The notes under the pieces are model-generated. The model did no database searches. It saw only the letters and a program-made list of their open reading frames with translations, and was not told the origin of the DNA. A stretch of 64,000 nt of DNA, from contig JBBHKE010002632.1 of assembly GCA_037447655.1 (NCBI GenBank), positions 302,511 to 366,510 of the forward strand, given 5' to 3'. The first letter of the stretch is position 1, and each line of letters opens with the position of its first letter. Both the position numbers and the translations under genes were made by a program. Positions 1 to 64,000 of the stretch are shown here, piece by piece. The DNA comes from Zygnema cylindricum. Its lineage: Eukaryota > Streptophyta > Zygnematophyceae > Zygnematales > Zygnemataceae.

Positions 1-375
1 TCGCGTGCGGAAATGAAGTAACTTCTCTTTTCTGGAAATTTCCGTACATTTCATCCATACGTACAATTCCCGCCCTTACATTTCGTACGTTCGTACAACT
101 TTCATCCGTACACTCTGTCCGAATTTAACGAAAAGTTCAAAATTATTATAAAATAACGCATATTCGTAAAAAAATCGAAATTCGTACGAATAAAACCTCT
201 ATGCCGCGAATCGATGCTGGTACTTGATAAACTACGAACTTGACCAAAATTGTCCATCGCACGAAATCGTTTGGAACGCATTGAAAATCAACAGGTTGTC
301 CTAGCATTTTTTTATGACATTGTGAATTCAAATTTTATTTCTGAGACTTGTCATTTTTGGCATCATGACTTTTAA
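1..375. other. AT-rich DNA without recognised gene
   Basis: No domain, splice-bounded exon or terminal repeat is recognised here. The stretch is rich in CGTAC and GTAC words, as are many intergenic parts of this window. Confidence 0.5.
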
Positions 376-1922
376 CTGTTTTTTTCCTAGACTTATGTAT
401 CCTCTAGAGATGGAGGAGAAGATTTTAGCAGTGAAGGAGAAATGGGAGAAGATTGAAAAGGGGAGGCGAGTTATGAGGAAGAGATTTGACTAGAAGAGAT
501 TTCGGAGGAAAAAAATTGGGTGGGAGAAGGAGATTTGGGAAGGGAAAGGGAGTGAGGAGGAGAGGAGAGAAGTCATATATTTGCATGGAGGAGACTTAGG
601 TAGGAAGATATTTGGGAAGAGAAGGAGATTTAGGAGGTTTTTTTTGGAGGAGGAGATTTACGAGGAAGCGATTTAAAAGGAGGGAATTTTAAAGGAGGAG
701 GAAACTTAGGAGAAGGTGATTTGAGAGGAAGATATTTAGGGAGAAGAGGTATGGGAGGAGGGAGAGGAGAAAATTTGAGAAGAGGAGATTTAGGAGGGGG
801 GCGAGATTGTTAATAATCGACAAAGTGCTCACAGAGATGCTCACAAATGATAAATCAAATCTCACAGCGGAAGCTTAAATAAACATATTCCACATAAAAT
901 ACTCACGGCTCACAATAAAACATGTCGGCCAAATATTAATATTTTAAGCCGAAGATTTCTCAATACAACCTCTCCCCTTCACAGTTCTTCCCTCCTTAAA
1001 TTTACTTTTCTCTGTACATCTTAATGTGTCACTCCTTAAGACACACGATGCATCTCTACACAGACTACATGATGCATCTCCCCAGACTGCATAATAAACT
1101 GATGGAAAACCAGTCACCATTCAAGACGAAACCAAACTGAACCATCATACATAAATAATCTATGTACCGGCTGTTACTGAACCGCCGTACATTTAACAAA
1201 CCAAAAGTACTCCGATGCAAATCGTGAAACCATACTCAAAATCAAATAGCGCCACGCGAAACAAAACGTCAACAAATCCGCGGACGACGAATTCTTCACA
1301 TCGAACCAAAACATGATTTCGGCTGATCGGCCGATTCTCCCAATAATCTTAACAGAGATTTAGGAGGAGGAGACAACTTAGAGGAGGAGATTTAGAAGGG
1401 GGAGGAGATTTGAGAGGAGGAAATTTAGGAGGGAGAGGGGATTTGGGGGAAGGGGATTTGGGAAAAAGACAAGGTTTAGGAGGAGGGGATTGGAAGGGAG
1501 AGAACGTTTGAGAGGAGGCGGAGGAGAATATTTGAAGGGAGGAGAAGAATTAGGAGGGGGAGGAGGGTTGTGATAGAGACATAACCAAGAATATGTAGAG
1601 TGATCTGAATTTGTATTATGGAGGGGTAAAGTCTTCGGTGAAATAAAAGTCTTTTTCCGGATCTCTTTGTCCTTTTGTCTTGCATCCGTTGTGGTGTATT
1701 TTCTGCTATTCCTGGCTATCTATCTTTGAGGTTGCAAGGGGAAGATTTAGAAGGAGGAGGAGATTTAGGAGGAGGAGATCTGGGAGGGTGGAGAAGATTT
1801 AGGAGGGGGAGATTTTGGAGGGGGGGGGATTTAAGAGGAGGAGATTTGTGAGGAGGAGGAGATGTAGGAGGTGAAGATTTGGGAGGAGAAGGAGATTTAA
1901 GAGGGGGATATTTAGGAGGGGG
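376..1922 (-). pseudogene. Decayed proline-rich tail repeats (expansin duplicate), interrupted by a solo LTR
   Basis: The plus strand is an irregular run of GGAGGAGATTT-like units. Read on the minus strand these give the K-S-P-P-P pattern seen at the C-terminus of the expansin at 37.15-44.3 kb and in the pseudoexon at 8.0-9.0 kb. No frame stays open for long. The tract is split by the solo LTR at 808-1354 and continues beyond the block at 1923-7998, so it was once one long tail tract of the duplicated gene. Coding origin is inferred from the repeat pattern and the flanking pseudoexon. Confidence 0.55.
808..1354. mobile_element. Solo LTR with 5-bp target duplication
   Basis: The element begins TGTTAATAATC and ends AATCTTAACA, a TGTTA/TAACA inverted terminus. 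It is flanked by the direct repeat GAGAT at 803-807 and 1355-1359. A related copy lies at 39958-40679. There is no internal region or coding sequence, so this is a solo LTR left by LTR-LTR recombination. The parent family is not identified. Confidence 0.85.
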
Positions 1923-2056
1923 TGTTGACCTTGATCAGATATTTCGAGTAACTAGGAGGACTCTTAGGACCACGTACACCTAGTCAGATTTAAGGATTCA
2001 CAAAAGCGAAGAACCTGATAAGACAAAAGTGTAGGTGGGAAGAGTTATGTCATTCA

Positions 2057-2722
2057 TGTTGCTCTGCACTGACAGGGACAGTACTAGAGGCTGCAGAATC
2101 ACCCATTTAATTCAACAAAAAGGCTACCCAAAGTACCACACAAATGGCCAACTTAGACGAGCTTACACTTAGCAATAAAACAACCACTTAGGCTTACAAC
2201 ACATCTCACTTAGAGCTCACACTTAACATAATATACTGACAAAGTTTGAAGCACAAACTCTGATCAGTCACAAAATGACATGCACACAAAGATAGCCTTT
2301 AAATGTCACTTTCCTTAGTGAACTTGTACAAGTTGAATTTCCAAATGTCTAAGTCCTAATTTATACCAATATGCCTATCTAATCTCCTAACTACTAATAA
2401 GATCACTATGGGCGCACTATCGTACTGTCGGTTCCACTAAAACTCTACAATATTATTTTAAGCACTATTATGCACTACGAAAGAGTATACCTGGTGGTAA
2501 GTTTACCACCAACTTTCTTCAACGCCAATAAGGAATTTATTTGTTGACTAGTCCGTAAAATTTGCGTTACCTTTCAATCGTAACTTAGTGTTTCATTTAG
2601 TGCACAGGAAATTTAGTTTCGCGTGGAATTCTGTTACGTCGCTAAAATTGTTTCGTCGCTGGTCATCGCTACTCCAGCGACGAGATTATCTCATCGCTGA
2701 GAGTCCATAGTTTCCAAAAACA
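2057..2722 (-). repeat. 3' LTR of copia element
   Basis: On the minus strand it begins TGTTTTTGGAAAC directly after the polypurine tract and ends GAGCAACA. It is the counterpart of 6904-7574. It contains an ATG and following codons matching the first residues of the gag ORF, which means the LTR itself carries the gag N-terminal reading frame. Confidence 0.88.
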
Positions 2723-2737
2723 ATACTCCCCCTAAAC
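2723..2737 (-). promoter_or_regulatory. Polypurine tract of copia element
   Basis: The minus strand reads GTTTAGGGGGAGTAT immediately before the TG of the 3' LTR, the position and composition expected for the plus-strand primer of a Ty1/copia element. Confidence 0.8.
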
Positions 2738-2746
2738 TTTGGACTC

Positions 2747-3441
2747 TCAATCACTTAGACCACATGCTTCTTTGCGGTATTCTAACTTTGGAGCAGGTAA
2801 GGCTTTGGTTAGCATGTCTGCCACCATCTTCGAGTCTGGTAAATATTCAATTTTATAATTTTTAAGAAGACCTTTTTCTCTAACGAAATGAAGCCTAATG
2901 TCCATGTGTTTGGTTTTGAAATGATGACATGGATTTGAAGCAATTGAAATAGCTGCCTGATTATCACACCAAATAATTTGTGGACCTATTTGCATAAATC
3001 TTAGTTCTTATAAAATTGATTTTACCCATAATAATTCTTTTACCGCAGCGCTTGCTGTGATATATTCTGCCTCCATCGTTGATTGGGCAGTCACCTTTTG
3101 AAGTTTGCTGCTTTAACAACACGTTCCATTTCCAATCTGTACCACATATCCAGTGGTTGACTTTCGACTAGGAATGTCTCCATAGCTCGCATCACTACAG
3201 GTTTCGATTGTTACACTTGATCCTCCCAGGTTAAGATGTAAATTCCTGGTCCCAAGTAGGTATCGCATAACTCGCTTTGCAGCTTCCAAATCTGTCTTCT
3301 TCGGATTCTGAAAACTTCTGCTAAGAACCCCGACTGCAAACTTCTGCTAAGAACCCCGACTGTTGCAGCAATATCGGGACGCGTACAATTCATAAAGTAG
3401 ATAAGACTTCCCACTACCTGTCTATAGGGAATTTCAGTCAA
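2747..3441 (-). pseudogene. copia pol fragment: RNase H region and C-terminus
   Basis: The segment ends with the typical copia C-terminal motif A-D-M-L-T-K-A-L-P. Further upstream are a K-H-M-D-I-R-x-H-F-V-R-E motif and the W-C-D-N-Q-A-A-I RNase H motif. The piece at 3211-3441 carries P-Y-R-Q-V-V-G-S-L-I-Y and the T-R-P-D-I-A motif. The pieces are in different frames with stops between them, so the protein cannot be made. The final stop is TGA. Confidence 0.88.
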
Positions 3442-3625
3442 ATTTTCATTTTTCTGTTATATCTCTAACTATAACTCCTAAGCTGATTTCTACTCCTTCA
3501 GTTTTCTGTTTATTTTCCATAGGAGTTGCACTACTTTTTGCATCTGACATATCAAACCTATCAAGCATATTTCCGATAGCCTCATTTTGTGTTTGTCTAA
3601 TTATCCTTTTTAGTCTATCTCTTTC

Positions 3626-4512
3626 TTACTGAATCCCAATAACATATTTTGCCTCTCGTAAATCTTTCATTTCAAATTTGGTATTTAAGGATTTCTTGTC
3701 TTTGTTAATTTCTGTCAGTGATTTGCTCATTAGGAGCAGATCATTTACGTAAACTTCAATATAAATTATTCCATCTTCCCCTTCCGTAATGTAAACTGAA
3801 TGATCCGAGCTTATCCTAGTAAATCCTAACTTAGTGAGAAACTCATCTTTTTTAATATTCCATTGACGAGGGGCCTGTTTTAGCCCATATAAAGATTTTA
3901 CTAATTTACAAATATGGTTTTCTTTCCCTTTCTCTTCGTACATTTCTGGCTGCTTCATATAAATAACTTCCTCTAATTCGCCATGTAGGAACGCTGTTTT
4001 AACGTCCATTTGATGGACTTCCATATTTCCTATACCTGCCAAAGTAAGCAAGATCCTAATTGTTGGAAATCTCACTACTAGCGAAAAGGTGTTTCAAAGT
4101 CATTTCCTTCCTTTTAGTTGAATCCCTTAGCTACTAGTCTAGCTTTATATCTCTCAACAGTATTGTCTAGGTTTAATTTTACCTTGAATAACCATTTACT
4201 TCCAATGGCTTTCCGGTGTGGAGGGTGCTCAACCAATTCCCAAGTTTGGGCCGCCATAATTGATTTCATTTCATCATTCACTACCTCTATCCAAAGTTCT
4301 TTTTTTGGTACCGAAAAGGCTTCTTGGATAGTTAAGGGCTCTCCAAACGCAGCCAAGTGTGCATACATCGTTGTCGAATCCTTGAGTCTTGAACTGATTC
4401 TCTTTTCTCTTATACCTGTCCTTTTCCCCCCGGGAAAATTTGACGCTGGAATCGAGGGCTCTCTCCTTGAGGTTCTTGTTGACGGGACAGAGTTATCTAT
4501 CTCGGGTTCCAC
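3626..4512 (-). pseudogene. copia pol fragment: reverse transcriptase (RVT_2)
   Basis: Residues S-K-W-L-F-K-V-K and A-R-L-V-A-K-G-F-N, then M-D-V-K-T-A-F-L-H-G and L-Y-G-L-K-Q-A-P-R-Q-W, are diagnostic of copia-type RT. The catalytic Y-V-D-D box reads Y-V-N-D-L-L-L, so the second metal-binding aspartate region is altered. A TAA replaces the usual Gln codon after K-G-F-N, and there is a frameshift about 40 bp further on. Confidence 0.9.
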
Positions 4513-4907
4513 AAATCCATTCGTTTCTGTTTGAGGTGGTCCATTTGTGTTTTTGTCTGAGGTGTCACCGTTGTTTCTGTGTGAGGAGTGACAGATTGTT
4601 CATTGGTCACATGTCTCACTACGTCAAGAATGACGTATTCCATCTTCATTTTGCTTCTTTGTTCAGGTGTTAGTGCAAATACATCCACTGAATCTGACTC
4701 ATCTTTTACAAGTATATTTCTAGCAACTACAATTTGATCAGTTCTAGGTAGGTTGACTCTATATCCTTTTGCATTATTATCGTATCCTAGTAGGATGCCA
4801 AGCATTCCTTTTGGCTCCATTTTCCATCTACTAGGATCTTTGGTTAAGCATAAAAACTTTACTGTCAAATACTCTAAAATGACCAATATGGTTTCTCTTT
4901 TGTCCAA
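4497..4907 (-). pseudogene. copia pol fragment: integrase C-terminal region and linker
   Basis: The ORF contains K-M-E-P-K-G-M-L-G-I-L-L-G-Y and the following Y-R-V-N-L region, typical of the stretch between the copia integrase core and RT. It overlaps the next segment in another frame (frameshift near 4500). Confidence 0.75.
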
Positions 4908-5053
4908 AGTTCATAAGGTGTCTTTCCTGGAGTTGCTTTACTTTCTAGTCTATTTTTAATATATGCAGCACAATTTAAAGCATTTGCCCAATATTTCACA
5001 CTTACTCTTTAATCTGCCAACATAGTCCGAGCACACTCTACTAGTGTTCTATT

Positions 5054-5788
5054 TTATCTATCTGCAACTCTATTTTGTTCATGTGAATAGAGAACTGTCA
5101 GTTGGCGTGAAATTCCATTTTTTTTTAGAAAATCCGAAAATACTTTTGAGACATATTCTCCTCCGTTATATGATCTGAGATTTAAAATGGGAACTCCATG
5201 TATCTTTTCGCTCCAGACTTTGTATTCTCGAAAGCATTCAAAGACTCCACTTTTCTTTTTCAGAAAGTACACCTTGGTATATCTTGAAAAATCATCCGTA
5301 AGTGTAAGCATATATCGGAATCCCCCCATGGACGGTATATTGGAAGACCAAACATCTGAATGTATTACTTCTAAGACTCTCTTAGCTCTATGACTGCTTT
5401 CAGCTGGAAATGGTAATTTGTGAATTTTTCCTAGGGCACATCCATCACATAATTCATTTGACGAATCTGGGGACAATTTTATTCCTTTGATTATATCATT
5501 TTTCACCATTTTTCCTAACCTTTCTCGATGAACATGCCCCATTCTTTTATGCCAAAGATAATTATCATTTGTTACAGCTGAGTGCAGAACCTTCTTTCCA
5601 TTAAATCCTTCAGCAAGGTCAAGCCTATACATCATATTTTCTCCTCTAGTTCCAACAGCTGCAACAAATCCATTCTTACTGACAACTTGTTTTCCATGTT
5701 TGAGACTTACTTCAAACCCTTTGCTCTCTACCAAAGATGTGCTAAACAAGTTTTTGCTTAACTTTGGAATATACAACACATCATTCAA
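5054..5788 (-). pseudogene. copia pol fragment: pre-integrase zinc finger and integrase core
   Basis: Motifs in order: L-Y-I-P-K-L-S-K-N-L-F-S; the zinc-binding W-H-K-R-M-G-H then C-D-G-C-A-L-G-K; H-S-D-V-W (first catalytic Asp); R-S-Y-N-G-G-E-Y, where the second catalytic Asp is replaced by Tyr; and E-Q-N-R-V-A-D-R, where the catalytic Glu is Asp. Family knowledge says D-D-E is required, so this integrase is predicted inactive even where the frame is open. Confidence 0.9.
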
Positions 5789-5839
5789 GGTCTTGTCTAC
5801 TGTTCTATTTTGAGTTTAAGATTCACCTTTCCTTTTGAG

Positions 5840-6236
5840 CTTGCAACTACATAACTGTCATCGGGATAGTAGATGTTTTGTAGTGATATTGGTTGAGAAT
5901 TTCAAACAGCTCTCTGTCGCCGCACATGTGAGCAGATGCTCACGTGTCCATAATCCAGGTGTTCTCCTTTGGTCTAAATCTTGCACTTGTCATTGCAAAC
6001 ATTTCCTTTCCTGTCACAATTGGAAAATTGCTAATATTTTTGTCAACTTTGTCTCCTCCTTCCTCTAAGACATTCTCGTTTTCGGCAAAAAAAGCAGATG
6101 TCTTTTCTGGTTGCCTATAAGGGTTTCCTTTGTTGGAGGAGCGCCGGTTGTTGTTCCATCCTTCACGAAAATTTCTGGTCAAAGTGTCCTTTTTCAAAAC
6201 TGGACATTCTCGTACCAAGTGACTTTTGTTAAAACA
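5840..6236 (-). pseudogene. copia gag zinc knuckle and protease fragment
   Basis: The zinc knuckle C-x2-C-x4-H-x4-C straddles the end of the gag ORF and contains an in-frame TGA at 6234-6236. The retroviral-type aspartic protease motif reads W-I-M-D-T then a TGA where the Gly of the D-T/S-G-A-S box belongs, then A-S-A-H-M-C. Both breaks hit conserved functional motifs. Confidence 0.82.
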
Positions 6237-6953
6237 TCAAAAACAGGCCCATGTGTTGTTAGTTGATCGATCAGTCTGATACTGATTTCTATTCTGAATT
6301 TGAGTGTTTAATACTTGTCCTGTTTTGCTTCCTTTCATTGCTAGATTAGTAGATTCTTCTTCTAACACTAGCTGAATTGCCATTGTTAGATTCCAAGATG
6401 ACTGATCTATTTTCTTTAATGCATCAGAGGCGCCTTTATATTCTTCAGGTAAACCTCTCATAAGCAACATGGCTTGCTGTGCAGCTAGAAAAACACCTCC
6501 TGAGCATGCATTTTCTAAAAATAACTTCCTAAGACCATAACAATAATCTGAGATGCGACCACCATTGTACTTATACTCAAAAATACTTGTAGCAGTTATC
6601 ATTTGTCGTTGTACATTCGTCTGTTGATACATATCTCCCAAGGATGTCCATATATCTTTCGCCTTATCCATCTGAATGTGTTCCATTCCGATTTCCAAGG
6701 ATAGTGTCTGCATGAGCGCACTGACACATTGTGTATTCTTTTTTCTCCACGTAGGATCTGTTTCGGCAAGGGAACCGTCCACCACATTCATGAGCTCTCT
6801 TTCAACAAAGTAGAGCTTCATGATACCTCTCCAATATAAGTAGTTGTCTCCATCAAATCTAGGTACTCTGGGCTGTGGGCCCATAACCTGTGGGCCCATA
6901 ACCTGTTGCTGCAGAGCAACTGGGACACTACCAGAGGCTGCAGAGTCACCCAT
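6234..6953 (-). pseudogene. copia gag (UBN2-like capsid region)
   Basis: The ORF of about 238 aa carries the copia gag hallmark P-R-F-D-G-D-N-Y-x-Y-W near residue 33. It ends at a TGA inside the zinc knuckle. The most upstream in-frame ATG lies inside the 5' LTR (R-U5), so the reading frame runs from the LTR through the duplicated primer-binding site into gag; an ATG inside the primer-binding site is an alternative start. The 3' LTR keeps the same ATG and codons. Confidence 0.85.
6876..6903 (-). promoter_or_regulatory. Primer-binding site, anticodon-arm (half-tRNA) type, duplicated
   Basis: Directly inside the 5' LTR the minus strand reads GGTTATGGGCCCA, repeated after a two-base spacer (6891-6903 and 6876-6888). 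This is complementary to the anticodon stem-loop of initiator tRNA-Met, which reads TGGGCCCATAACC, and not to a tRNA 3' CCA end. Drosophila copia and yeast Ty5 are known to prime with such half-tRNAs. The same 13-mer is present at the equivalent place in the element at 10797-14969. Confidence 0.78.
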
Positions 6954-7574
6954 TTAATTCAACAAAAAGGCTACCCAAAGTACCACACAAATGGCCAACT
7001 TAGACGAGCTTACACTTAGCAATAAAACAACCACTTAGGCTTACAACACATCTCACTTAGAGCTCACACTTAACATAATATACTGACAAAGTTTGAAGCA
7101 CAAACTCTGATCAGTCACAAAATGACATGCACACAAAGATAGCCTTTAAATGTCACTTTCCTTAGTGAACTTGTACAAGTTGAATTTCCAAATGTATAAG
7201 TCCTAATTTATACCAATATGCCTATCTAATCTCCTAACTACTAATAAGATCACTATGTATCGTACTGTCGGTTCCACTCGGTTCCACTAAAACTGTACAG
7301 TACTATTTTAAACACTACTTCGCACTACGACAGAGTATACCTGGTGGTAAGTTTACCACCAACTTTCTTCTACGCCAATAAGGAATTTATTTGTTGACCA
7401 ATCCGTAAAATTCGCGTTACCTTTCAATCGTAACTTAGTGTTTCATTTAGTGCGCATGAAATTCAGTTCGCATGGAATTCTGTTACGTCGGTGAAATTGT
7501 TTCGTCGATGGTCATCGCTACTCCAGCGACGAGATTATCTCATCGTTGAGAGTCCATAGTTTCCAAAAAAAATA
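6904..7574 (-). repeat. 5' LTR of copia element
   Basis: Counterpart of 2057-2722. The minus-strand start has TA where the intact LTR has TG, consistent with decay. The right-hand target duplication ATTCA follows at 7575-7579. Confidence 0.86.
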
Positions 7575-7998
7575 ATTCACATGTAGCAAGGCATAGAAAA
7601 GAGAGCCATTCAGAAAGTAGATTCCATTATATTTGAAAGGAATACAATTGTAATTAAAAGATGATGTCCAACAATAAATTGATTCTGAATGTTAAAAGCT
7701 GCCAAGCCTAATTTGTCTCTGAATGATAATTCCTGTCGTCTTCTTCTACTCTATTTATTCTAACGCAAACAAAGAAGAACTAAGTGGCGGTCAAATGACC
7801 AGATGCCACGTGTACAAGCCTACAAACAATAATGCATCATGGGAACGTCTGCACGTTTGACTAACACATGATTCCACTGACTGACACATGATTCCACTGT
7901 GAAATCGCTGATGATGTTTTGACGATACGATTTCGTAGTACCAATGAAATCGTGTGAGTCGCTACACAAAATAATCGTCTAGAATCGCACTAAAAACA

Positions 7999-9064
7999 AT
8001 GGGGGAGGTTTAAGAGGAGGAGGATATATGTGAAGGGGAAAAGATTTAGGAAGGGGAGATTTGGGAGGGGGTGGAGATTTATAAGGGGGTTGAGGGGTAG
8101 GAAGAGGAGAGTTAGGAGGTGGTGATTTGATAGGTAAAGATGGTGGAGAGTTAGTAGAAGGGGGAGGAATGGGCGGAGGGGATTTTGGAGGAGCAAGAGA
8201 TTTGAGAGGAGGTGGAGATTTGTGAGGGGGTGGAGATATGTAAAGAGGAGAGTTGGGAGGTGGGAATATGAGAGGAAGAGATGGAGAAGAGTTAGGAGGA
8301 GGAAATTTGAGAGGAGGATATTTAGGAGGAGATTCAGGAGGAGTGTTAAAAGGAGGTTTGGGAGGGGGAGGAGAGTTAGAAAGAGGAGATTCGAGAGGTG
8401 GAGAGTTCGGAGGTGACATAGGAGGGCGAGGAGATTTGAGAGGAGGAGATCTTGGAGGAGGTTTGAGAATAGGAGAATTTAGTGGAGGTAGAGTTGGAAA
8501 CTGTGGAGGAGAAGGAGGAGGAGGTTGTAGAGTGGGAGATGGTGGTGTTGTTTGAGGAGTAGCGGGAGAAGGAGGAAAAGCAGGAGGAGGTGTTGGAAGA
8601 TGATAAGGGGGAGAAGGAGATGGAGGCGGCATTTGAGGAGGAGAAATTGGTGAAGGTGGGGAGCGTTAAATGAGAGGCGGAGCTAGAGAAAGAGATGGAG
8701 GTAGCGATTGAGGGGAAGAAGGTGAAGGTGGAGGAGGAGATGGAGATGGAGGAGGAGAAGGTGGGAGAGGAGATGGAGAGGGAATAGGAGTGAGAGGAGG
8801 AGATGGAGGTGGTGATTGAGGAGAAGGAGAAGGCGGAGGAGGAGATGGAGATGGAGAAGGAGGAGGGTGAGGGGGAAGAGGAGATGGAGGAGGCGGTGGA
8901 GGAGAAGGTGGAGGAGGCGATGGAGAGGGAGGAGGAGGATTTGATGGTGGAGAAAGAGTAGGAGAGGGAGTCATAGAATTCCACTGAGCTCCACAAGTGT
9001 AAATTGCTCCATTATTGCCATTAAAGGTGGGGAATGGTCTTAGCAAAACAGATATTGACCTGAC
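7999..9064 (-). pseudogene. Expansin-duplicate pseudoexon: C-terminal exon plus proline-rich tail
   Basis: A conserved acceptor, TTTGTCAG, at about 9065 precedes a sequence matching exon 6 of the expansin at 37150-37427, including the I-Y-x-C-G-A-Q-W-N-S-M stretch just before the tail. A small deletion after L-F-C shifts the frame and brings in a TAA. The tail runs on as S-P-P-P-P, P-S-P-S-P and K-S-P-P-P blocks for about 1 kb, much longer than in the intact gene, across two open frames (8666-9046 and 7979-8632). The long plus-strand Gly/Arg-rich ORFs here are shadows of it. Confidence 0.75.
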
Positions 9065-10240
9065 AAAGAAAAGAGAAATGTCAACAGTTAATTTTTTGGA
9101 AATATAGGTATTGCCTGCTTAAGTACAAAGTGAAATATGTTTTAGAGAACTCAAAAAAAACTTGTACTCTTTGCTCAAGTACTAGAAAGTATTGTGAAGG
9201 TTGAGATTGCGTTTGTTAATACTAGTGGATAGTTGACTTATTGACTCAACAAAGCCTGTAATATTAGTTTAGTGTTTTCACTCTCACTACATTCGTGTAG
9301 ACGAAAGAGGGACAAAACCCATGTGGGATTTATTGACCTAACATGGATGAATTGCATAAGAATAAACTTTACGTGGAAAATATTGAGAAAATAAATAAAA
9401 TTAGATTGTACATATTACTTGTGCCTTAATATTTCTTGGGGGTAAACCACAAAAGTTTTGACCTACGCTCGAAGAGTACATAAATTGCAAAATCATATGC
9501 AGTTGAAATTGTACTCATTTTCTATTTTGAGTGCATTTTAATGCGAAGCCAAATAGGTAATGCAAATGGGGAAAATATCCCTTGATTTTATCAATTCAAA
9601 TATTTCGGAATGATTTTACTTGTGTTTCGATTCTCTAGTAAGATTTATAAGTGCCCTCAAAACGTTCTCCAATGATTGGATTGCCCAATTTGCGCTTCAA
9701 TTATGCAACATTGGACGAAAAAAATTTGAATCCTTCAGTATTAGGCAAAAAAAATGAAAAATTATAAGGCCAGTGTGGTATTCTTTTGAGAAATTTATAA
9801 TAGGGTTAAAGATAGAGCTCCATACTTATACTAAGACAATCATCTGAAACAACTTCCTTTCCAATTATTTTTCTTCTGGAAACTTTTGAGTTAAGAAATT
9901 GTCTTAATAGAGTAAAACAATTATAAAACAACAATCGTAACAATTGTTACAATTACAATTGTTAGTATTGTAATTGTTTTAAATTTTTTTATTGCATGAT
10001 TTAAAATAAGTGTGAAGGATGATAAAACGAAAGGGAGTTAACTGCTCAATGTAACGGTGGAAACTCCGTGTAAACTATTGAGAAAAAAAAACTTCGTTTT
10101 TCAATACTCTTATTGAATATTCATTTTCTTGGCCACGCTCCCTCCTCCCTAACTCTCTTTCTTCAATGTTGTCTTTTCCTCTCACTCTCTCCAATCCCTT
10201 ATTCTTTCTTTGATTCTATTTACAAAGTGGACACTCTTTT
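9061..10240 (-). pseudogene. Expansin-duplicate intron and exon 5 remnant
   Basis: Near 9610-9735 the minus strand matches exon 5 of the expansin, but the conserved H-N-W-G-A-N-W motif reads H-N-stop-S-A-N-W, which kills the CBM63-like domain. The sequence on either side aligns with the expansin introns, up to the CT-rich block near 10140-10240 (counterpart about 40980-41080). Exons 1-4 have no counterpart here, so the duplication was partial or was cut by later insertions. Confidence 0.72.
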
Positions 10241-10419
10241 AATGTCACAAGTCTTAGCCTAGGTATAAACAACCATCCCAAACACTTTTACCAACCCAAA
10301 ACAAAAAAAATAAGACAAATAAAAATGATGCAGTGGTAGGTAGGAAGTAACAACGTTTTCACTATTTGCATTGGTTCTTAAGCCATGTAGATGTTTAACG
10401 TGTTTTAATCCAGCCCTAC

Positions 10420-10796
10420 TTGCTTGGGCCCTACTGCCAAGGTTCTATAGAACACAATACTATGACATTAAACACAAAAAACACAAACTCACAAAATGTT
10501 AGTAGTGTTATGGAAAGACATAGGTTGGAATATTTGTACCAGAGATACTTAATGACTCACACAAAATTTTTTGCTACAAAAATGGAAAAAGGAATTTTGA
10601 AAATGGAAATGAAATTTCAAAAACGAATGGTACAAAGGCGTGCCAAAATTGAGTGGATGACAAAAGAAGCTTGGGAGGATACTTTCGGTGGACTTGCATC
10701 CACCCTAGCGGACTGCATATGGCTTATACGACAAGTAGGCACTTTATCACGCGTTCATCGTGGATATTTTTTTCTTTTATTAGTGTACCGATTGTA
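10420..10796 (+). pseudogene. Unrecognised ORF, left part, interrupted by an LTR element
   Basis: An open frame with first ATG at 10462 runs into the element at 10797. Removing that element and one TTGTA target copy joins it in frame with 14970-15284. If the Harbinger-like MITE at 15285-24011 is also removed, the frame stops nine codons later at about 24042. The joined frame is about 239 codons, long for AT-rich non-coding DNA. The protein is basic, with an aromatic-rich patch near the junction, and I recognise no domain. It may be a host exon or an older transposon ORF. Confidence 0.35.
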
Positions 10797-11465
10797 TGTA
10801 GAAGGTAAGGCCATGGTGGGCGAAAGAGAGAGATATTGGAGAAAGACATCCAAAATAAAAGAGAGAGGAACCATGGCAAAGAAGAATAAGGAAGCAAAAG
10901 ATAAGACAAAAGGAGACAAGAAGAATACAAAAAGAGAAGCACGGTGGAGAAAAAGTCTTCTCATTATAATCGGTGAATTGCGTATACAAAATGAACAAGC
11001 TAAGTACTAAGCCTAACTCTAGTTTTAGGGTGGACTAGTCACACGACGTCCACAAAAGAATCGATGCCGCAAAAGACAAAAAGGTATAACTAGTGACGGC
11101 CAATGTCAAAGTCGGCGGACGGCAAAGTTATGAACAAAAAGAATATTTCGTACATGGAATATGAAACGAAAAGAATCAAAAAATCTACAATAAATATTGT
11201 AAAGGTACACTTGAACGTACGCGTGAAAAGGTGGGACGGACGTAGTCAACGAAAATAACGCTCCACTAAGCTAAGAGACAAAATAATTACAATAATTACA
11301 AAATGTGTTCGGCTAGTGAAAGGGTACCGTACACGAACAACAAAGTTACATGAACCGACACAAAAGGACGAGAAACGACACTACCATACTGAAAACAACG
11401 TACGCGCAATTATACATTCGAAAAGTACGGATCATGAATAATACAACTGAAATTGTACTTCAACA
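10797..11465 (-). repeat. 3' LTR of non-autonomous element
   Basis: 669 bp. It contains the empty version of the MITE target site (GACAC-TA-CCATACTG at about 11388) that is filled in the right LTR. Confidence 0.88.
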
Positions 11466-11480
11466 CTCCCTCTCAATTTT
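11466..11480 (-). promoter_or_regulatory. Polypurine tract of non-autonomous element
   Basis: The minus strand reads AAAATTGAGAGGGAG next to the TGTTGAAG start of the 3' LTR, the plant copia configuration. Confidence 0.75.
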
Positions 11481-12639
11481 AGTTGTGGAGAGGGAAGAAT
11501 GATTGTGGAGGAGAAAATGTGGGAAAAATTGAATAAAAAATGAGCTCTAATTAAAAAAGAAAAATCATCATAATGTTGAAATCAAATCAATTAAGGAAAT
11601 GTTAATTTGGGAAAAAATACTTATGTACGATTTAATTGGAAAATGGTTTGTGAGAAGAAATCCATTATGATTCAAAGAGAGAAGATAAGTTTAGATTTGT
11701 GTAGGAGAAAAAATTAAAGGTGAAATGGAAAAATTAAAAGATGGAAATGGAAAGAGTGGAGTAAAAAGATGTGAAAAAACACTAAATAAACAATGGTGAT
11801 GGAAAAATGAGAAATGAAAAAGGTAAAGCAAGTGTCATAAGTTGATGAACATAATGACAATGAGTAGAAAGAGTTAAAAAAGATGTTGGTGGAATCAATA
11901 GGAAAAAACACGAGAGAATATGATTCCAAAGGAAAAAGTTGGAAAAGAAAATGGCCCAATGTTCTAATGGTTTTTGGTTTATGGTTTGTGGTTTATAGAT
12001 GTGAGGATATAAAAGAGTTGTGTAAAAGAAAACATCAAACATTGAATGTAAAGAAAATGGAAAATAGAGAAAGATGGTGTGAAAAAGACAAACACACTAT
12101 TGGGGAAGATGAGAGAATTAAATTGTCAAACATAAGGACAATTACGGAAAGGGGTTAAAGGAATTTTAAAAAAAAAAAGTCGATGTGAAAAAAATGAAAG
12201 TGATAGAAAAATGATTCCAAAACAAGAGAGCCTTTATAGAGGCTAAGTGAGAGAGTGGAGGATAACAAAGAGAATTTAGTGAAATGCAAATCGAGAATGT
12301 AAAAAAAAATGCAATAATTAGGTAATATTGTGACAAACAAAAAGAGAATTTTACAACTAGAAATGTTTGTCAACAATCTCCCTCTCATTTCTAGTATGGA
12401 AAAATGAGAGCATGAAAAGGTAAAATAATAAAGAGGAAAAAAAAAAAGAGGAGAAGAGCTATGAGACATATAATGTATGGCATCGTATGGCAATTGATCC
12501 CTCACATTTCGAAGAGGGGGGAAAAAAATGAAAAGGAATGAAGAGTAGAATGATGAACAACTGAGCAAATAATGACAAATAGAAGTGCAAAAAAAAAAGA
12601 AAATTGAAAAAAGGGAAATCTAACAATCACAATAGATCT

Positions 12640-13420
12640 CAAGGTATAGCGACAAATGGAGATGAAAGATAGCGAAATGGATAGTCCTTTCTCAAAATGG
12701 GAAGTTGAGGAGTCACAAGAGGAATCAACGTATAAGAGAAATGGAGGACTTGGAAATCTGAAAGAGAAATGTGAAGTATTTTCCTTCCGATGCCCCAATA
12801 AACCGGAATTTCTCCAAAAAGAGGGGCAGCAAATAGAGGTCAAAAAGGGAATGTCAAGGGGATCTTCGAAGATAAAACTTATAGTACTGAAAGAATCCGA
12901 GGAGGCCTCCAAAATGCCGAATGAAGGATAGATAAAGTGATTCCTTAATGAAAGGTGGTTGATGAAGAGGAAAAATAGAATATTGGGCAAATTTGGAAGG
13001 GAAAATGAAAAGTCCTTCCGATGCTCCAATGAACTAGAAATAATCTCCATAAAAAGAGGATGGCGGATAAAAGTCAAAATGGAATGTAGAAGAGATCTTC
13101 GACGACATAAATTTTAGTACTCTAACAATCCGGGGAAGCCTCCAAAATGCCAAAAATAGGGATAGATAAAAAATTTCCTCAAAAAACAAGGTGGATAATT
13201 GAGTGAAAAAATGGAAATTGAGAAAATTTGGAAGGGAAGATAAAAAAACTTCAATATACCGGAAAAATGTCCAAAAAAGGTAACATGGCGGATGGAGGTA
13301 GAAATTGAATGTTGAGGGGTCTTCAAAGACGAAACTTTAGGTACTCAAACGATCCAAGGAGGCCTCCAAAATGCCAAAAAAAAAAAAAAAAAAGACAAAA
13401 TCGGAATGTTGAATAGTGGG
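12640..13420. repeat. Three degenerate tandem units of about 230 bp
   Basis: The phrase GGAGGCCTCCAAAATGCC (or a close variant) recurs at about 12900, 13134 and 13358, each preceded by a similar CTTCGA-type block and a TCCAATAAACC-like block. This is tandem amplification inside the non-autonomous element. Confidence 0.7.
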
Positions 13421-13751
13421 AAAAAAAAATGGATGGAGGAGAGATTTTCGAAGAATGAACTTCAAGTGCTCCAACAAGCCAAGGACCCGCCGAAAACGAA
13501 AACAATAAATGGGAAAGGATCTAAAAAAAGGTATAAAAGAGAAATAAACCTTTATAAAAAAAATGGAAATTCCAAAAAATGGCATTTAAAGAGCCAAAAT
13601 GGAAAAAATGGAAAAATAGGAGGACCGAAATTGTAATCTATAAACAATGTCTCGAAAATAATTTGCTTCCAAAAGAAATAATTTGCCAAAAAAAGGAAAA
13701 AGCGAAGTGGAAAAGATAAGAGAAGAGAAATTGCACAGATGACGAGCATGG

Positions 13752-13764
13752 TGGGCCCATAACC
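13752..13764 (-). promoter_or_regulatory. Primer-binding site, anticodon-arm (half-tRNA) type
   Basis: The minus strand reads GGTTATGGGCCCA immediately after the end of the 5' LTR, identical to the site in the copia element at 6891-6903 and complementary to the initiator tRNA-Met anticodon arm. Confidence 0.75.
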
Positions 13765-14969
13765 TGTAGAAGGTAAAGGCATGGTGAGCGAAAGAGAGAG
13801 ATATTGGAGAAAGACATCCAAAATAAAAGAGAGAGGAACCATGGCAAAGAAGAATAAGGAAGCAAAAGATAAGACAAAAGGAGACAAGAAAAATACAAAA
13901 AGAGAAGCACAGTGAAGAAAAAGTCTTCTCATTATAATCGGTGAATTGCGTATACAAAATGAACAAGCGTATTAAGCCTAACTCTCGATTTAGGGTGGAC
14001 TAGTTACACGACGTCCACAAAAGAATCAAAGCCGCAAAAGACAAAAAGGTATAACTAGTGACGGCCAATGTCAAAGTCGGCGGACGGCAAAGTTATGAAC
14101 AAAAAGAATATTTCGTACTTGGAATCTGAAACGAAAAGAATCAAAAATCTACGATAAATATTGTAAAGGTACACTTGAATGTACTTGTGAAAAGGTGGGA
14201 TGGACGTAGTCAACGAAAATAATGCTCCACTAAGCTAAGAGACAAAATAATTACAATGATTACAAAATGTGTTCGGCTAGTGAAACGGTACCGTACACGA
14301 ACAACAAAGTTACATGAACCGACACAAAAGGAGGTGAAACGACACTACACCGCCAATCGTTATTAGCGTTGTGTACACTAATTCCGTCCCGCTTTTTTTT
14401 TTTTTATTCTCCATTAGTGTAGTTCATTCTATTTTTTTTTTATTCTATTTAGGGTTATTTTCAGTGCGTTGTCTCTTAAATAGAGTTGTGTACGGTCAGT
14501 GTCAGACCGTACATAAATGTATTTTTTTAAGTTAAAAATTACAATAAATTAGCTTTAGTAACCGCAGAAGCATGAGAATGTGCGTTCTAAAAAGGAAAAA
14601 AAACCAGGTCGTAAAAAATTTCGTTCCCACATATTCGTTCGACAGCCGCGTTTCGACCGTGTGAATGTACGATTTGTGTACGATTTGTCAGATTTTGTAC
14701 GGAGACCTATATTAGTGTAAGCATGTTTGCGACCGACATTTTTTTTTTCAAAGATCCAAATTACCATAATCAAACAATTAGAATGTATGATTTTTTCCAA
14801 AATTTTCAAATTCTTAAATAGCGTACACCACGGTAATTATTTTTATACGCTAAAAAAACTTACACGCTAATAGCGATTGGCGGTGTACCATACTGAAAAC
14901 AACGTACACGCAATTATACATTCGAAAAGTACGGATCATGAATAATACAACTGAAATTGTACTTCAACA
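13765..14969 (-). repeat. 5' LTR of non-autonomous element, carrying a MITE
   Basis: Without the MITE and one TA it is about 665 bp and matches 10797-11465 with scattered differences. The extra length is entirely the MITE at 14348-14885. Confidence 0.86.
14348..14885. mobile_element. TA-flanked MITE (mariner/Stowaway-like), full length
   Basis: Termini are the inverted repeat CACCGCCAATCG-TATTAGCGT and its complement. TA is duplicated at 14346-14347 and 14886-14887. The sister LTR at 10797-11465 has the undisturbed single TA, which proves the insertion and its boundaries. 538 bp, no transposase. Confidence 0.92.
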
Positions 14970-15284
14970 TTGTACGCGTCCAATTTTTGGTTGGTGTCCT
15001 TGCGAGGACACTATCCACACACTACTGTAAATGGCTTGCGCGATTGCTACTCAAATTTGAGAAAGCCAAAAGTCCAATGGCCAAGCTTTACACCAATACC
15101 TTCGAATAATCTTAATAAGTATATAGTAAACAAATTACCCCTAAAAAAGAAATGGTGCAAAATTATGCGAAAACATACGACGTCCAGTAAACAACTTCAC
15201 TTTTTTGCTACTGGATGTTCACCCTCATTTTGTGTCGACGATGTATCCTTCGATCCAATTATGAGTTTTGAATTCTTTGTTTTA
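14970..15284 (+). pseudogene. Unrecognised ORF, right part, ended by a Harbinger-like MITE
   Basis: Continuation of 10420-10796 in the same frame after removal of the LTR element. The frame runs into the TTA target site of the MITE at 15285. It is rich in Lys and aromatic residues, and no domain is recognised. Confidence 0.35.
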
Positions 15285-15671
15285 GGGTGCATTTCCATGT
15301 AACTGAAACTTAGACTTGTTAATTTGTTTTTTTGTGAAGATTCTCCGTAGTACTTTTCAAAGAATTTCGATGTTCGAAAACGCAATCGTTACTTTAAAGT
15401 GTGACGGTTGTAGATGTGGGTACAATTTGTGACGGTTGTATATTAGTACAAAACTTGCAACAATTGGTGACGTTGACAAAAATAACGACAATTGTAGAAA
15501 TCTAGTTTATTGTGACACTTTAGATGTTTAGGGTTTTGTGACATTGTGACGTCATACTCACTTGTGACAGCGTGGACATCACTAATTCCATAACATCTCG
15601 CCATGGCTTTCCGATTTTGTATTTACGTCTTTTCTCAATCTGCTTTCCATCAAAATGCGTTGAAAGATAGT

Positions 15672-16638
15672 TGTAACAAGATCTCCTACCTCTCAGAAAA
15701 TCCCATAACTATAAACAATTCCAACCACACATTCCACACATTGGAAAACACACATCCACATTTGACAACACTCACATAAGGATAAACTTTAAATTAGAAG
15801 AAGCTTCTGTCCACATAACATTAGCTTGGTCTCTTGCCCTCGTGGCTCAACCCTTCTTATTAAAGTGTTTTCCACTACTCTCCTCTCTTAATAATTCTAT
15901 CTCTTAACTACTAAAACACTATTTAGTTAGTAAGAGATTTCAATGCAAAATGCCTTTTCTCCAATTTGGTATTAATCGCTCAGGACCAAGATCAGCCGGA
16001 ATTTCCACAAACTTTTCCAAAGGAAAAGATGTCTACTCTCCTCTTACACTTCACTATTTATCCATCATCGCCCTGGACTCGCCAACCAGAGTCAACGCTC
16101 CGTTTTAACAGGCTTTTACCTGGGCCAATCATTGATCAGCAAAGACTCAGACTGACCAATGCAAAAACGTGCGAAATCTCTTACTAACTACTTAGCGCTT
16201 TACTAACCAATCAAACGTTACGTTTCACTACGTAACATTTACGTGCAAAATTGCGCGCCAAACGAAACGCGACTTCGCACGAGCGTGCGTAACAAATTTC
16301 GCACGCGAAACTTCCTACGAAATTCCCTTAAGTGAAAGTGACGTTTCGTACTAAAATTTGTACGAAACGAAGCACCGTGCATACTAAACGTTTCATTAGA
16401 ACTTTATGAAACGTACGCGCGTAATTTCGGTACTAATTTGACCCTTAACCCGTTTCAATGATACCCACTTGTTATTTAGACCCCACGCTGTCACCTAAAT
16501 ACACCCATCGCTATAACTTTTAAAATATAACTCCAAATAGCGTGATTCTTTCGCGGACGTCTACCAATTTTAGTACTCTATAATCATAACACCTAAATAC
16601 CCATTTATAAACAAGTTCGATCCGCTATTACTGTTACA
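15672..16638 (-). repeat. 3' LTR of gypsy element
   Basis: 967 bp, TG...CA ends, over 99% identical by eye to 22488-23453. Confidence 0.96.
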
Positions 16639-16652
16639 TCATCCCCTCTTTA
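16639..16652 (-). promoter_or_regulatory. Polypurine tract of gypsy element
   Basis: The minus strand reads AAAGAGGGGATGA immediately before the TGTAACAG start of the 3' LTR. Confidence 0.75.
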
Positions 16653-16687
16653 TTTTTAACTGACCTACGTTAAAACACCTTTAATTA

Positions 16688-19678
16688 TCAAGACGAGACT
16701 TCTATATTATTATCCCTCCAGTACCTCTGTAAAAACTCAAAATTTTTATCCTCTAAAGCCAACTCATCCTCAGGCCTTCCTAGATAATGCACTTTCCAGA
16801 ATATAGTATCACCAACCTTAAACCATTGACCAACCCAATCTATTACCCATCTGTGGACTTCAGGTTCTATAATTATTGAGGGATCCAATTCCAGTTCTCT
16901 TTCTGTTGGTCGAAGATTCGCTGGTTTCAGTTGGCTGATGTGTATCACTGGATGAATTTTTGTTGAAGGCGGAAAGTCCAATTTGGCAGCAACTGACGAT
17001 ATCATCTCGATTACAATAAATGGTCCAATGTACTTAGGGGCAAATTTCCCCGTAGGATCCGATTGTCCCTTAATCTTGCACCTGTAATGAGTTGTAGAAA
17101 GCCAAACCTTGTCACCTGTGCGTAACACCCAATCACCCCGTTTGCCGTTAGCATTTAATTCTTGCCTCCTTTGTGCCTCCACTAATGAATCCCGGGCAAT
17201 TTTCCAAATTGTTTGAACGTATTCCCAAAACTCTGTTCCAGAACCCCTATTCTCTTGAGTGACCCCTGTTATTAAGTCCAATGCTTCTCTAGGTTGGTAT
17301 CCGTATGCAACTTTAAATGGCGAGAATCCTGTACTAGCATGTTTACATGAATTGTATGCAAATTCCATTAATGGCAGTTTAGATTCCCATGTGTTCTGAA
17401 CTCCACTGCAAACAGTCCTAAGCATTTCCTCTAGTCTACGGTTCATCTTTTCTGTCTGTCCATCTGTCTGAGGATGATAAGCGGTACTCATTTTCAATTC
17501 AGTGCCTAAATTTTGCTGCAATTCTTTCCAAAATGCAGATGTAAATTTAGAATCCCTATCACTAACTATAGACATGGGAACTCCATGATGTCTGACCACG
17601 TTGTCAAAATATAACTTTGCAATATCTACAACTGAATGAGTAGTTTTGCAAGGGATAAAGATTGCCATTTTATTGAACCTATCGACTACGACCATGATAC
17701 TGTCATTTCTTCTAGATGTAGCTGGTAACCTGACAATAAAATCCATACTGACAGATTCCCATGGACTTTCGGGGATATCTAAAGGTTTTAAGAGACCTCT
17801 AGGTTTTTGGTTACTAGGTTTACTCTGTTGGCAAGGGACACAACTTTCCACGTGTTTCGACACCTCCTTTGCCATCCCTGGCCAAAACAATCTACTCTGC
17901 AACCGACTAAGAGTTTTATCTCGACCAAGATGTCCTAAATGCTCATGGGCTTCCTGTAAAAGTTGTTTTCTCAAGTCTCCCATTTCAGGAATGCATAACC
18001 TATCCCCTGTTCGCAAATACAGTAAACCATCTTCTATTCTAAAGTTTTTGACATGCCTCTCATTCAGTGGGTCAGAATTCCCTCCCAAAATATTCTTGCA
18101 AATCACAACAAAATAAGGATCTTTATCATAACCATATCTAACTGTATCTAAAAACAATTCATCTTGAACCATAACACTTATTTCAAAACATCTACTTAAT
18201 GGATCTGCGACTACATTTGTTTTCCCAAGAATATGTTTGACATTAAATTTGAAATATGCTAATTTTTGCATCCACCTAACCTGTCTGCCAGTCATAATCT
18301 GCGCATCACTTAATCTTTGTAAATAAGAGAGTGCTTTATTATCACAGTGAACTGTAAATTCTTTATTATGCAAATAACAACGCCATTTCACCAATGCATG
18401 TATAATTGCAAGTAATTCCTTTTCCTGTGCTGTATAATTTTTTTCAGCATCATTAAATTTTCTGGACTCAAAAGCAATAGGATGAAAGTGTTTACCAACT
18501 TTCTGACTTATGACTGCACCTAAACCTTTATCAGATGCATCTGTAGTGATCAGAACTTCAAATTCTCCAGCAGGGTCAGGATACACCAGTGTAGGGGCAG
18601 AGGTCAACTTCCCTTTTAGTTCCTTGAATGCTCTCTCTTGATCAGCTCCCCACACAAACGTCTCCTTTTCCCGAAGTAAATCCGTCAAAGGTGCGGCGAT
18701 CATACTGAAGTTCTTTATAAATTTCCTGTAGTAAGTGGCCAATCCCAAAAATGATCTAACTTCCGTGACATTAGTAGGTTGCTTCCAATTTTGGATTGCA
18801 GTGATTTTGGATGGATCTGTTTTAACACCTTCCCCACTAACTATATGTCCCAAAAATAATTGTTCACTTTTAAGAAAGCTAGATTTTGACAATTTTCTGT
18901 ATAATTTTCTTTCTTTTAACCTTTCTAACACTTTTCTTAAATGAATTACATGTTGTTCTCTAGATTCACTGTAAATTAGAATATCATCAATAAACACCTG
19001 AACAAACTCATCTATGTAATCCGAAAAAGTTTGGTTCATTAATCTTTGATAAGTAGGCGGAGCATTCGTTAAGCCGAATGGCATCACTATCCATTCAAAA
19101 TGACCCACCCTAGTCCTGAAAGCAGTTTTATCAACATCCTCAATTCTAATTGGCACCTGATTAAAGCCACTACGCAGGTCAATCAACGAAAATACTTTAG
19201 CACCTTTTAAACGATCTATCAAATCAGAAATTAAAGGTAACGGATACTTATCCTTCACCGTAAGCTTGTTCAGACTACGATAATCGACACACATTCTCAA
19301 CGTTCCGTCCTTCTTTTTGACGAAAAGAACTGGTGCTCCGTACGGTGATTTGCTGGGTTGAATATGTCCTTTCTCTAGGAGTTCTTTGATCTGTTTCTTT
19401 AACTCCTCTTGCTCAAAGAAACTGTGTTTATAAATTCCTGTGACAGGAGGATTACATCCAGGTTCAAGGTTAATAACATGTTCTACATCTCGGGAAGGTG
19501 GCCTTCCCGAGGGTAAATCACTTGGGAAAACATCTTGAAATTCAAAAATCAAATCCTTAACAACAGCATCAGATGTATTAATGTCAGTTACAAAATCAGA
19601 TTTTAGTTTTTCGAAAGTTTTAGTGGTGTCAGATTTAGGGATGACATCAATGTTAGTGTTTTCTCCCCCCCCCTTCAT
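16688..19678 (-). CDS. gypsy pol: reverse transcriptase, RNase H, integrase
   Basis: This 996-codon open frame copies and inserts the element. Domains in order: RT (residues about 60-320) with [14 protein letters not shown] and the catalytic F-I-D-D box; RNase H with T-T-D-A-S and A-Q-E-K-E-L-L-A-I; zinc-binding H-x-H...C-x2-C, here G-H-L-G-R and C-V-P-C-Q-Q-S-K; integrase core with M-D-F-I, V-S-D-R-D and the P-Q-T-D-G-Q-T-E glutamate. The C-terminal I-I-E-P-E-V...[13 protein letters not shown] stretch looks like a degenerate chromodomain. The ORF has no internal stop and ends TGA. The true N-terminus is in the protease frame, across the G run at 19665-19673. Confidence 0.95.
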
Positions 19679-20390
19679 CAGTAATTGCCTCAGTTACTAA
19701 TAACAAGAAAGCATGATTCGTTTTATCTTTTAAGTGTTTTTTAAATTGTTTAGCAGATATCAAACCTTCTACTCCCAATCTGGTTATGTTATTTATATGA
19801 TTCCTATGCAATTTCTTAGGAGATAATGCTTGCAAAACCTTCCAACCGTTTTCAGACTTCACTTTTAAGGTGTTAATTTCCCAATTAATTTGAGGATTAT
19901 GTTCTGTTAACCAAGGCTTTCCCAGAATTAGTTCATCACTTCCCAAATTCATTATTTCACACACAACTTTCATTTTATGACCTTGGATATTAACATCTAT
20001 CGTGTCAGTTTGTAAGTCTAATGTGGACTTATTACCATTTTCCACTTGAACATGTAAAGGCTTTTCCCTTATGACAGTAGGAATTTTATTTTCCTCTACA
20101 AACTTATGTGAAATAAAATTATGTGTGGCACCTGAATCAACCATTACTTTCAACGGTTTTCCTTCCACTAATGACTCGAATCTAATCAAACTGTGTCTGG
20201 TGTCATCATTACTTAACTGTCCTAACATAGGTCTGTTGTTGAGAATTTCATCAGAAGGATTCTTTAAACTATGCAGTGTAGTGAGAATCATAATAAATTC
20301 AGCTATCCTAACTTTTCCATTCATTAATTTGCCCTCCAAAGTTAACTCTTTAACTTCTAGATCCGGTTGACTAAACTGAGGACTTTCAGT
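19653..20390 (-). CDS. gypsy protease
   Basis: Retropepsin-type frame with [13 protein letters not shown] (catalytic Asp) and the downstream I-L-G-K-P-W-L motif. It has no convincing ATG of its own: the frame is open upstream into the end of the zinc-knuckle ORF, one base back (-1), as in gag-pol frameshifting elements. It stops just past a run of nine G, whereas the pol frame continues. Confidence 0.9.
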
Positions 20391-21712
20391 TAGTCCTTTC
20401 CGTTTCCCACCTCTTGGGCTTCCTGCTCAGCTAGATATAATGTAATATCCTCTTGGAGACCTTCATTTACATCGACTGTTTTGAGAGAACCTTTATCTGT
20501 ACAGTCTTTAGCGTAATGATCTGGACCTCCACATTTGAAACAAGTGACTTTCGTTTTGGGTTTTGTGCACTCTCTACTAAAATGTCCCTCCTCTCCACAG
20601 TTATAACAGTTAATCTTTTTCAATTGTGCACACTCAAATGCTCTATAACCCCTTTTCTGACAAATAGTGCATGTGGGGATGGTAAGGTTAGGCTTCTGAG
20701 CATTACGGTTCGGTTTAGGACTTTTAATGTACCCCCCTCTATTGTTAAATTTATTTCCTGCATTAACACTATGTCCACCCCTTTGATTTCCCTTGAAGAT
20801 ATTTTGCCTATTCACCAGACCAGCATTCAAACCCTCTTCAACAAACTCCTCCTCATCCCACTATGATACTTCATTTAAATTACCCCTGAGTGATCGAGTT
20901 TCCCGATTATACCCCAACTGATCCTCTAATTCCAATGACTTATCTTGTAATTCCTTCAAATTATTAAATTTTTGATGTTTTAGTTCTGATTTCAGTATAG
21001 GATTCAAATAGTTCAAGAAATGCAATTTAGCCATTTCATCAGTCAAACCTATGACATGAATACTAGATGAGTCAAATTCCACAATATAATCATTCACAGA
21101 TCCAGTCTGCTTACAATTCAGCCACTTTTCTTCCATTCTGGATTTAAAAGTGACAGACAAGAAACGCGATTTGATCGCGGTTTTAAAAGTTTCCCAATCA
21201 GCATTATCAGGAATCAATTTAGACCTTCTCTGAGTATAATACCAAATCTGAGCATCGCCTTTCAAACAGTTAACAGCAAAAGAAGTGTAATCATCACGAT
21301 CGCAATTTCTAGACTCCAAATAATATTCCATATGAAAAATCCAAGCATCCAACTCATCAATCCTCTTACCATCAAACGATGGTGCCTCACTAATAGACAA
21401 TTTCAGATCCCTTATCTTCTTAGGTCTATCATGATCATCCTCCCTAAAACTAGCATTCCTTTTACTACTCTCACCCTTTTGGTCATTCATATCATTCTTG
21501 GTCTGAATTAAGTTAATAAGTTCATCTAATTTCTCATTTGAAACATTTCCATTTTCTTTGACAACTTTTAATTCACTTTTCAATTCGGAAATGGTTTCAT
21601 CCACAGCGGTAGCATGATTATTAAATCTTTTGACCAATTTCACAGTTCGCTTCTTCAACACATTCAAAGCATTCTCCATTTCACGTTTCCATGCAGAATT
21701 TGCCATTATCAC
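20390..21712 (-). CDS. gypsy gag with zinc knuckles, interrupted by one TAG
   Basis: The capsid-like part starts at ATG 21712 and carries the gag signature F-D-G-K-R-I-D-E-L-D-A-W-I near residue 113. Three Cys/His knuckles follow: C-T-I-C-Q-K-R-G-Y, C-Y-N-C-G-E-E-G-H-F-S-R-E-C and C-F-K-C-G-G-P-D-H-Y-A-K-D-C. The two halves are in one frame, separated by a single TAG at 20861-20863. Product: structural protein of the virus-like particle. The TAG is most simply a CAG to TAG mutation. Confidence 0.92.
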
Positions 21713-22467
21713 ACAATTAAATCAAGCAAAAGGAAAGATAGAGTATAATTTCCCAAAGAAATTTGCTGCAGATTTGAAGTCCTTAGATTGCTCCAATCCA
21801 AAACTTCTTCTCCTTAACAAATCCTTTGAAAAGATCAAGATCTGAGAAATTAAAAAGACATTGACAATAAGTTAGTACAAATTCAAATTTTCAATTTCCC
21901 AACATTGAAACATAAATGTAAGAATTTCCCCACCAATTTTGCAATAGCAAAAATTGAAAGCTATCAAAGGTAAGATTTAACCATAAATTTTGCAACAGCA
22001 AAATTGAAATCAATCAAAGGTAACAATTTAGGGTTTGAAAAGTTTTGAGTCATTTCTGGACTCCTTTGCTCTTGAAGAAGTAAAGTACTCCACTTTCCTC
22101 CTCCACCATCAGCAAATTCCCCATTTCCCACTACATCAGGATCTTTTGTTCTATAATCCTCACATCCTCAACCTTCATGGCTTCAAGCCCTCCCTCTGCA
22201 CATGAATCATTGCTAGGAGAAGGCAAGTTTGTTTGGCCTCTAGGTAATTGGAGTGAGCTTCGGCGGTGGCTACACTGCCCACCCCGCCTTAGTCCTTAGG
22301 ACCTGAGCACGCCCCACATCTAACCAGCGGCCGCTGGCTGTGTGATCACTCAGTTTCCCTCCAATCCCCTACCACTTCACATTGTGGTTCTACCGACACA
22401 GGTTAGAGCACCCTCACCGGTCACGGCAATCGATATTCGAGTGAGCAAACTTCTCCCTGGTTTCTAA

Positions 22468-22485
22468 CCTGGCTTTGATACCATA
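22468..22485 (-). promoter_or_regulatory. Primer-binding site, initiator tRNA-Met 3' end
   Basis: Two bases inside the 5' LTR the minus strand reads TGGTATCAAAGCCAGGTT, a near match to the usual plant site complementary to the 3' end of initiator tRNA-Met. This contrasts with the half-tRNA sites of the copia-type elements here. Confidence 0.88.
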
Positions 22486-22487
22486 TG

Positions 22488-23453
22488 TAACAGGATCTCC
22501 TACCTCTCAGAAAATCCCATTACTACAAACAATTCCAACCACACATTCCACACATTGGAAAACACACATCCACATTTGACAACACTCACATAAGGATAAA
22601 CTTTAAATTAGAAGAAGCTTCTGTCCACATAACATTAGCTTGGTCTCTTGCCCTCGTGGCTCAACCCTTCTTATTAAAGTGTTTTCCACTACTCTCCTCT
22701 CTTAATAATTCTATCTCTTAACTACTAAAACACTATTTAGTTAGTAAGAGATTTCAATGCAAAATGCCTTTTCTCCAATTTGGTATTAATCGCTCAGGAC
22801 CAAGATCAACCGGAATTTCCACAAACTTTTCCAAAGGAAAAGATGTCTACTCTCCTCTTACACTTCACTATTTATCCATCATCGCCCTGGACTCGCCAGG
22901 CCAGAGTCAACGCTCCGTTTTAACAGGCTTTTACCTGGGCCAATCATTGATCAGCAAAGACTCAGACTGACCAATGCAAAAACGTGCGAAATCTCTTACT
23001 AACTACTTAGCGCTTTACTAACCAATCAAACGTTACGTTTCACTACGTAACATTTACGTGCAAAATTGCGCGCCAAACGAAACGCGACTTCGCACGAGCG
23101 TGCGTAACAAATTTTGCACGCGAAACTTCCTACGAAATTCCCTTAAGTGAAAGTGACGTTTCGTACTAAAATTTGTACGAAACGAAGCACCGTGCATACT
23201 AAACGTTTCATTAGAACTTTATGAAACGTACGCGCGTAATTTCGGTACTAATTTGACCCTTAACCCGTTTCAATGATACCCACTTGTTATTTAGACCCCA
23301 CGCTGTCACCTAAATACACCCATCGCTATAACTTTTAAAATATAACTCCAAATAGCGTGATTCTTTCGCGGACGTCTACCAATTTTAGTACTCTATAATC
23401 ATAACACCTAAATACCCATTTATAAACAAGTTCGATCCGCTATTACTGTTACA
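22488..23453 (-). repeat. 5' LTR of gypsy element
   Basis: 966 bp, counterpart of 15672-16638. Confidence 0.96.
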
Positions 23454-24557
23454 ATAGTCTTTTTTAGAGCTCTTTCATTTTATGCCATTATTGTGGTTTT
23501 TTATTCCAAAAAGTGTGAGATAGGAGCGGAATGGTGAGAGGGAGAGAGAAAGAGGCACCCCCAAGGATTTCGCTCTTGCGAAAAGGCATACGTTGCCAAA
23601 GACCCTTGCTCGGAAAAAAGTTCGTACAGGTTGGAAACAGACAACTTTTTTTTTCTTGTGTGCTCCACGTTTTGCACAAATGTTTCAAAATTTTATAGCA
23701 CGTGCAAAAATATAATATTATTTCTTGTTTAACCGTTAAATTAACTAAAATAGACTCTCGAGTCGATTTCAGGTAAGGTGTGATAATGAGCATGAATGAC
23801 GTCGCAATGATGTTGCAATGGGTCGAAAAGAGCAAGAAGACAAGTTGTAGTACATTCTAAGTTTTAAGTTGACGCAAATTAGAACTATGGTTTTTCCCAA
23901 ATTTTTTGTACTAAAATTTTTTGTACTAAAAAAGATTTTCTCCTTGGTAGGCTCTGTTTTGTACGCAAAAGACAAAAAATACACCTTGCTTTAAAACATG
24001 GGAGCGTGCCCTTACAGTCCTTTGACTATGTTTGGATCCAATAAATAACGTATATAACATACACCCAGCGCGGCGAAACGGCCAAAAGGCGCCAAAATTT
24101 TGCGGGAATTCCTTTTTGTTGAGCAAGTTTTTTCGCAATTTGAAGATATGACGCCGTTTAAACGTAAAATTTGTGACTCATTCAAACCACGTGGCAGCCT
24201 TTCACACCTCCAAAGAGACTGCTCCCATTTCAAATTTTTTTTTTTATCTTCGTGTAATCGAATGGCTGCACTAAGATCCAAAAAAAACAAATGGAGTTCG
24301 CCAGAGCACGTCGCGATAAACGTTCGCTAGAGGCGCTAAAAGACGAGAATTTGCTTCTTCTAGCCCAAGAAAATAGATAGCATGGAGTAGACCTTAATTA
24401 TTAAAATACCGGTAGGCGAGCTACAGTACAATATCGCACTTGAAAGCTGTCTTAAAACGACAAATAAATACGATAAATGAAACCCTGTAAAGTTTTACGA
24501 AAAAATATGTGCTGAAAACGAAATCATCACAAATAGTGTCTCCAAGGATTTACACTA

Positions 24558-25010
24558 CACCGCGAATCGTAATTAGAGTTATGTACGAAAATTCTGTCAC
24601 CCCTAATATTGACTCTTTCACCCTAAATAGAGTACACAATTCTAAATTATTTTTTACATTATTTAAGGTACTTTTTTAATCAGCGTTAACAACTCTAATA
24701 TAGTGTCGTTTAAAATAGTGTGGCGTACGATCGGTGTCTGACCATGCAAATTGTACTTTATTAACTAAAAAAGTACAAAAAAGGATTTAATACAGGCATT
24801 TATCATGTAACTGCATTTTCACAAACCTCGTAACGCAAACGTCATAATGACGTGAAACTGTACGCTTTGTCAGATTTTGTACGTAAACCTAATTTACAAG
24901 AAAATATAACAGCGCATATAATTAGTACGGAAAATAACCCAAATTAGAGTTATTGATAAATTATAGTAAAATTTGTTTTTTAAAAAATCTGATTACACAA
25001 ATTAGAATTA
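24558..25010. mobile_element. TA-MITE fragment, one end visible
   Basis: It starts with TA then CACCGCGAATCG-TAATTAGAG, the family terminus. Internal text resembles other copies (the GTCTGACCATGC and GTACTTTATTA region). No matching right terminus is present; the sequence meets the Harbinger-like element at 25015. Confidence 0.6.
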
Positions 25011-25590
25011 ATAAGGGTCAAGTTCCATCTGTCGTTTCCGTAATCGTACGGCCAACTCTACGGGCCGGGTTAATTGAGGGTGAGGTTCTATTAGATAAAA
25101 AATGTCATTGTTTACTAAAAATCGTATTGTTTCATACAGTGCCGTACAACAAACAGAAATGCCAAAAAAACAAGCGAATGAGGAATTTGATTCTCCATGT
25201 TTATGGGCGTAAGCATGGACCGTCGGATGCATACTCGTATACGCCATCGTCTGACACTTTCAGTTCGCAACAAGTGACCTGGAGTAGGTCAATTCTAAGC
25301 GCCTAAACGAATATCATCGTGCCTTGTGGAAAAGTAAACAAATATCCACGACGACCGCGCAACCATGTGGGTACACGTCGCATATGATGTTGAAATTCAA
25401 GTATTTTCTAGGTCTAGAGATTGTAAAATAAAAGGCAAAAAAGAGACGGTGATAGCCTGCCTCTAACTCTTCTCTCAAGTCCCCAAACTTGTCGCAATCA
25501 CTGAAGACTGGAGGAGGAGTAAGAGCCATGGCTGCCTAGGTTGTCCAAAGAGGACAGGAAGGCCAATCTTGGTAGAGTTACAAAAGGTTT

Positions 25591-25632
25591 GACGGACCCA
25601 GGAATTGTTCCTGGTACCTATAGTAGTCCGTC
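25591..25632. repeat. Small perfect hairpin
   Basis: GACGGAC and GTCCGTC bound a 42-bp inverted repeat that also contains the near-palindrome CCAGGAATTGTTCCTGG. The function is unknown; it may mark the ends of an insertion. Confidence 0.5.
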
Positions 25633-26149
25633 ACAGTAGAAGTTAGCTTTATCGTATAAGTCTAGGATCAGTACTAAGAAATATGGAGTTTGACAAATAT
25701 ATAAATAATTACACACAGACTTGTTCGTTTAACAGGAAATTGATACGTAGTGCATAGATATAGTTTTAGATAGTACGGAGTACGATTTTATGTATTGTAA
25801 GAAACGAATACCGCGCATTTGTTTCGACCGCGAAACAAATACCGCGTGTCTATTTTCAACGGCTAGAAATATATCCGGTTTCGATCAGGCGGCCACGATA
25901 GGCGCCGCGATCGCGGAATATGTACTTTTGGCGTTTTACGGTCATCGCCACGTTAAGGGACACGTGGCTGGTCAACATTGGATTGCGGCAACTCCGGATA
26001 TTACGGGAACAAATCCGGATATGACATGTGTCGACATTTCGGCCATGTTGTACGATGGTTGTATAGAAAGTATACCGACACTTGTACTTTTCTGTACGAC
26101 ACAGTAATGTGATTGGTGTCGTACGTCAGTTGATAGAGTTTAGAGAGAG

Positions 26150-26345
26150 ATAGGACTTAGAAAATTTAGTAGGTAGTCGCCTCCCTCCAAAAGAGCTCTT
26201 GTACAAAAGGTCATCTTTGACCACTCATAACTTACTGCTCAAGGGAGCAAATTCAGAGATTATTTTTGCTGCAGACTCAAAGAAGTCCAGGCTACACAGA
26301 GGTGTTGTTGGTTAGAGTGTTTGTCTACCAAGGTGGCTGCATTTC
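26150..26345. repeat. Dispersed repeat shared, inverted, with 51430-51745
   Basis: The block GAGCTCTTGTACAAAAGGTC...CTCATAACTTACTGCTCAAGGGAGCAAATTCAGAG recurs in reverse complement near 51600-51700. No coding function is recognised. Confidence 0.65.
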
Positions 26346-27686
26346 TAAGAGAAAGTCAAAGTGAGGAATTTTATCCAAAACTCATATTCTAACTTTGCAT
26401 TATGTGGTGGAACTGAGCACACAGAAAGTATTATTTCACAGGGGTGAAGTTGTAATGGGGTTCTGATTGTCAAGGGGTCAATCATTTGGGTTTCTATAAA
26501 GTTGGAGTCGGCACTACTTAGATAAGCTTCTTGTGAGCTACCTACTTTGACGACTAATGGAGGTCTTAGAGTTTCATATGACATGTGCCTTCCGCTAGGC
26601 AGAATGCGAGGCCACCGAAAGCCGCAAGAAAATCTTTGATGGAGGATATTGTTTCACGTTTCTGTTGTCATCCACTAACTATTTTGACATATTTGTACGC
26701 TTTTACAAATCTTAAGTTTCGTCCACCCATCTTTCGAGTCATTTTTTATCTTCGCAAGTACAAATATGTGGTCACAATTTGCTTTCAAAGATTCTTTGAA
26801 GATTTCTAAAATCATATTCATCTATAACGTGGACCAATCAAAGTGTGCTACGCAAATAAAATGTTGGTTACTGACCAGACACAATAGAACGATGGCTTCA
26901 GGAAATGAATATTTGACGTTTACTGAGACCGCCTAATGGAACAACGCTCTGAGTTGATGTTCCGTCACGAAGAGTCTGTAATCCGCTTGTTATACATTGA
27001 GTGGCACCACATGGGTTTTGATCGGATATTTAAAATCTTAAAAAAAAAAATCACACCGACAAATTTCACTTCAAATCTTCACTTGCGCATAATACGACAT
27101 AACTTTTGTACTTTCTCCAAACGCCAGTCTTTTACGCCGACTCATTTTCTAGGGTTCCAGTATTTCGAACATGACGAAAATCCTTTGTCGGAAATAATGT
27201 GACGAAAGAAATTGCGCGACGAAGGACCGTTTTGAGATTACTTTTTTAATTTTCAGTTGCATTTTGAAAAGTACATACCATGTGCAAATTTCGTCGATTT
27301 TCGTTGGTTTTCTATCGTGACACGTAGCTTATTCGTCTAGTGTGTCACGATTAATTTTTTTTCTGTATCTGCCAACCCACCTCCTACAGGTACGTTGGCA
27401 GCTACAGAGGAAAATGAAGTGAACGCCTCGTGGATGAACATCCGACGGTCACTATTACCTCTAAGACCTTTAGAGAGTATTCGCAAGATTCCCTGTAATG
27501 TTGTTTCGCGTATAAAAACAAAATAAGCGGTACGGTTTGGTACGGATAGTCGCGGAATTTGGTAAACTACCCCACTTTTCGATTGATGGAACTTGACCCT
27601 TAACTCTAATTATTTTTTTTCATTTTTGTACCCTAAATATTTCTTAACTCTTATTACAATTTGAGGTGTACTGTACATGAAAGGTA

Positions 27687-27885
27687 CACCATGAATCGTT
27701 ATTAGCCTTATGTACGCTATATCTATACCCCAAAATTTTGACATTGATACCTTAAATATAATAAATTACACTATTTAAGGACGTGGACCATAATGTGCCA
27801 CGTCTCCTAGCACTAAATAAGAATGAATGACGCTAATTTTTTCTTTACACTAATAATTTCTATACGCCAATAACGATTCAAGGTG
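27687..27885. mobile_element. TA-MITE, 199 bp
   Basis: Termini CACCATGAATCG-TTATTAGC and CCAATAACGATTCAAGGTG, TA on both sides (27685-27686, 27886-27887). Confidence 0.8.
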
Positions 27886-28126
27886 TAATTCAGTACAATC
27901 GTTTTAGTGAAACAGCGCCAATAGCGCGATTTTTTGACCAGATGAGAATCGGACGGTTAGAGGCTATGCTGACGTTGTTGTTCGATACAAAAATTTGGCG
28001 AATGGGACGCCATAAAAAATAAAAAAAATAAAATACGCCGCCAGCGCGCCACCCAAGACAAGTCTTATCGAAAAGCCAATAGAACATCCTAAATTGCGAC
28101 ACGTGGACCAGATCATAATTCTTTTA

Positions 28127-30360
28127 GGGTGCGTCTCCATGTGCCAAAGTAAGGGTTTTTTTCTGTTGTTTTCTTGTAAAACGTAGAGCCGTACCATGTA
28201 AGTTTCTGCTGTACAAAAAAATAGAAAAATGAGAAGTACATTTTGCGTCATCATCAAATTTTGAATGTACTACATGTTGTCGTCTTGTGTTCTTCGACCC
28301 ACGGCCACGCCAAAAAATGTCATCTTCAAACTTTTATTTAAAAAACAGGGACGATGTGTTTTAAAATAAAGTCTTTTCAAAAAACAAATAGGTACACGGA
28401 TTAGCACGTGTAAAAAAATTCACAAAAATTTCAAACGAATTCAATCGACAGCGAAAGGTACACTATTCGTTATATTTTGTCTGTTTGCGTTCAGGTATGA
28501 CAAGGCAAAGTACACAATTTGTTAAGTTTTGTCCGTTTGCGCCATGTACGGATTTTATTTCGCCAGGGGTCTCAAGATTTCGATGCCATTTCACGTCGAG
28601 CGGAGAAGCGACATAAAGGCAAAATGCATCTTCTTCAACCGTGAAACCATAATTTAAAAGTAGGTGACCGTACGCCCATACAATATGTCTATTGTACGCA
28701 AAACATACAATATGCCTTTAAGACCCATATTGTATTGGCCACAAAATGAAATAAAATAGGAACAGGGTTGAGTTGCACATCGATCGATAGAGAATTAACG
28801 ACATGTCCAAAATTTGAAATAAAATCGGACAAAAAAATAAAAAATTCTTTGAGTTTTGAGGGACTTTTATTTAAACCGTCAGATTTGGACGATGAGACGC
28901 TCGCTGATCAAAGTAGGCGATTTAAAAAGATCACATGAAAAGCCCGTAACACAACTTACGAGAGGACAATCTGTCATATTAGCGTCTGCAATTTTGAGGG
29001 CCACACTAAATAAAGTCTCAAATTGACCAACCAGGCAGTATGGGACGATAAAAAAAAAAATTACCACACTGCCAAAAAAATTACCAAAACCTACGGACCA
29101 ACCCCGTTGGTGGCTGCAAAACAACTTTTCGAAAAGCTATGAACTGTCCGTACTCTCTCTCTCGTCTCACTCTCACCGCTCTCCACCGCGCTCATTTTAA
29201 CTCCATCGCAATTATTTGAAATCTTTGAAAAAAAAAATTGGATCTTTGAAAAAAAAAATGTCGGTTGCAAAAATGCTTACACTAATATAGGTCCGTACAA
29301 AATCTGACAAATCGTACAAAAATCGAACGTTCACACGGTCGAAACGTGGCCGTCAGACGAATATGTGTGAATGGGATTTTTTACGACATGGTTTTTTTCC
29401 CTTTTTAGAACGCACATTCTCATGCGTCCGCGGTTACTAAAACTAATTTATTGTATTTTTTAATTTAAAAAGGTACATTTATGTATGGTCTGACACTGAC
29501 CGTACACCACTCTATTTAAGAGACAACGTACTTTCATTTTTTACGGTACTTGGAAAATAACCCTAATTAGAGTGATGAAAAATATAGAATAAACTACGCT
29601 ATTTGCGAATTTAAAAAAAACCGAAAAGGAATTAGCCGACACTACGCTAATAGCGATTGGCGGTGCAGTGAACTAGAGAACCGCATATAGTGATTCCTTA
29701 CATTTAATGCAATGTTGGGATGTTGCCTTAACTGTATTCCTTTCTTTGGCAATTTTTAGTTTGTGGCCGGTTTGCTGGATCTGTAATCTACTTTTTTTTT
29801 TTTTTTTCCCATGGTTCAATCACGGTAGAAATTTTGTTTGGTTGCCCGTCCGCGTTTTTTTTTTGTTTTTCCCGGTTTTTTTTCCCACGGAATGTCATCC
29901 TACGCCATGTCAGTTCGCTAAAAAAATTCGTCCGGGCGGCGTGCGCTGTACTTTGATCTTACGTCAAATTCGGACGTTTGTACAGGAGTGTGCACGACGC
30001 ACACACATACAGTATGCCTACGTTGCGCGAGTTTTGTGCAAAGTTTTGTGCGCCTACCAAAGGCCTACCATAAAAAAGCCTACTTTTGAACTATGCGTGA
30101 AACGGCACAGGCTAGAAGGCGGTACGTCTACAATGTCACGAAAACTTATGCGACGTCACAAGCTGCTACAAAAATAACGTGCGTTATCACAGATTGTAGA
30201 CGTTGACAGCCGTCACGGGCATTGTCAGCGTATACAATCGTCACACGCTTAAGTAACTATGTCGTTGTTACACATAGGGACACCCGAAATCCGGGTCCGC
30301 CGGATCTGCGCTAAAAAACAAAGTTTTTTCTCTAAGTTTAATGTACATGGAGACGCACCC
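28127..30360. mobile_element. Harbinger-like element, 2.2 kb, with nested MITEs
   Basis: A perfect 16-bp inverted repeat, GGGTGCGTCTCCATGT, starts at 28127 and ends at 30360, flanked by TTA at 28124-28126 and 30361-30363. Inside are parts of an ATAGTTCAAAAGTAGG-type MITE (28650-28975 and its other end at 30050-30100) and a TA-family MITE (about 29228-29663). No transposase is seen; the 156-aa ORF at 29707-30177 shows no recognisable domain. Confidence 0.8.
29228..29663. mobile_element. TA-family MITE, reverse orientation relative to 14348-14885
   Basis: Long matches to 14348-14885 in reverse complement, including GGTCTGACACTGACCGTAC and AACGCACATTCTCATGC. It ends GCTAATAGCGATTGGCGGTG. The left end is truncated and the right TA is lost. 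Confidence 0.72.
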
Positions 30361-30625
30361 TTAGAAAAATATATAAATAAAACATAAACTAAACGCGGTA
30401 ACATCGTAGCCGTCGATTGAGATACGCTACACACCGTAAAAAAAGTTAAAACGTCATCAGACTTAACGTTTTCGACGACGTTTACAGCGTTTCCCATCGC
30501 CGCATGTCGTTTTTTTTTGGCGCGCAACATCACAGATATCGTTCTATGGGTGTAAAATAGACGCCTCAAATTGTCGTATTCGTTTCAAATATATGTCTAC
30601 CGAAGTCACACTATTTGAAATTCAT

Positions 30626-30633
30626 TATAAATA
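30626..30633 (+). promoter_or_regulatory. Candidate TATA box of desiccation-related gene
   Basis: TATAAATA lies 161 bp before the ATG at 30794, followed by a GA-rich leader (about 30700-30785). Position and composition suit a plant core promoter; no transcript evidence is available. Confidence 0.5.
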
Positions 30634-32149
30634 GAGAGGCATTATTTGAAGGGAAGCATCAAAAGACAAAACAAAAATTCGAGTGTATCTTGAGAAGTCG
30701 AGAGAGACAGAGAGGGAGAGAGAGGGAGCGAGAAAGAAAGAGAGGGAACAAAAGAACAAAAGAGAGGGAGAGAGACCAAGAGAGGAATATACAATGGCAT
30801 CAACTTTCATCTTGTTTTATGTTATAGTTTCAGTTTTATCCGTAACCTTTATTTTGCCTTCTTTGGCTCAACTTCCCACAGCCCCACCGGCTCCCGGAGT
30901 TCCCTTGGGAGAAAAAGACCTATTTCAAGTAAGATTTGAAGTATAAGTATAGCTTTTTGAGTATCTATTCTCACGTTAAACCCTAAATTATTTTATATAA
31001 AATCTAATATCTAACATGTCCAACCTTCAAGTATTACATGAAGCTCCAAAACATTCACATATTCAATATTTTTTTTGAAGGTTTTTGTAAATTAAATAAT
31101 TTTTCTGTTTCAGTTCAAATCCGCATGTTGTATTTTATATAAAATGGATGCGGGAATAAATTTAAAGAACATTTTAAACAAACTTACCCACCCAAACATA
31201 AAAACTTGGATGTTTTTTCTTTTTTTTTTTTGGCCTGAAAATGGCTATCAATTGAAATCATGAAAAATAAAGAACAAAAATAAATCTTCGAATAAGGTTA
31301 GATTGAAGTTAAGGCGACAGTTTTTTTCTCTTATGATATTTGATTAAATGATATCCATTACATTTTTCCCGGGGCATAATTTATCAGCTTGCCCTAAATT
31401 TGGAGTATTTGGAGGCCGAATTTTATCTATTTTCCGCATTTGGAGTCGGATTAGACGCATTTGCACCCAATTTGACCGGAGGAGGCCCTCCTCCTATTGG
31501 AGGGAGAAAGGCGAATTTGTCCGTGAATGTGGAAAAAATCGCGGTGATGCTCGGGTTTCAAGAAATCGGCCATGTCCGGTAATGCCTATCTACCTTAAAT
31601 TCTAATTATGGAGTTTTGAAATTTTAGTACTGATTCATCTATGTTAAAAAAGGGTTAGTAATAGGGACACACTTTGTCTTCTAAATGTTAAATGCATTGA
31701 ATTTTTTTGAAGTCATGATAGGACTATTGTCAACATGCAAACAAACATAATGCTTGTTTTAAGAACAATCTCCGAAATCTGTAGTATTTTTAACTACAAT
31801 CCATTTTGATCATTAACGACAAATCCAAAACTAGTTGCGTTCATTTAAATTGGTTCCCCAATTCCTTTGCGTTTGTATATCCTAATAAATTCGTCAAAAG
31901 TACAATTGCTCTTTTAAGTAAGTTACTAGTCGAATAATCCCACGCACATCCCATTTATTCATTAACGAAAACCTTAAATCCAACATATCGTCTATTTTTA
32001 GTTTAGCAGAAAACCCCACTCCATATTCCTGCTTTTTTCGTCAGTTAAAGAGCTTTTAATACTCCGTTTCCACCACATCCAAAGGTCTTAATTAAATTAA
32101 TGTGATTTGATGTAAATTTCATTAATAGTCTACTGCTAACAATAAACGA

Positions 32150-32860
32150 ACAAATATCAGTAGCCCCAGTCTCAATCACGGTCTCAGTTTCAGTTGCAAT
32201 CTATCAAATTGTCAATATCAATTCTTCACGAAAAATCAATTGCAATGTTAAGGTAATCTCAAACCTCAACCTCTAGCTTTTATCAGAATGTGAACCTCAA
32301 CCTCAATTTAATTTCAGAAGTTCAATCATTGACAATGTCAATGCTAATCTTCATATCATTCTCTGTCCTAAACTCATGTTCATGTCAAACTCAACCTCAA
32401 AGTCAAAAGGCAGTCAATCAAGTGCATGTCAATTTCAACATCCACATTCAGGATCTTAAATCACAATGCCGATGTTGTAGTCTAACCTCAATATTAATCT
32501 GTTTCTTAATATCAATCTCGATCTCAACCTCAACAGTTAAAATAATGACAATGTCAACATCATCCCAATCACATGTCAATGTCAATGTCGTACCCTTTAT
32601 CTCAACCTAAATTGATGACTTAATGTCAATCTCGTTCTTAGTTTGTTCTTAAATCTTAGTTGCTTTCTAATCTCAATCTCAATCTTAATTGATTTCATAC
32701 TCTCAATCTTAACTTCAATGTCAACTGGTTAATATCAATCGTGATGTCAATGTCAGAGCTTTAACAATCTTTATCGATGTCTTAATGTGAATTTCAGCCC
32801 AATCGCAATCTCAACATCAATCTCCATGTCAATGTCTTAGTCTTATCTTCTTAATCGAAG
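32150..32860. repeat. Degenerate hexamer tract (TCAATC/TCAACC type) in intron
   Basis: Dense, imperfect CTCAATCTCAACC-like units fill the intron where the missing exon of the desiccation gene would be expected. A similar TTTCAA tract sits in an expansin intron at 42100-42960. Confidence 0.75.
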
Positions 32861-32869
32861 TGATAACTT

Positions 32870-33062
32870 TTTCTCATTCACTTCCTCCCTCCCTCCCTCC
32901 CTCTCTCCTCCCTTACCCTTTTCCTCTATCCCTCTCCCTATGCCTCTGCCTCTGTCCTCGACCCTCTCTCTCTCTCTCTCCCTTTCCCTCTTCCCCTCCC
33001 TTATCCCTGCCCTCTACCTCACTCTCTCGCTGTCTCCCTCTTTCTCTCTCCCTCTCCCTCAC
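32870..33062. repeat. CT-rich microsatellite before splice acceptor
   Basis: Runs of CCCT and CTCT on the plus strand end at the acceptor CACCAG (33065). It doubles as an extended polypyrimidine tract. Confidence 0.8.
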
Positions 33063-33341
33063 CAGCTTCGCGATCGCCTTGACGGTTCCGGTACCATCGA
33101 CGACGAAAACATCGTAGTTCCGAAAATTCTCGGAGCCGAGATGAATACGACAACAAACATTCTCTCGGCCAATTGGGACTCTCTATCCTTCGCCCGAAAT
33201 CCCGCCCAAACTCTCTCCATTGTGTACGGAACTGGAAGTCCCTCAATTCCCGGAGGATTTTGGCCCAAAGGGGCTACTGGCAATATCGCTAACTACTACC
33301 TCACCCACCCCTCTGATGCTATTGGGCAGCCCTTGGAGTGA

Positions 33342-34140
33342 GAAGGGGGAGGGAGAAGGACAGCCTGAGGAGGGAGAGGGAGGAAAGTGGCAGAGGAAGG
33401 AGAGAAGGAGGGACTGGGGCTGAGGCTCTCTGTACCATAATATCACTGACGTAGCTTCTTTTTTAAGATGGAGAATAGAATTGCTTGGTTTTGAAATGAA
33501 TGGTTTTTGGTTGAATTTTGTACATACAGATAAGATCTGTATTCTACTTTTACTCTTGATTCTTTAAGGGCTGTATCTCTGATGTTTTGGAGGACTTTTT
33601 TAGAAACTTTTAATCTTCTAAAAGTCGAAGGAAAGGTGGATGTCGAAGATTTTTTTCGGGATTTTTACTGTGTATTTTTGAAGATTTTAGGGTTTTAGTA
33701 TAGTATTTTAATATAGTACGATCAAAGTATTTTTATTCGTACTTTTACTCTGGTTTTAGATTCTTTAGATTGTGTTTTTCTCCGTAACCCTTTCGAACTG
33801 TGGAATTTTGTGTTTGGTTTTGCGATATTTTAAATTTTCTTTGAAGGAACGTGTACTTATAAGCTGCCTCTTTGTATGTAAATTTCGTTCTTTATTACCT
33901 TTTTTGGTCTATTATCTTTGGTAACTGAGACTGTTTAAAAAAAATTTAAGAAATAAAAAAAAAAAATATTACCTTTTTTGGTCTATTATCTTTGGTAACT
34001 GAGACTGTTTAAAAAAATTTAAGAAATAAAAAAAAGGAACTTCCCCTCCTTTCCGAGATTCCTCTAATTTTGTCTAGTACGCTCCTTTTCCTGTTCATCT
34101 TTTTGCTCTGTTTTGTTTGTCCTTTTTCCTTAAAATTTGC
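33342..34140. other. 3' flank of desiccation gene
   Basis: AT-rich, with a 60-bp direct duplication (ACCTTTTTTGGTCTATTATC... near 33900 and 33970). The part from about 34080 resembles 61040-61110 downstream of the second copy. No gene seen. Confidence 0.5.
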
Positions 34141-34450
34141 TTGACATTGATAACATTGATAGATATTTATGGACACATCTCCCAATATTGATGGACATTG
34201 CTCAACATTTTCTTGATATTGATGGACATTGCTCAACATTTTCTTGATATTGATGAACATTGCTCAACATTTTCTTGATATTGATGGACATTGCTCAGCA
34301 TTTTCTTGATATTGATGGATATTGCTCAACATTTTCTTGATATTGATGGACATTGATTGGAATTGCAATACTTTCACGGCATTGATGCACATTCTTGACA
34401 TTGCTTGATGGTGCTTGACATTCTAGACATTTATGGACAGTGATTGATAA
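34140..34450. repeat. 31-bp tandem repeat (GGACATTGCTCAACATTTTC type)
   Basis: About six imperfect units of 31 bp, each containing GGACATTGCTCAACATTTTC and TTGATATTGAT. Related units occur at 61080-61200. Confidence 0.82.
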
Positions 34451-34587
34451 TTCCTAAATAACGTAAAAAAACATTTAGAGTTATTATTTCTTTTTTAGGT
34501 TCGAGGGTCAAAATTTGGGGACCCTGAATTAGCTTATTAACGCTAATAGCCATTCACGGTGTACATTTAGATGTTTCGTTTCGATTA

Positions 34588-35182
34588 CACCGTGAATCGT
34601 TATTAGCTTTAATAAATAATTAGTGTAAAAAAATAATTAGTGTTATTAACTCTAATTTGGATTTTTCGCGTTTCTGAAAAAATACTTTTACTCTAATTTA
34701 TCTATAACTCTTATTTGGGAACAGTTCGCCTATACTGAATCTGCGATCAAGATCTTTACGCTAAAATAGGTACGAGTACAAAATCTGACAAATTGTACAC
34801 CGTCGCGTCCTTTTACTCTAATTGATTCATAACTCTAATTTGGGTTTTCTCCCGTATAATTAATACGCGATCAATATCTTTACACTAAAATAGGTACAAT
34901 CTCATTTTGCCTTTTACTCTAAGCGCAGTTTACGTGCGTTCCCGGTTATTTAAATCCATGTTTCGTACTTTATTACTTAAAAGGTACCATTTTGGACGCA
35001 CTGACACGTTCCGTACACCACTCTATTCAAGATGACCATAAATTAGAGTTATTAACGCTAATTAACCAGTACTTTAATTAACGTAAAAAAACAATTAGTG
35101 TTATTAATTCTATTTAAGGTTTTGGGGTCAAAATTTGGGGGCGCCGAATTAGCGTTAATAACGCAAATAGCGATTCAAAGTG
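34588..35182. mobile_element. TA-MITE, about 595 bp
   Basis: Termini CACCGTGAATCG-TTATTAGC and GCAAATAGCGATTCAAAGTG, with TA at 34586-34587 and 35183-35184. Another right terminus of the same family ends at 34561. Confidence 0.75.
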
Positions 35183-35675
35183 TAGTTTCAGTGGGCATCG
35201 TCCCCTGATTTGCGTTTAATTTCATGTAACGCTTCTAGAATTAGATTTCGATATGTAATCTGGCGACTAAGTTAAAAAGCCAGCTAGTGAGAGTAGTATA
35301 AGCCAAAAGTAATAAGTGAGGAATCAATGTAGAATCAATGCGTAAGCGAGAATGAATATGAATTTTCTTTGAGTTTTTATCGTGTTGCTTTCTTGTGATA
35401 ATTTGTAGTCATGGTTGATGTGTAATTTGAGTTGAAATTCGCTTCCACATTAAGAAATTTTTCAATTTTGTGCACATTCCGATTGAGTATCGATCCTATA
35501 AATTGACAGTGACACTGACACTGAACAATGACATTAATTCCTAACATCGCGAATCCTATTGGAAAAGATACAGCATTGGTATGTAGGTAGCTTGCTGTGT
35601 GGGCCAATTACCGGATCATTTTCTCTAAGTGACACCATAAAAGCACCTAGAGGCTGAGTTATCAGAAATTGGCAA

Positions 35676-36005
35676 TCAAAAACAGCCACAGATAACAACC
35701 AAATTTATCCACATTAAATTACACACATAATTTAACAAAAGCTTAGTACCTTTCAATTCATAAAAAAAATTATTAGTACTGTCGTCACATGCCACTTTAA
35801 GACTTTCTCGAACCATCCCAGACTTTATTCTACCGATAGATTCTGACACATAGTCCCCTAGCTTAATCCTGCATTCTTCTGACTCAGAATGTGAACTAAA
35901 GAAAGCTGTATCTATGAAGTATGAAACGTCCTTTTTGGGACAAAATACTTGATTCAATTTTTCCTGGAACACTCCACTATTCATTTTTTTTATTTTTTGT
36001 GTCAC
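35676..36005 (-). CDS. Unrecognised ORF, possible exon
   Basis: A 109-codon minus-strand frame without low complexity. The first 80 residues are mixed-composition and soluble-looking, and the last 25 are hydrophobic. A donor-like AAAG|GTACTA falls inside, near 35750, where the composition changes. No domain is recognised and no partner exon was found. Confidence 0.3.
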   Translation of the reverse strand: MTQKIKKMNSGVFQEKLNQVFCPKKDVSYFIDTAFFSSHSESEECRIKLGDYVSESIGRIKSGMVRESLKVACDDSTNNFFYELKGTKLLLNYVCNLMWINLVVICGCF

Positions 36006-36419
36006 CTTTTCCCCTCAATAAACTATATTGTCACATATCCTATATATCGATTCATGCACACTCGACATCCCTGTATCCATGCACGCTTTAAATTGGTATT
36101 TTCCACTTTTTTCCCCGACACACTACCACACAAATAATTGACACAACATGGGTTTCAAACTGATACCCTTACAATCCTTTTGCTTTATTAGCTTTCCATT
36201 AGACAGCCGCCTTTGTAGACTTTTTTCCTATGTCCCAACAAGGTAAGCAGAAAAAATAACTTTTGAAATAATTTCTTTTACCATCATTACTGTGATCAAA
36301 CTATTCTGCATGATCCTACAACTCCGTGTTTATACTTTTCTATTTTTATTTTGCCATACTCTAACAGAAACAAAAAAAAATAAAGTATCCAAGCCTAATA
36401 TTGGGTGGCTTATGAGAAA

Positions 36420-37149
36420 GCGTAGTATCCTCTTCGAAACTATTTAAAGTGGAGGAAATTTAGGAAGGAGATTTTAACTTTGGAGGAGGACGAAATTTGG
36501 GCGGAGGTGATTAAGGACGAGGAGGGGACGACTTGTGAGGAGATTTGGGAGGAGGAGACTTGAAAGGAGGACGAGATTTGGGAGGAGGAGATTTGGGAGG
36601 TGGAGGAGACTTGTTGGGAGGATGCGGTTTTGGAGGAGGAGACTTGAAAGAAGTACGAGGTTTGGGAGGTGGATATCTGTAACGAGGAGATTTGGGAGGA
36701 GGATATTTGGGAGGAGGAGATTTGCGAGGAGGAGGAGATTAAGGGATTAGGAGAGGAGATCGGGAGGAGGAGATTGCGAGGATGGATTAGGAGTGGGAGA
36801 TTTGGGAGTGAGGAGAGGGCGAGGAGGAAAGGCGGTGGAGGAGGAGATTTGGGAGGGAAAGATCCAGTCGAGGAAGATGGAAAGTCGGACGGAGAGGAGA
36901 AACAAAGGATGGAGGAACCGGTGGTGAAAGGAAAGAAACGGAGAGGAGAAAGTTTGGAGGATCAGGATCCCAGCAGGGGGAGGGATCCGGGGAGTTTGAA
37001 GGGATCAGCGCAATCAAGGTGGAGGAACCGCGCGAGGGGAAAGGAGGAGATTTGGGAGGAAGAGTCGGGAAAGGATCCGAGGGGGAGGAAAATTGAGAAG
37101 GAGGAGTTTGGGAGGTGGAGGAGACCTCGAGGGGGAAAGATCAGAAAAA
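36420..37149 (-). pseudogene. Extra proline-rich tail repeats beyond the expansin stop
   Basis: GGAGGAGATTT-type units continue for about 700 bp downstream of the expansin stop codon. On the minus strand they encode K-S-P-P-P in other frames. They suggest the tail was once longer, as in the 8-9 kb duplicate, and was shortened by a frameshift. Confidence 0.55.
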
Positions 37150-40100
37150 TCAGCGGGATAAAATGGGGAGAAGAGGAGGAGGGGATTTGGGAGGAGGAGA
37201 ATCGGTAGGGAGAGGAGATTCCGGAGGAGGAAAATTAAATTTGGGAGGAGGAGGATTTGGTGGAGGTGATTTGGGAGGAGGAGGAGGACTTGGTGGAGGT
37301 GATTTGGGAGGCGGAGGAGATTTCAGAGGAGGAGAGCGAGTCATAGAATTCCATTGGGCTCCACAATCGTAAATTGCCGTATTGCTAAAAATGGCGGGAA
37401 TGGTCTTCGGACAAAGCAAATTTTGACCTGACAAAGAAACAGAACATATCATTTGTCAAAAAAGTTTGGAAGTAAGAGTGTGGCATCCTTGATTAGTAAG
37501 CGAAGATTTTTTGGAGAACTCAGAAAAAACTTGTACACTTTTCTCAAGCAGTAAAAAAATATGTCATGGCCGACATTGTGTTTGTTAGTACGAGTTGGGA
37601 ATGGACTTAATATAGTTTTCCACATTGATCGAATTCAAAAATGATATATCTCCATGTTAATATATCGTGATTTCGAAAAGTTCAAAATTAAATATGGATA
37701 CAATAATCAGCAATAATTGACCGATATTTTTTTAGAATTTAAGGCATTTTAAATGTGCGAAGTGTATGGAGTTTGCAGAATTTATGAAATGTACGAAACA
37801 TACCGAATGAATGTCATTTATGACTTGTACGGGCTTTATGGACCGTATGACTATATCGTTGATATCGAAATATCAAAAAAGATATATCACGATTTTTTTC
37901 TGTTTGATACAATGAGTTGATACATACCCGAAAGAAAAGTACTTATCAATAATCCATAAAACACGTTAGATATGCAACATTGCAAATCCCAACAAAAAGA
38001 AAGAGTTGGTTTTAAATTTCCATTATCACAACATCATTCTTAATTAAATTTTTGAAGATACGTTCATGACAATCACAAGGGCGGGCCCATGTGAAACTAT
38101 AAAGAATCTTAACAACCTAGGATTGCACATGTTGCACTAAAAAAAATGTTGTGGGCTAAACCGGAAAAGTTTTGAGCCTGTGCTCGAATGTGAAAAACCT
38201 TATGCAGCAATCGTACACATTTCTGTATTTTGTTCATTTTCTTATGCAAAGCCAAAAAGTAATGTTTTTCTGAAAAATCTCTTTTCTTATCAATTTGAAT
38301 ATTCCTGCATCATTTTACTCACTTGTGTTTTGATTCTCAAGTAAAAGCGTATATGGGTCCTGAAAAGTATTGCCGGTCGATTGGATTGCCCAATTTGCAC
38401 CCCAATTATGCACCATTGGGCGAAAAACATCTGTATCGTTCTGTTTTAGTCAAAAAATAAACTACGAAAACGTTAGTGTGGCATTCTTAAAACAATTTTC
38501 TGATAAAAAAGGAGCAAGGCCAGAAATCATACAGAACATCACACAATCTCAGAAGATATGCGAAAGCGTACAGTTCATCAAGTAAACCACAGAATTCCCC
38601 AACCAAAGATATTTATTTAATTGTAGTTTCTTTTTCATCATAGTTTTTTATCTTCTCCTTCCTGAATATGTCAAAGTTGTTCAACTCACTTCACTTTAAT
38701 ACTTGTCTCACCGACTTAAAATTACCATCAACACTACAAAAGATAAAACGGACATGAAGTCGTTTCCAAACGTAGGCAAACGTGCGCCTAATCAGACAGT
38801 GCGCGCCGAAACTGAACGGCGCGCACTGAAACGAAAGTAACCCGTACCGTCGCACTAAATAACATTTACCACCGTACCGCTGAAACGAACGAAACCAGTA
38901 CGTCGCACTAAATAACATTTACCACCGTACCGCTGAAACGAACGAAACCAGTACGTCGCACTAAATAACATTTACCACCGTACCGCTGAAACGAACGAAA
39001 CCAGTACGTCGCACTAAATAACATTTATAAGTACGGCACCGATGCCCCCGTGGGATCGGTCAAAAACTTCAAATAAAAGCGTGATAGCTCTTAGGCCGTT
39101 CCCATTATAATTGTAATTACGCAAAGTTCATTTGTATCATAGTTCAAAAGTAGGTGAAAGTAGGCCCATACAATATGCCTATTGTACGCAAAACATACAA
39201 TATGACCTTACGACCCATATTGTATTGGTCGCAAAATGAAAAAAAATAGTAACAGTGTTGAGTTGCACATCGATCGATAGAGAATTAAACGTCATGTATA
39301 AATTTTGAAAAACACTCGGACAAAAAATTATTTTTCTGTGAGTTTTGAGGTATTTTTTATTTAAACCATCAGATTTGGACGATCGGACGGTCTTTGATCA
39401 AATTAGCGATCTAAGAAGATCATATGAAAAGCCCATAACACAACTTACGATAGGACTATCGTCAGATTTGGACGATCGGACAGTCACTGATCAAAGTAAC
39501 TATTTAAGAAGAACACATGAAAAGGCCATAATACAACTTACGATGAAGGCGCCTACAAAAGGCCTACAATAGAAACGCCTACTTTTGAACTATAGTTTGT
39601 TTTGTAGCGAAGATTCTCCATACACGGTTTATTAAAGTTTAAATGCATAAAAGTTAAAACTACAACGCAAATCGCTATTGGTGTAAATAACATTATCTCT
39701 GCACCCCAAAATTTTGAGCCCTCGAACCTAAAATAAAATTAATAATTATATTTTTTGATAAAGCTATTATAAGTACGCTTTAATTAGCGTCATTGACTCT
39801 AATTTGGGCGATTTTTCCGAATCATGCAAGTCGGTACTGAAATTGCTTGTTAAAGCGTACAAACGTACAGAAAACGTGTCAGAAAACGGCGTCGAGACAG
39901 GAAAGTTTGTGGTGGTGCCACTTAAAAGCGCCCTCCGATTTTGATTCTAGTAATAAATGTTAAAAATTGATCAAGTGCTCCGATAGATGCTCACATACAA
40001 AAATCAATATCACAGCGGAAGCTTAAATAAACATATTCCACATAAAACATTCACGGCTCACAATAAAACATGTCGACCAAATATAAATATATTAAACCGA

Positions 40101-43100
40101 AGCTTTCATAATAACAACCTCTCTTCTTTCTTCCCTCAAATCATCTTTTCTCTATACATCTTATTGTGTCATTCCTTAAGTCACATAATGCATCTCTTAC
40201 ATAGACTGCATGATGCATCTCCCCAGACTGCATACTAACCTGATGAAAACACTCACTAATATACCTCCTTAACACTGACAGCTCACGACCACTAACTCCA
40301 CTAACTGAAAACAGACGAGGGCGCCGAAGTCCACATGCGGACGTGCGCCTAAAAAGCATTCAAGCGCCGAAGCAAAGTGACACGCACTAAAAGAACTAGA
40401 CACGTACAGCGTACTAAATATCATAGTCACCGTTCAAGATAATACAAAACAGACGACACCAAACTGAACCATCATACATAAATAATCTATGTACCGGTTG
40501 GTACCGAACCGCCGTACATTGAACGGACCAAAGGTACTCCAACACAAATCGCGAAACCATACTAAATCGAATTGTGCCACGCGAACCAAAACGTCAATAA
40601 ATCTGCGGACGACTGATTCTCCACATCGAACCAAAACATGATTTCGGGTGATCCACCGATTCTTCCAATAATCCTAACAAACTACACCTTATTTCCACAG
40701 CTGAGCCTAACAGTTTCTAATTGGGTTATTTGATACAATTACATACTAATAGTGATGCAATCGTACAAAATTGTTCTCCAGATTTAGCTTTCCGGAAAAC
40801 TTTTGACTCAAGAAATTGTTTATTAGAGTAATTTTGATTGCAAGATGTAAATTAATGTGAAGAAAGATGAAACCAGAGAGTGTTGACCTCTAAAAATAAT
40901 TGATGAAAGCATTGTGTAAACTGTTGAAAAAGAAAAATCCCAGTTTCAATCTCCTTTTCATTATTCATCTTCTAACCACACTTCCACCTCCCTAACTCCC
41001 TCGTCAATGTTGTCTTTCCCTTTCTCCCGCGAAAGTCTCCCTCTCCCTCTTTCTACTGGATGGACACTTTCTTCTATTAGTGTTACGTAGTGATCGAATT
41101 CGAAGAGGATACTTCGCCATTTTGGTATATCATGATATTGGGAAGTTCAAAACTTGACATTTATCGGTTTTGCCGATAAATAATGGATATTTTTTTTTTC
41201 CAAATAAAGCATTTTAGATGTAAGGAATGCGCAGAATTTGAAGAAGTTACGAAATGGACGGAGTGTATGGAGTGGAAGAACTGTATGGACGGTACATGAA
41301 GGATAGGGTTTTTTAGGGAGAGGGAGGGAGGGTGTCGATTGTGGATAAATATACAACTTACAAATTTAATGCTGACATTTGTGACAGCTCCCGGTCCTCC
41401 GACGTCTCGAACCAGAAGGCCAATCCACCAAGGATTCGTCCCTCGGTTGTAAGTAAATCCGACATTATTCTTCGGATAATTGCACGAAACTCTAAAGACA
41501 ACAAAAAAAACGGAAAAAAACGAAAAAGAGTGGAGCAAAAATGATTAGATTTTATAATTTCTATCCACCAAAATAGAACTACCTCTGTTGTGAGAAAATG
41601 CGACATTGCTGTTAATATAACTGCACGTAACTCTTAAAAAAAGGAAAATATTTTGGAAATTGGGAATTGTGAATTGGGTATCAGAAAATGGAAACAGAAA
41701 AGGCAACAAAATGAGAAAAAAAAACAGAAATGATAATGGAATTAAATGGAAGTTAAAGAAATTGGCTGTGAAAAAGAAATTGATAAAATATAGAAATAGA
41801 AAGGGGACTGAAGGCAAAAGAACATTAATGTTAATTAAACATACATTACATGGAAGATTATATGCCCTTATTAGCATTATTTTCTTAAATTTTCTCAACT
41901 TCTTCCAAACCTAGCCACCAACTTCCAAAACTGCAAATTATATTTTATTTAATGTAGTATTTCAATTTAACTTTCATCTCAAGACTCAATTTCAATTCGA
42001 AATTCAGTTTTGGTTTCAACTTTGATTTAAATTTTAATCTCAAATTAGATCTCAGTTGTCAATGAGAGTTCCAGTGTAAATTCCGTTGTCGATTTCGCCA
42101 TCACTTTCTACTTCAGGTTCATTTTTTACCCTGTTTCAACTTCATTTCAATTTCAATTTCAATCTCCAATTGCAGCTTCAATTACAATTCACAGTTAAAT
42201 CTCAATTTCAAATTCCATTTCAAGTTCAAGTTTAAATTTCAATTTCAATTTCAATTTTTATTTTTATTTTTATTTTTATTTCAGCTTCATTTAAATTAAA
42301 CTTTAGTTTCCAATTTCAACTTGAAATTCAATTTCAATTTCGATTTCATCTTCAATTTCAGCTTAAAATTCATTTTCAATTTCAGCTCAAATTTTCAATT
42401 TCAACTTCAATTTCAGATTCAGATTTAATTTCAAGTTCAATTCCAGATCCAATTTCGACTTCGATTTCAGCTTCAGTTTTCAATTTTAATTTCATTTTCA
42501 GGTTCAGTTTCGATCACGATCAAAAAATTCAAATTTTAATTTCAACTTCGTTTTCCGATTTCAAATTAAATTGCACTTCCAATTTCCAATTTCAGCATCA
42601 AATTCCAATTTCAGCATTAATTTCCATTTTAACTTCAAGTTCAGCTTCAATTTCCAAGTTTGATTCTAGCTTCAAGTTCGATTTCAACTTCAACATCCAT
42701 TTCTGCTTCCAATTCAAATTTTGTTTTCAGCTTCGATTTCAATTTCACTTTCAATGTCAATTACGATTTCAGTTCAATTTAGATTTCAATTTCAATCTCG
42801 ATTGCGATTTTAATTCCGATTCCGATTTTAGCATCATTTCCAATTTGGATCTCAATTTCAATCTCAGCTTCAATTTCAGATTCAGCGTCAATTTCTGCAT
42901 TTACAATTTCAATAATATAAATCACGATTTTAATTCCAAATTTAATTTCAAATGCCAATTTCCCACCTTCTATAATAAACACGATTAAAATAGTTGGGGA
43001 AATTTTGTTCCTGCCCGGGAATCGACATTTTTAGAAAAGCTTCTTTTGTCATATCAAAATGGACTTTTCCTTCACCACACCAATTGGGGTTTCCTCCTCC

Positions 43101-44312
43101 GGGGCAAAAATCCGTGACTGTGACAACAATGGGATTGGGGGAACACAAGGGACCCTCACACTTCACCTGCCAAAAAAAAGGGCGTGTGAGTGTGAGAGGG
43201 AGAGAGGAAAAGAGGAAGATAGGGAGGGAGGGAGGAAGAGGGAGAGGGATGGTGCCAGAGAGGAAAAGAGAAAGAGATGGCCAGAGGGTAAAAGGGAGAG
43301 AGGGAGAGAACAAGGGAATACGAAGAGAGAGGGAGGGAGGGAACAAGAGAGTAGGAAAGTCCACAAGTCCAAATGTATCGTAACATCAGAAGATGCGGCC
43401 GAAAAAAACAAATCTCATTTCACTCTCTCTGTCTCTTCCCCTTCTTTTCTATCCCTTCGTCTCCCACCACCCCATTTGTTTCCCTTATTGCCTCTGTACC
43501 TCTAACTATGATAAATCCACATCTCTTCCTCTCTCCCACACTCCCCTCTCACCTCTCCCTCTCCCTCTCCCTCTCCCTCTCCCTCTCCCCCTCCCTCTCT
43601 CTCTCCCCCTCACTCTCGCCCTCTCTCCCTCACCGCCTCTCCCCTTCTTTCCCTTCTCCTCTCTCTCCCCCTTGCCCTTCTCCTTCCCCTCACCATCCAC
43701 CTGCCTTCCCTTCTCTCGCCCTTCTCCTCCCCCTCCCTCTCCCCACCCCTCTCTCTCTCTCGCTCCCTTCCCACCTCGAAGCACGTCCCGCAGCCCATCC
43801 CCGATTGGAAGACGGTGTGACTGATTCCCGTCGCCATTCGTTTGTTTGGCATAAACGACAAATCATTGTACCCGCATGCGCCACCTGGCACCCATGCACA
43901 CGTTGCTTACTTAGAAACGACAAACGTTTCGACAATTATTTCGACAACTATTTCAACAACTATTTTGACAATTATTTTGTAGAATTTACTTGTTGCTATA
44001 ACAAATATTGTTGTGGATAACCATGAATTACCATGATCAACTAAACAACAATCAATTTTCGAATGCTAGTTATTTATTTTTTTCAAGTTATCACATTTTT
44101 ATTTTTTTGGAAGTCTTTTACATTAGTTGTTAAGATCTCTATGTCGTTCTTTTATTATTTTTTAAATGCTTACCGTCTGGGTTTCCTTGTCCCGGATATC
44201 CCGGATACCAAGTGGCAGTCCCATTCTCCCACGCATTTGTCTTTTTCAAAACCGCCAAAATTCTCAAGCCAATCAGTAGCACCTGCCACGTGGCAGGTCT
44301 CCAGAGTGTCAT
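37150..44312 (-). CDS. Expansin with proline-rich C-terminal extension
   Basis: Secreted cell-wall-loosening protein. Six exons, all GT-AG, join in frame to 324 codons plus TGA: 44312-44174, 43884-43775, 43166-42967, 41491-41362, 38440-38323, 37427-37150. Residues 1-27 form a signal peptide. Domain 1 (GH45-like) has A-T-W-Y-P-G, G-G-A-C-G-Y, C-G-T-C-F-E and V-H-F-D (the H-F-D motif). Domain 2 (CBM63) has Y-R-R-V-S-C, D-V-G-G-P-G-A-V and the conserved N-W-G-A-N-W. After I-Y-D-C-G-A-Q-W the last 60 residues are S-P-P-P-P and K-S-P-P-P blocks, the extensin-type substrate for Pro hydroxylation and arabinosylation. Ordinary expansins end near 250 aa. The start ATG was chosen because it directly opens the signal peptide. 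Introns hold repeats and transposons. Confidence 0.88.
38323..38440 (-). other. Expansin exon 5
   Basis: Acceptor AAAACAG and donor A|GTGAGT. It encodes F-R-P-M-V-H-N-W-G-A-N-W, the CBM63 surface-Trp region. It has a decayed duplicate with a stop at about 9700. Confidence 0.88.
38845..39030. repeat. 53-bp tandem repeat, about 3.4 copies
   Basis: The unit contains CCGTACCGCTGAAACGAACG and GTACGTCGCACTAAATAACA; successive copies are nearly identical, so the array is recent. Related text occurs in the LTR-like copy at 39958-40679. It lies in expansin intron 4. Confidence 0.88.
39137..39593. mobile_element. MITE with ATAGTTCAAAAGTAGG inverted termini
   Basis: 16-bp inverted termini. The interior holds a duplicated block of about 90 bp (CAGATTTGGACGATCGGAC...AACACAACTTACGAT twice). 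Relatives: 48696-49180 (full, inverted), 47250-47430 (left part), 28650-28975. Target duplication unclear. Confidence 0.78.
39664..39900. mobile_element. TA-family MITE fragment
   Basis: Left terminus CAACGCAAATCGCTATTGGTG and typical interior (CCCCAAAATTTTGAGCC); no right terminus. Confidence 0.5.
39958..40679. mobile_element. Solo-LTR-like copy in expansin intron 4
   Basis: It starts TGTTAAAAATTG and ends AATCCTAACA. It aligns with the solo LTR at 808-1354 but has about 170 bp of extra sequence. No target duplication is visible (flanks ATAAA and AACTA), so decay or recombination between copies is possible. Confidence 0.78.
41545..41632 (-). pseudogene. Duplicated expansin exon 4 remnant
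   Basis: It lies 50-140 bp upstream (in transcript order) of exon 4. It encodes R-V-T-C-S-Y-I-N-S-N-V-A-F-S-H-N-R-G, clearly a copy of R-V-S-C-N-Y-P-K-N-N-V-G-F-T-Y-N-R-G, preceded by an AAG acceptor-like sequence. It then shifts frame and lacks the rest of the exon. Confidence 0.75.
42100..42960. repeat. Degenerate TTTCAA/TTCAAT hexamer tract in expansin intron 3
   Basis: Almost continuous AATTTCAATTTCAGCTTC-like text over 860 bp. The plus strand is T-rich, so the transcribed strand is GAAATTGA-rich. Composition is like the tract at 32150-32860. Confidence 0.85.
43190..43770. repeat. GA-rich then CT-rich microsatellites in expansin intron 2
   Basis: Plus strand GAGAGGGA runs to about 43350, then CTCTCCCT runs from 43420. 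Together they form a large imperfect inverted repeat of simple sequence. The long Pro/Ser/Leu and Arg/Glu ORFs here are artefacts of it. Confidence 0.8.
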
Positions 44313-44599
44313 ACGTTCACTCTTAAGTTTCTTTGTCAATCAAAAAACTGAAATCTCAAAGTAACTTATGTCTTCTTTTTATTTTTTTATCAATGGAATA
44401 CATCAAATCTCTTCTTTTGTCTCTTTGTTATTATTATTTTTTTATCAACAATTTTTGTTTTTTGAGAGCTTATTTGTTTCCCAACATTCATTATTACCAG
44501 AAAACAACAAAAGTTTACAAAGTTTGTATATGTAACAAAAGTTCACTCTTGTTATTTTGACTACCAACCATTTTTTTGCTTAACCTGGTGTCAGGAAGA

Positions 44600-45570
44600 A
44601 TGAGCAGGCTTCTCTAGAAAGCTCATTCGCACGTGTGAAACCATTGTACGGAGGCCAGAGATGAAAAGAAGAACACAGTAAGGCAAATAGGCTGTCAACC
44701 GATTTCGCCGATTCGCCTTTTTATTAAAGTATCCCACAGAGATCTCCTGGTCCGTACATATGAGCTTTTTACAGGAAAAAAGTCGGTGATTCGATCTTGT
44801 CGCTCAAAATGTAGTGACGCTCTGAGAAAGTCAACGCGCCTAGCCACAGGTCAAACCTTCTATTAGGACAATTACGTGTTGTTCCAATGCATGCCATCTG
44901 TCACGGTACCTGTGTGACCTGTTTGGCTATTTTGAATGACACGTAGCGACCGTAGATCCCGCTTGGCTCCCATATTCATCTCTGACCGTCCGATTAGTAT
45001 CGAATCGATTGTGCGCCGCAAGTGACGCTTCGCGTCATTTATAATGTATAGCGCCAAATCCTGAACGTTTTTTTATAAGTCTATGATCGATCGGCCATAC
45101 AAAACTATACACGTGGCAAATGATTAGACTTCTGCGGACGAGATTGCCGTCGATTCAAAATTTCAAACTGGTATTGACTTGTACGGTTGTACTGGTGATC
45201 ATCTAACCCTAAAATGACACCCGAATAGACTTTTCCGTACGAATGTAGTATCGTTTAAGCGACTTCCATAACGTTTTCAAAAGCTGTCAGGATCTAAATT
45301 TAGTATGGAGCGCCGAAAAAAATAATCCTGACAGGTTTTCATGGCAGAATTGAACAGGTGTACGAAAAGTGTACTACTGGACTGTACAGCGTGATAGTTG
45401 GAATCTTTGTTAGGGTTAACTGCGACAATCTGGTACCGGTCTTTTTTCCTTGACCGTAAAATAGCTGTATTATTTTAGAACGGTATCAACAATTTTAAGT
45501 GGTCCACAATAATCCACGTCATCAACAATAAATCTAGGATTGATCGCAGAAAGATCGGCTTTTTACCACT
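44600..45570. other. No gene recognised
   Basis: Upstream of the expansin gene. Mixed-composition DNA with several GTAC words; no terminal repeats or exons could be fixed. Confidence 0.4.
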
Positions 45571-45573
45571 GTA

Positions 45574-46122
45574 CACCGCCAATCGCTATTAGAGTAAATA
45601 ACGCTAATTCGGTGCCCTTTTTTCAAAAAAAAAAACCTCAAATACAATCCATAATTCTATTTTTTCCATTACACTAATTAGGGTTTTTTTTCAATTAGCG
45701 TTAATAATGGAAGTACACTGCGATGGAAATAGTGTTTCGTACGGACACTGAATCTTCGTACGAAATAGTACTTTTTGAATTACAAAGGCATAAAAAGACA
45801 CTTAACATTATTGCGCACACATGTGAATGTGCACTGGAAGAAAGAGATGCAAACTCGTCGAAAAAAATCACGTTCTCATATGTTCGTCTGTCGACTTTGT
45901 GAACAGCGCGACGGCGTACGAATTGTCGGATTTTGTTTTGGTACACATATTACTGTAGACATCGAAAGGGCGGGTATTTATTATTCAGGACAACCCAAAT
46001 TACAGTTAGGGATTATTTAGTATATATATTTTTTTTCAATAAAAAAAATCTCGATTAGTGTTAATAACACTAATTTATTTTTTACGCTATTTATTCCTTT
46101 ACTCTAATAGCGACCGACGGTG
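45574..46122. mobile_element. TA-MITE, 549 bp
   Basis: Termini CACCGCCAATCGCTATTAGAG and CTAATAGCGACCGACGGTG, TA at 45572-45573 and 46123-46124. Confidence 0.82.
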
Positions 46123-46124
46123 TA

Positions 46125-47749
46125 CTGTACTTTGATGGAATGGAACCAATGATTACGCCATGATAAGACAGTAGGAAAAAAAAAACAAATTCATCCTTCG
46201 ACCAATGATACTCCGTCGTTTGTCCGTTAGCTGTAAGAATAAGCGCCGAGCCCCTCACTGTAGCCATCTGCCGTAGTACAGAAATGAACGGTGATTATCC
46301 AATACGACAGCCAAGGCTGTCAGAAATCTGACAGAAAAATGACGGCGGATGTTCACAAATAATCCTCGCCGTATATTCCAGCAGATAGAATATGCATTGT
46401 CTGGTCCGCGTAACTATTGGCTAGAAACCGAGATTTCACTGACATTAGGGGGTCCTTAACGACATGATCAAATCGTCAAAAACACATTGTCTCGACGCGG
46501 AGAGCCAGGTCAAGGAGATATAATTCACCGACATCGTTGACTCACGCAAAGCGACAAAACTGACGCTGCAAACAGACGAACCTTTCGGGCCATCACACCT
46601 AAACGTGGTTTTTTGGTTTTTTTTACCCCGCCCAGTTTGCGCCGAAACCGTTTATAACCGTTTATTTGTAAATGACACGTGTCGGGAGAGTAAAAAATCG
46701 GGATTAGATTCGTACACATCGTAGATTCTGACGCTTTTGGCTGTACAAATTCACGGATGCTACAGTAGAGCTGTCCACACAATACAGTCTATTTTTGTTC
46801 GTTTGGCTTAAGTGGCACATTTGCTAACAGCTCGTTCGAACTTCACTGTCAGAACGTGGCCGGCCAATCTTTTGATCTGATCTGTCGCGTCACGACAGAA
46901 TGCCACGTAATTTCAGTAGTCGCGTTCGCTTCAACTTTTTTTAGTGACGTACTCGAGGATTATATTGCGTTAGGGCTCTTCTCCATCAGGCGTCGCCAAG
47001 AATCGTACAAAAACGTTTACTGGCAGTAATATTTTGATCACTTCTCCATGAGATTCTCAATTATATTTTGACTGCAAATCAAGTTTCGCTTACGTGCTTT
47101 ATTTCGATTGGAACCGCGTAGGTTACTGTTCATACCACGAGAAAGCACAAAATCGACCGTCTCATCTGTACGGACCTACAAAATTCAAAGATTTGAATAA
47201 AATAAAAAGCATTTAGTATCTTTCTGTGCGTACTTTAACACTGTTCGAATCATAGTTCAAAAGTAGGTGAAAGTAGGCCCATACAATATGCCTATTGTAC
47301 TCAAAACATACAATATGGCCTTAAGACCCATATTGTATTGGTCGCAAAATGAAAAATAATAGTAACAGGGTTGAGTTGCACATCGATCGATAGAGAATTA
47401 AACGTCATGTCTAAACTTTGAAAAACATTACGGAAATGTACGGAATACGAAGAAAAGATACGTCGTAGTTATTGGTACTTTCTGTTTATTGAACTGAACA
47501 GAAATATCACGGAACTTGTACGTCTCTTCATCAAAAATGTACGGACATTTTCGAAAAGAGACGTTGATACGTCACACTATTTCCACGCGGTAAGTTTGAA
47601 AATTCAAAATTGTGCGGGCGTCTTCTTCAAAAAAAATTGAAAGAAGCCGCCATGAAATATTGAAAACGAAACCACAAAATCACGGAATTTAATAAAATTG
47701 TGCCCTTACGGACGTTTGAACCTGGGTGCGACAGAGTTCTAGCGTAGAT
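46125..47749. other. No gene recognised; MITE fragment near 47250-47430
   Basis: No conserved exon seen. 47250-47430 matches the left part of the ATAGTTCAAAAGTAGG MITE and then diverges. Confidence 0.45.
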
Positions 47750-47752
47750 TAA

Positions 47753-48434
47753 GGGTGGACTTCCATTAGCGAAAAAGTGGGGTTTTTTACTGACGGCGGT
47801 ACCGTTTTGTACAGGTTCGTACAAACTTTATTTTTTTCAACGAAAACAACATTACAGAAAATTGTCCAGGATTGTAGGCGTAAATTAGGACCGTCGGATT
47901 CAATTATACTTTTTATCCGTGACGCCACGTCACCAACCCTACAGTTTGTTAAGACCGTGCACAGCGAGGACAGTTCTCGAATACAGAACTTGTAAAAATA
48001 GGCCGCGTGGAAAAGGTCAAAAAAATCCACAAGGAGCGCGCGCATATCTGCGTACACGTCGCAAGGGCCATGTGCCTTCCGCCAGGGTGGCTGCAAATCC
48101 GCAGAAATTATCCCGTCACGCTCCCACCGTCAAAGTTTGACGCCGCCTTTTTGTCGTTGTATTTTGAATTTTTGAGGTACATTTAACGCCCTCTGTACGA
48201 GGCATTAATTACCTCCGCTGGTACAGATACTTCCTCCGCTGGTACAGATATTACGTTCAGAATTTGCAATCTAAGATTTTTTGAAGATTTTAAGCATCTA
48301 ATATTCACCTACGTGCTACCAACGAGAATGAGCCACGCAAATAAAAAGTGGTTTACTGACGCGACTTAATGGAAGGCACTCCCTCCAGTAAAGTTTCCCG
48401 TACAATTACTGAGACTCCTAATGGAAGTCAACCC
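47753..48434. mobile_element. Harbinger-like MITE, 682 bp
   Basis: Inverted termini GGGTGGACTTCCATTAG and CTAATGGAAGTCAACCC, TAA duplicated at 47750-47752 and 48435-48437. Same family as 25015-27599. The 115-aa minus-strand ORF inside is unrecognised. Confidence 0.82.
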
Positions 48435-48695
48435 TAAATTACGTTCTCCGCTAGCAGTTGATGAAGGAATTTCCGATGCTTACACGGAATGTCATTTTTA
48501 TCCAAATAATAATAATATTTTAACGCTCATTTAACGGAAGACTTACAAACTGCGCTATATGTAAATTTTTTTTGTTTAATTGTACGGAACTGTCCGGGTG
48601 AAATTCATTAACGTTTTTTTACGATTTGTTCAAAAGGTTCAATGCGTTCGTTACGTATAATTCGTTGTGATTGAAACGTTCGCACTAATCGCTAT

Positions 48696-49180
48696 GAACA
48701 ACTATGGTTTTAAACCATAGTTTAAAAGTAGGCGTTTCTATTGTAGGCGCCTTTATCGTAAGTTGTGTTATGGGCTTTTCATGTGATCTTCTTAAATTGC
48801 TTCTTTGATCAGGGACCGTCCGATCGTCCAAATCTGACGATAGTCCAATTGTAAGTTGTGTTATGGGCTTTTCATGTGATCTTCTTAGATCGCTACTTTT
48901 ATCAAAGACTGTCTGATCGTCCAAATCTGACGGTTTAAATAAGAAATACCTCAAAACTCACAGAAAAATAAAATTTTTTCCGAATGTTTTTCAAAATTTA
49001 GACATGACGTTTAATTCTCTATCGATCGATGTGCAACTCAAGCCTGTTACTTTTTTTTTTCATTTTGCGACCAATACAATATGGGTCTTAAGGTCATATT
49101 GTGTGTTTTGCATAAAATAGGCATATTGTATAGGCGTACTTTCACCTACTTTTGAACTATGTTTTAAACCATAGTTGTTC
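48696..49180. mobile_element. MITE, ATAGTTCAAAAGTAGG family, long termini
   Basis: Inverted repeats of about 35 bp (GAACAACTATGG...TTAAAAGTAGG and complement). It is the reverse-oriented relative of 39137-39593 with the same duplicated inner block. Confidence 0.8.
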
Positions 49181-49742
49181 AAACCGTGTTTTACTCACGA
49201 TTCAATCGCGCGAATTATAAGTAAGTAACATATTGAACAATTCAGAAAAATAGTTAAAATCGTTAAAGATTTTGTATCCGTACAATTTCGTACATGTAGA
49301 AAATTTTATGTACAGTCGTATAGAATTAAAACTTGCTGCGCGCAAATAGTGCAACACTGCAACGTCTCCTTTCGTAAAAGTTCGTACATTTTTTGGTAAA
49401 GTTTCGTACATTTCTTGTAAATTTCCGTTCAGTTTACCGGACAGAAAGTACTCTGCGTTTTTTTGCGATTTTTTCAAAAGTCACAAATTGTAAGTAGAAA
49501 TTGGAAAAATTGAAAAAATCGCACGATTTGAATAACAATGTCGTGACGCCGAGACGTATGATTCATTGATTCTCCATCAGAGGTCGCAAACGGGTAACCA
49601 AATCTGTACTCGATCCATACCCGGCCGGCCGCGTCATATCAGGAACGGATTCGGGTGCCAAGTTTTGGGGGCCGGCCGGATTCGGTCGGGTGATACCGAA
49701 AAAAAGAAAACAAATTCGGGTACGGCCGGGTAACCAAAAAAC

Positions 49743-50060
49743 TAATGTTGTGTATCGGGTAAAAAACTATCGCGATAAATTCGATGTTCGATATATCGAA
49801 TATCGAATGGTCAAAGGGCTCGATATGGTACGAAAAATAGTATAGAAATTGTACGACAAATCGTACAAAAAATCGTACGGTACCCCTCACCCCTCACCAC
49901 TACGGGCGCGCCACGGAAGAGGGGCTTATTTTTTGACCTAACGTCAACTACAATATATCGGGGTAGAAATATATCGAAATATTGACTGATATATCGGCTT
50001 AATATCGCGATATTCAACTTCTCGATATATCGTAGCGATATAACGATTATCAAGTACCAA
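49743..50060. mobile_element. hAT-like fragment (one terminus)
   Basis: It starts TAATGTTGTGTATCGG and continues with TATCGCGATA-type text as in 52896-53354; the other terminus is lost. Confidence 0.45.
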
Positions 50061-50089
50061 AAACTAAAGCGACTCGCGGGGTGATTTTA

Positions 50090-50640
50090 TTAAAAGTAAT
50101 AGCCGATGGACGAATAGTAAAACGCTATTGCACGTCTCAAACGTTTTCAAATTTTTGCACGGGGGAGAGTACATGCTATTTTTTTACGTGCTCGTCACTT
50201 GCATGTTCGTAGAAAAATGACAAGCATGTACGGAAAAAAAAACCGCAAGGGTCTTAGACCTCCACTTTCATTCAGGGGTCCTTTACAAAAGTTTACCGCG
50301 TCGTCCTCACTCCACCATTTCTTACTTGACCGCTCCTCTTTCACTCTTTATAAATGAAAAATAATGGTATCAAATGAAAGAGATTTTGGTTTTTTTTTCC
50401 TGAATATCTTTGGTCGTAGTTTGATAGCATATCGAATGATAAAAGATAAAAAAAAAACGGGAAGCCATGGCGGAAAGCTTACGTACTAATGACGCCACAA
50501 GGTAGCATAACTTTGCTATGTCACAAAACCCCAAACATCTACAATGTCATGAAAAAACTCGACCGTCGCCGTTTTTTTGAATGTCATCAATATTTGGAAG
50601 ATTCGTAGTCTTTTACATTTTGTTTCCTACCCTGTCGCAC
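50090..50640. mobile_element. Harbinger-like MITE fragment, reverse orientation
   Basis: It matches 54780-55230 in reverse complement (GGGAAGCCATGGCGGAAAGC, GAGAGTACATGCTATT...). Termini not resolved. Confidence 0.6.
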
Positions 50641-50734
50641 ATTATGTAGACGTCTTTCCCCTATTCCTTTTTTTTTCTGGTTTTAATTTAGCACAATTTT
50701 TTGTGTAAAACCATATGATCTAATGTGCTAAAAA

Positions 50735-51415
50735 AACACAAAAAAACACTCTTATATCCAAAACGCCAAAAAGATTTAAAACAAAACAAAAAAAATAAAA
50801 TAAAAAGTGGAATCATTATTTTAAATCAAAAATTTTCGCTGCCCTTATTTCGAGGGTTGCATAACAATTCTCCTGCATGTGACATTTGTCCTTTGAGTGA
50901 CATTTGTCACATTTTTGTATTAAAACTGCCTCGAAACAAAAGTTTTACGAAAAAAAAATCGGAATTCAAAATTATAATTTTTGATGACCTTGGGGGAAAA
51001 AAAAACTTTTCTCTCTCTCTTTCTGTCTATCTTCTATCTTCCTCTTTTTCTTTACCATTTGTTGCTCCCCCGCTCCCTCAGTTCTCTCTCTCCTTCTTCC
51101 CCTCTTTTCACTCACTCATTTCTTCCTCTCTTTCTCTCTCTCTCTCCCCCTCCCTCCCTTACTCTCCCTCTCTCTCCCCTCCCCCTCTCTCCCTCCATAA
51201 CTCTCTCTTTTCCCACTCCTCCCCCTCCCTTCTCAAAACCCCAAAAACTTCAAAAACCCCAAGAAACCCCCAAAAGCCCCAAAAAGCACCTAAATACCCA
51301 AAAAACTAAAAACCCAAAAAAACCCAAAACCCCAAAAACCCAAAACCCCAAAAAACCTCAAAAAACCCCTAAAACCTCAAAAATTGCCCGAAAAACCCCC
51401 CAAAAACAAAATACG
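50735..51415. repeat. Dispersed repeat, paired with 56905-57415
   Basis: Both copies share AACACTCTTATAT, TGGAATCATTATTTTAAATC and TTTTCGCTGCCCTTATTT, then a CT-rich block, and end in AC-rich text before TGTACTCCCGA-AACTTGG. Class unknown. Confidence 0.75.
51236..51415. repeat. AACCCC-type degenerate simple repeat
   Basis: Irregular CCCCAAAA and CCCAAAAA units over 180 bp. Not the regular plant CCCTAAA telomere unit. Confidence 0.75.
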
Positions 51416-51771
51416 TTAGTTGTACTCCCGACAACTTGGCTGAAACTCTGAGACCTCCATAAGTCCTCAGAGTGGACAGCTTCTAAGAAGCCTCTAGGGT
51501 AATCCTGACCCCTTTGTGTTTAAGCAAAAATAACTGCCACCCTGGCAGACAAAAACTCTGACCACCTTCACCCGTGTGAAGAAAAGACTCCCCTGAGTCG
51601 ATAGCAAAAAGAATCTCTGAATTTGCTCCCCTGAGCAGTAAGTTATGAAGGGTCAAAGTTGACCTTTTGTACAAAAGCTCTCTGGGAGAGAGGGTCCTAT
51701 CTCCTAATTTTTCTAAGTCCTCAACAGCCCTCATGTTGATTGCATAAAACAAAAACCCCCCAAAAAGCCCG

Positions 51772-51781
51772 NNNNNNNNNN
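51772..51781. other. Assembly gap (10 N)
   Basis: Ten N bases. The sequence on its two sides may not be truly adjacent. Confidence 0.99.
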
Positions 51782-52134
51782 TACTAATACTGATGTCTAT
51801 TTTTTAATAACTTCGTGTATACGATTTTCATGTCATCATAACAATAACAGAGCTTAAAGAGTGTTAAATAGCGTTACACTCCAAAGGTGGCGTTAGATAG
51901 GACTTAGAGCTGCATTGTTATCGGTTAATGTACTAAATCTCTTCGCATTCTTGTACTTTCTTCGATTACCGCTTTAACTATGGGTCGTAGGACCAATGAA
52001 TCCAAGAGTTCTGCGCATAATGCAGCCTATGGAATTTCCACATCCGTTTCACATACGAGTTCACATATATCTATGAAATACGTTCTCATCGTCTACGGTT
52101 TACCATACTCCTATTTTGTCGTAATGCACCAAGG

Positions 52135-52368
52135 CAATATTCTTTCATTAAGCATATCAGCTGCCGTAATGCTGTTTTATCCTCATACCATTTGGCATCT
52201 GCTACTCTTGCATAAAGTATCTATATACACTTGAGCATACACTTTGCCTACACCTTTAAGGTATCCGACGTAATACGCGTCTTGAGAACCTAAGTAACCA
52301 GGATGCTGGGTATCAATTTCGCCATTAGCTTCTTTCATGTTCTTACGCTTCTCTAAATCATGTAATTG
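52135..52368 (-). pseudogene. Remnant of a bacterial IS481-type transposase
   Basis: A minus-strand stretch of about 78 codons in two frames reads G-E-I-D-T-Q-H-P-G-Y-L-G-S-Q-D, then Y-Y-V-G-Y-L-K-G-V-G-K-V-Y and, after a frame change near 52180, I-T-A-A-D-M-L-N-E-R-I-L-P. In bacterial IS481-family DDE transposases, H-P-G-Y-L-G-x-Q-D holds the first catalytic Asp region and I-T-A-A-D-x-L-N follows about 30 residues later. Stops follow and the C-terminal half is absent. The recall of the family motif is from memory; no search was possible. It is a fossil, not a working gene. Confidence 0.62.
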
Positions 52369-52895
52369 GCTATTGTTACGTCGAGATTCAGGATAGATTG
52401 CGGTGGAAACCTCACATTGCGATAAATTGTGAGAAATTCGAGACAATAACAATACTACTGTACTTTTAGCATATGTGCTTCAATAATTTTTTATCTGTAG
52501 TCATAATCATAGGTTTAATGTGGCAAAACAATAAAAAACGCTACATTTTGGTAGCTCATACAACACGAGAACTATATGCAAAATACTCGTATAAAATGAG
52601 TATTGTACAGGCTAGCACAATAAAGCCATTCCGGTTGATTTTGGACATTAAACCAATGGTCATTATGTCTTCAATAGTTTTGCTTAACACTCTCAACGGG
52701 TATTACCCTATTAAGAGCCTAGAAAGAGAAACTCCAACTACTTGTCTTTTGCTCATATGACAATGTGACCATGTCCTTTCCAAGTTTTGAAAGACGAAAG
52801 GTCCTTTTTGACAAAGTGAAAAAAACATCTTATGTGTCTTACCGCATACAAGCTCGTTCAATCAGCCAAAATTTACTGCTTGATAGTGTCATTAG

Positions 52896-53354
52896 TAGTG
52901 TTGTGTATCGGCAAGGTTTTGCCGATAATCGATATGTACCTTTTTTTGGCTTGCCGGTAATCGATATATTGGCACGCTATCGAAACTGGTGTTATCGCCG
53001 ATAAAAAACCGATATAATCGGTTGTTTATCGCGATAACACTAGTATCGATAACTATCGGCGATAATTGTACAGTTCTTGCCATACAATTGTACGGTTTAT
53101 TCCGTCGTACTGAAGAGCCATTATTCCGTTACACATAGTACGGAACAGATTGCTACACGTGGCATGCCATGCTATATACAGTGAAAAATATAATACAGTA
53201 TATCCTAAAGTACTATTATATAGCGTACTATATTTTTATACTTATCGCCGATAAGGAATTTGTTGGTCTGGGTGATATATCGCGATCTTTGACTGTTCGA
53301 TAACCGATAACTACCGGTATATCACGATAAATTTCTTGCCGATACACAACACTA
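52896..53354. mobile_element. hAT-like MITE, 459 bp
   Basis: Inverted termini TAGTGTTGTGTATCGGCAAG and complement. Flanks GTCATTAG (52888-52895) and GTCATTAC (53355-53362) agree at 7 of 8 bases, the hAT target size. Interior is palindrome-rich (CGATATATCG words). No transposase. Confidence 0.82.
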
Positions 53355-53362
53355 GTCATTAC

Positions 53363-54530
53363 ATTATTATAAACGTATTGGATAGTGATTTACATCATAT
53401 CGAGGTCCTTCCAATGCTGCGCCGTATGATAATTTTGTTGTCTCGTATCATGGTGACTCAAGTACTGTACAACCATTAAAATCTCATTCAAAATTCCTTT
53501 GGTTAATCTATTTTTTTCTATAGTTCGCAATAGTTGACGCCTTATAGGGTTATTATACGAGGGTGATTTAGCTAATAATCAAAGGTTTGTCAAAAATCAT
53601 ATAAGATCATGTACAGTTTCTTCGATTTCCAGCCAATAACACCACTAATAGCGTTTTCTCGGTGCTCTATTACTAACATCTATATTAGCGTAGATAAATT
53701 ATTAGTCTAAAGTCACAAAGTGTGTTGTTTAAGCTATTTTGGGTTAAAGGACCCAAAACCAACAAAACATTAACGCTTATTAAAAAACAAATATGGACAC
53801 ACATTCTCTGTGTAGCCGCTATAGTCTGTGTTCAAATAGTCGTTCGTTTAAATATGTTTGAGCCTTGAGAACAGGTTCACGTGTATTGTCGTCATTACAA
53901 ATTTACAATGAATCAAATTTGAATGTACTTTCAAGTGTAAAAGCCGTTTCCTGTGATGTTTTTTGTACTTTTGTAGTATAAAACAAACACTTACATCCAC
54001 GGAAAAAAGTATGCAGGGGTCTCGGACCTCCATTTCATTCATGGGTCCTTTGCAGAAAGTTTACACCATCGTCGCCTCTCCCCTCTCCCTCTCACATTAT
54101 CGCTCATCTCACACTTTTTAGAATGAGGGACGACAGTATTGGTATGAAATGAAAGATATTTTAAAAATACTTCTTTTGACTACCTTTAGGTATATTTTTA
54201 TGGCAATTCGAGTGAGAAAAGTCGAAAAATCGAAATCGGATAGCCATGACAGAAAGTCATTGAATTTGTGACGTCGACTTGTCACAAGTGAGCATGGCGT
54301 CACAATGTCACAAAACTCTAAACATCTACAATGTCACAAAATTACAAAAAACCAAACGTCTACAACTGTCGTTGTTTTTGTTGGCGTCACCAATCGTCGG
54401 AAGTTTCGTAGTCGTCTACAACCGTCACATGTCAAAGTTCGGATTTCATTTTCGCATATTGGGACGCTCTTCAAAGTAGTACGGAGAATCTTCACTAGAG
54501 TCCAAAATAATTCTTCAAAGTATCGATTAC
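53363..54530. other. No gene; Harbinger-like MITE fragment near 53990-54480
   Basis: 53990-54480 resembles 54780-55100 in reverse orientation (GTCTCGGACCTCCATTTCATTCATGGG and AGCCATGACAGAAAG). The rest is unassigned. Confidence 0.5.
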
Positions 54531-54533
54531 TTA

Positions 54534-55467
54534 GGTCGTGTTCCCATGTAACCGAATTTTAGCGCAGATTTTACTGTGTACTTTTCAAAGTGTTTCTATG
54601 TCAATCATTACTTGCGCCTTCATTACTTCAAATATGTGACAGGTGTAGACGTCTACAAAATATGCGATAGCCTACGATAGTACGAAACGAAATGTAGACG
54701 ACTACGAAACTTCTTAAAATTAGTGACGTCTAAAAAAACGGCGACTGTTGTAGACGTCGAGTTTTTGTGACATTGTAGATGTTTAGGGTTTTGTGACATC
54801 GCGAAGTCATGCTACCTTATGACGTCATCAACACGTAAACTTTCCGCCATGGCTTCCTGATTTCTTTTTCTTACCATTTATAATTCGATACGCCATCAAA
54901 ATGAGACCAAAAACATATAAAAAAAAAGAAAAAAAATATATCTTTCATTTGATACTATTATTGTTGCAATTCATTTAGATATAAGAGAAAGAGGAGCGGT
55001 CGAATGAAAAAGATAGGGAGAGACGAGGGCATTGTAAATTTTTGCAAAAGACCCATGAATGAAAGTGGAGGTCCGAGACCCCAACGATTTTTTTCCGTAC
55101 ATGCTTGTCATTTTTGTACGTACATGCGCGTGACGAGCATGGAATAAAATAGCGTGTACTCTCCCTCGTTCAAAAATTTTTGAAGACGTTTCCCGCGTGC
55201 TATACCTACTTTTTATTCGTCGATAGGGTGTTATTTTGGTTAAAATCAGATCGCGATTTGATTCCAGTGCAAGTGTGAAGATGAGCTGGAAGTGGGTCGC
55301 GATGATAATAACGCCAAATTGCCGTACCTTCCAAGTTCCAAGAGGACGCAAAATGTACTTGTGTTTTTGCCCATTTTTCGTACGGCGTAATATTTTCTCG
55401 TTGGAAGTCCCATTTTCTGTGAAAACGACGGAAAAAAACCCTTACTTGAACACATGGGAACACGCCC
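54534..55467. mobile_element. Harbinger-like MITE, 934 bp, uninterrupted copy
   Basis: Inverted termini GGTCGTGTTCCCATGTAAC and ACACATGGGAACACGCCC, TTA at 54531-54533 and 55468-55470. It aligns along its length with the gypsy-interrupted copy at 15285-24011. Confidence 0.85.
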
Positions 55468-55495
55468 TTAGGGACACTGCCTTATCCGTACAGTA

Positions 55496-56033
55496 CACCG
55501 CGCATCGTTATTAGTGTCAAGGTTTAAATAGTGTAGAAGTAAATTTACCGTAATTGATGCTAATTAAGAATTTGATTTTTTTTTTTAAAAGGTGTATTCT
55601 AATTTCAGCGTTAATGCTAATTTGGAACAGCAAAAATGGAAAATTTTCTGTACGATTATACACATTATTATATGTATCCGTACAAAATATTAGAAATCGT
55701 ACTCCGTCGTGAAATTTAACTATCCGTACATGTAAGACTAATTTACGTGTTAGACCAATCCCGTTTTTTGAGCGCACGTTCCTATGCGTGCGCGTCTGAT
55801 TTAATTCATTTTTTGAATTTTTTTCACTTGAAAAGGTACATTTATGTACGGTCTGACATCGACCGTACACCACACTATTTAGATACTATTGTACTTTCGT
55901 TCTTTACGCTATTTTGTACGGTACCTTAATTAACGTCAAGGAAAAATTAAAATCATGTATCCTATTTGGGGAAAAAAATCAAAATTTTAAGAACCCAAAT
56001 TAGAGTTGTTGACACTAATAACGATTCGGGGTG
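55496..56033. mobile_element. TA-MITE, 538 bp
   Basis: Termini CACCGCGCATCGTTATTAGTG and CACTAATAACGATTCGGGGTG, TA on both sides. Confidence 0.82.
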
Positions 56034-56060
56034 TAGTTTGGACAGTTTTAAAATAGAGTA

Positions 56061-56276
56061 CACCGCGAATCGTTATTAGCGTATTGAACGCTAATTTGGT
56101 TCCTCCAAATTATTCCCAAATTCTCAAATAGAATTATCCATACTATTAAAAAAAAACCCTTATTTCTAATTAGAGTAAATGATTTCTTTGAAAAAATCAA
56201 AATTCCCAATTAGCATTAATAACGGTAATTATTCTTATACGCTAATATAGCTTGTACGCTATAACGATTCACGGTG
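56061..56276. mobile_element. TA-MITE, 216 bp
   Basis: Termini CACCGCGAATCGTTATTAGCG and CGCTATAACGATTCACGGTG, TA on both sides. A further right terminus of the family ends near 56632. Confidence 0.8.
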
Positions 56277-56639
56277 TAGTGTATGAAACGCGTCAGTTCG
56301 TACTAAAATTGCTCGTCATTATGTGCAATTGTACAGAAAGTGCGTCAGCTGAAGGCATCAACACCGGAAAGTGAGTGCGTCGATACAAAAAGATTTGATT
56401 CCCAGCGATAAAGACAGTGGAAAATCGCGCGAACCTGTTCTCACATGTTCCAATGTCCACTATGTGAACACGGGCTATACCGTCTACACTGGGAAAAATG
56501 TACCCAAATTAGAGTTATGTATAAGTTAGAGTTAACTGGTTTTTTATGAAAGGTCTTGAACCCCAAATTATAATTATTAACCTTAATTGTTTTTTTACAC
56601 TAATTATTTTTTAACGCTAATAGCCATTCACAGTGTACT

Positions 56640-57394
56640 TCCGAAGGAAAAGTTGAAAATGAACAACGCAGCGACGACTCTTTTTGACTTTAAGGGCTTT
56701 AGGAGATAATAAACTTAAACATCATCCTTTAAACTACACTAAACCGTTTAATCGTTTAATGTCGATTAAACCAAAAGCTGACAGCACTGTTTATATCCTC
56801 ACAAGGTGTGGGTTTTAAGGGGTCCCCCGCCCCCGCCTCTTTTTTTTTCTTTCCTCTTTCTTTTTTCAGGTTGTTTACTTAGACCAAAAGTTTTCGTAAA
56901 AAGACAAACACAAAAAAAAAACACTCTTATATTCAAACACCAAAAAGATTTAAAACAACCAAAAAAAAAAATGGAATCATTATTTTAAATCAAAAATTTT
57001 CGCTGCCCTTATTTTATGGGCTGCATTTGTCCTACACATGACATTCGTCCTACATGTGACATTTGTCACATTGCCGTACTAAAACTGCCTCGAAACAAAA
57101 TTTTACGTAAAAATATCGAATTCAAATTATAAATTTTGATGACCTTGAAAAAAAAAAAAAAAAGAGAGACTCTTCACTATCACTCTCTCTCTGTCTATTT
57201 TCTTTGTCCTCGTTTCTTAAACTTTGCTCTTTACCTTTTATTACTATCTCGCTCTCTCCTATCTTTCTCTCTCTCTTTTTTCCCCTCTTTTCCCCCCCCC
57301 TCATTTCCTCTCTCTCTCTCTCCCCCCTCCCCTCTCTCCCCCCATAACTCTCCCTGTTCCCTCTCCTCCCCCTAAAAACCCAAAAAAAAAAAAA
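56640..57394. other. Dispersed repeat and CT-rich block downstream of RETICULATA-related gene
   Basis: 56905-57394 is the second copy of the repeat at 50735-51415. 57165-57370 is CT microsatellite. No gene seen. Confidence 0.55.
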
Positions 57395-57715
57395 TTATTG
57401 TACTCCCGATAACTTGGCCCACTGCACGAATTGCATCCCTCCGAAAATATTATTTCCGAATCGTACCCCCACCGTAAATAGGTTTGTGAGAAGTGGGATA
57501 TTTTGGGCAAATGAGGAGGCTTCGACGATTCTCTAGAGGCCATTTATCGCCTAGTATCGAGTGTTCGAAAAAATCGCCATGAATGTACCTAAAAAAAAAT
57601 AAAAAAATAATAATAATTGAAAAGGAAAAACTAAAAATAAATTAAATGGTTAAAAGAAAAAAAAGGGAAAAAGAGAAAAAAAAAAAAAGAGAGAAAAGAA
57701 GAGAAGTTTGTTTAT

Positions 57716-57775
57716 CGTTTGGTATCGAGTGTTCGAAGAAAATGCCATAAAAGTACCTAAAAAAATATAAAAAAT
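57716..57775 (-). pseudogene. Duplicated fragment of the last RETICULATA-related exon
   Basis: After a TTTTTTTAG acceptor it encodes G-T-F-M-A-F-S-S-N-T-R-Y-Q-T-I-N with CAA where the downstream copy has TAG, then dissolves into CT-rich text. Weaker echoes lie near 57855-57905 and 58425-58475. Confidence 0.65.
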
Positions 57776-58544
57776 GTGGGAAAAAAAGACGTACAGATGG
57801 TTTTAAAACAAAAAGGAAAGAAAAGAAAGAATAAAGGCAAAAAAAGAGGAAATAAGGAACAATTTGTAGCCCGTTACTGTAAAAGTGATCGACATGAAAG
57901 TAGGTAAAAAAATAAAAAAAGATGTAAAGATATACATGGTATTAACTACAAGAAAAAGAGAGAAGAAAAAAAAAATGGAGGCTGGTTCAAGAAAATTGCA
58001 GAAACCGGGAAGCTAAAAAAAAGTGAAAAACAAATAAAAATAATAAATATACAAAGATTGTTTTCAGTTTAGGGTTTTGAATTGTTTACATTTTAGGGAT
58101 TTGAATTGTTTTCATTTTTCTACAGACCCTTGAATCAAACTTTAAATATTTATTCTTTTACTTACCCCATAAAAGAGCAGTTTTGAAAAGATCGGGCGTC
58201 GGAACTTGATCCGATCCATCCTCCGATTTGTGAATTTTTCTGAAAAAAAAAAAAAAATGTTAACATACGCAAAGTTAAATACATAAAAAAAAGTTAAATA
58301 CATAAATATGCAAGTTAATTGCAAAGAATGCTACAGTATACATACGTATATACACAAATATACACACTCATATACACATATATACATGAAAAGAAAAGAA
58401 AAGAAGAAAAGAAACAAGATTAAAGGAACAATTTGTAGCCCATTGAAACTGTAAAAGTGATCGAGATAGGTAAAAACAAAAAAAAAAAACAAAAAAAAAA
58501 AAACAACCCCCCCTTTTTCCCCCCCCCTCCCCCCCGTCGACCTT

Positions 58545-58945
58545 CCCCACCCCCCTAGCACCCCTCCCCCCCACCCTCTAGCACCCCTTCCCCCCACCCC
58601 CTAGCACCCCTCCCCCCCCACCCTCTAGCACCCCTTCCCCCCACCCCCTAGCACCCCTCCCCCCCCACCCTCTAGCACCCCTTCCCCCCACCCCCTAGCA
58701 CCCCTCCCCCCCACCCTCTAGCACCCCTTCCCCCCACCCCCTAGCACCCCTCCCCCCCCACCCTCTAGCACCCCTTCCCCCAAACCCCCTAGCACCCCTC
58801 CCCCCCACCCTCTAGCACCCCTTCCCCCCCCCCCCCTAGCACCCCCCCCCCCCCCCACCCTCTAGCACCCCTTCCCCCCACCCCCTAGCACCCCTCCCCC
58901 CCACCCTCTAGCACCCCTTCCCCCCCCCCCTAGCACCCTAGGGGA
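58545..58945. repeat. C-rich minisatellite, about 48-bp double unit
   Basis: Alternating half-units CACCCTCTAGCACCCCTTCC and CACCCCCTAGCACCCCTCC repeat about eight times. Strand asymmetry is extreme (poly-C blocks). It sits where the central exons of the RETICULATA-related gene should be. Confidence 0.92.
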
Positions 58946-58973
58946 GGGGGAGGTCGCTGAGCCAAAACAGTCG

Positions 58974-59040
58974 CCACGTGGCACGTGTGACACGTGCGAC
59001 ACGTGTGACACGCGTGACACGTGTGACACATGTGACATGT
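58974..59040. repeat. 9-bp tandem repeat ACACGTGTG
   Basis: About seven imperfect units, including CACGTG palindromes (G-box core). Confidence 0.85.
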
Positions 59041-59089
59041 ATGGAGGGAACGATGAGACGAAGGGAGAGACGCACACGGGGGGGTAAGG

Positions 59090-59292
59090 GCATGAGGGGG
59101 GATAGGGGGTGGAGGGGGGGGATAGGTGGGGAGGGGGATAGGGGGGGGAAGGGGGATAGGGGGGGGAAGGGGGGGAAGGGGGGAGGGGGGGGGGAGGGGG
59201 GGGGGGGGAGGGGGGATAAGGGGGGGAGGGGGAGGAGGGGGGGGAGGGGGGGGGAGGTGGGGAGAGAGGGGGAGGGGGGGGAGAGGGGGGAA
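59090..59292. repeat. G-run tract in first intron
   Basis: Repeated GGGGGGATA and G6-G12 runs on the plus strand, directly after the donor of exon 1 (minus strand C-rich). Confidence 0.88.
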
Positions 59293-59939
59293 GATTACCT
59301 CCACCCCCACTTTAAACAGGAAGGCCGGGTCCGCCAAAAGTCGGTCCCTCAGTGGCACTACGCTCCGAAAAATTGGCGACAAATTTTTGTACCTTTCCAG
59401 AAAGACAACTGGCAGCCCGTGATTGGCCGCGTGCTCCGCCATATCCGCGGGTAAAGACAAACCCATTTTTTGGACTATCTGAGTCACTTGTACGGAACTT
59501 AACATCAACCCAAATCGCTCTCCTCTCCCTCTACCCCCTCTGCCGCCTCCCTTTACCCTGTCTCCTCCCTCTCCCCCTCCCTCTCCCCCTCTCCCTCTGT
59601 TATTGCTGTTTTTTCCAAAACCTCCATTCCCGGATTTTCCGGAATTCTCTCCTCCTCCCCCTCCCCCTAGGTCTAAGAGGGGGTCCGGTTTCCTTCCCTC
59701 TCCCTCTCCCAAGTGTACGGAATCGACGGCGATACTGTACGGAACATGTACGGAATTGGTTGTACAGATTCCATGGAGGGAGGGGTGGGAGGTAGGGGTA
59801 GAGGGGTGGGAGGAAGGGTGGGGAGGAGTTGGGGGTTTTGGGGGTGAAGGGTGAGGGGAAATGGGGGAGGATGGAAGAGAAAACATTAGGGTTTTGGAAG
59901 TTTTCGAAATTATAAAACAAAAAAAAAGTAAATGGTTTT

Positions 59940-60460
59940 TTATTTGAAAAAAAATAAAATCTGCGAATAAGGTTAGTTTGAATTTTAGGCAACTAAAATT
60001 TGTTCTCTTATGATTTTTGTTCATCTATTTATAACAAAACAAATTTTTTTTTGGGCATAATCTATCAGCTTGCCCTAAATTTGGAGTATTTGGAGGCTTT
60101 TTTTTTTGTTATTATTTATTTTTTTTTTTTTTGTTATTATTTGTTCTATTTTTTTTTCCGCATTTGGAGTTGGATTAGACCCAATTGCACCCAATCTTAC
60201 CGGAGGAAGGCAAATATTCGGTTCCAATTCTTTTCCTAATGGAGGGAAAAAGGCAAATTTGTCCGTTAATGTCAAAAAAACCGCGATAATGCTCGGGTTT
60301 CAAGAAATCGTTCACGTCCGGTAATGCCCATTTATCTTAAATTCCTATCATTGAGTTTTTTAAATTTTAGTTTTTATTTGTCTATGCTAATAAATGGTTA
60401 GTAATAGGGCATAAAAAAATGTTCATCTTTTAAATGGTAAATGCAACGGATACCAGTCTC
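59940..60460 (+). pseudogene. Second, partial copy of desiccation-related gene (exon 2 region)
   Basis: It aligns with 31270-31700. The exon 2 counterpart (60069-60320) encodes L-N-L-E-Y-L-E-A, then is broken by a T-rich insertion of about 60 bp, then F-G-V-G-L-D-P-I-A-P-N-L-T-G-G in another frame and G-F-Q-E-I-V-H-V-R with the same CCG|GTAATG donor. Exons 1 and 3 are absent, so this is a pseudogene. Confidence 0.8.
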
Positions 60461-61079
60461 AAAATAATCCTAGCTTATGTGTTCCTCTAACAAATATATA
60501 AATAATGCGTTACAGTTTTTAGTTAACATGTCAACTGCCTCCTCAAGAGTAGAAACAAATACAAATTCCAATTCCTTATCCTTCACTAAATAAATCTCTC
60601 ACAAAATGTCACTATCCATATACAAATCCAAGTGCTCTCAACTGAAGATTTAATCTTTCAGGTGCCTTTATTTCCATTATTTTTTCGATTACTTCTCCTA
60701 ACAATCACTTCTTCTTCCATTACATTCTTTTCACTAATTTGACTTTTCAACGATAATTTGAACTCTCAGACTTATCATCAAATTGGACTACGAACTAAAT
60801 TTGTCAGAAATTGAAACTTAACCAAATTTCGGTTTCGTTTTGGTATCTCAAAATGATCGACTTCCTTGTCCGATGAATCCGTCACTTCGAACACCTCCAA
60901 ATTATTTTCTTCTTCAAAATCTAAGCTTTTTCGCTCCTTGCCGTTCAAAAATTCCATGGTCGCCTTTACGGAACCCGTCCACTCCAAAGCGCCTCAAGCG
61001 TCTTTTTGCCCGAAATTTCTCTCCTCTCTCATTTTTTTTTGGTCCTCTCCTTTTCGTGTTCAAATTTTTGGTTTGTTTT
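60461..61079. other. 3' flank of the partial desiccation-gene copy
   Basis: No exon recognised. From about 61040 the sequence resembles 34080-34140, showing that the duplication carried flanking DNA. Confidence 0.45.
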
Positions 61080-61930
61080 GTTTGTCCTTTTTCCTTATTA
61101 TTTGCTTGACATTGATGACATTGATGGAAACATCTCTCTATATTGATGGACATTGCTCAACATTTTCTTGATACTGAAGGACATTGCTTGAAATTGCATT
61201 ACTTTCACAACGTTGATGCACATGCTTGCCATTCCTTGACAATGGTGGACATTCAAGACATTTATGGACAGTGATTGACATTTCCTTTGCATTTTTCAGA
61301 CATTGCTCGAAATTTCTGGACATTGATGTACATCCATACAAATTGCTGGACATTTCTAGACCGAACATCGATGGATATTACTCCACATTATTACTTCACA
61401 TTTCCGGACAGAGTGATGAATGTTTATGAACATTTTTTGGACACTGTTTGACATAATGGACATTTCAAGAGATATTATCAAGAGACATTGTCTTAACATT
61501 TGCGAATGGACATCGCTTCACATTTTGTGGACATTGTTAGACATTTCAAGACATTGCTTCACATTTTGTAGAAATTGTTGGACATTTCAAGACATTGTTA
61601 GACATCTTGTGGACGTTATTGGACATTTCAAAACATTGTTTCACATTTTTTGGACATTGTTGGACATTTCAAGACATTGTTTCACATTTTGTGGACATTG
61701 TCGGATATTTCAAGACATTGCTACACATTTTCTGGACATTGTGAGACATTTCAAGACATTGCTTCACATTTTGTGGACATTGTTGGACATTTCAAGACAT
61801 TGTTTAAAATTAAAGGATATTTATACACACTTATGGCCGTTAGCTGATATTTATGAACATATTTTGACATTTCTAAACATAATTTAACATTTCTTTGACA
61901 CTTTCTTGACAGTGGTGGATGTTGCTTTAC
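61080..61930. repeat. Degenerate 42-bp satellite (GGACATTGTTGGACATTTCAAG type)
   Basis: Units near 61510-61810 repeat every 42 bp: CATTTTGTGGACATTG then TTGGACATTTCAAGACATTG. This gives an open frame on the plus strand with a 14-residue repeat that is probably fortuitous. Confidence 0.85.
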
Positions 61931-63378
61931 ATTTGAGGCATTCTTCTGAATGTTTGTGGAGACGACACGTGGAGGGACATCTCTAGACAACTCTCTATAT
62001 TTTTCGTATGGGTGTATAATTTTTAACCTTACTGGATTTTCCTGGGCGGCGCTGGAGGAGCTGGACACTCTATCCCTCTCTATCCCTCTTTCCTTTCCCT
62101 CCCTCCCTCTACCCCTTCCTCCCAAATCTGCATCGCTCACTCATGCAAGAAAAAACAGAAAAAATCTTCCGTACATTTCTAATTTCTCATCCAATGCATG
62201 GATAACTTTTTCGAAAAATATTTCAGAACATATATACACTGTTGAATGGAAAATACTAACGTTGATTTATATACAACAGTATTTAAAGTGCCTATCTCCG
62301 AAAGGAAGTAAAAAATAAAAAAAGGAAAACATTTCAATTGAACGAAACCATAAATTACGAATTCTTAGTTCGAAACCTTTTTTCTACCGAATGCTATTTG
62401 GGCTTTCCTCTCTAAAAAAGGTTAGAATCTGAATTCGATGTACGGTAAACATTTGACAAGAATCGGGGGAAAAACGCGTATTTTTGCGTGCAAATATTCG
62501 AATCATTGTACAGATTAAAAACATACAGTGCGTACGTTATGAGTATGATTATCGCAAATTATTGTTTACAGTGCGCTGATTTGGCAGAGTGAAGTACATG
62601 CATTGGCAAACGTGTCCGTACGATTACTGGAAACGGCCGATGGACGGCGGCCCTAATTGTGAGCCGTTGGTTCCTCATAATGACCAATTTTCGCGGCGCC
62701 GCGAAACGTCCGTACACTTGAACACACGCAAACACTGCGTTACATCATCCGCCACGTGTCAGAAATTTAGTCAGGGACTTTTGTTTTGTTATATAAATTT
62801 TTGTTTTGTATTCATATTTTAATGAATCACTTGTCGCGACCATATTCTGTACGATTACATCTAGTCCGTCGATATGGTACGGTAAAGTAACCGACGTACT
62901 CGATCGTCTTTCTGTAGCCGAAATCGAGTATTGAACTACGGTATTGACGGATGAGAAATCGACTATCGCCGTCGAAAGGGAAAAACTTTAAGTAAAATTT
63001 AACGGCAGGATCGATCTAAAGTATCCTAATCTACGGTCGAGAATTGTGAATCGAAATTTAGGGGATGGCTGGGTAAGTCCGGATACACCTAACCAGATAA
63101 ACCCCACCGGATTCCGTTTCAGTTATTCACCGACCAGAATAATTTTAACTGCAGTACAGTACAGTCACAAACAAAATTGCAGAATATATATGTGGAATAT
63201 CACACGTGTCACGCTTCAGCTGAAAGTAGGCGCGGCTCTATATATATATAACTGCTACGTGGCAGTAACTGCAATGATAAGCCCTTAGCTATGAAATTTG
63301 AGTATGATATTTTACAATCAATCTGAAATATACTTTCACTGTACTTTATTACGCGTCGAGCATTGAACAAGACGACAA
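61931..63378. other. No gene recognised
   Basis: Mixed DNA with a short CT-rich run near 62075-62120. No splice-bounded exon, terminal repeat or domain was found on either strand. Confidence 0.45.
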
Positions 63379-63381
63379 GTA

Positions 63382-63580
63382 CACCGTGTATCGCTATTAG
63401 TGTTCATAGTTTTTTCGCCACATAAAACATATTTTATGCGTACACAATTGTTCGATTTTCATATGGAGACCGCCAATCGGAAGGTGAGAATCTTTACTTT
63501 CAATCGCAACCGTCAGATCGATAACTCGACGAGTGTGTACGGAGAAAATATGTTTTACACTAATATAGCGATACACGGTG
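63382..63580. mobile_element. TA-MITE, 199 bp
   Basis: Termini CACCGTGTATCGCTATTAGTG and CTAATATAGCGATACACGGTG, TA at 63380-63381 and 63581-63582. Confidence 0.84.
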
Positions 63581-63586
63581 TACTGT

Positions 63587-63715
63587 ACACCGCCAATCGC
63601 TATTAGCGTAGTGTACGCTAATTCCGTCCCGCTTTTTTTTTTTTTTATTCTCCATTAGTGTAGTTCATTCTATTTTTTTCTTTATTCTATTTAGGGTTAT
63701 TTTCAGTACGTTGTG
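63587..63715. mobile_element. TA-MITE fragment abutting the previous MITE
   Basis: The first 130 bp match 14348-14480 almost exactly, then diverge. It begins four bases after the TA of the preceding element. Confidence 0.72.
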
Positions 63716-64000
63716 CTCGCCCTAAAAAATGCTGGACCAAAAAAAAGGAAAAATCTTGCGTGTAAGAGTACGCAGGCGCCAATGATTTTGATTAAATAAC
63801 ATGAAAAATTGAATTTTTCCATGTAAATACATGCCAGATTGTGACTGGCATGTGGTGAGATAAATTCTCTGTTGCATGACTTTTATTGGGATTTATCTTA
63901 TTTCTTTTTTTATCTTACTTGATGTGATTACCTCTTATTTTTTTTTTTTTTCGCCCTGCCTTAATCGCATGTGATGCGATTATCGCTAACCGCCACATGT

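Follow-up and report, generated by a model that had tools for sequence, protein, structure and literature searches.

An expansin gene of Zygnema cylindricum with an in-frame extensin-like tail, and its broken sister that shares the fusion point

Expansins are wall-loosening proteins, and a tail of the extensin type fixes a protein in the wall. One protein combining the two would be a natural tethered loosener, and would allow a direct test of whether wall growth is limited by the mobility of expansins. Proteins in which an SP3+ stretch, with at least two SPPP, is joined to an unrelated secreted domain are grouped as "other chimeric EXTs", 346 of them in 16 plant genomes (Liu et al. 2016, PMC4769139); the word "expansin" does not occur in the main text of that paper, which was the text examined, the tables of the 346 members lying outside it. 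The same paper describes the extensin tail of the leucine-rich repeat extensins (LRX), C-terminal to a folded N-terminal domain, as thought to render the protein insoluble in the wall (PMC4769139). Long C-terminal extensions are known from MdEXP2 of Micrasterias and from the EXLA expansins (PMC3191482), while grass pollen beta-expansins are reported to carry arabinosylated hydroxyproline (Hyp) outside SP3+ runs (PMC8012813). In a literature search that covered mostly titles and abstracts, we found no account of an expansin that bears an SP3+ or extensin tail.

The locus described here lies on the minus strand of a 64,000-nt stretch of Zygnema cylindricum DNA (the window). Its six exons, spanning 44312 to 37150, together encode a 324-codon protein (plus stop) with no internal stop, and the last of them runs from expansin domain 2 straight into a proline-rich tail:

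44174..44312, minus strand: exon 1, start codon, putative signal peptide, TWY motif
43775..43884, minus strand: exon 2, domain 1 motifs GGACGY and GMGCGTCF
42967..43166, minus strand: exon 3, remainder of domain 1, HFD motif, as far as YRR
41362..41491, minus strand: exon 4, YRRVSC junction, beginning of domain 2
38323..38440, minus strand: exon 5, NWGANW motif, domain 2
37150..37427, minus strand: exon 6, end of domain 2, then proline-rich tail and stop codon
37150..37338, minus strand: extensin-like tail (residues 263-324, 62 aa) with stop, inside exon 6

Recomputing the model returned the exon lengths of an earlier, sequence-only reading of this DNA (139, 110, 200, 130, 118 and 278 nt from exon 1 to exon 6, summing to 975 nt) and its unbroken 324-codon protein. 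The introns (289, 608, 1475, 2921 and 895 nt) are all GT-AG and consistent in phase, as that reading had said, except that it counted six junctions where six exons make five. Its statement that the last exon carries domain 2 directly into the tail also held, the tail beginning at residue 263 without a change of exon or frame. An expansin gene with an in-frame extensin-like tail is thus confirmed at the sequence level. On the sequence, the splicing of the six exons is more than chance, because the protein joined in phase aligns to maize EXPB1 and Phl p 1 and passes Pfam cut-offs.

The 324-aa model matched PF03330 (DPBB_1), PF01357 (Expansin_C) and PF22514 (EXPB1_D1) above their curated cut-offs, with PF03330 (domain 1, GH45-like) at residues 68-134 followed by PF01357 (Expansin_C, CBM63) at 162-229, the normal order for a plant expansin. 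Sequence matches in the PDB with E up to 0.001 came from four distinct proteins: Phl p 1 (1n10; query residues 26-227, E 7.3e-33), maize EXPB1 (2hcz; query residues 26-257, E 3e-31), a further beta-expansin (9e-14) and EXLX1 (0.00019). The alignment to EXPB1 reaches residue 243 of its 245, and domain 2 is therefore complete. Placement in the EXPB subfamily is tentative: the model passes PF22514, three of the four PDB sequences compared are beta-expansins and the fourth is EXLX1, and neither HATFYG nor GWCN, which are EXPA motifs, occurs in the model. Described features of plant expansins include eight cysteines in domain 1 and the motifs GGACGY, GxxCGxCF/Y and Y/FRRVPC (PMC3191482). Here domain 1 has eight cysteines (50, 78, 81, 86, 91, 104, 113 and 153), GGACGY begins at residue 47 and GMGCGTCF, of the GxxCGxCF/Y form, at 75, while YRRVSC at residue 148 differs by one residue from the RRVPC form. 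The HFD active-site motif occupies residues 119-121 and is followed by Met, not Leu. Near the N-terminus, residues 11-21 form a hydrophobic run (Kyte-Doolittle 2.68) whose core contains an Arg, and Thr-Asn-Ala precedes Trp28; judged by hydropathy, the protein is likely secreted. Two additional cysteines in the exon-6 part of domain 2 (residues 238 and 254) are missing at these positions in four aligned relatives and could possibly form an added disulfide close to the tail.

Those four database relatives, 33-37% identical to the model, come from Striga, Selaginella, an entry labelled PITA and Diphasiastrum. All four stop no more than a few residues after domain 2, which bears out the view that normal expansins end there. 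The search for other expansins with the same tail, proposed with that view, gave these four matches among 7983 scored candidates and none of them is tailed, in a list that was probably crowded by proline-rich words and whose length limit left proteins above 567 aa outside. Further protein searches (106 candidates, and 164 with proteins above 628 aa excluded) returned no relatives and missed even the known four, and so are not evidence of absence. The Striga asiatica entry (P0001, 440 aa) holds two expansin units in tandem, the first without the end of domain 2, and is possibly a merged gene model.

Compared with the described systems, the protein is like the beta-expansins EXPB1 and Phl p 1 in having both domains in the same order, matched end to end, together with GGACGY, GxxCGxCF, HFD and RRVxC; unlike them, it does not end there, EXPB1 stopping two residues past the aligned part whereas the present protein adds 62 tail residues, and its gene has five introns. 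The tail is 53% proline (33 of 62 residues), with six SP3+ blocks, five Lys, and no Tyr, YXY or VYK. Six SP3+ blocks joined to expansin domains go beyond the two SPPP and unrelated domain that define a chimeric extensin, and by its sequence the protein fits the known class of "other chimeric extensins". YXY, the cross-link motif of classical extensins, is found neither in this tail nor in that of the sister copy described below. An LRX likewise has a folded N-terminal domain and a C-terminal extensin tail, but here the folded part is an expansin and not leucine-rich repeats, and the tail is short and free of Tyr. MdEXP2 and the EXLA expansins share with it a C-terminal addition to an expansin, yet the extension of MdEXP2, termed expansin-like, holds a second DPBB domain, and "proline" occurs 0 times in the text on it (PMC3191482). 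Grass pollen beta-expansins, finally, are expansins with Hyp and Hyp-arabinose, which for the present protein are only predicted, and their arabinosylation is on non-contiguous Hyp (PMC8012813) and not in an SP3+ tail. It is plausible that the combination of an expansin with an SP3+ tail is new.

A broken sister copy of the gene lies at about 10.2-8.0 kb of the window, on the same strand, with further repeats of the tail type past a Copia-type element:

9622..9732, minus strand: exon-5-like stretch with an internal stop (tblastn E 4.9e-06; DNA 71% alike including flanking intron)
8972..9016, minus strand: end of the exon-6 domain part, NNGAIYTCGAQWNSM (tblastn)
7982..8971, minus strand: Pro/Ser-rich tail, 329 codons with one internal stop, in the frame of CGAQWNSM
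395..1925, minus strand: more tail-type repeat blocks (395-805, 1370-1565 and 1735-1925), mixed frames

With tblastn, NNGAIYTCGAQWNSM was matched by the whole protein as query (80% identical over 15 aa, E 0.005) and also when the query was cut down to the exon-6 piece (81% over 16 aa, E 1.8e-06). At its end the sister reads NNGAIYTCGAQWNSMT, followed by 329 codons that are 49% proline and include 12 SP3+ blocks, one stop, and five Tyr but 0 YXY. The fusion point CGAQWNSMT is therefore common to the intact gene and the sister copy, and on this sequence evidence we take the fusion of expansin and tail to be older than the duplication, which gives a starting point for dating its origin. At the DNA level, 37167-37609 of the intact gene is 70% alike to 8796-9240, 38153-38488 is 71% alike to 9439-9785, and 40832-41024 is 74% alike to 9986-10183. 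The likeness runs through intron sequence (on the 37428-37609 side, in 38153-38488 and in 40832-41024), which indicates that the sister is a duplicate of genomic DNA and not a processed copy. Exons 1-4 of the sister were not found by tblastn, either with the whole protein or exon by exon (chance-level matches only), and may be lost or too diverged. The blocks at 395..1925 perhaps once continued the sister tail and were cut off from it. Two of them, 395-805 and 1370-1565, were probably once joined, since a dispersed element (806-1356) sits between them; its other copy (39958-40679, 84-88% alike) lies in intron 4 of the intact gene.

Repeats of the tail type also extend for about 700 bp beyond the stop codon of the intact gene, to about 36440:

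36440..37149, minus strand: tail-type repeats broken by stops and frame changes (tandem repeats; three-frame reading)

The ten K-S-P-type motifs in this stretch reach down to 36461, seven of them in the exon-6 frame, two in a second frame and one in the third; at one third for each frame, at least seven of ten in one named frame has a binomial P of 0.02. From about 37140 to 36740 no frame of the three gives a clean SPPP tail, and an open KSPPP stretch is present at 36738-36511. These repeats are probably, to judge by their sequence, a decayed part of a once longer tail, of which the present 62 aa may be what is left, since the repeats beyond the stop are mostly in the exon-6 frame and the sister tail is long.

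One could suppose that the tail is no more than chance read-through, in which loss of the stop codon that closed domain 2 let translation proceed into an adjacent, functionless C/T-rich repeat. The window does contain many C/T-rich arrays unrelated to the tail, and the tail itself is repeat-rich. All K-S-P-type motifs of the intact tail (5/5) and of the sister tail (15/15) are in the domain frame, but the units of the tail arrays are 15, 18 and 33 bp long (tandem repeats), multiples of three that hold the frame by duplication without selection, so that in-frame motifs alone do not prove translation. Codon-position tests did not demonstrate selection either. A nearest-consensus simulation gave low P in both tails, but the two C/T-rich arrays that served as controls gave it too, whichever frame was read (P 0.0002 to 0.003), and the simulation was discarded; comparison of the intact tail with the sister tail placed 45% of mismatches at third positions, against 48% for the repeats beyond the stop, and did not discriminate. 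When each tail was compared with itself in the domain frame, third positions took 52% of the mismatches in the intact tail and 43% in the sister, where the repeats beyond the stop gave 36% and the controls as much as 45%, which is only suggestive of codon-level selection. Against read-through, the fusion is old, since it is shared by the sister copy, whose in-frame tail is far longer and whose aligned DNA blocks, introns among them, are about 70-74% alike. Tail blocks moreover hold most occurrences of the K-S-P-type motif, 46 of the 60 on the minus strand in the whole window, with 10 on the plus strand. We therefore consider read-through unlikely.

Slightly less probable still are two readings that concern the stop codon and the fate of the gene. 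The working tail might be longer than 62 residues, if the stop at 37150 were an assembly or sequencing error or if splicing led onto the proline-rich stretches downstream; the frame bias of the motifs beyond the stop, the open KSPPP stretch and the 329 codons of the sister would all suit such a tail. A single error would not be enough to restore it, however, given the lack of a clean SPPP frame between about 36740 and 37140, and no GT in exon 6, its tail included, matches the donor consensus at more than three of eight places. About equally improbable, in our view, is that the intact gene is itself a pseudogene on its way out, with an open frame but unexpressed, truncation of the tail being an early step. 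The neighbouring copy is broken, the repeats beyond the stop look decayed and retroelements surround the locus; yet all six exons are open, the splice sites intact and the motifs conserved.

The reading we prefer, with a probability of roughly 0.6, is that the product of the gene is a secreted expansin with two domains, of the beta-expansin type, whose extensin-like tail was joined to the end of domain 2 before the duplication and holds the protein in the wall without tyrosine cross-links. The ancestral tail would probably have had several hundred codons, the present copy now stopping after 62 residues, at a codon that may mark a tail in the course of decay. The prolines of the SP3+ blocks would be hydroxylated and arabinosylated in the secretory pathway, making the tail a stiff basic rod which, through its charge and by becoming physically entangled, could keep the expansin close to where it is secreted in the wall. 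In extensins, Ser-Hyp repeats bear galactose and arabinose, and interlocking is through iso-di-tyrosine (PMC5371791); a tail without Tyr lends no support to the sequence-only proposal of cross-linking "through hydroxyproline glycans". By its sequence the tail could carry the Ser-Hyp glycosylation and not the iso-di-tyrosine interlocking. Physcomitrella and Klebsormidium are described as lacking YXY, and wall integrity in the moss still depends on Hyp-arabinosylation (PMC5371791). Because of this, and of the missing Tyr, a glycosylated basic polyproline rod is favoured over covalent cross-linking, and a stiff polyproline tail that bears Lys and is arabinosylated may anchor the protein. More tentatively, and with the odds somewhat against it, the two copies could represent a lineage-specific family of self-tethering expansins, in which a tail of at least about 300 residues was fused before at least one duplication, loosening takes place only where the protein is secreted, and tail length varies by change in the repeats.

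Several other repeats and remnants occur in and around the gene. Intron 3 contains a dead-looking partial duplicate of exon 4, RVTCSYINSNVAFSHNRG (41583-41632, minus strand), upstream of exon 4 and with a frame continuation unlike it, the real counterpart being RVSCNYPKNNVGFTYNRG. Also in intron 3, 41957-42950 is a degenerate TTTCAA hexamer array of about 1 kb, of low complexity, with a 250-aa open frame on the plus strand. Intron 4 has, at 39136-39598, a repeat that contains a 93-bp tandem and is 85-96% alike to copies at about 28.6-29.0, 47.2-47.4 and 48.7-49.2 kb. No tRNA or Rfam match was found in the 64-kb window. The Copia-type retroelement (2057-7574, minus strand) has gag, integrase and RVT_2 matches and direct end repeats (2057-2725 and 6904-7574) that are 92-96% alike, and a Gypsy-type retroelement lies at 16691-21721 on the minus strand, its largest frame (1001 aa) holding reverse transcriptase, RNase H and integrase domains.
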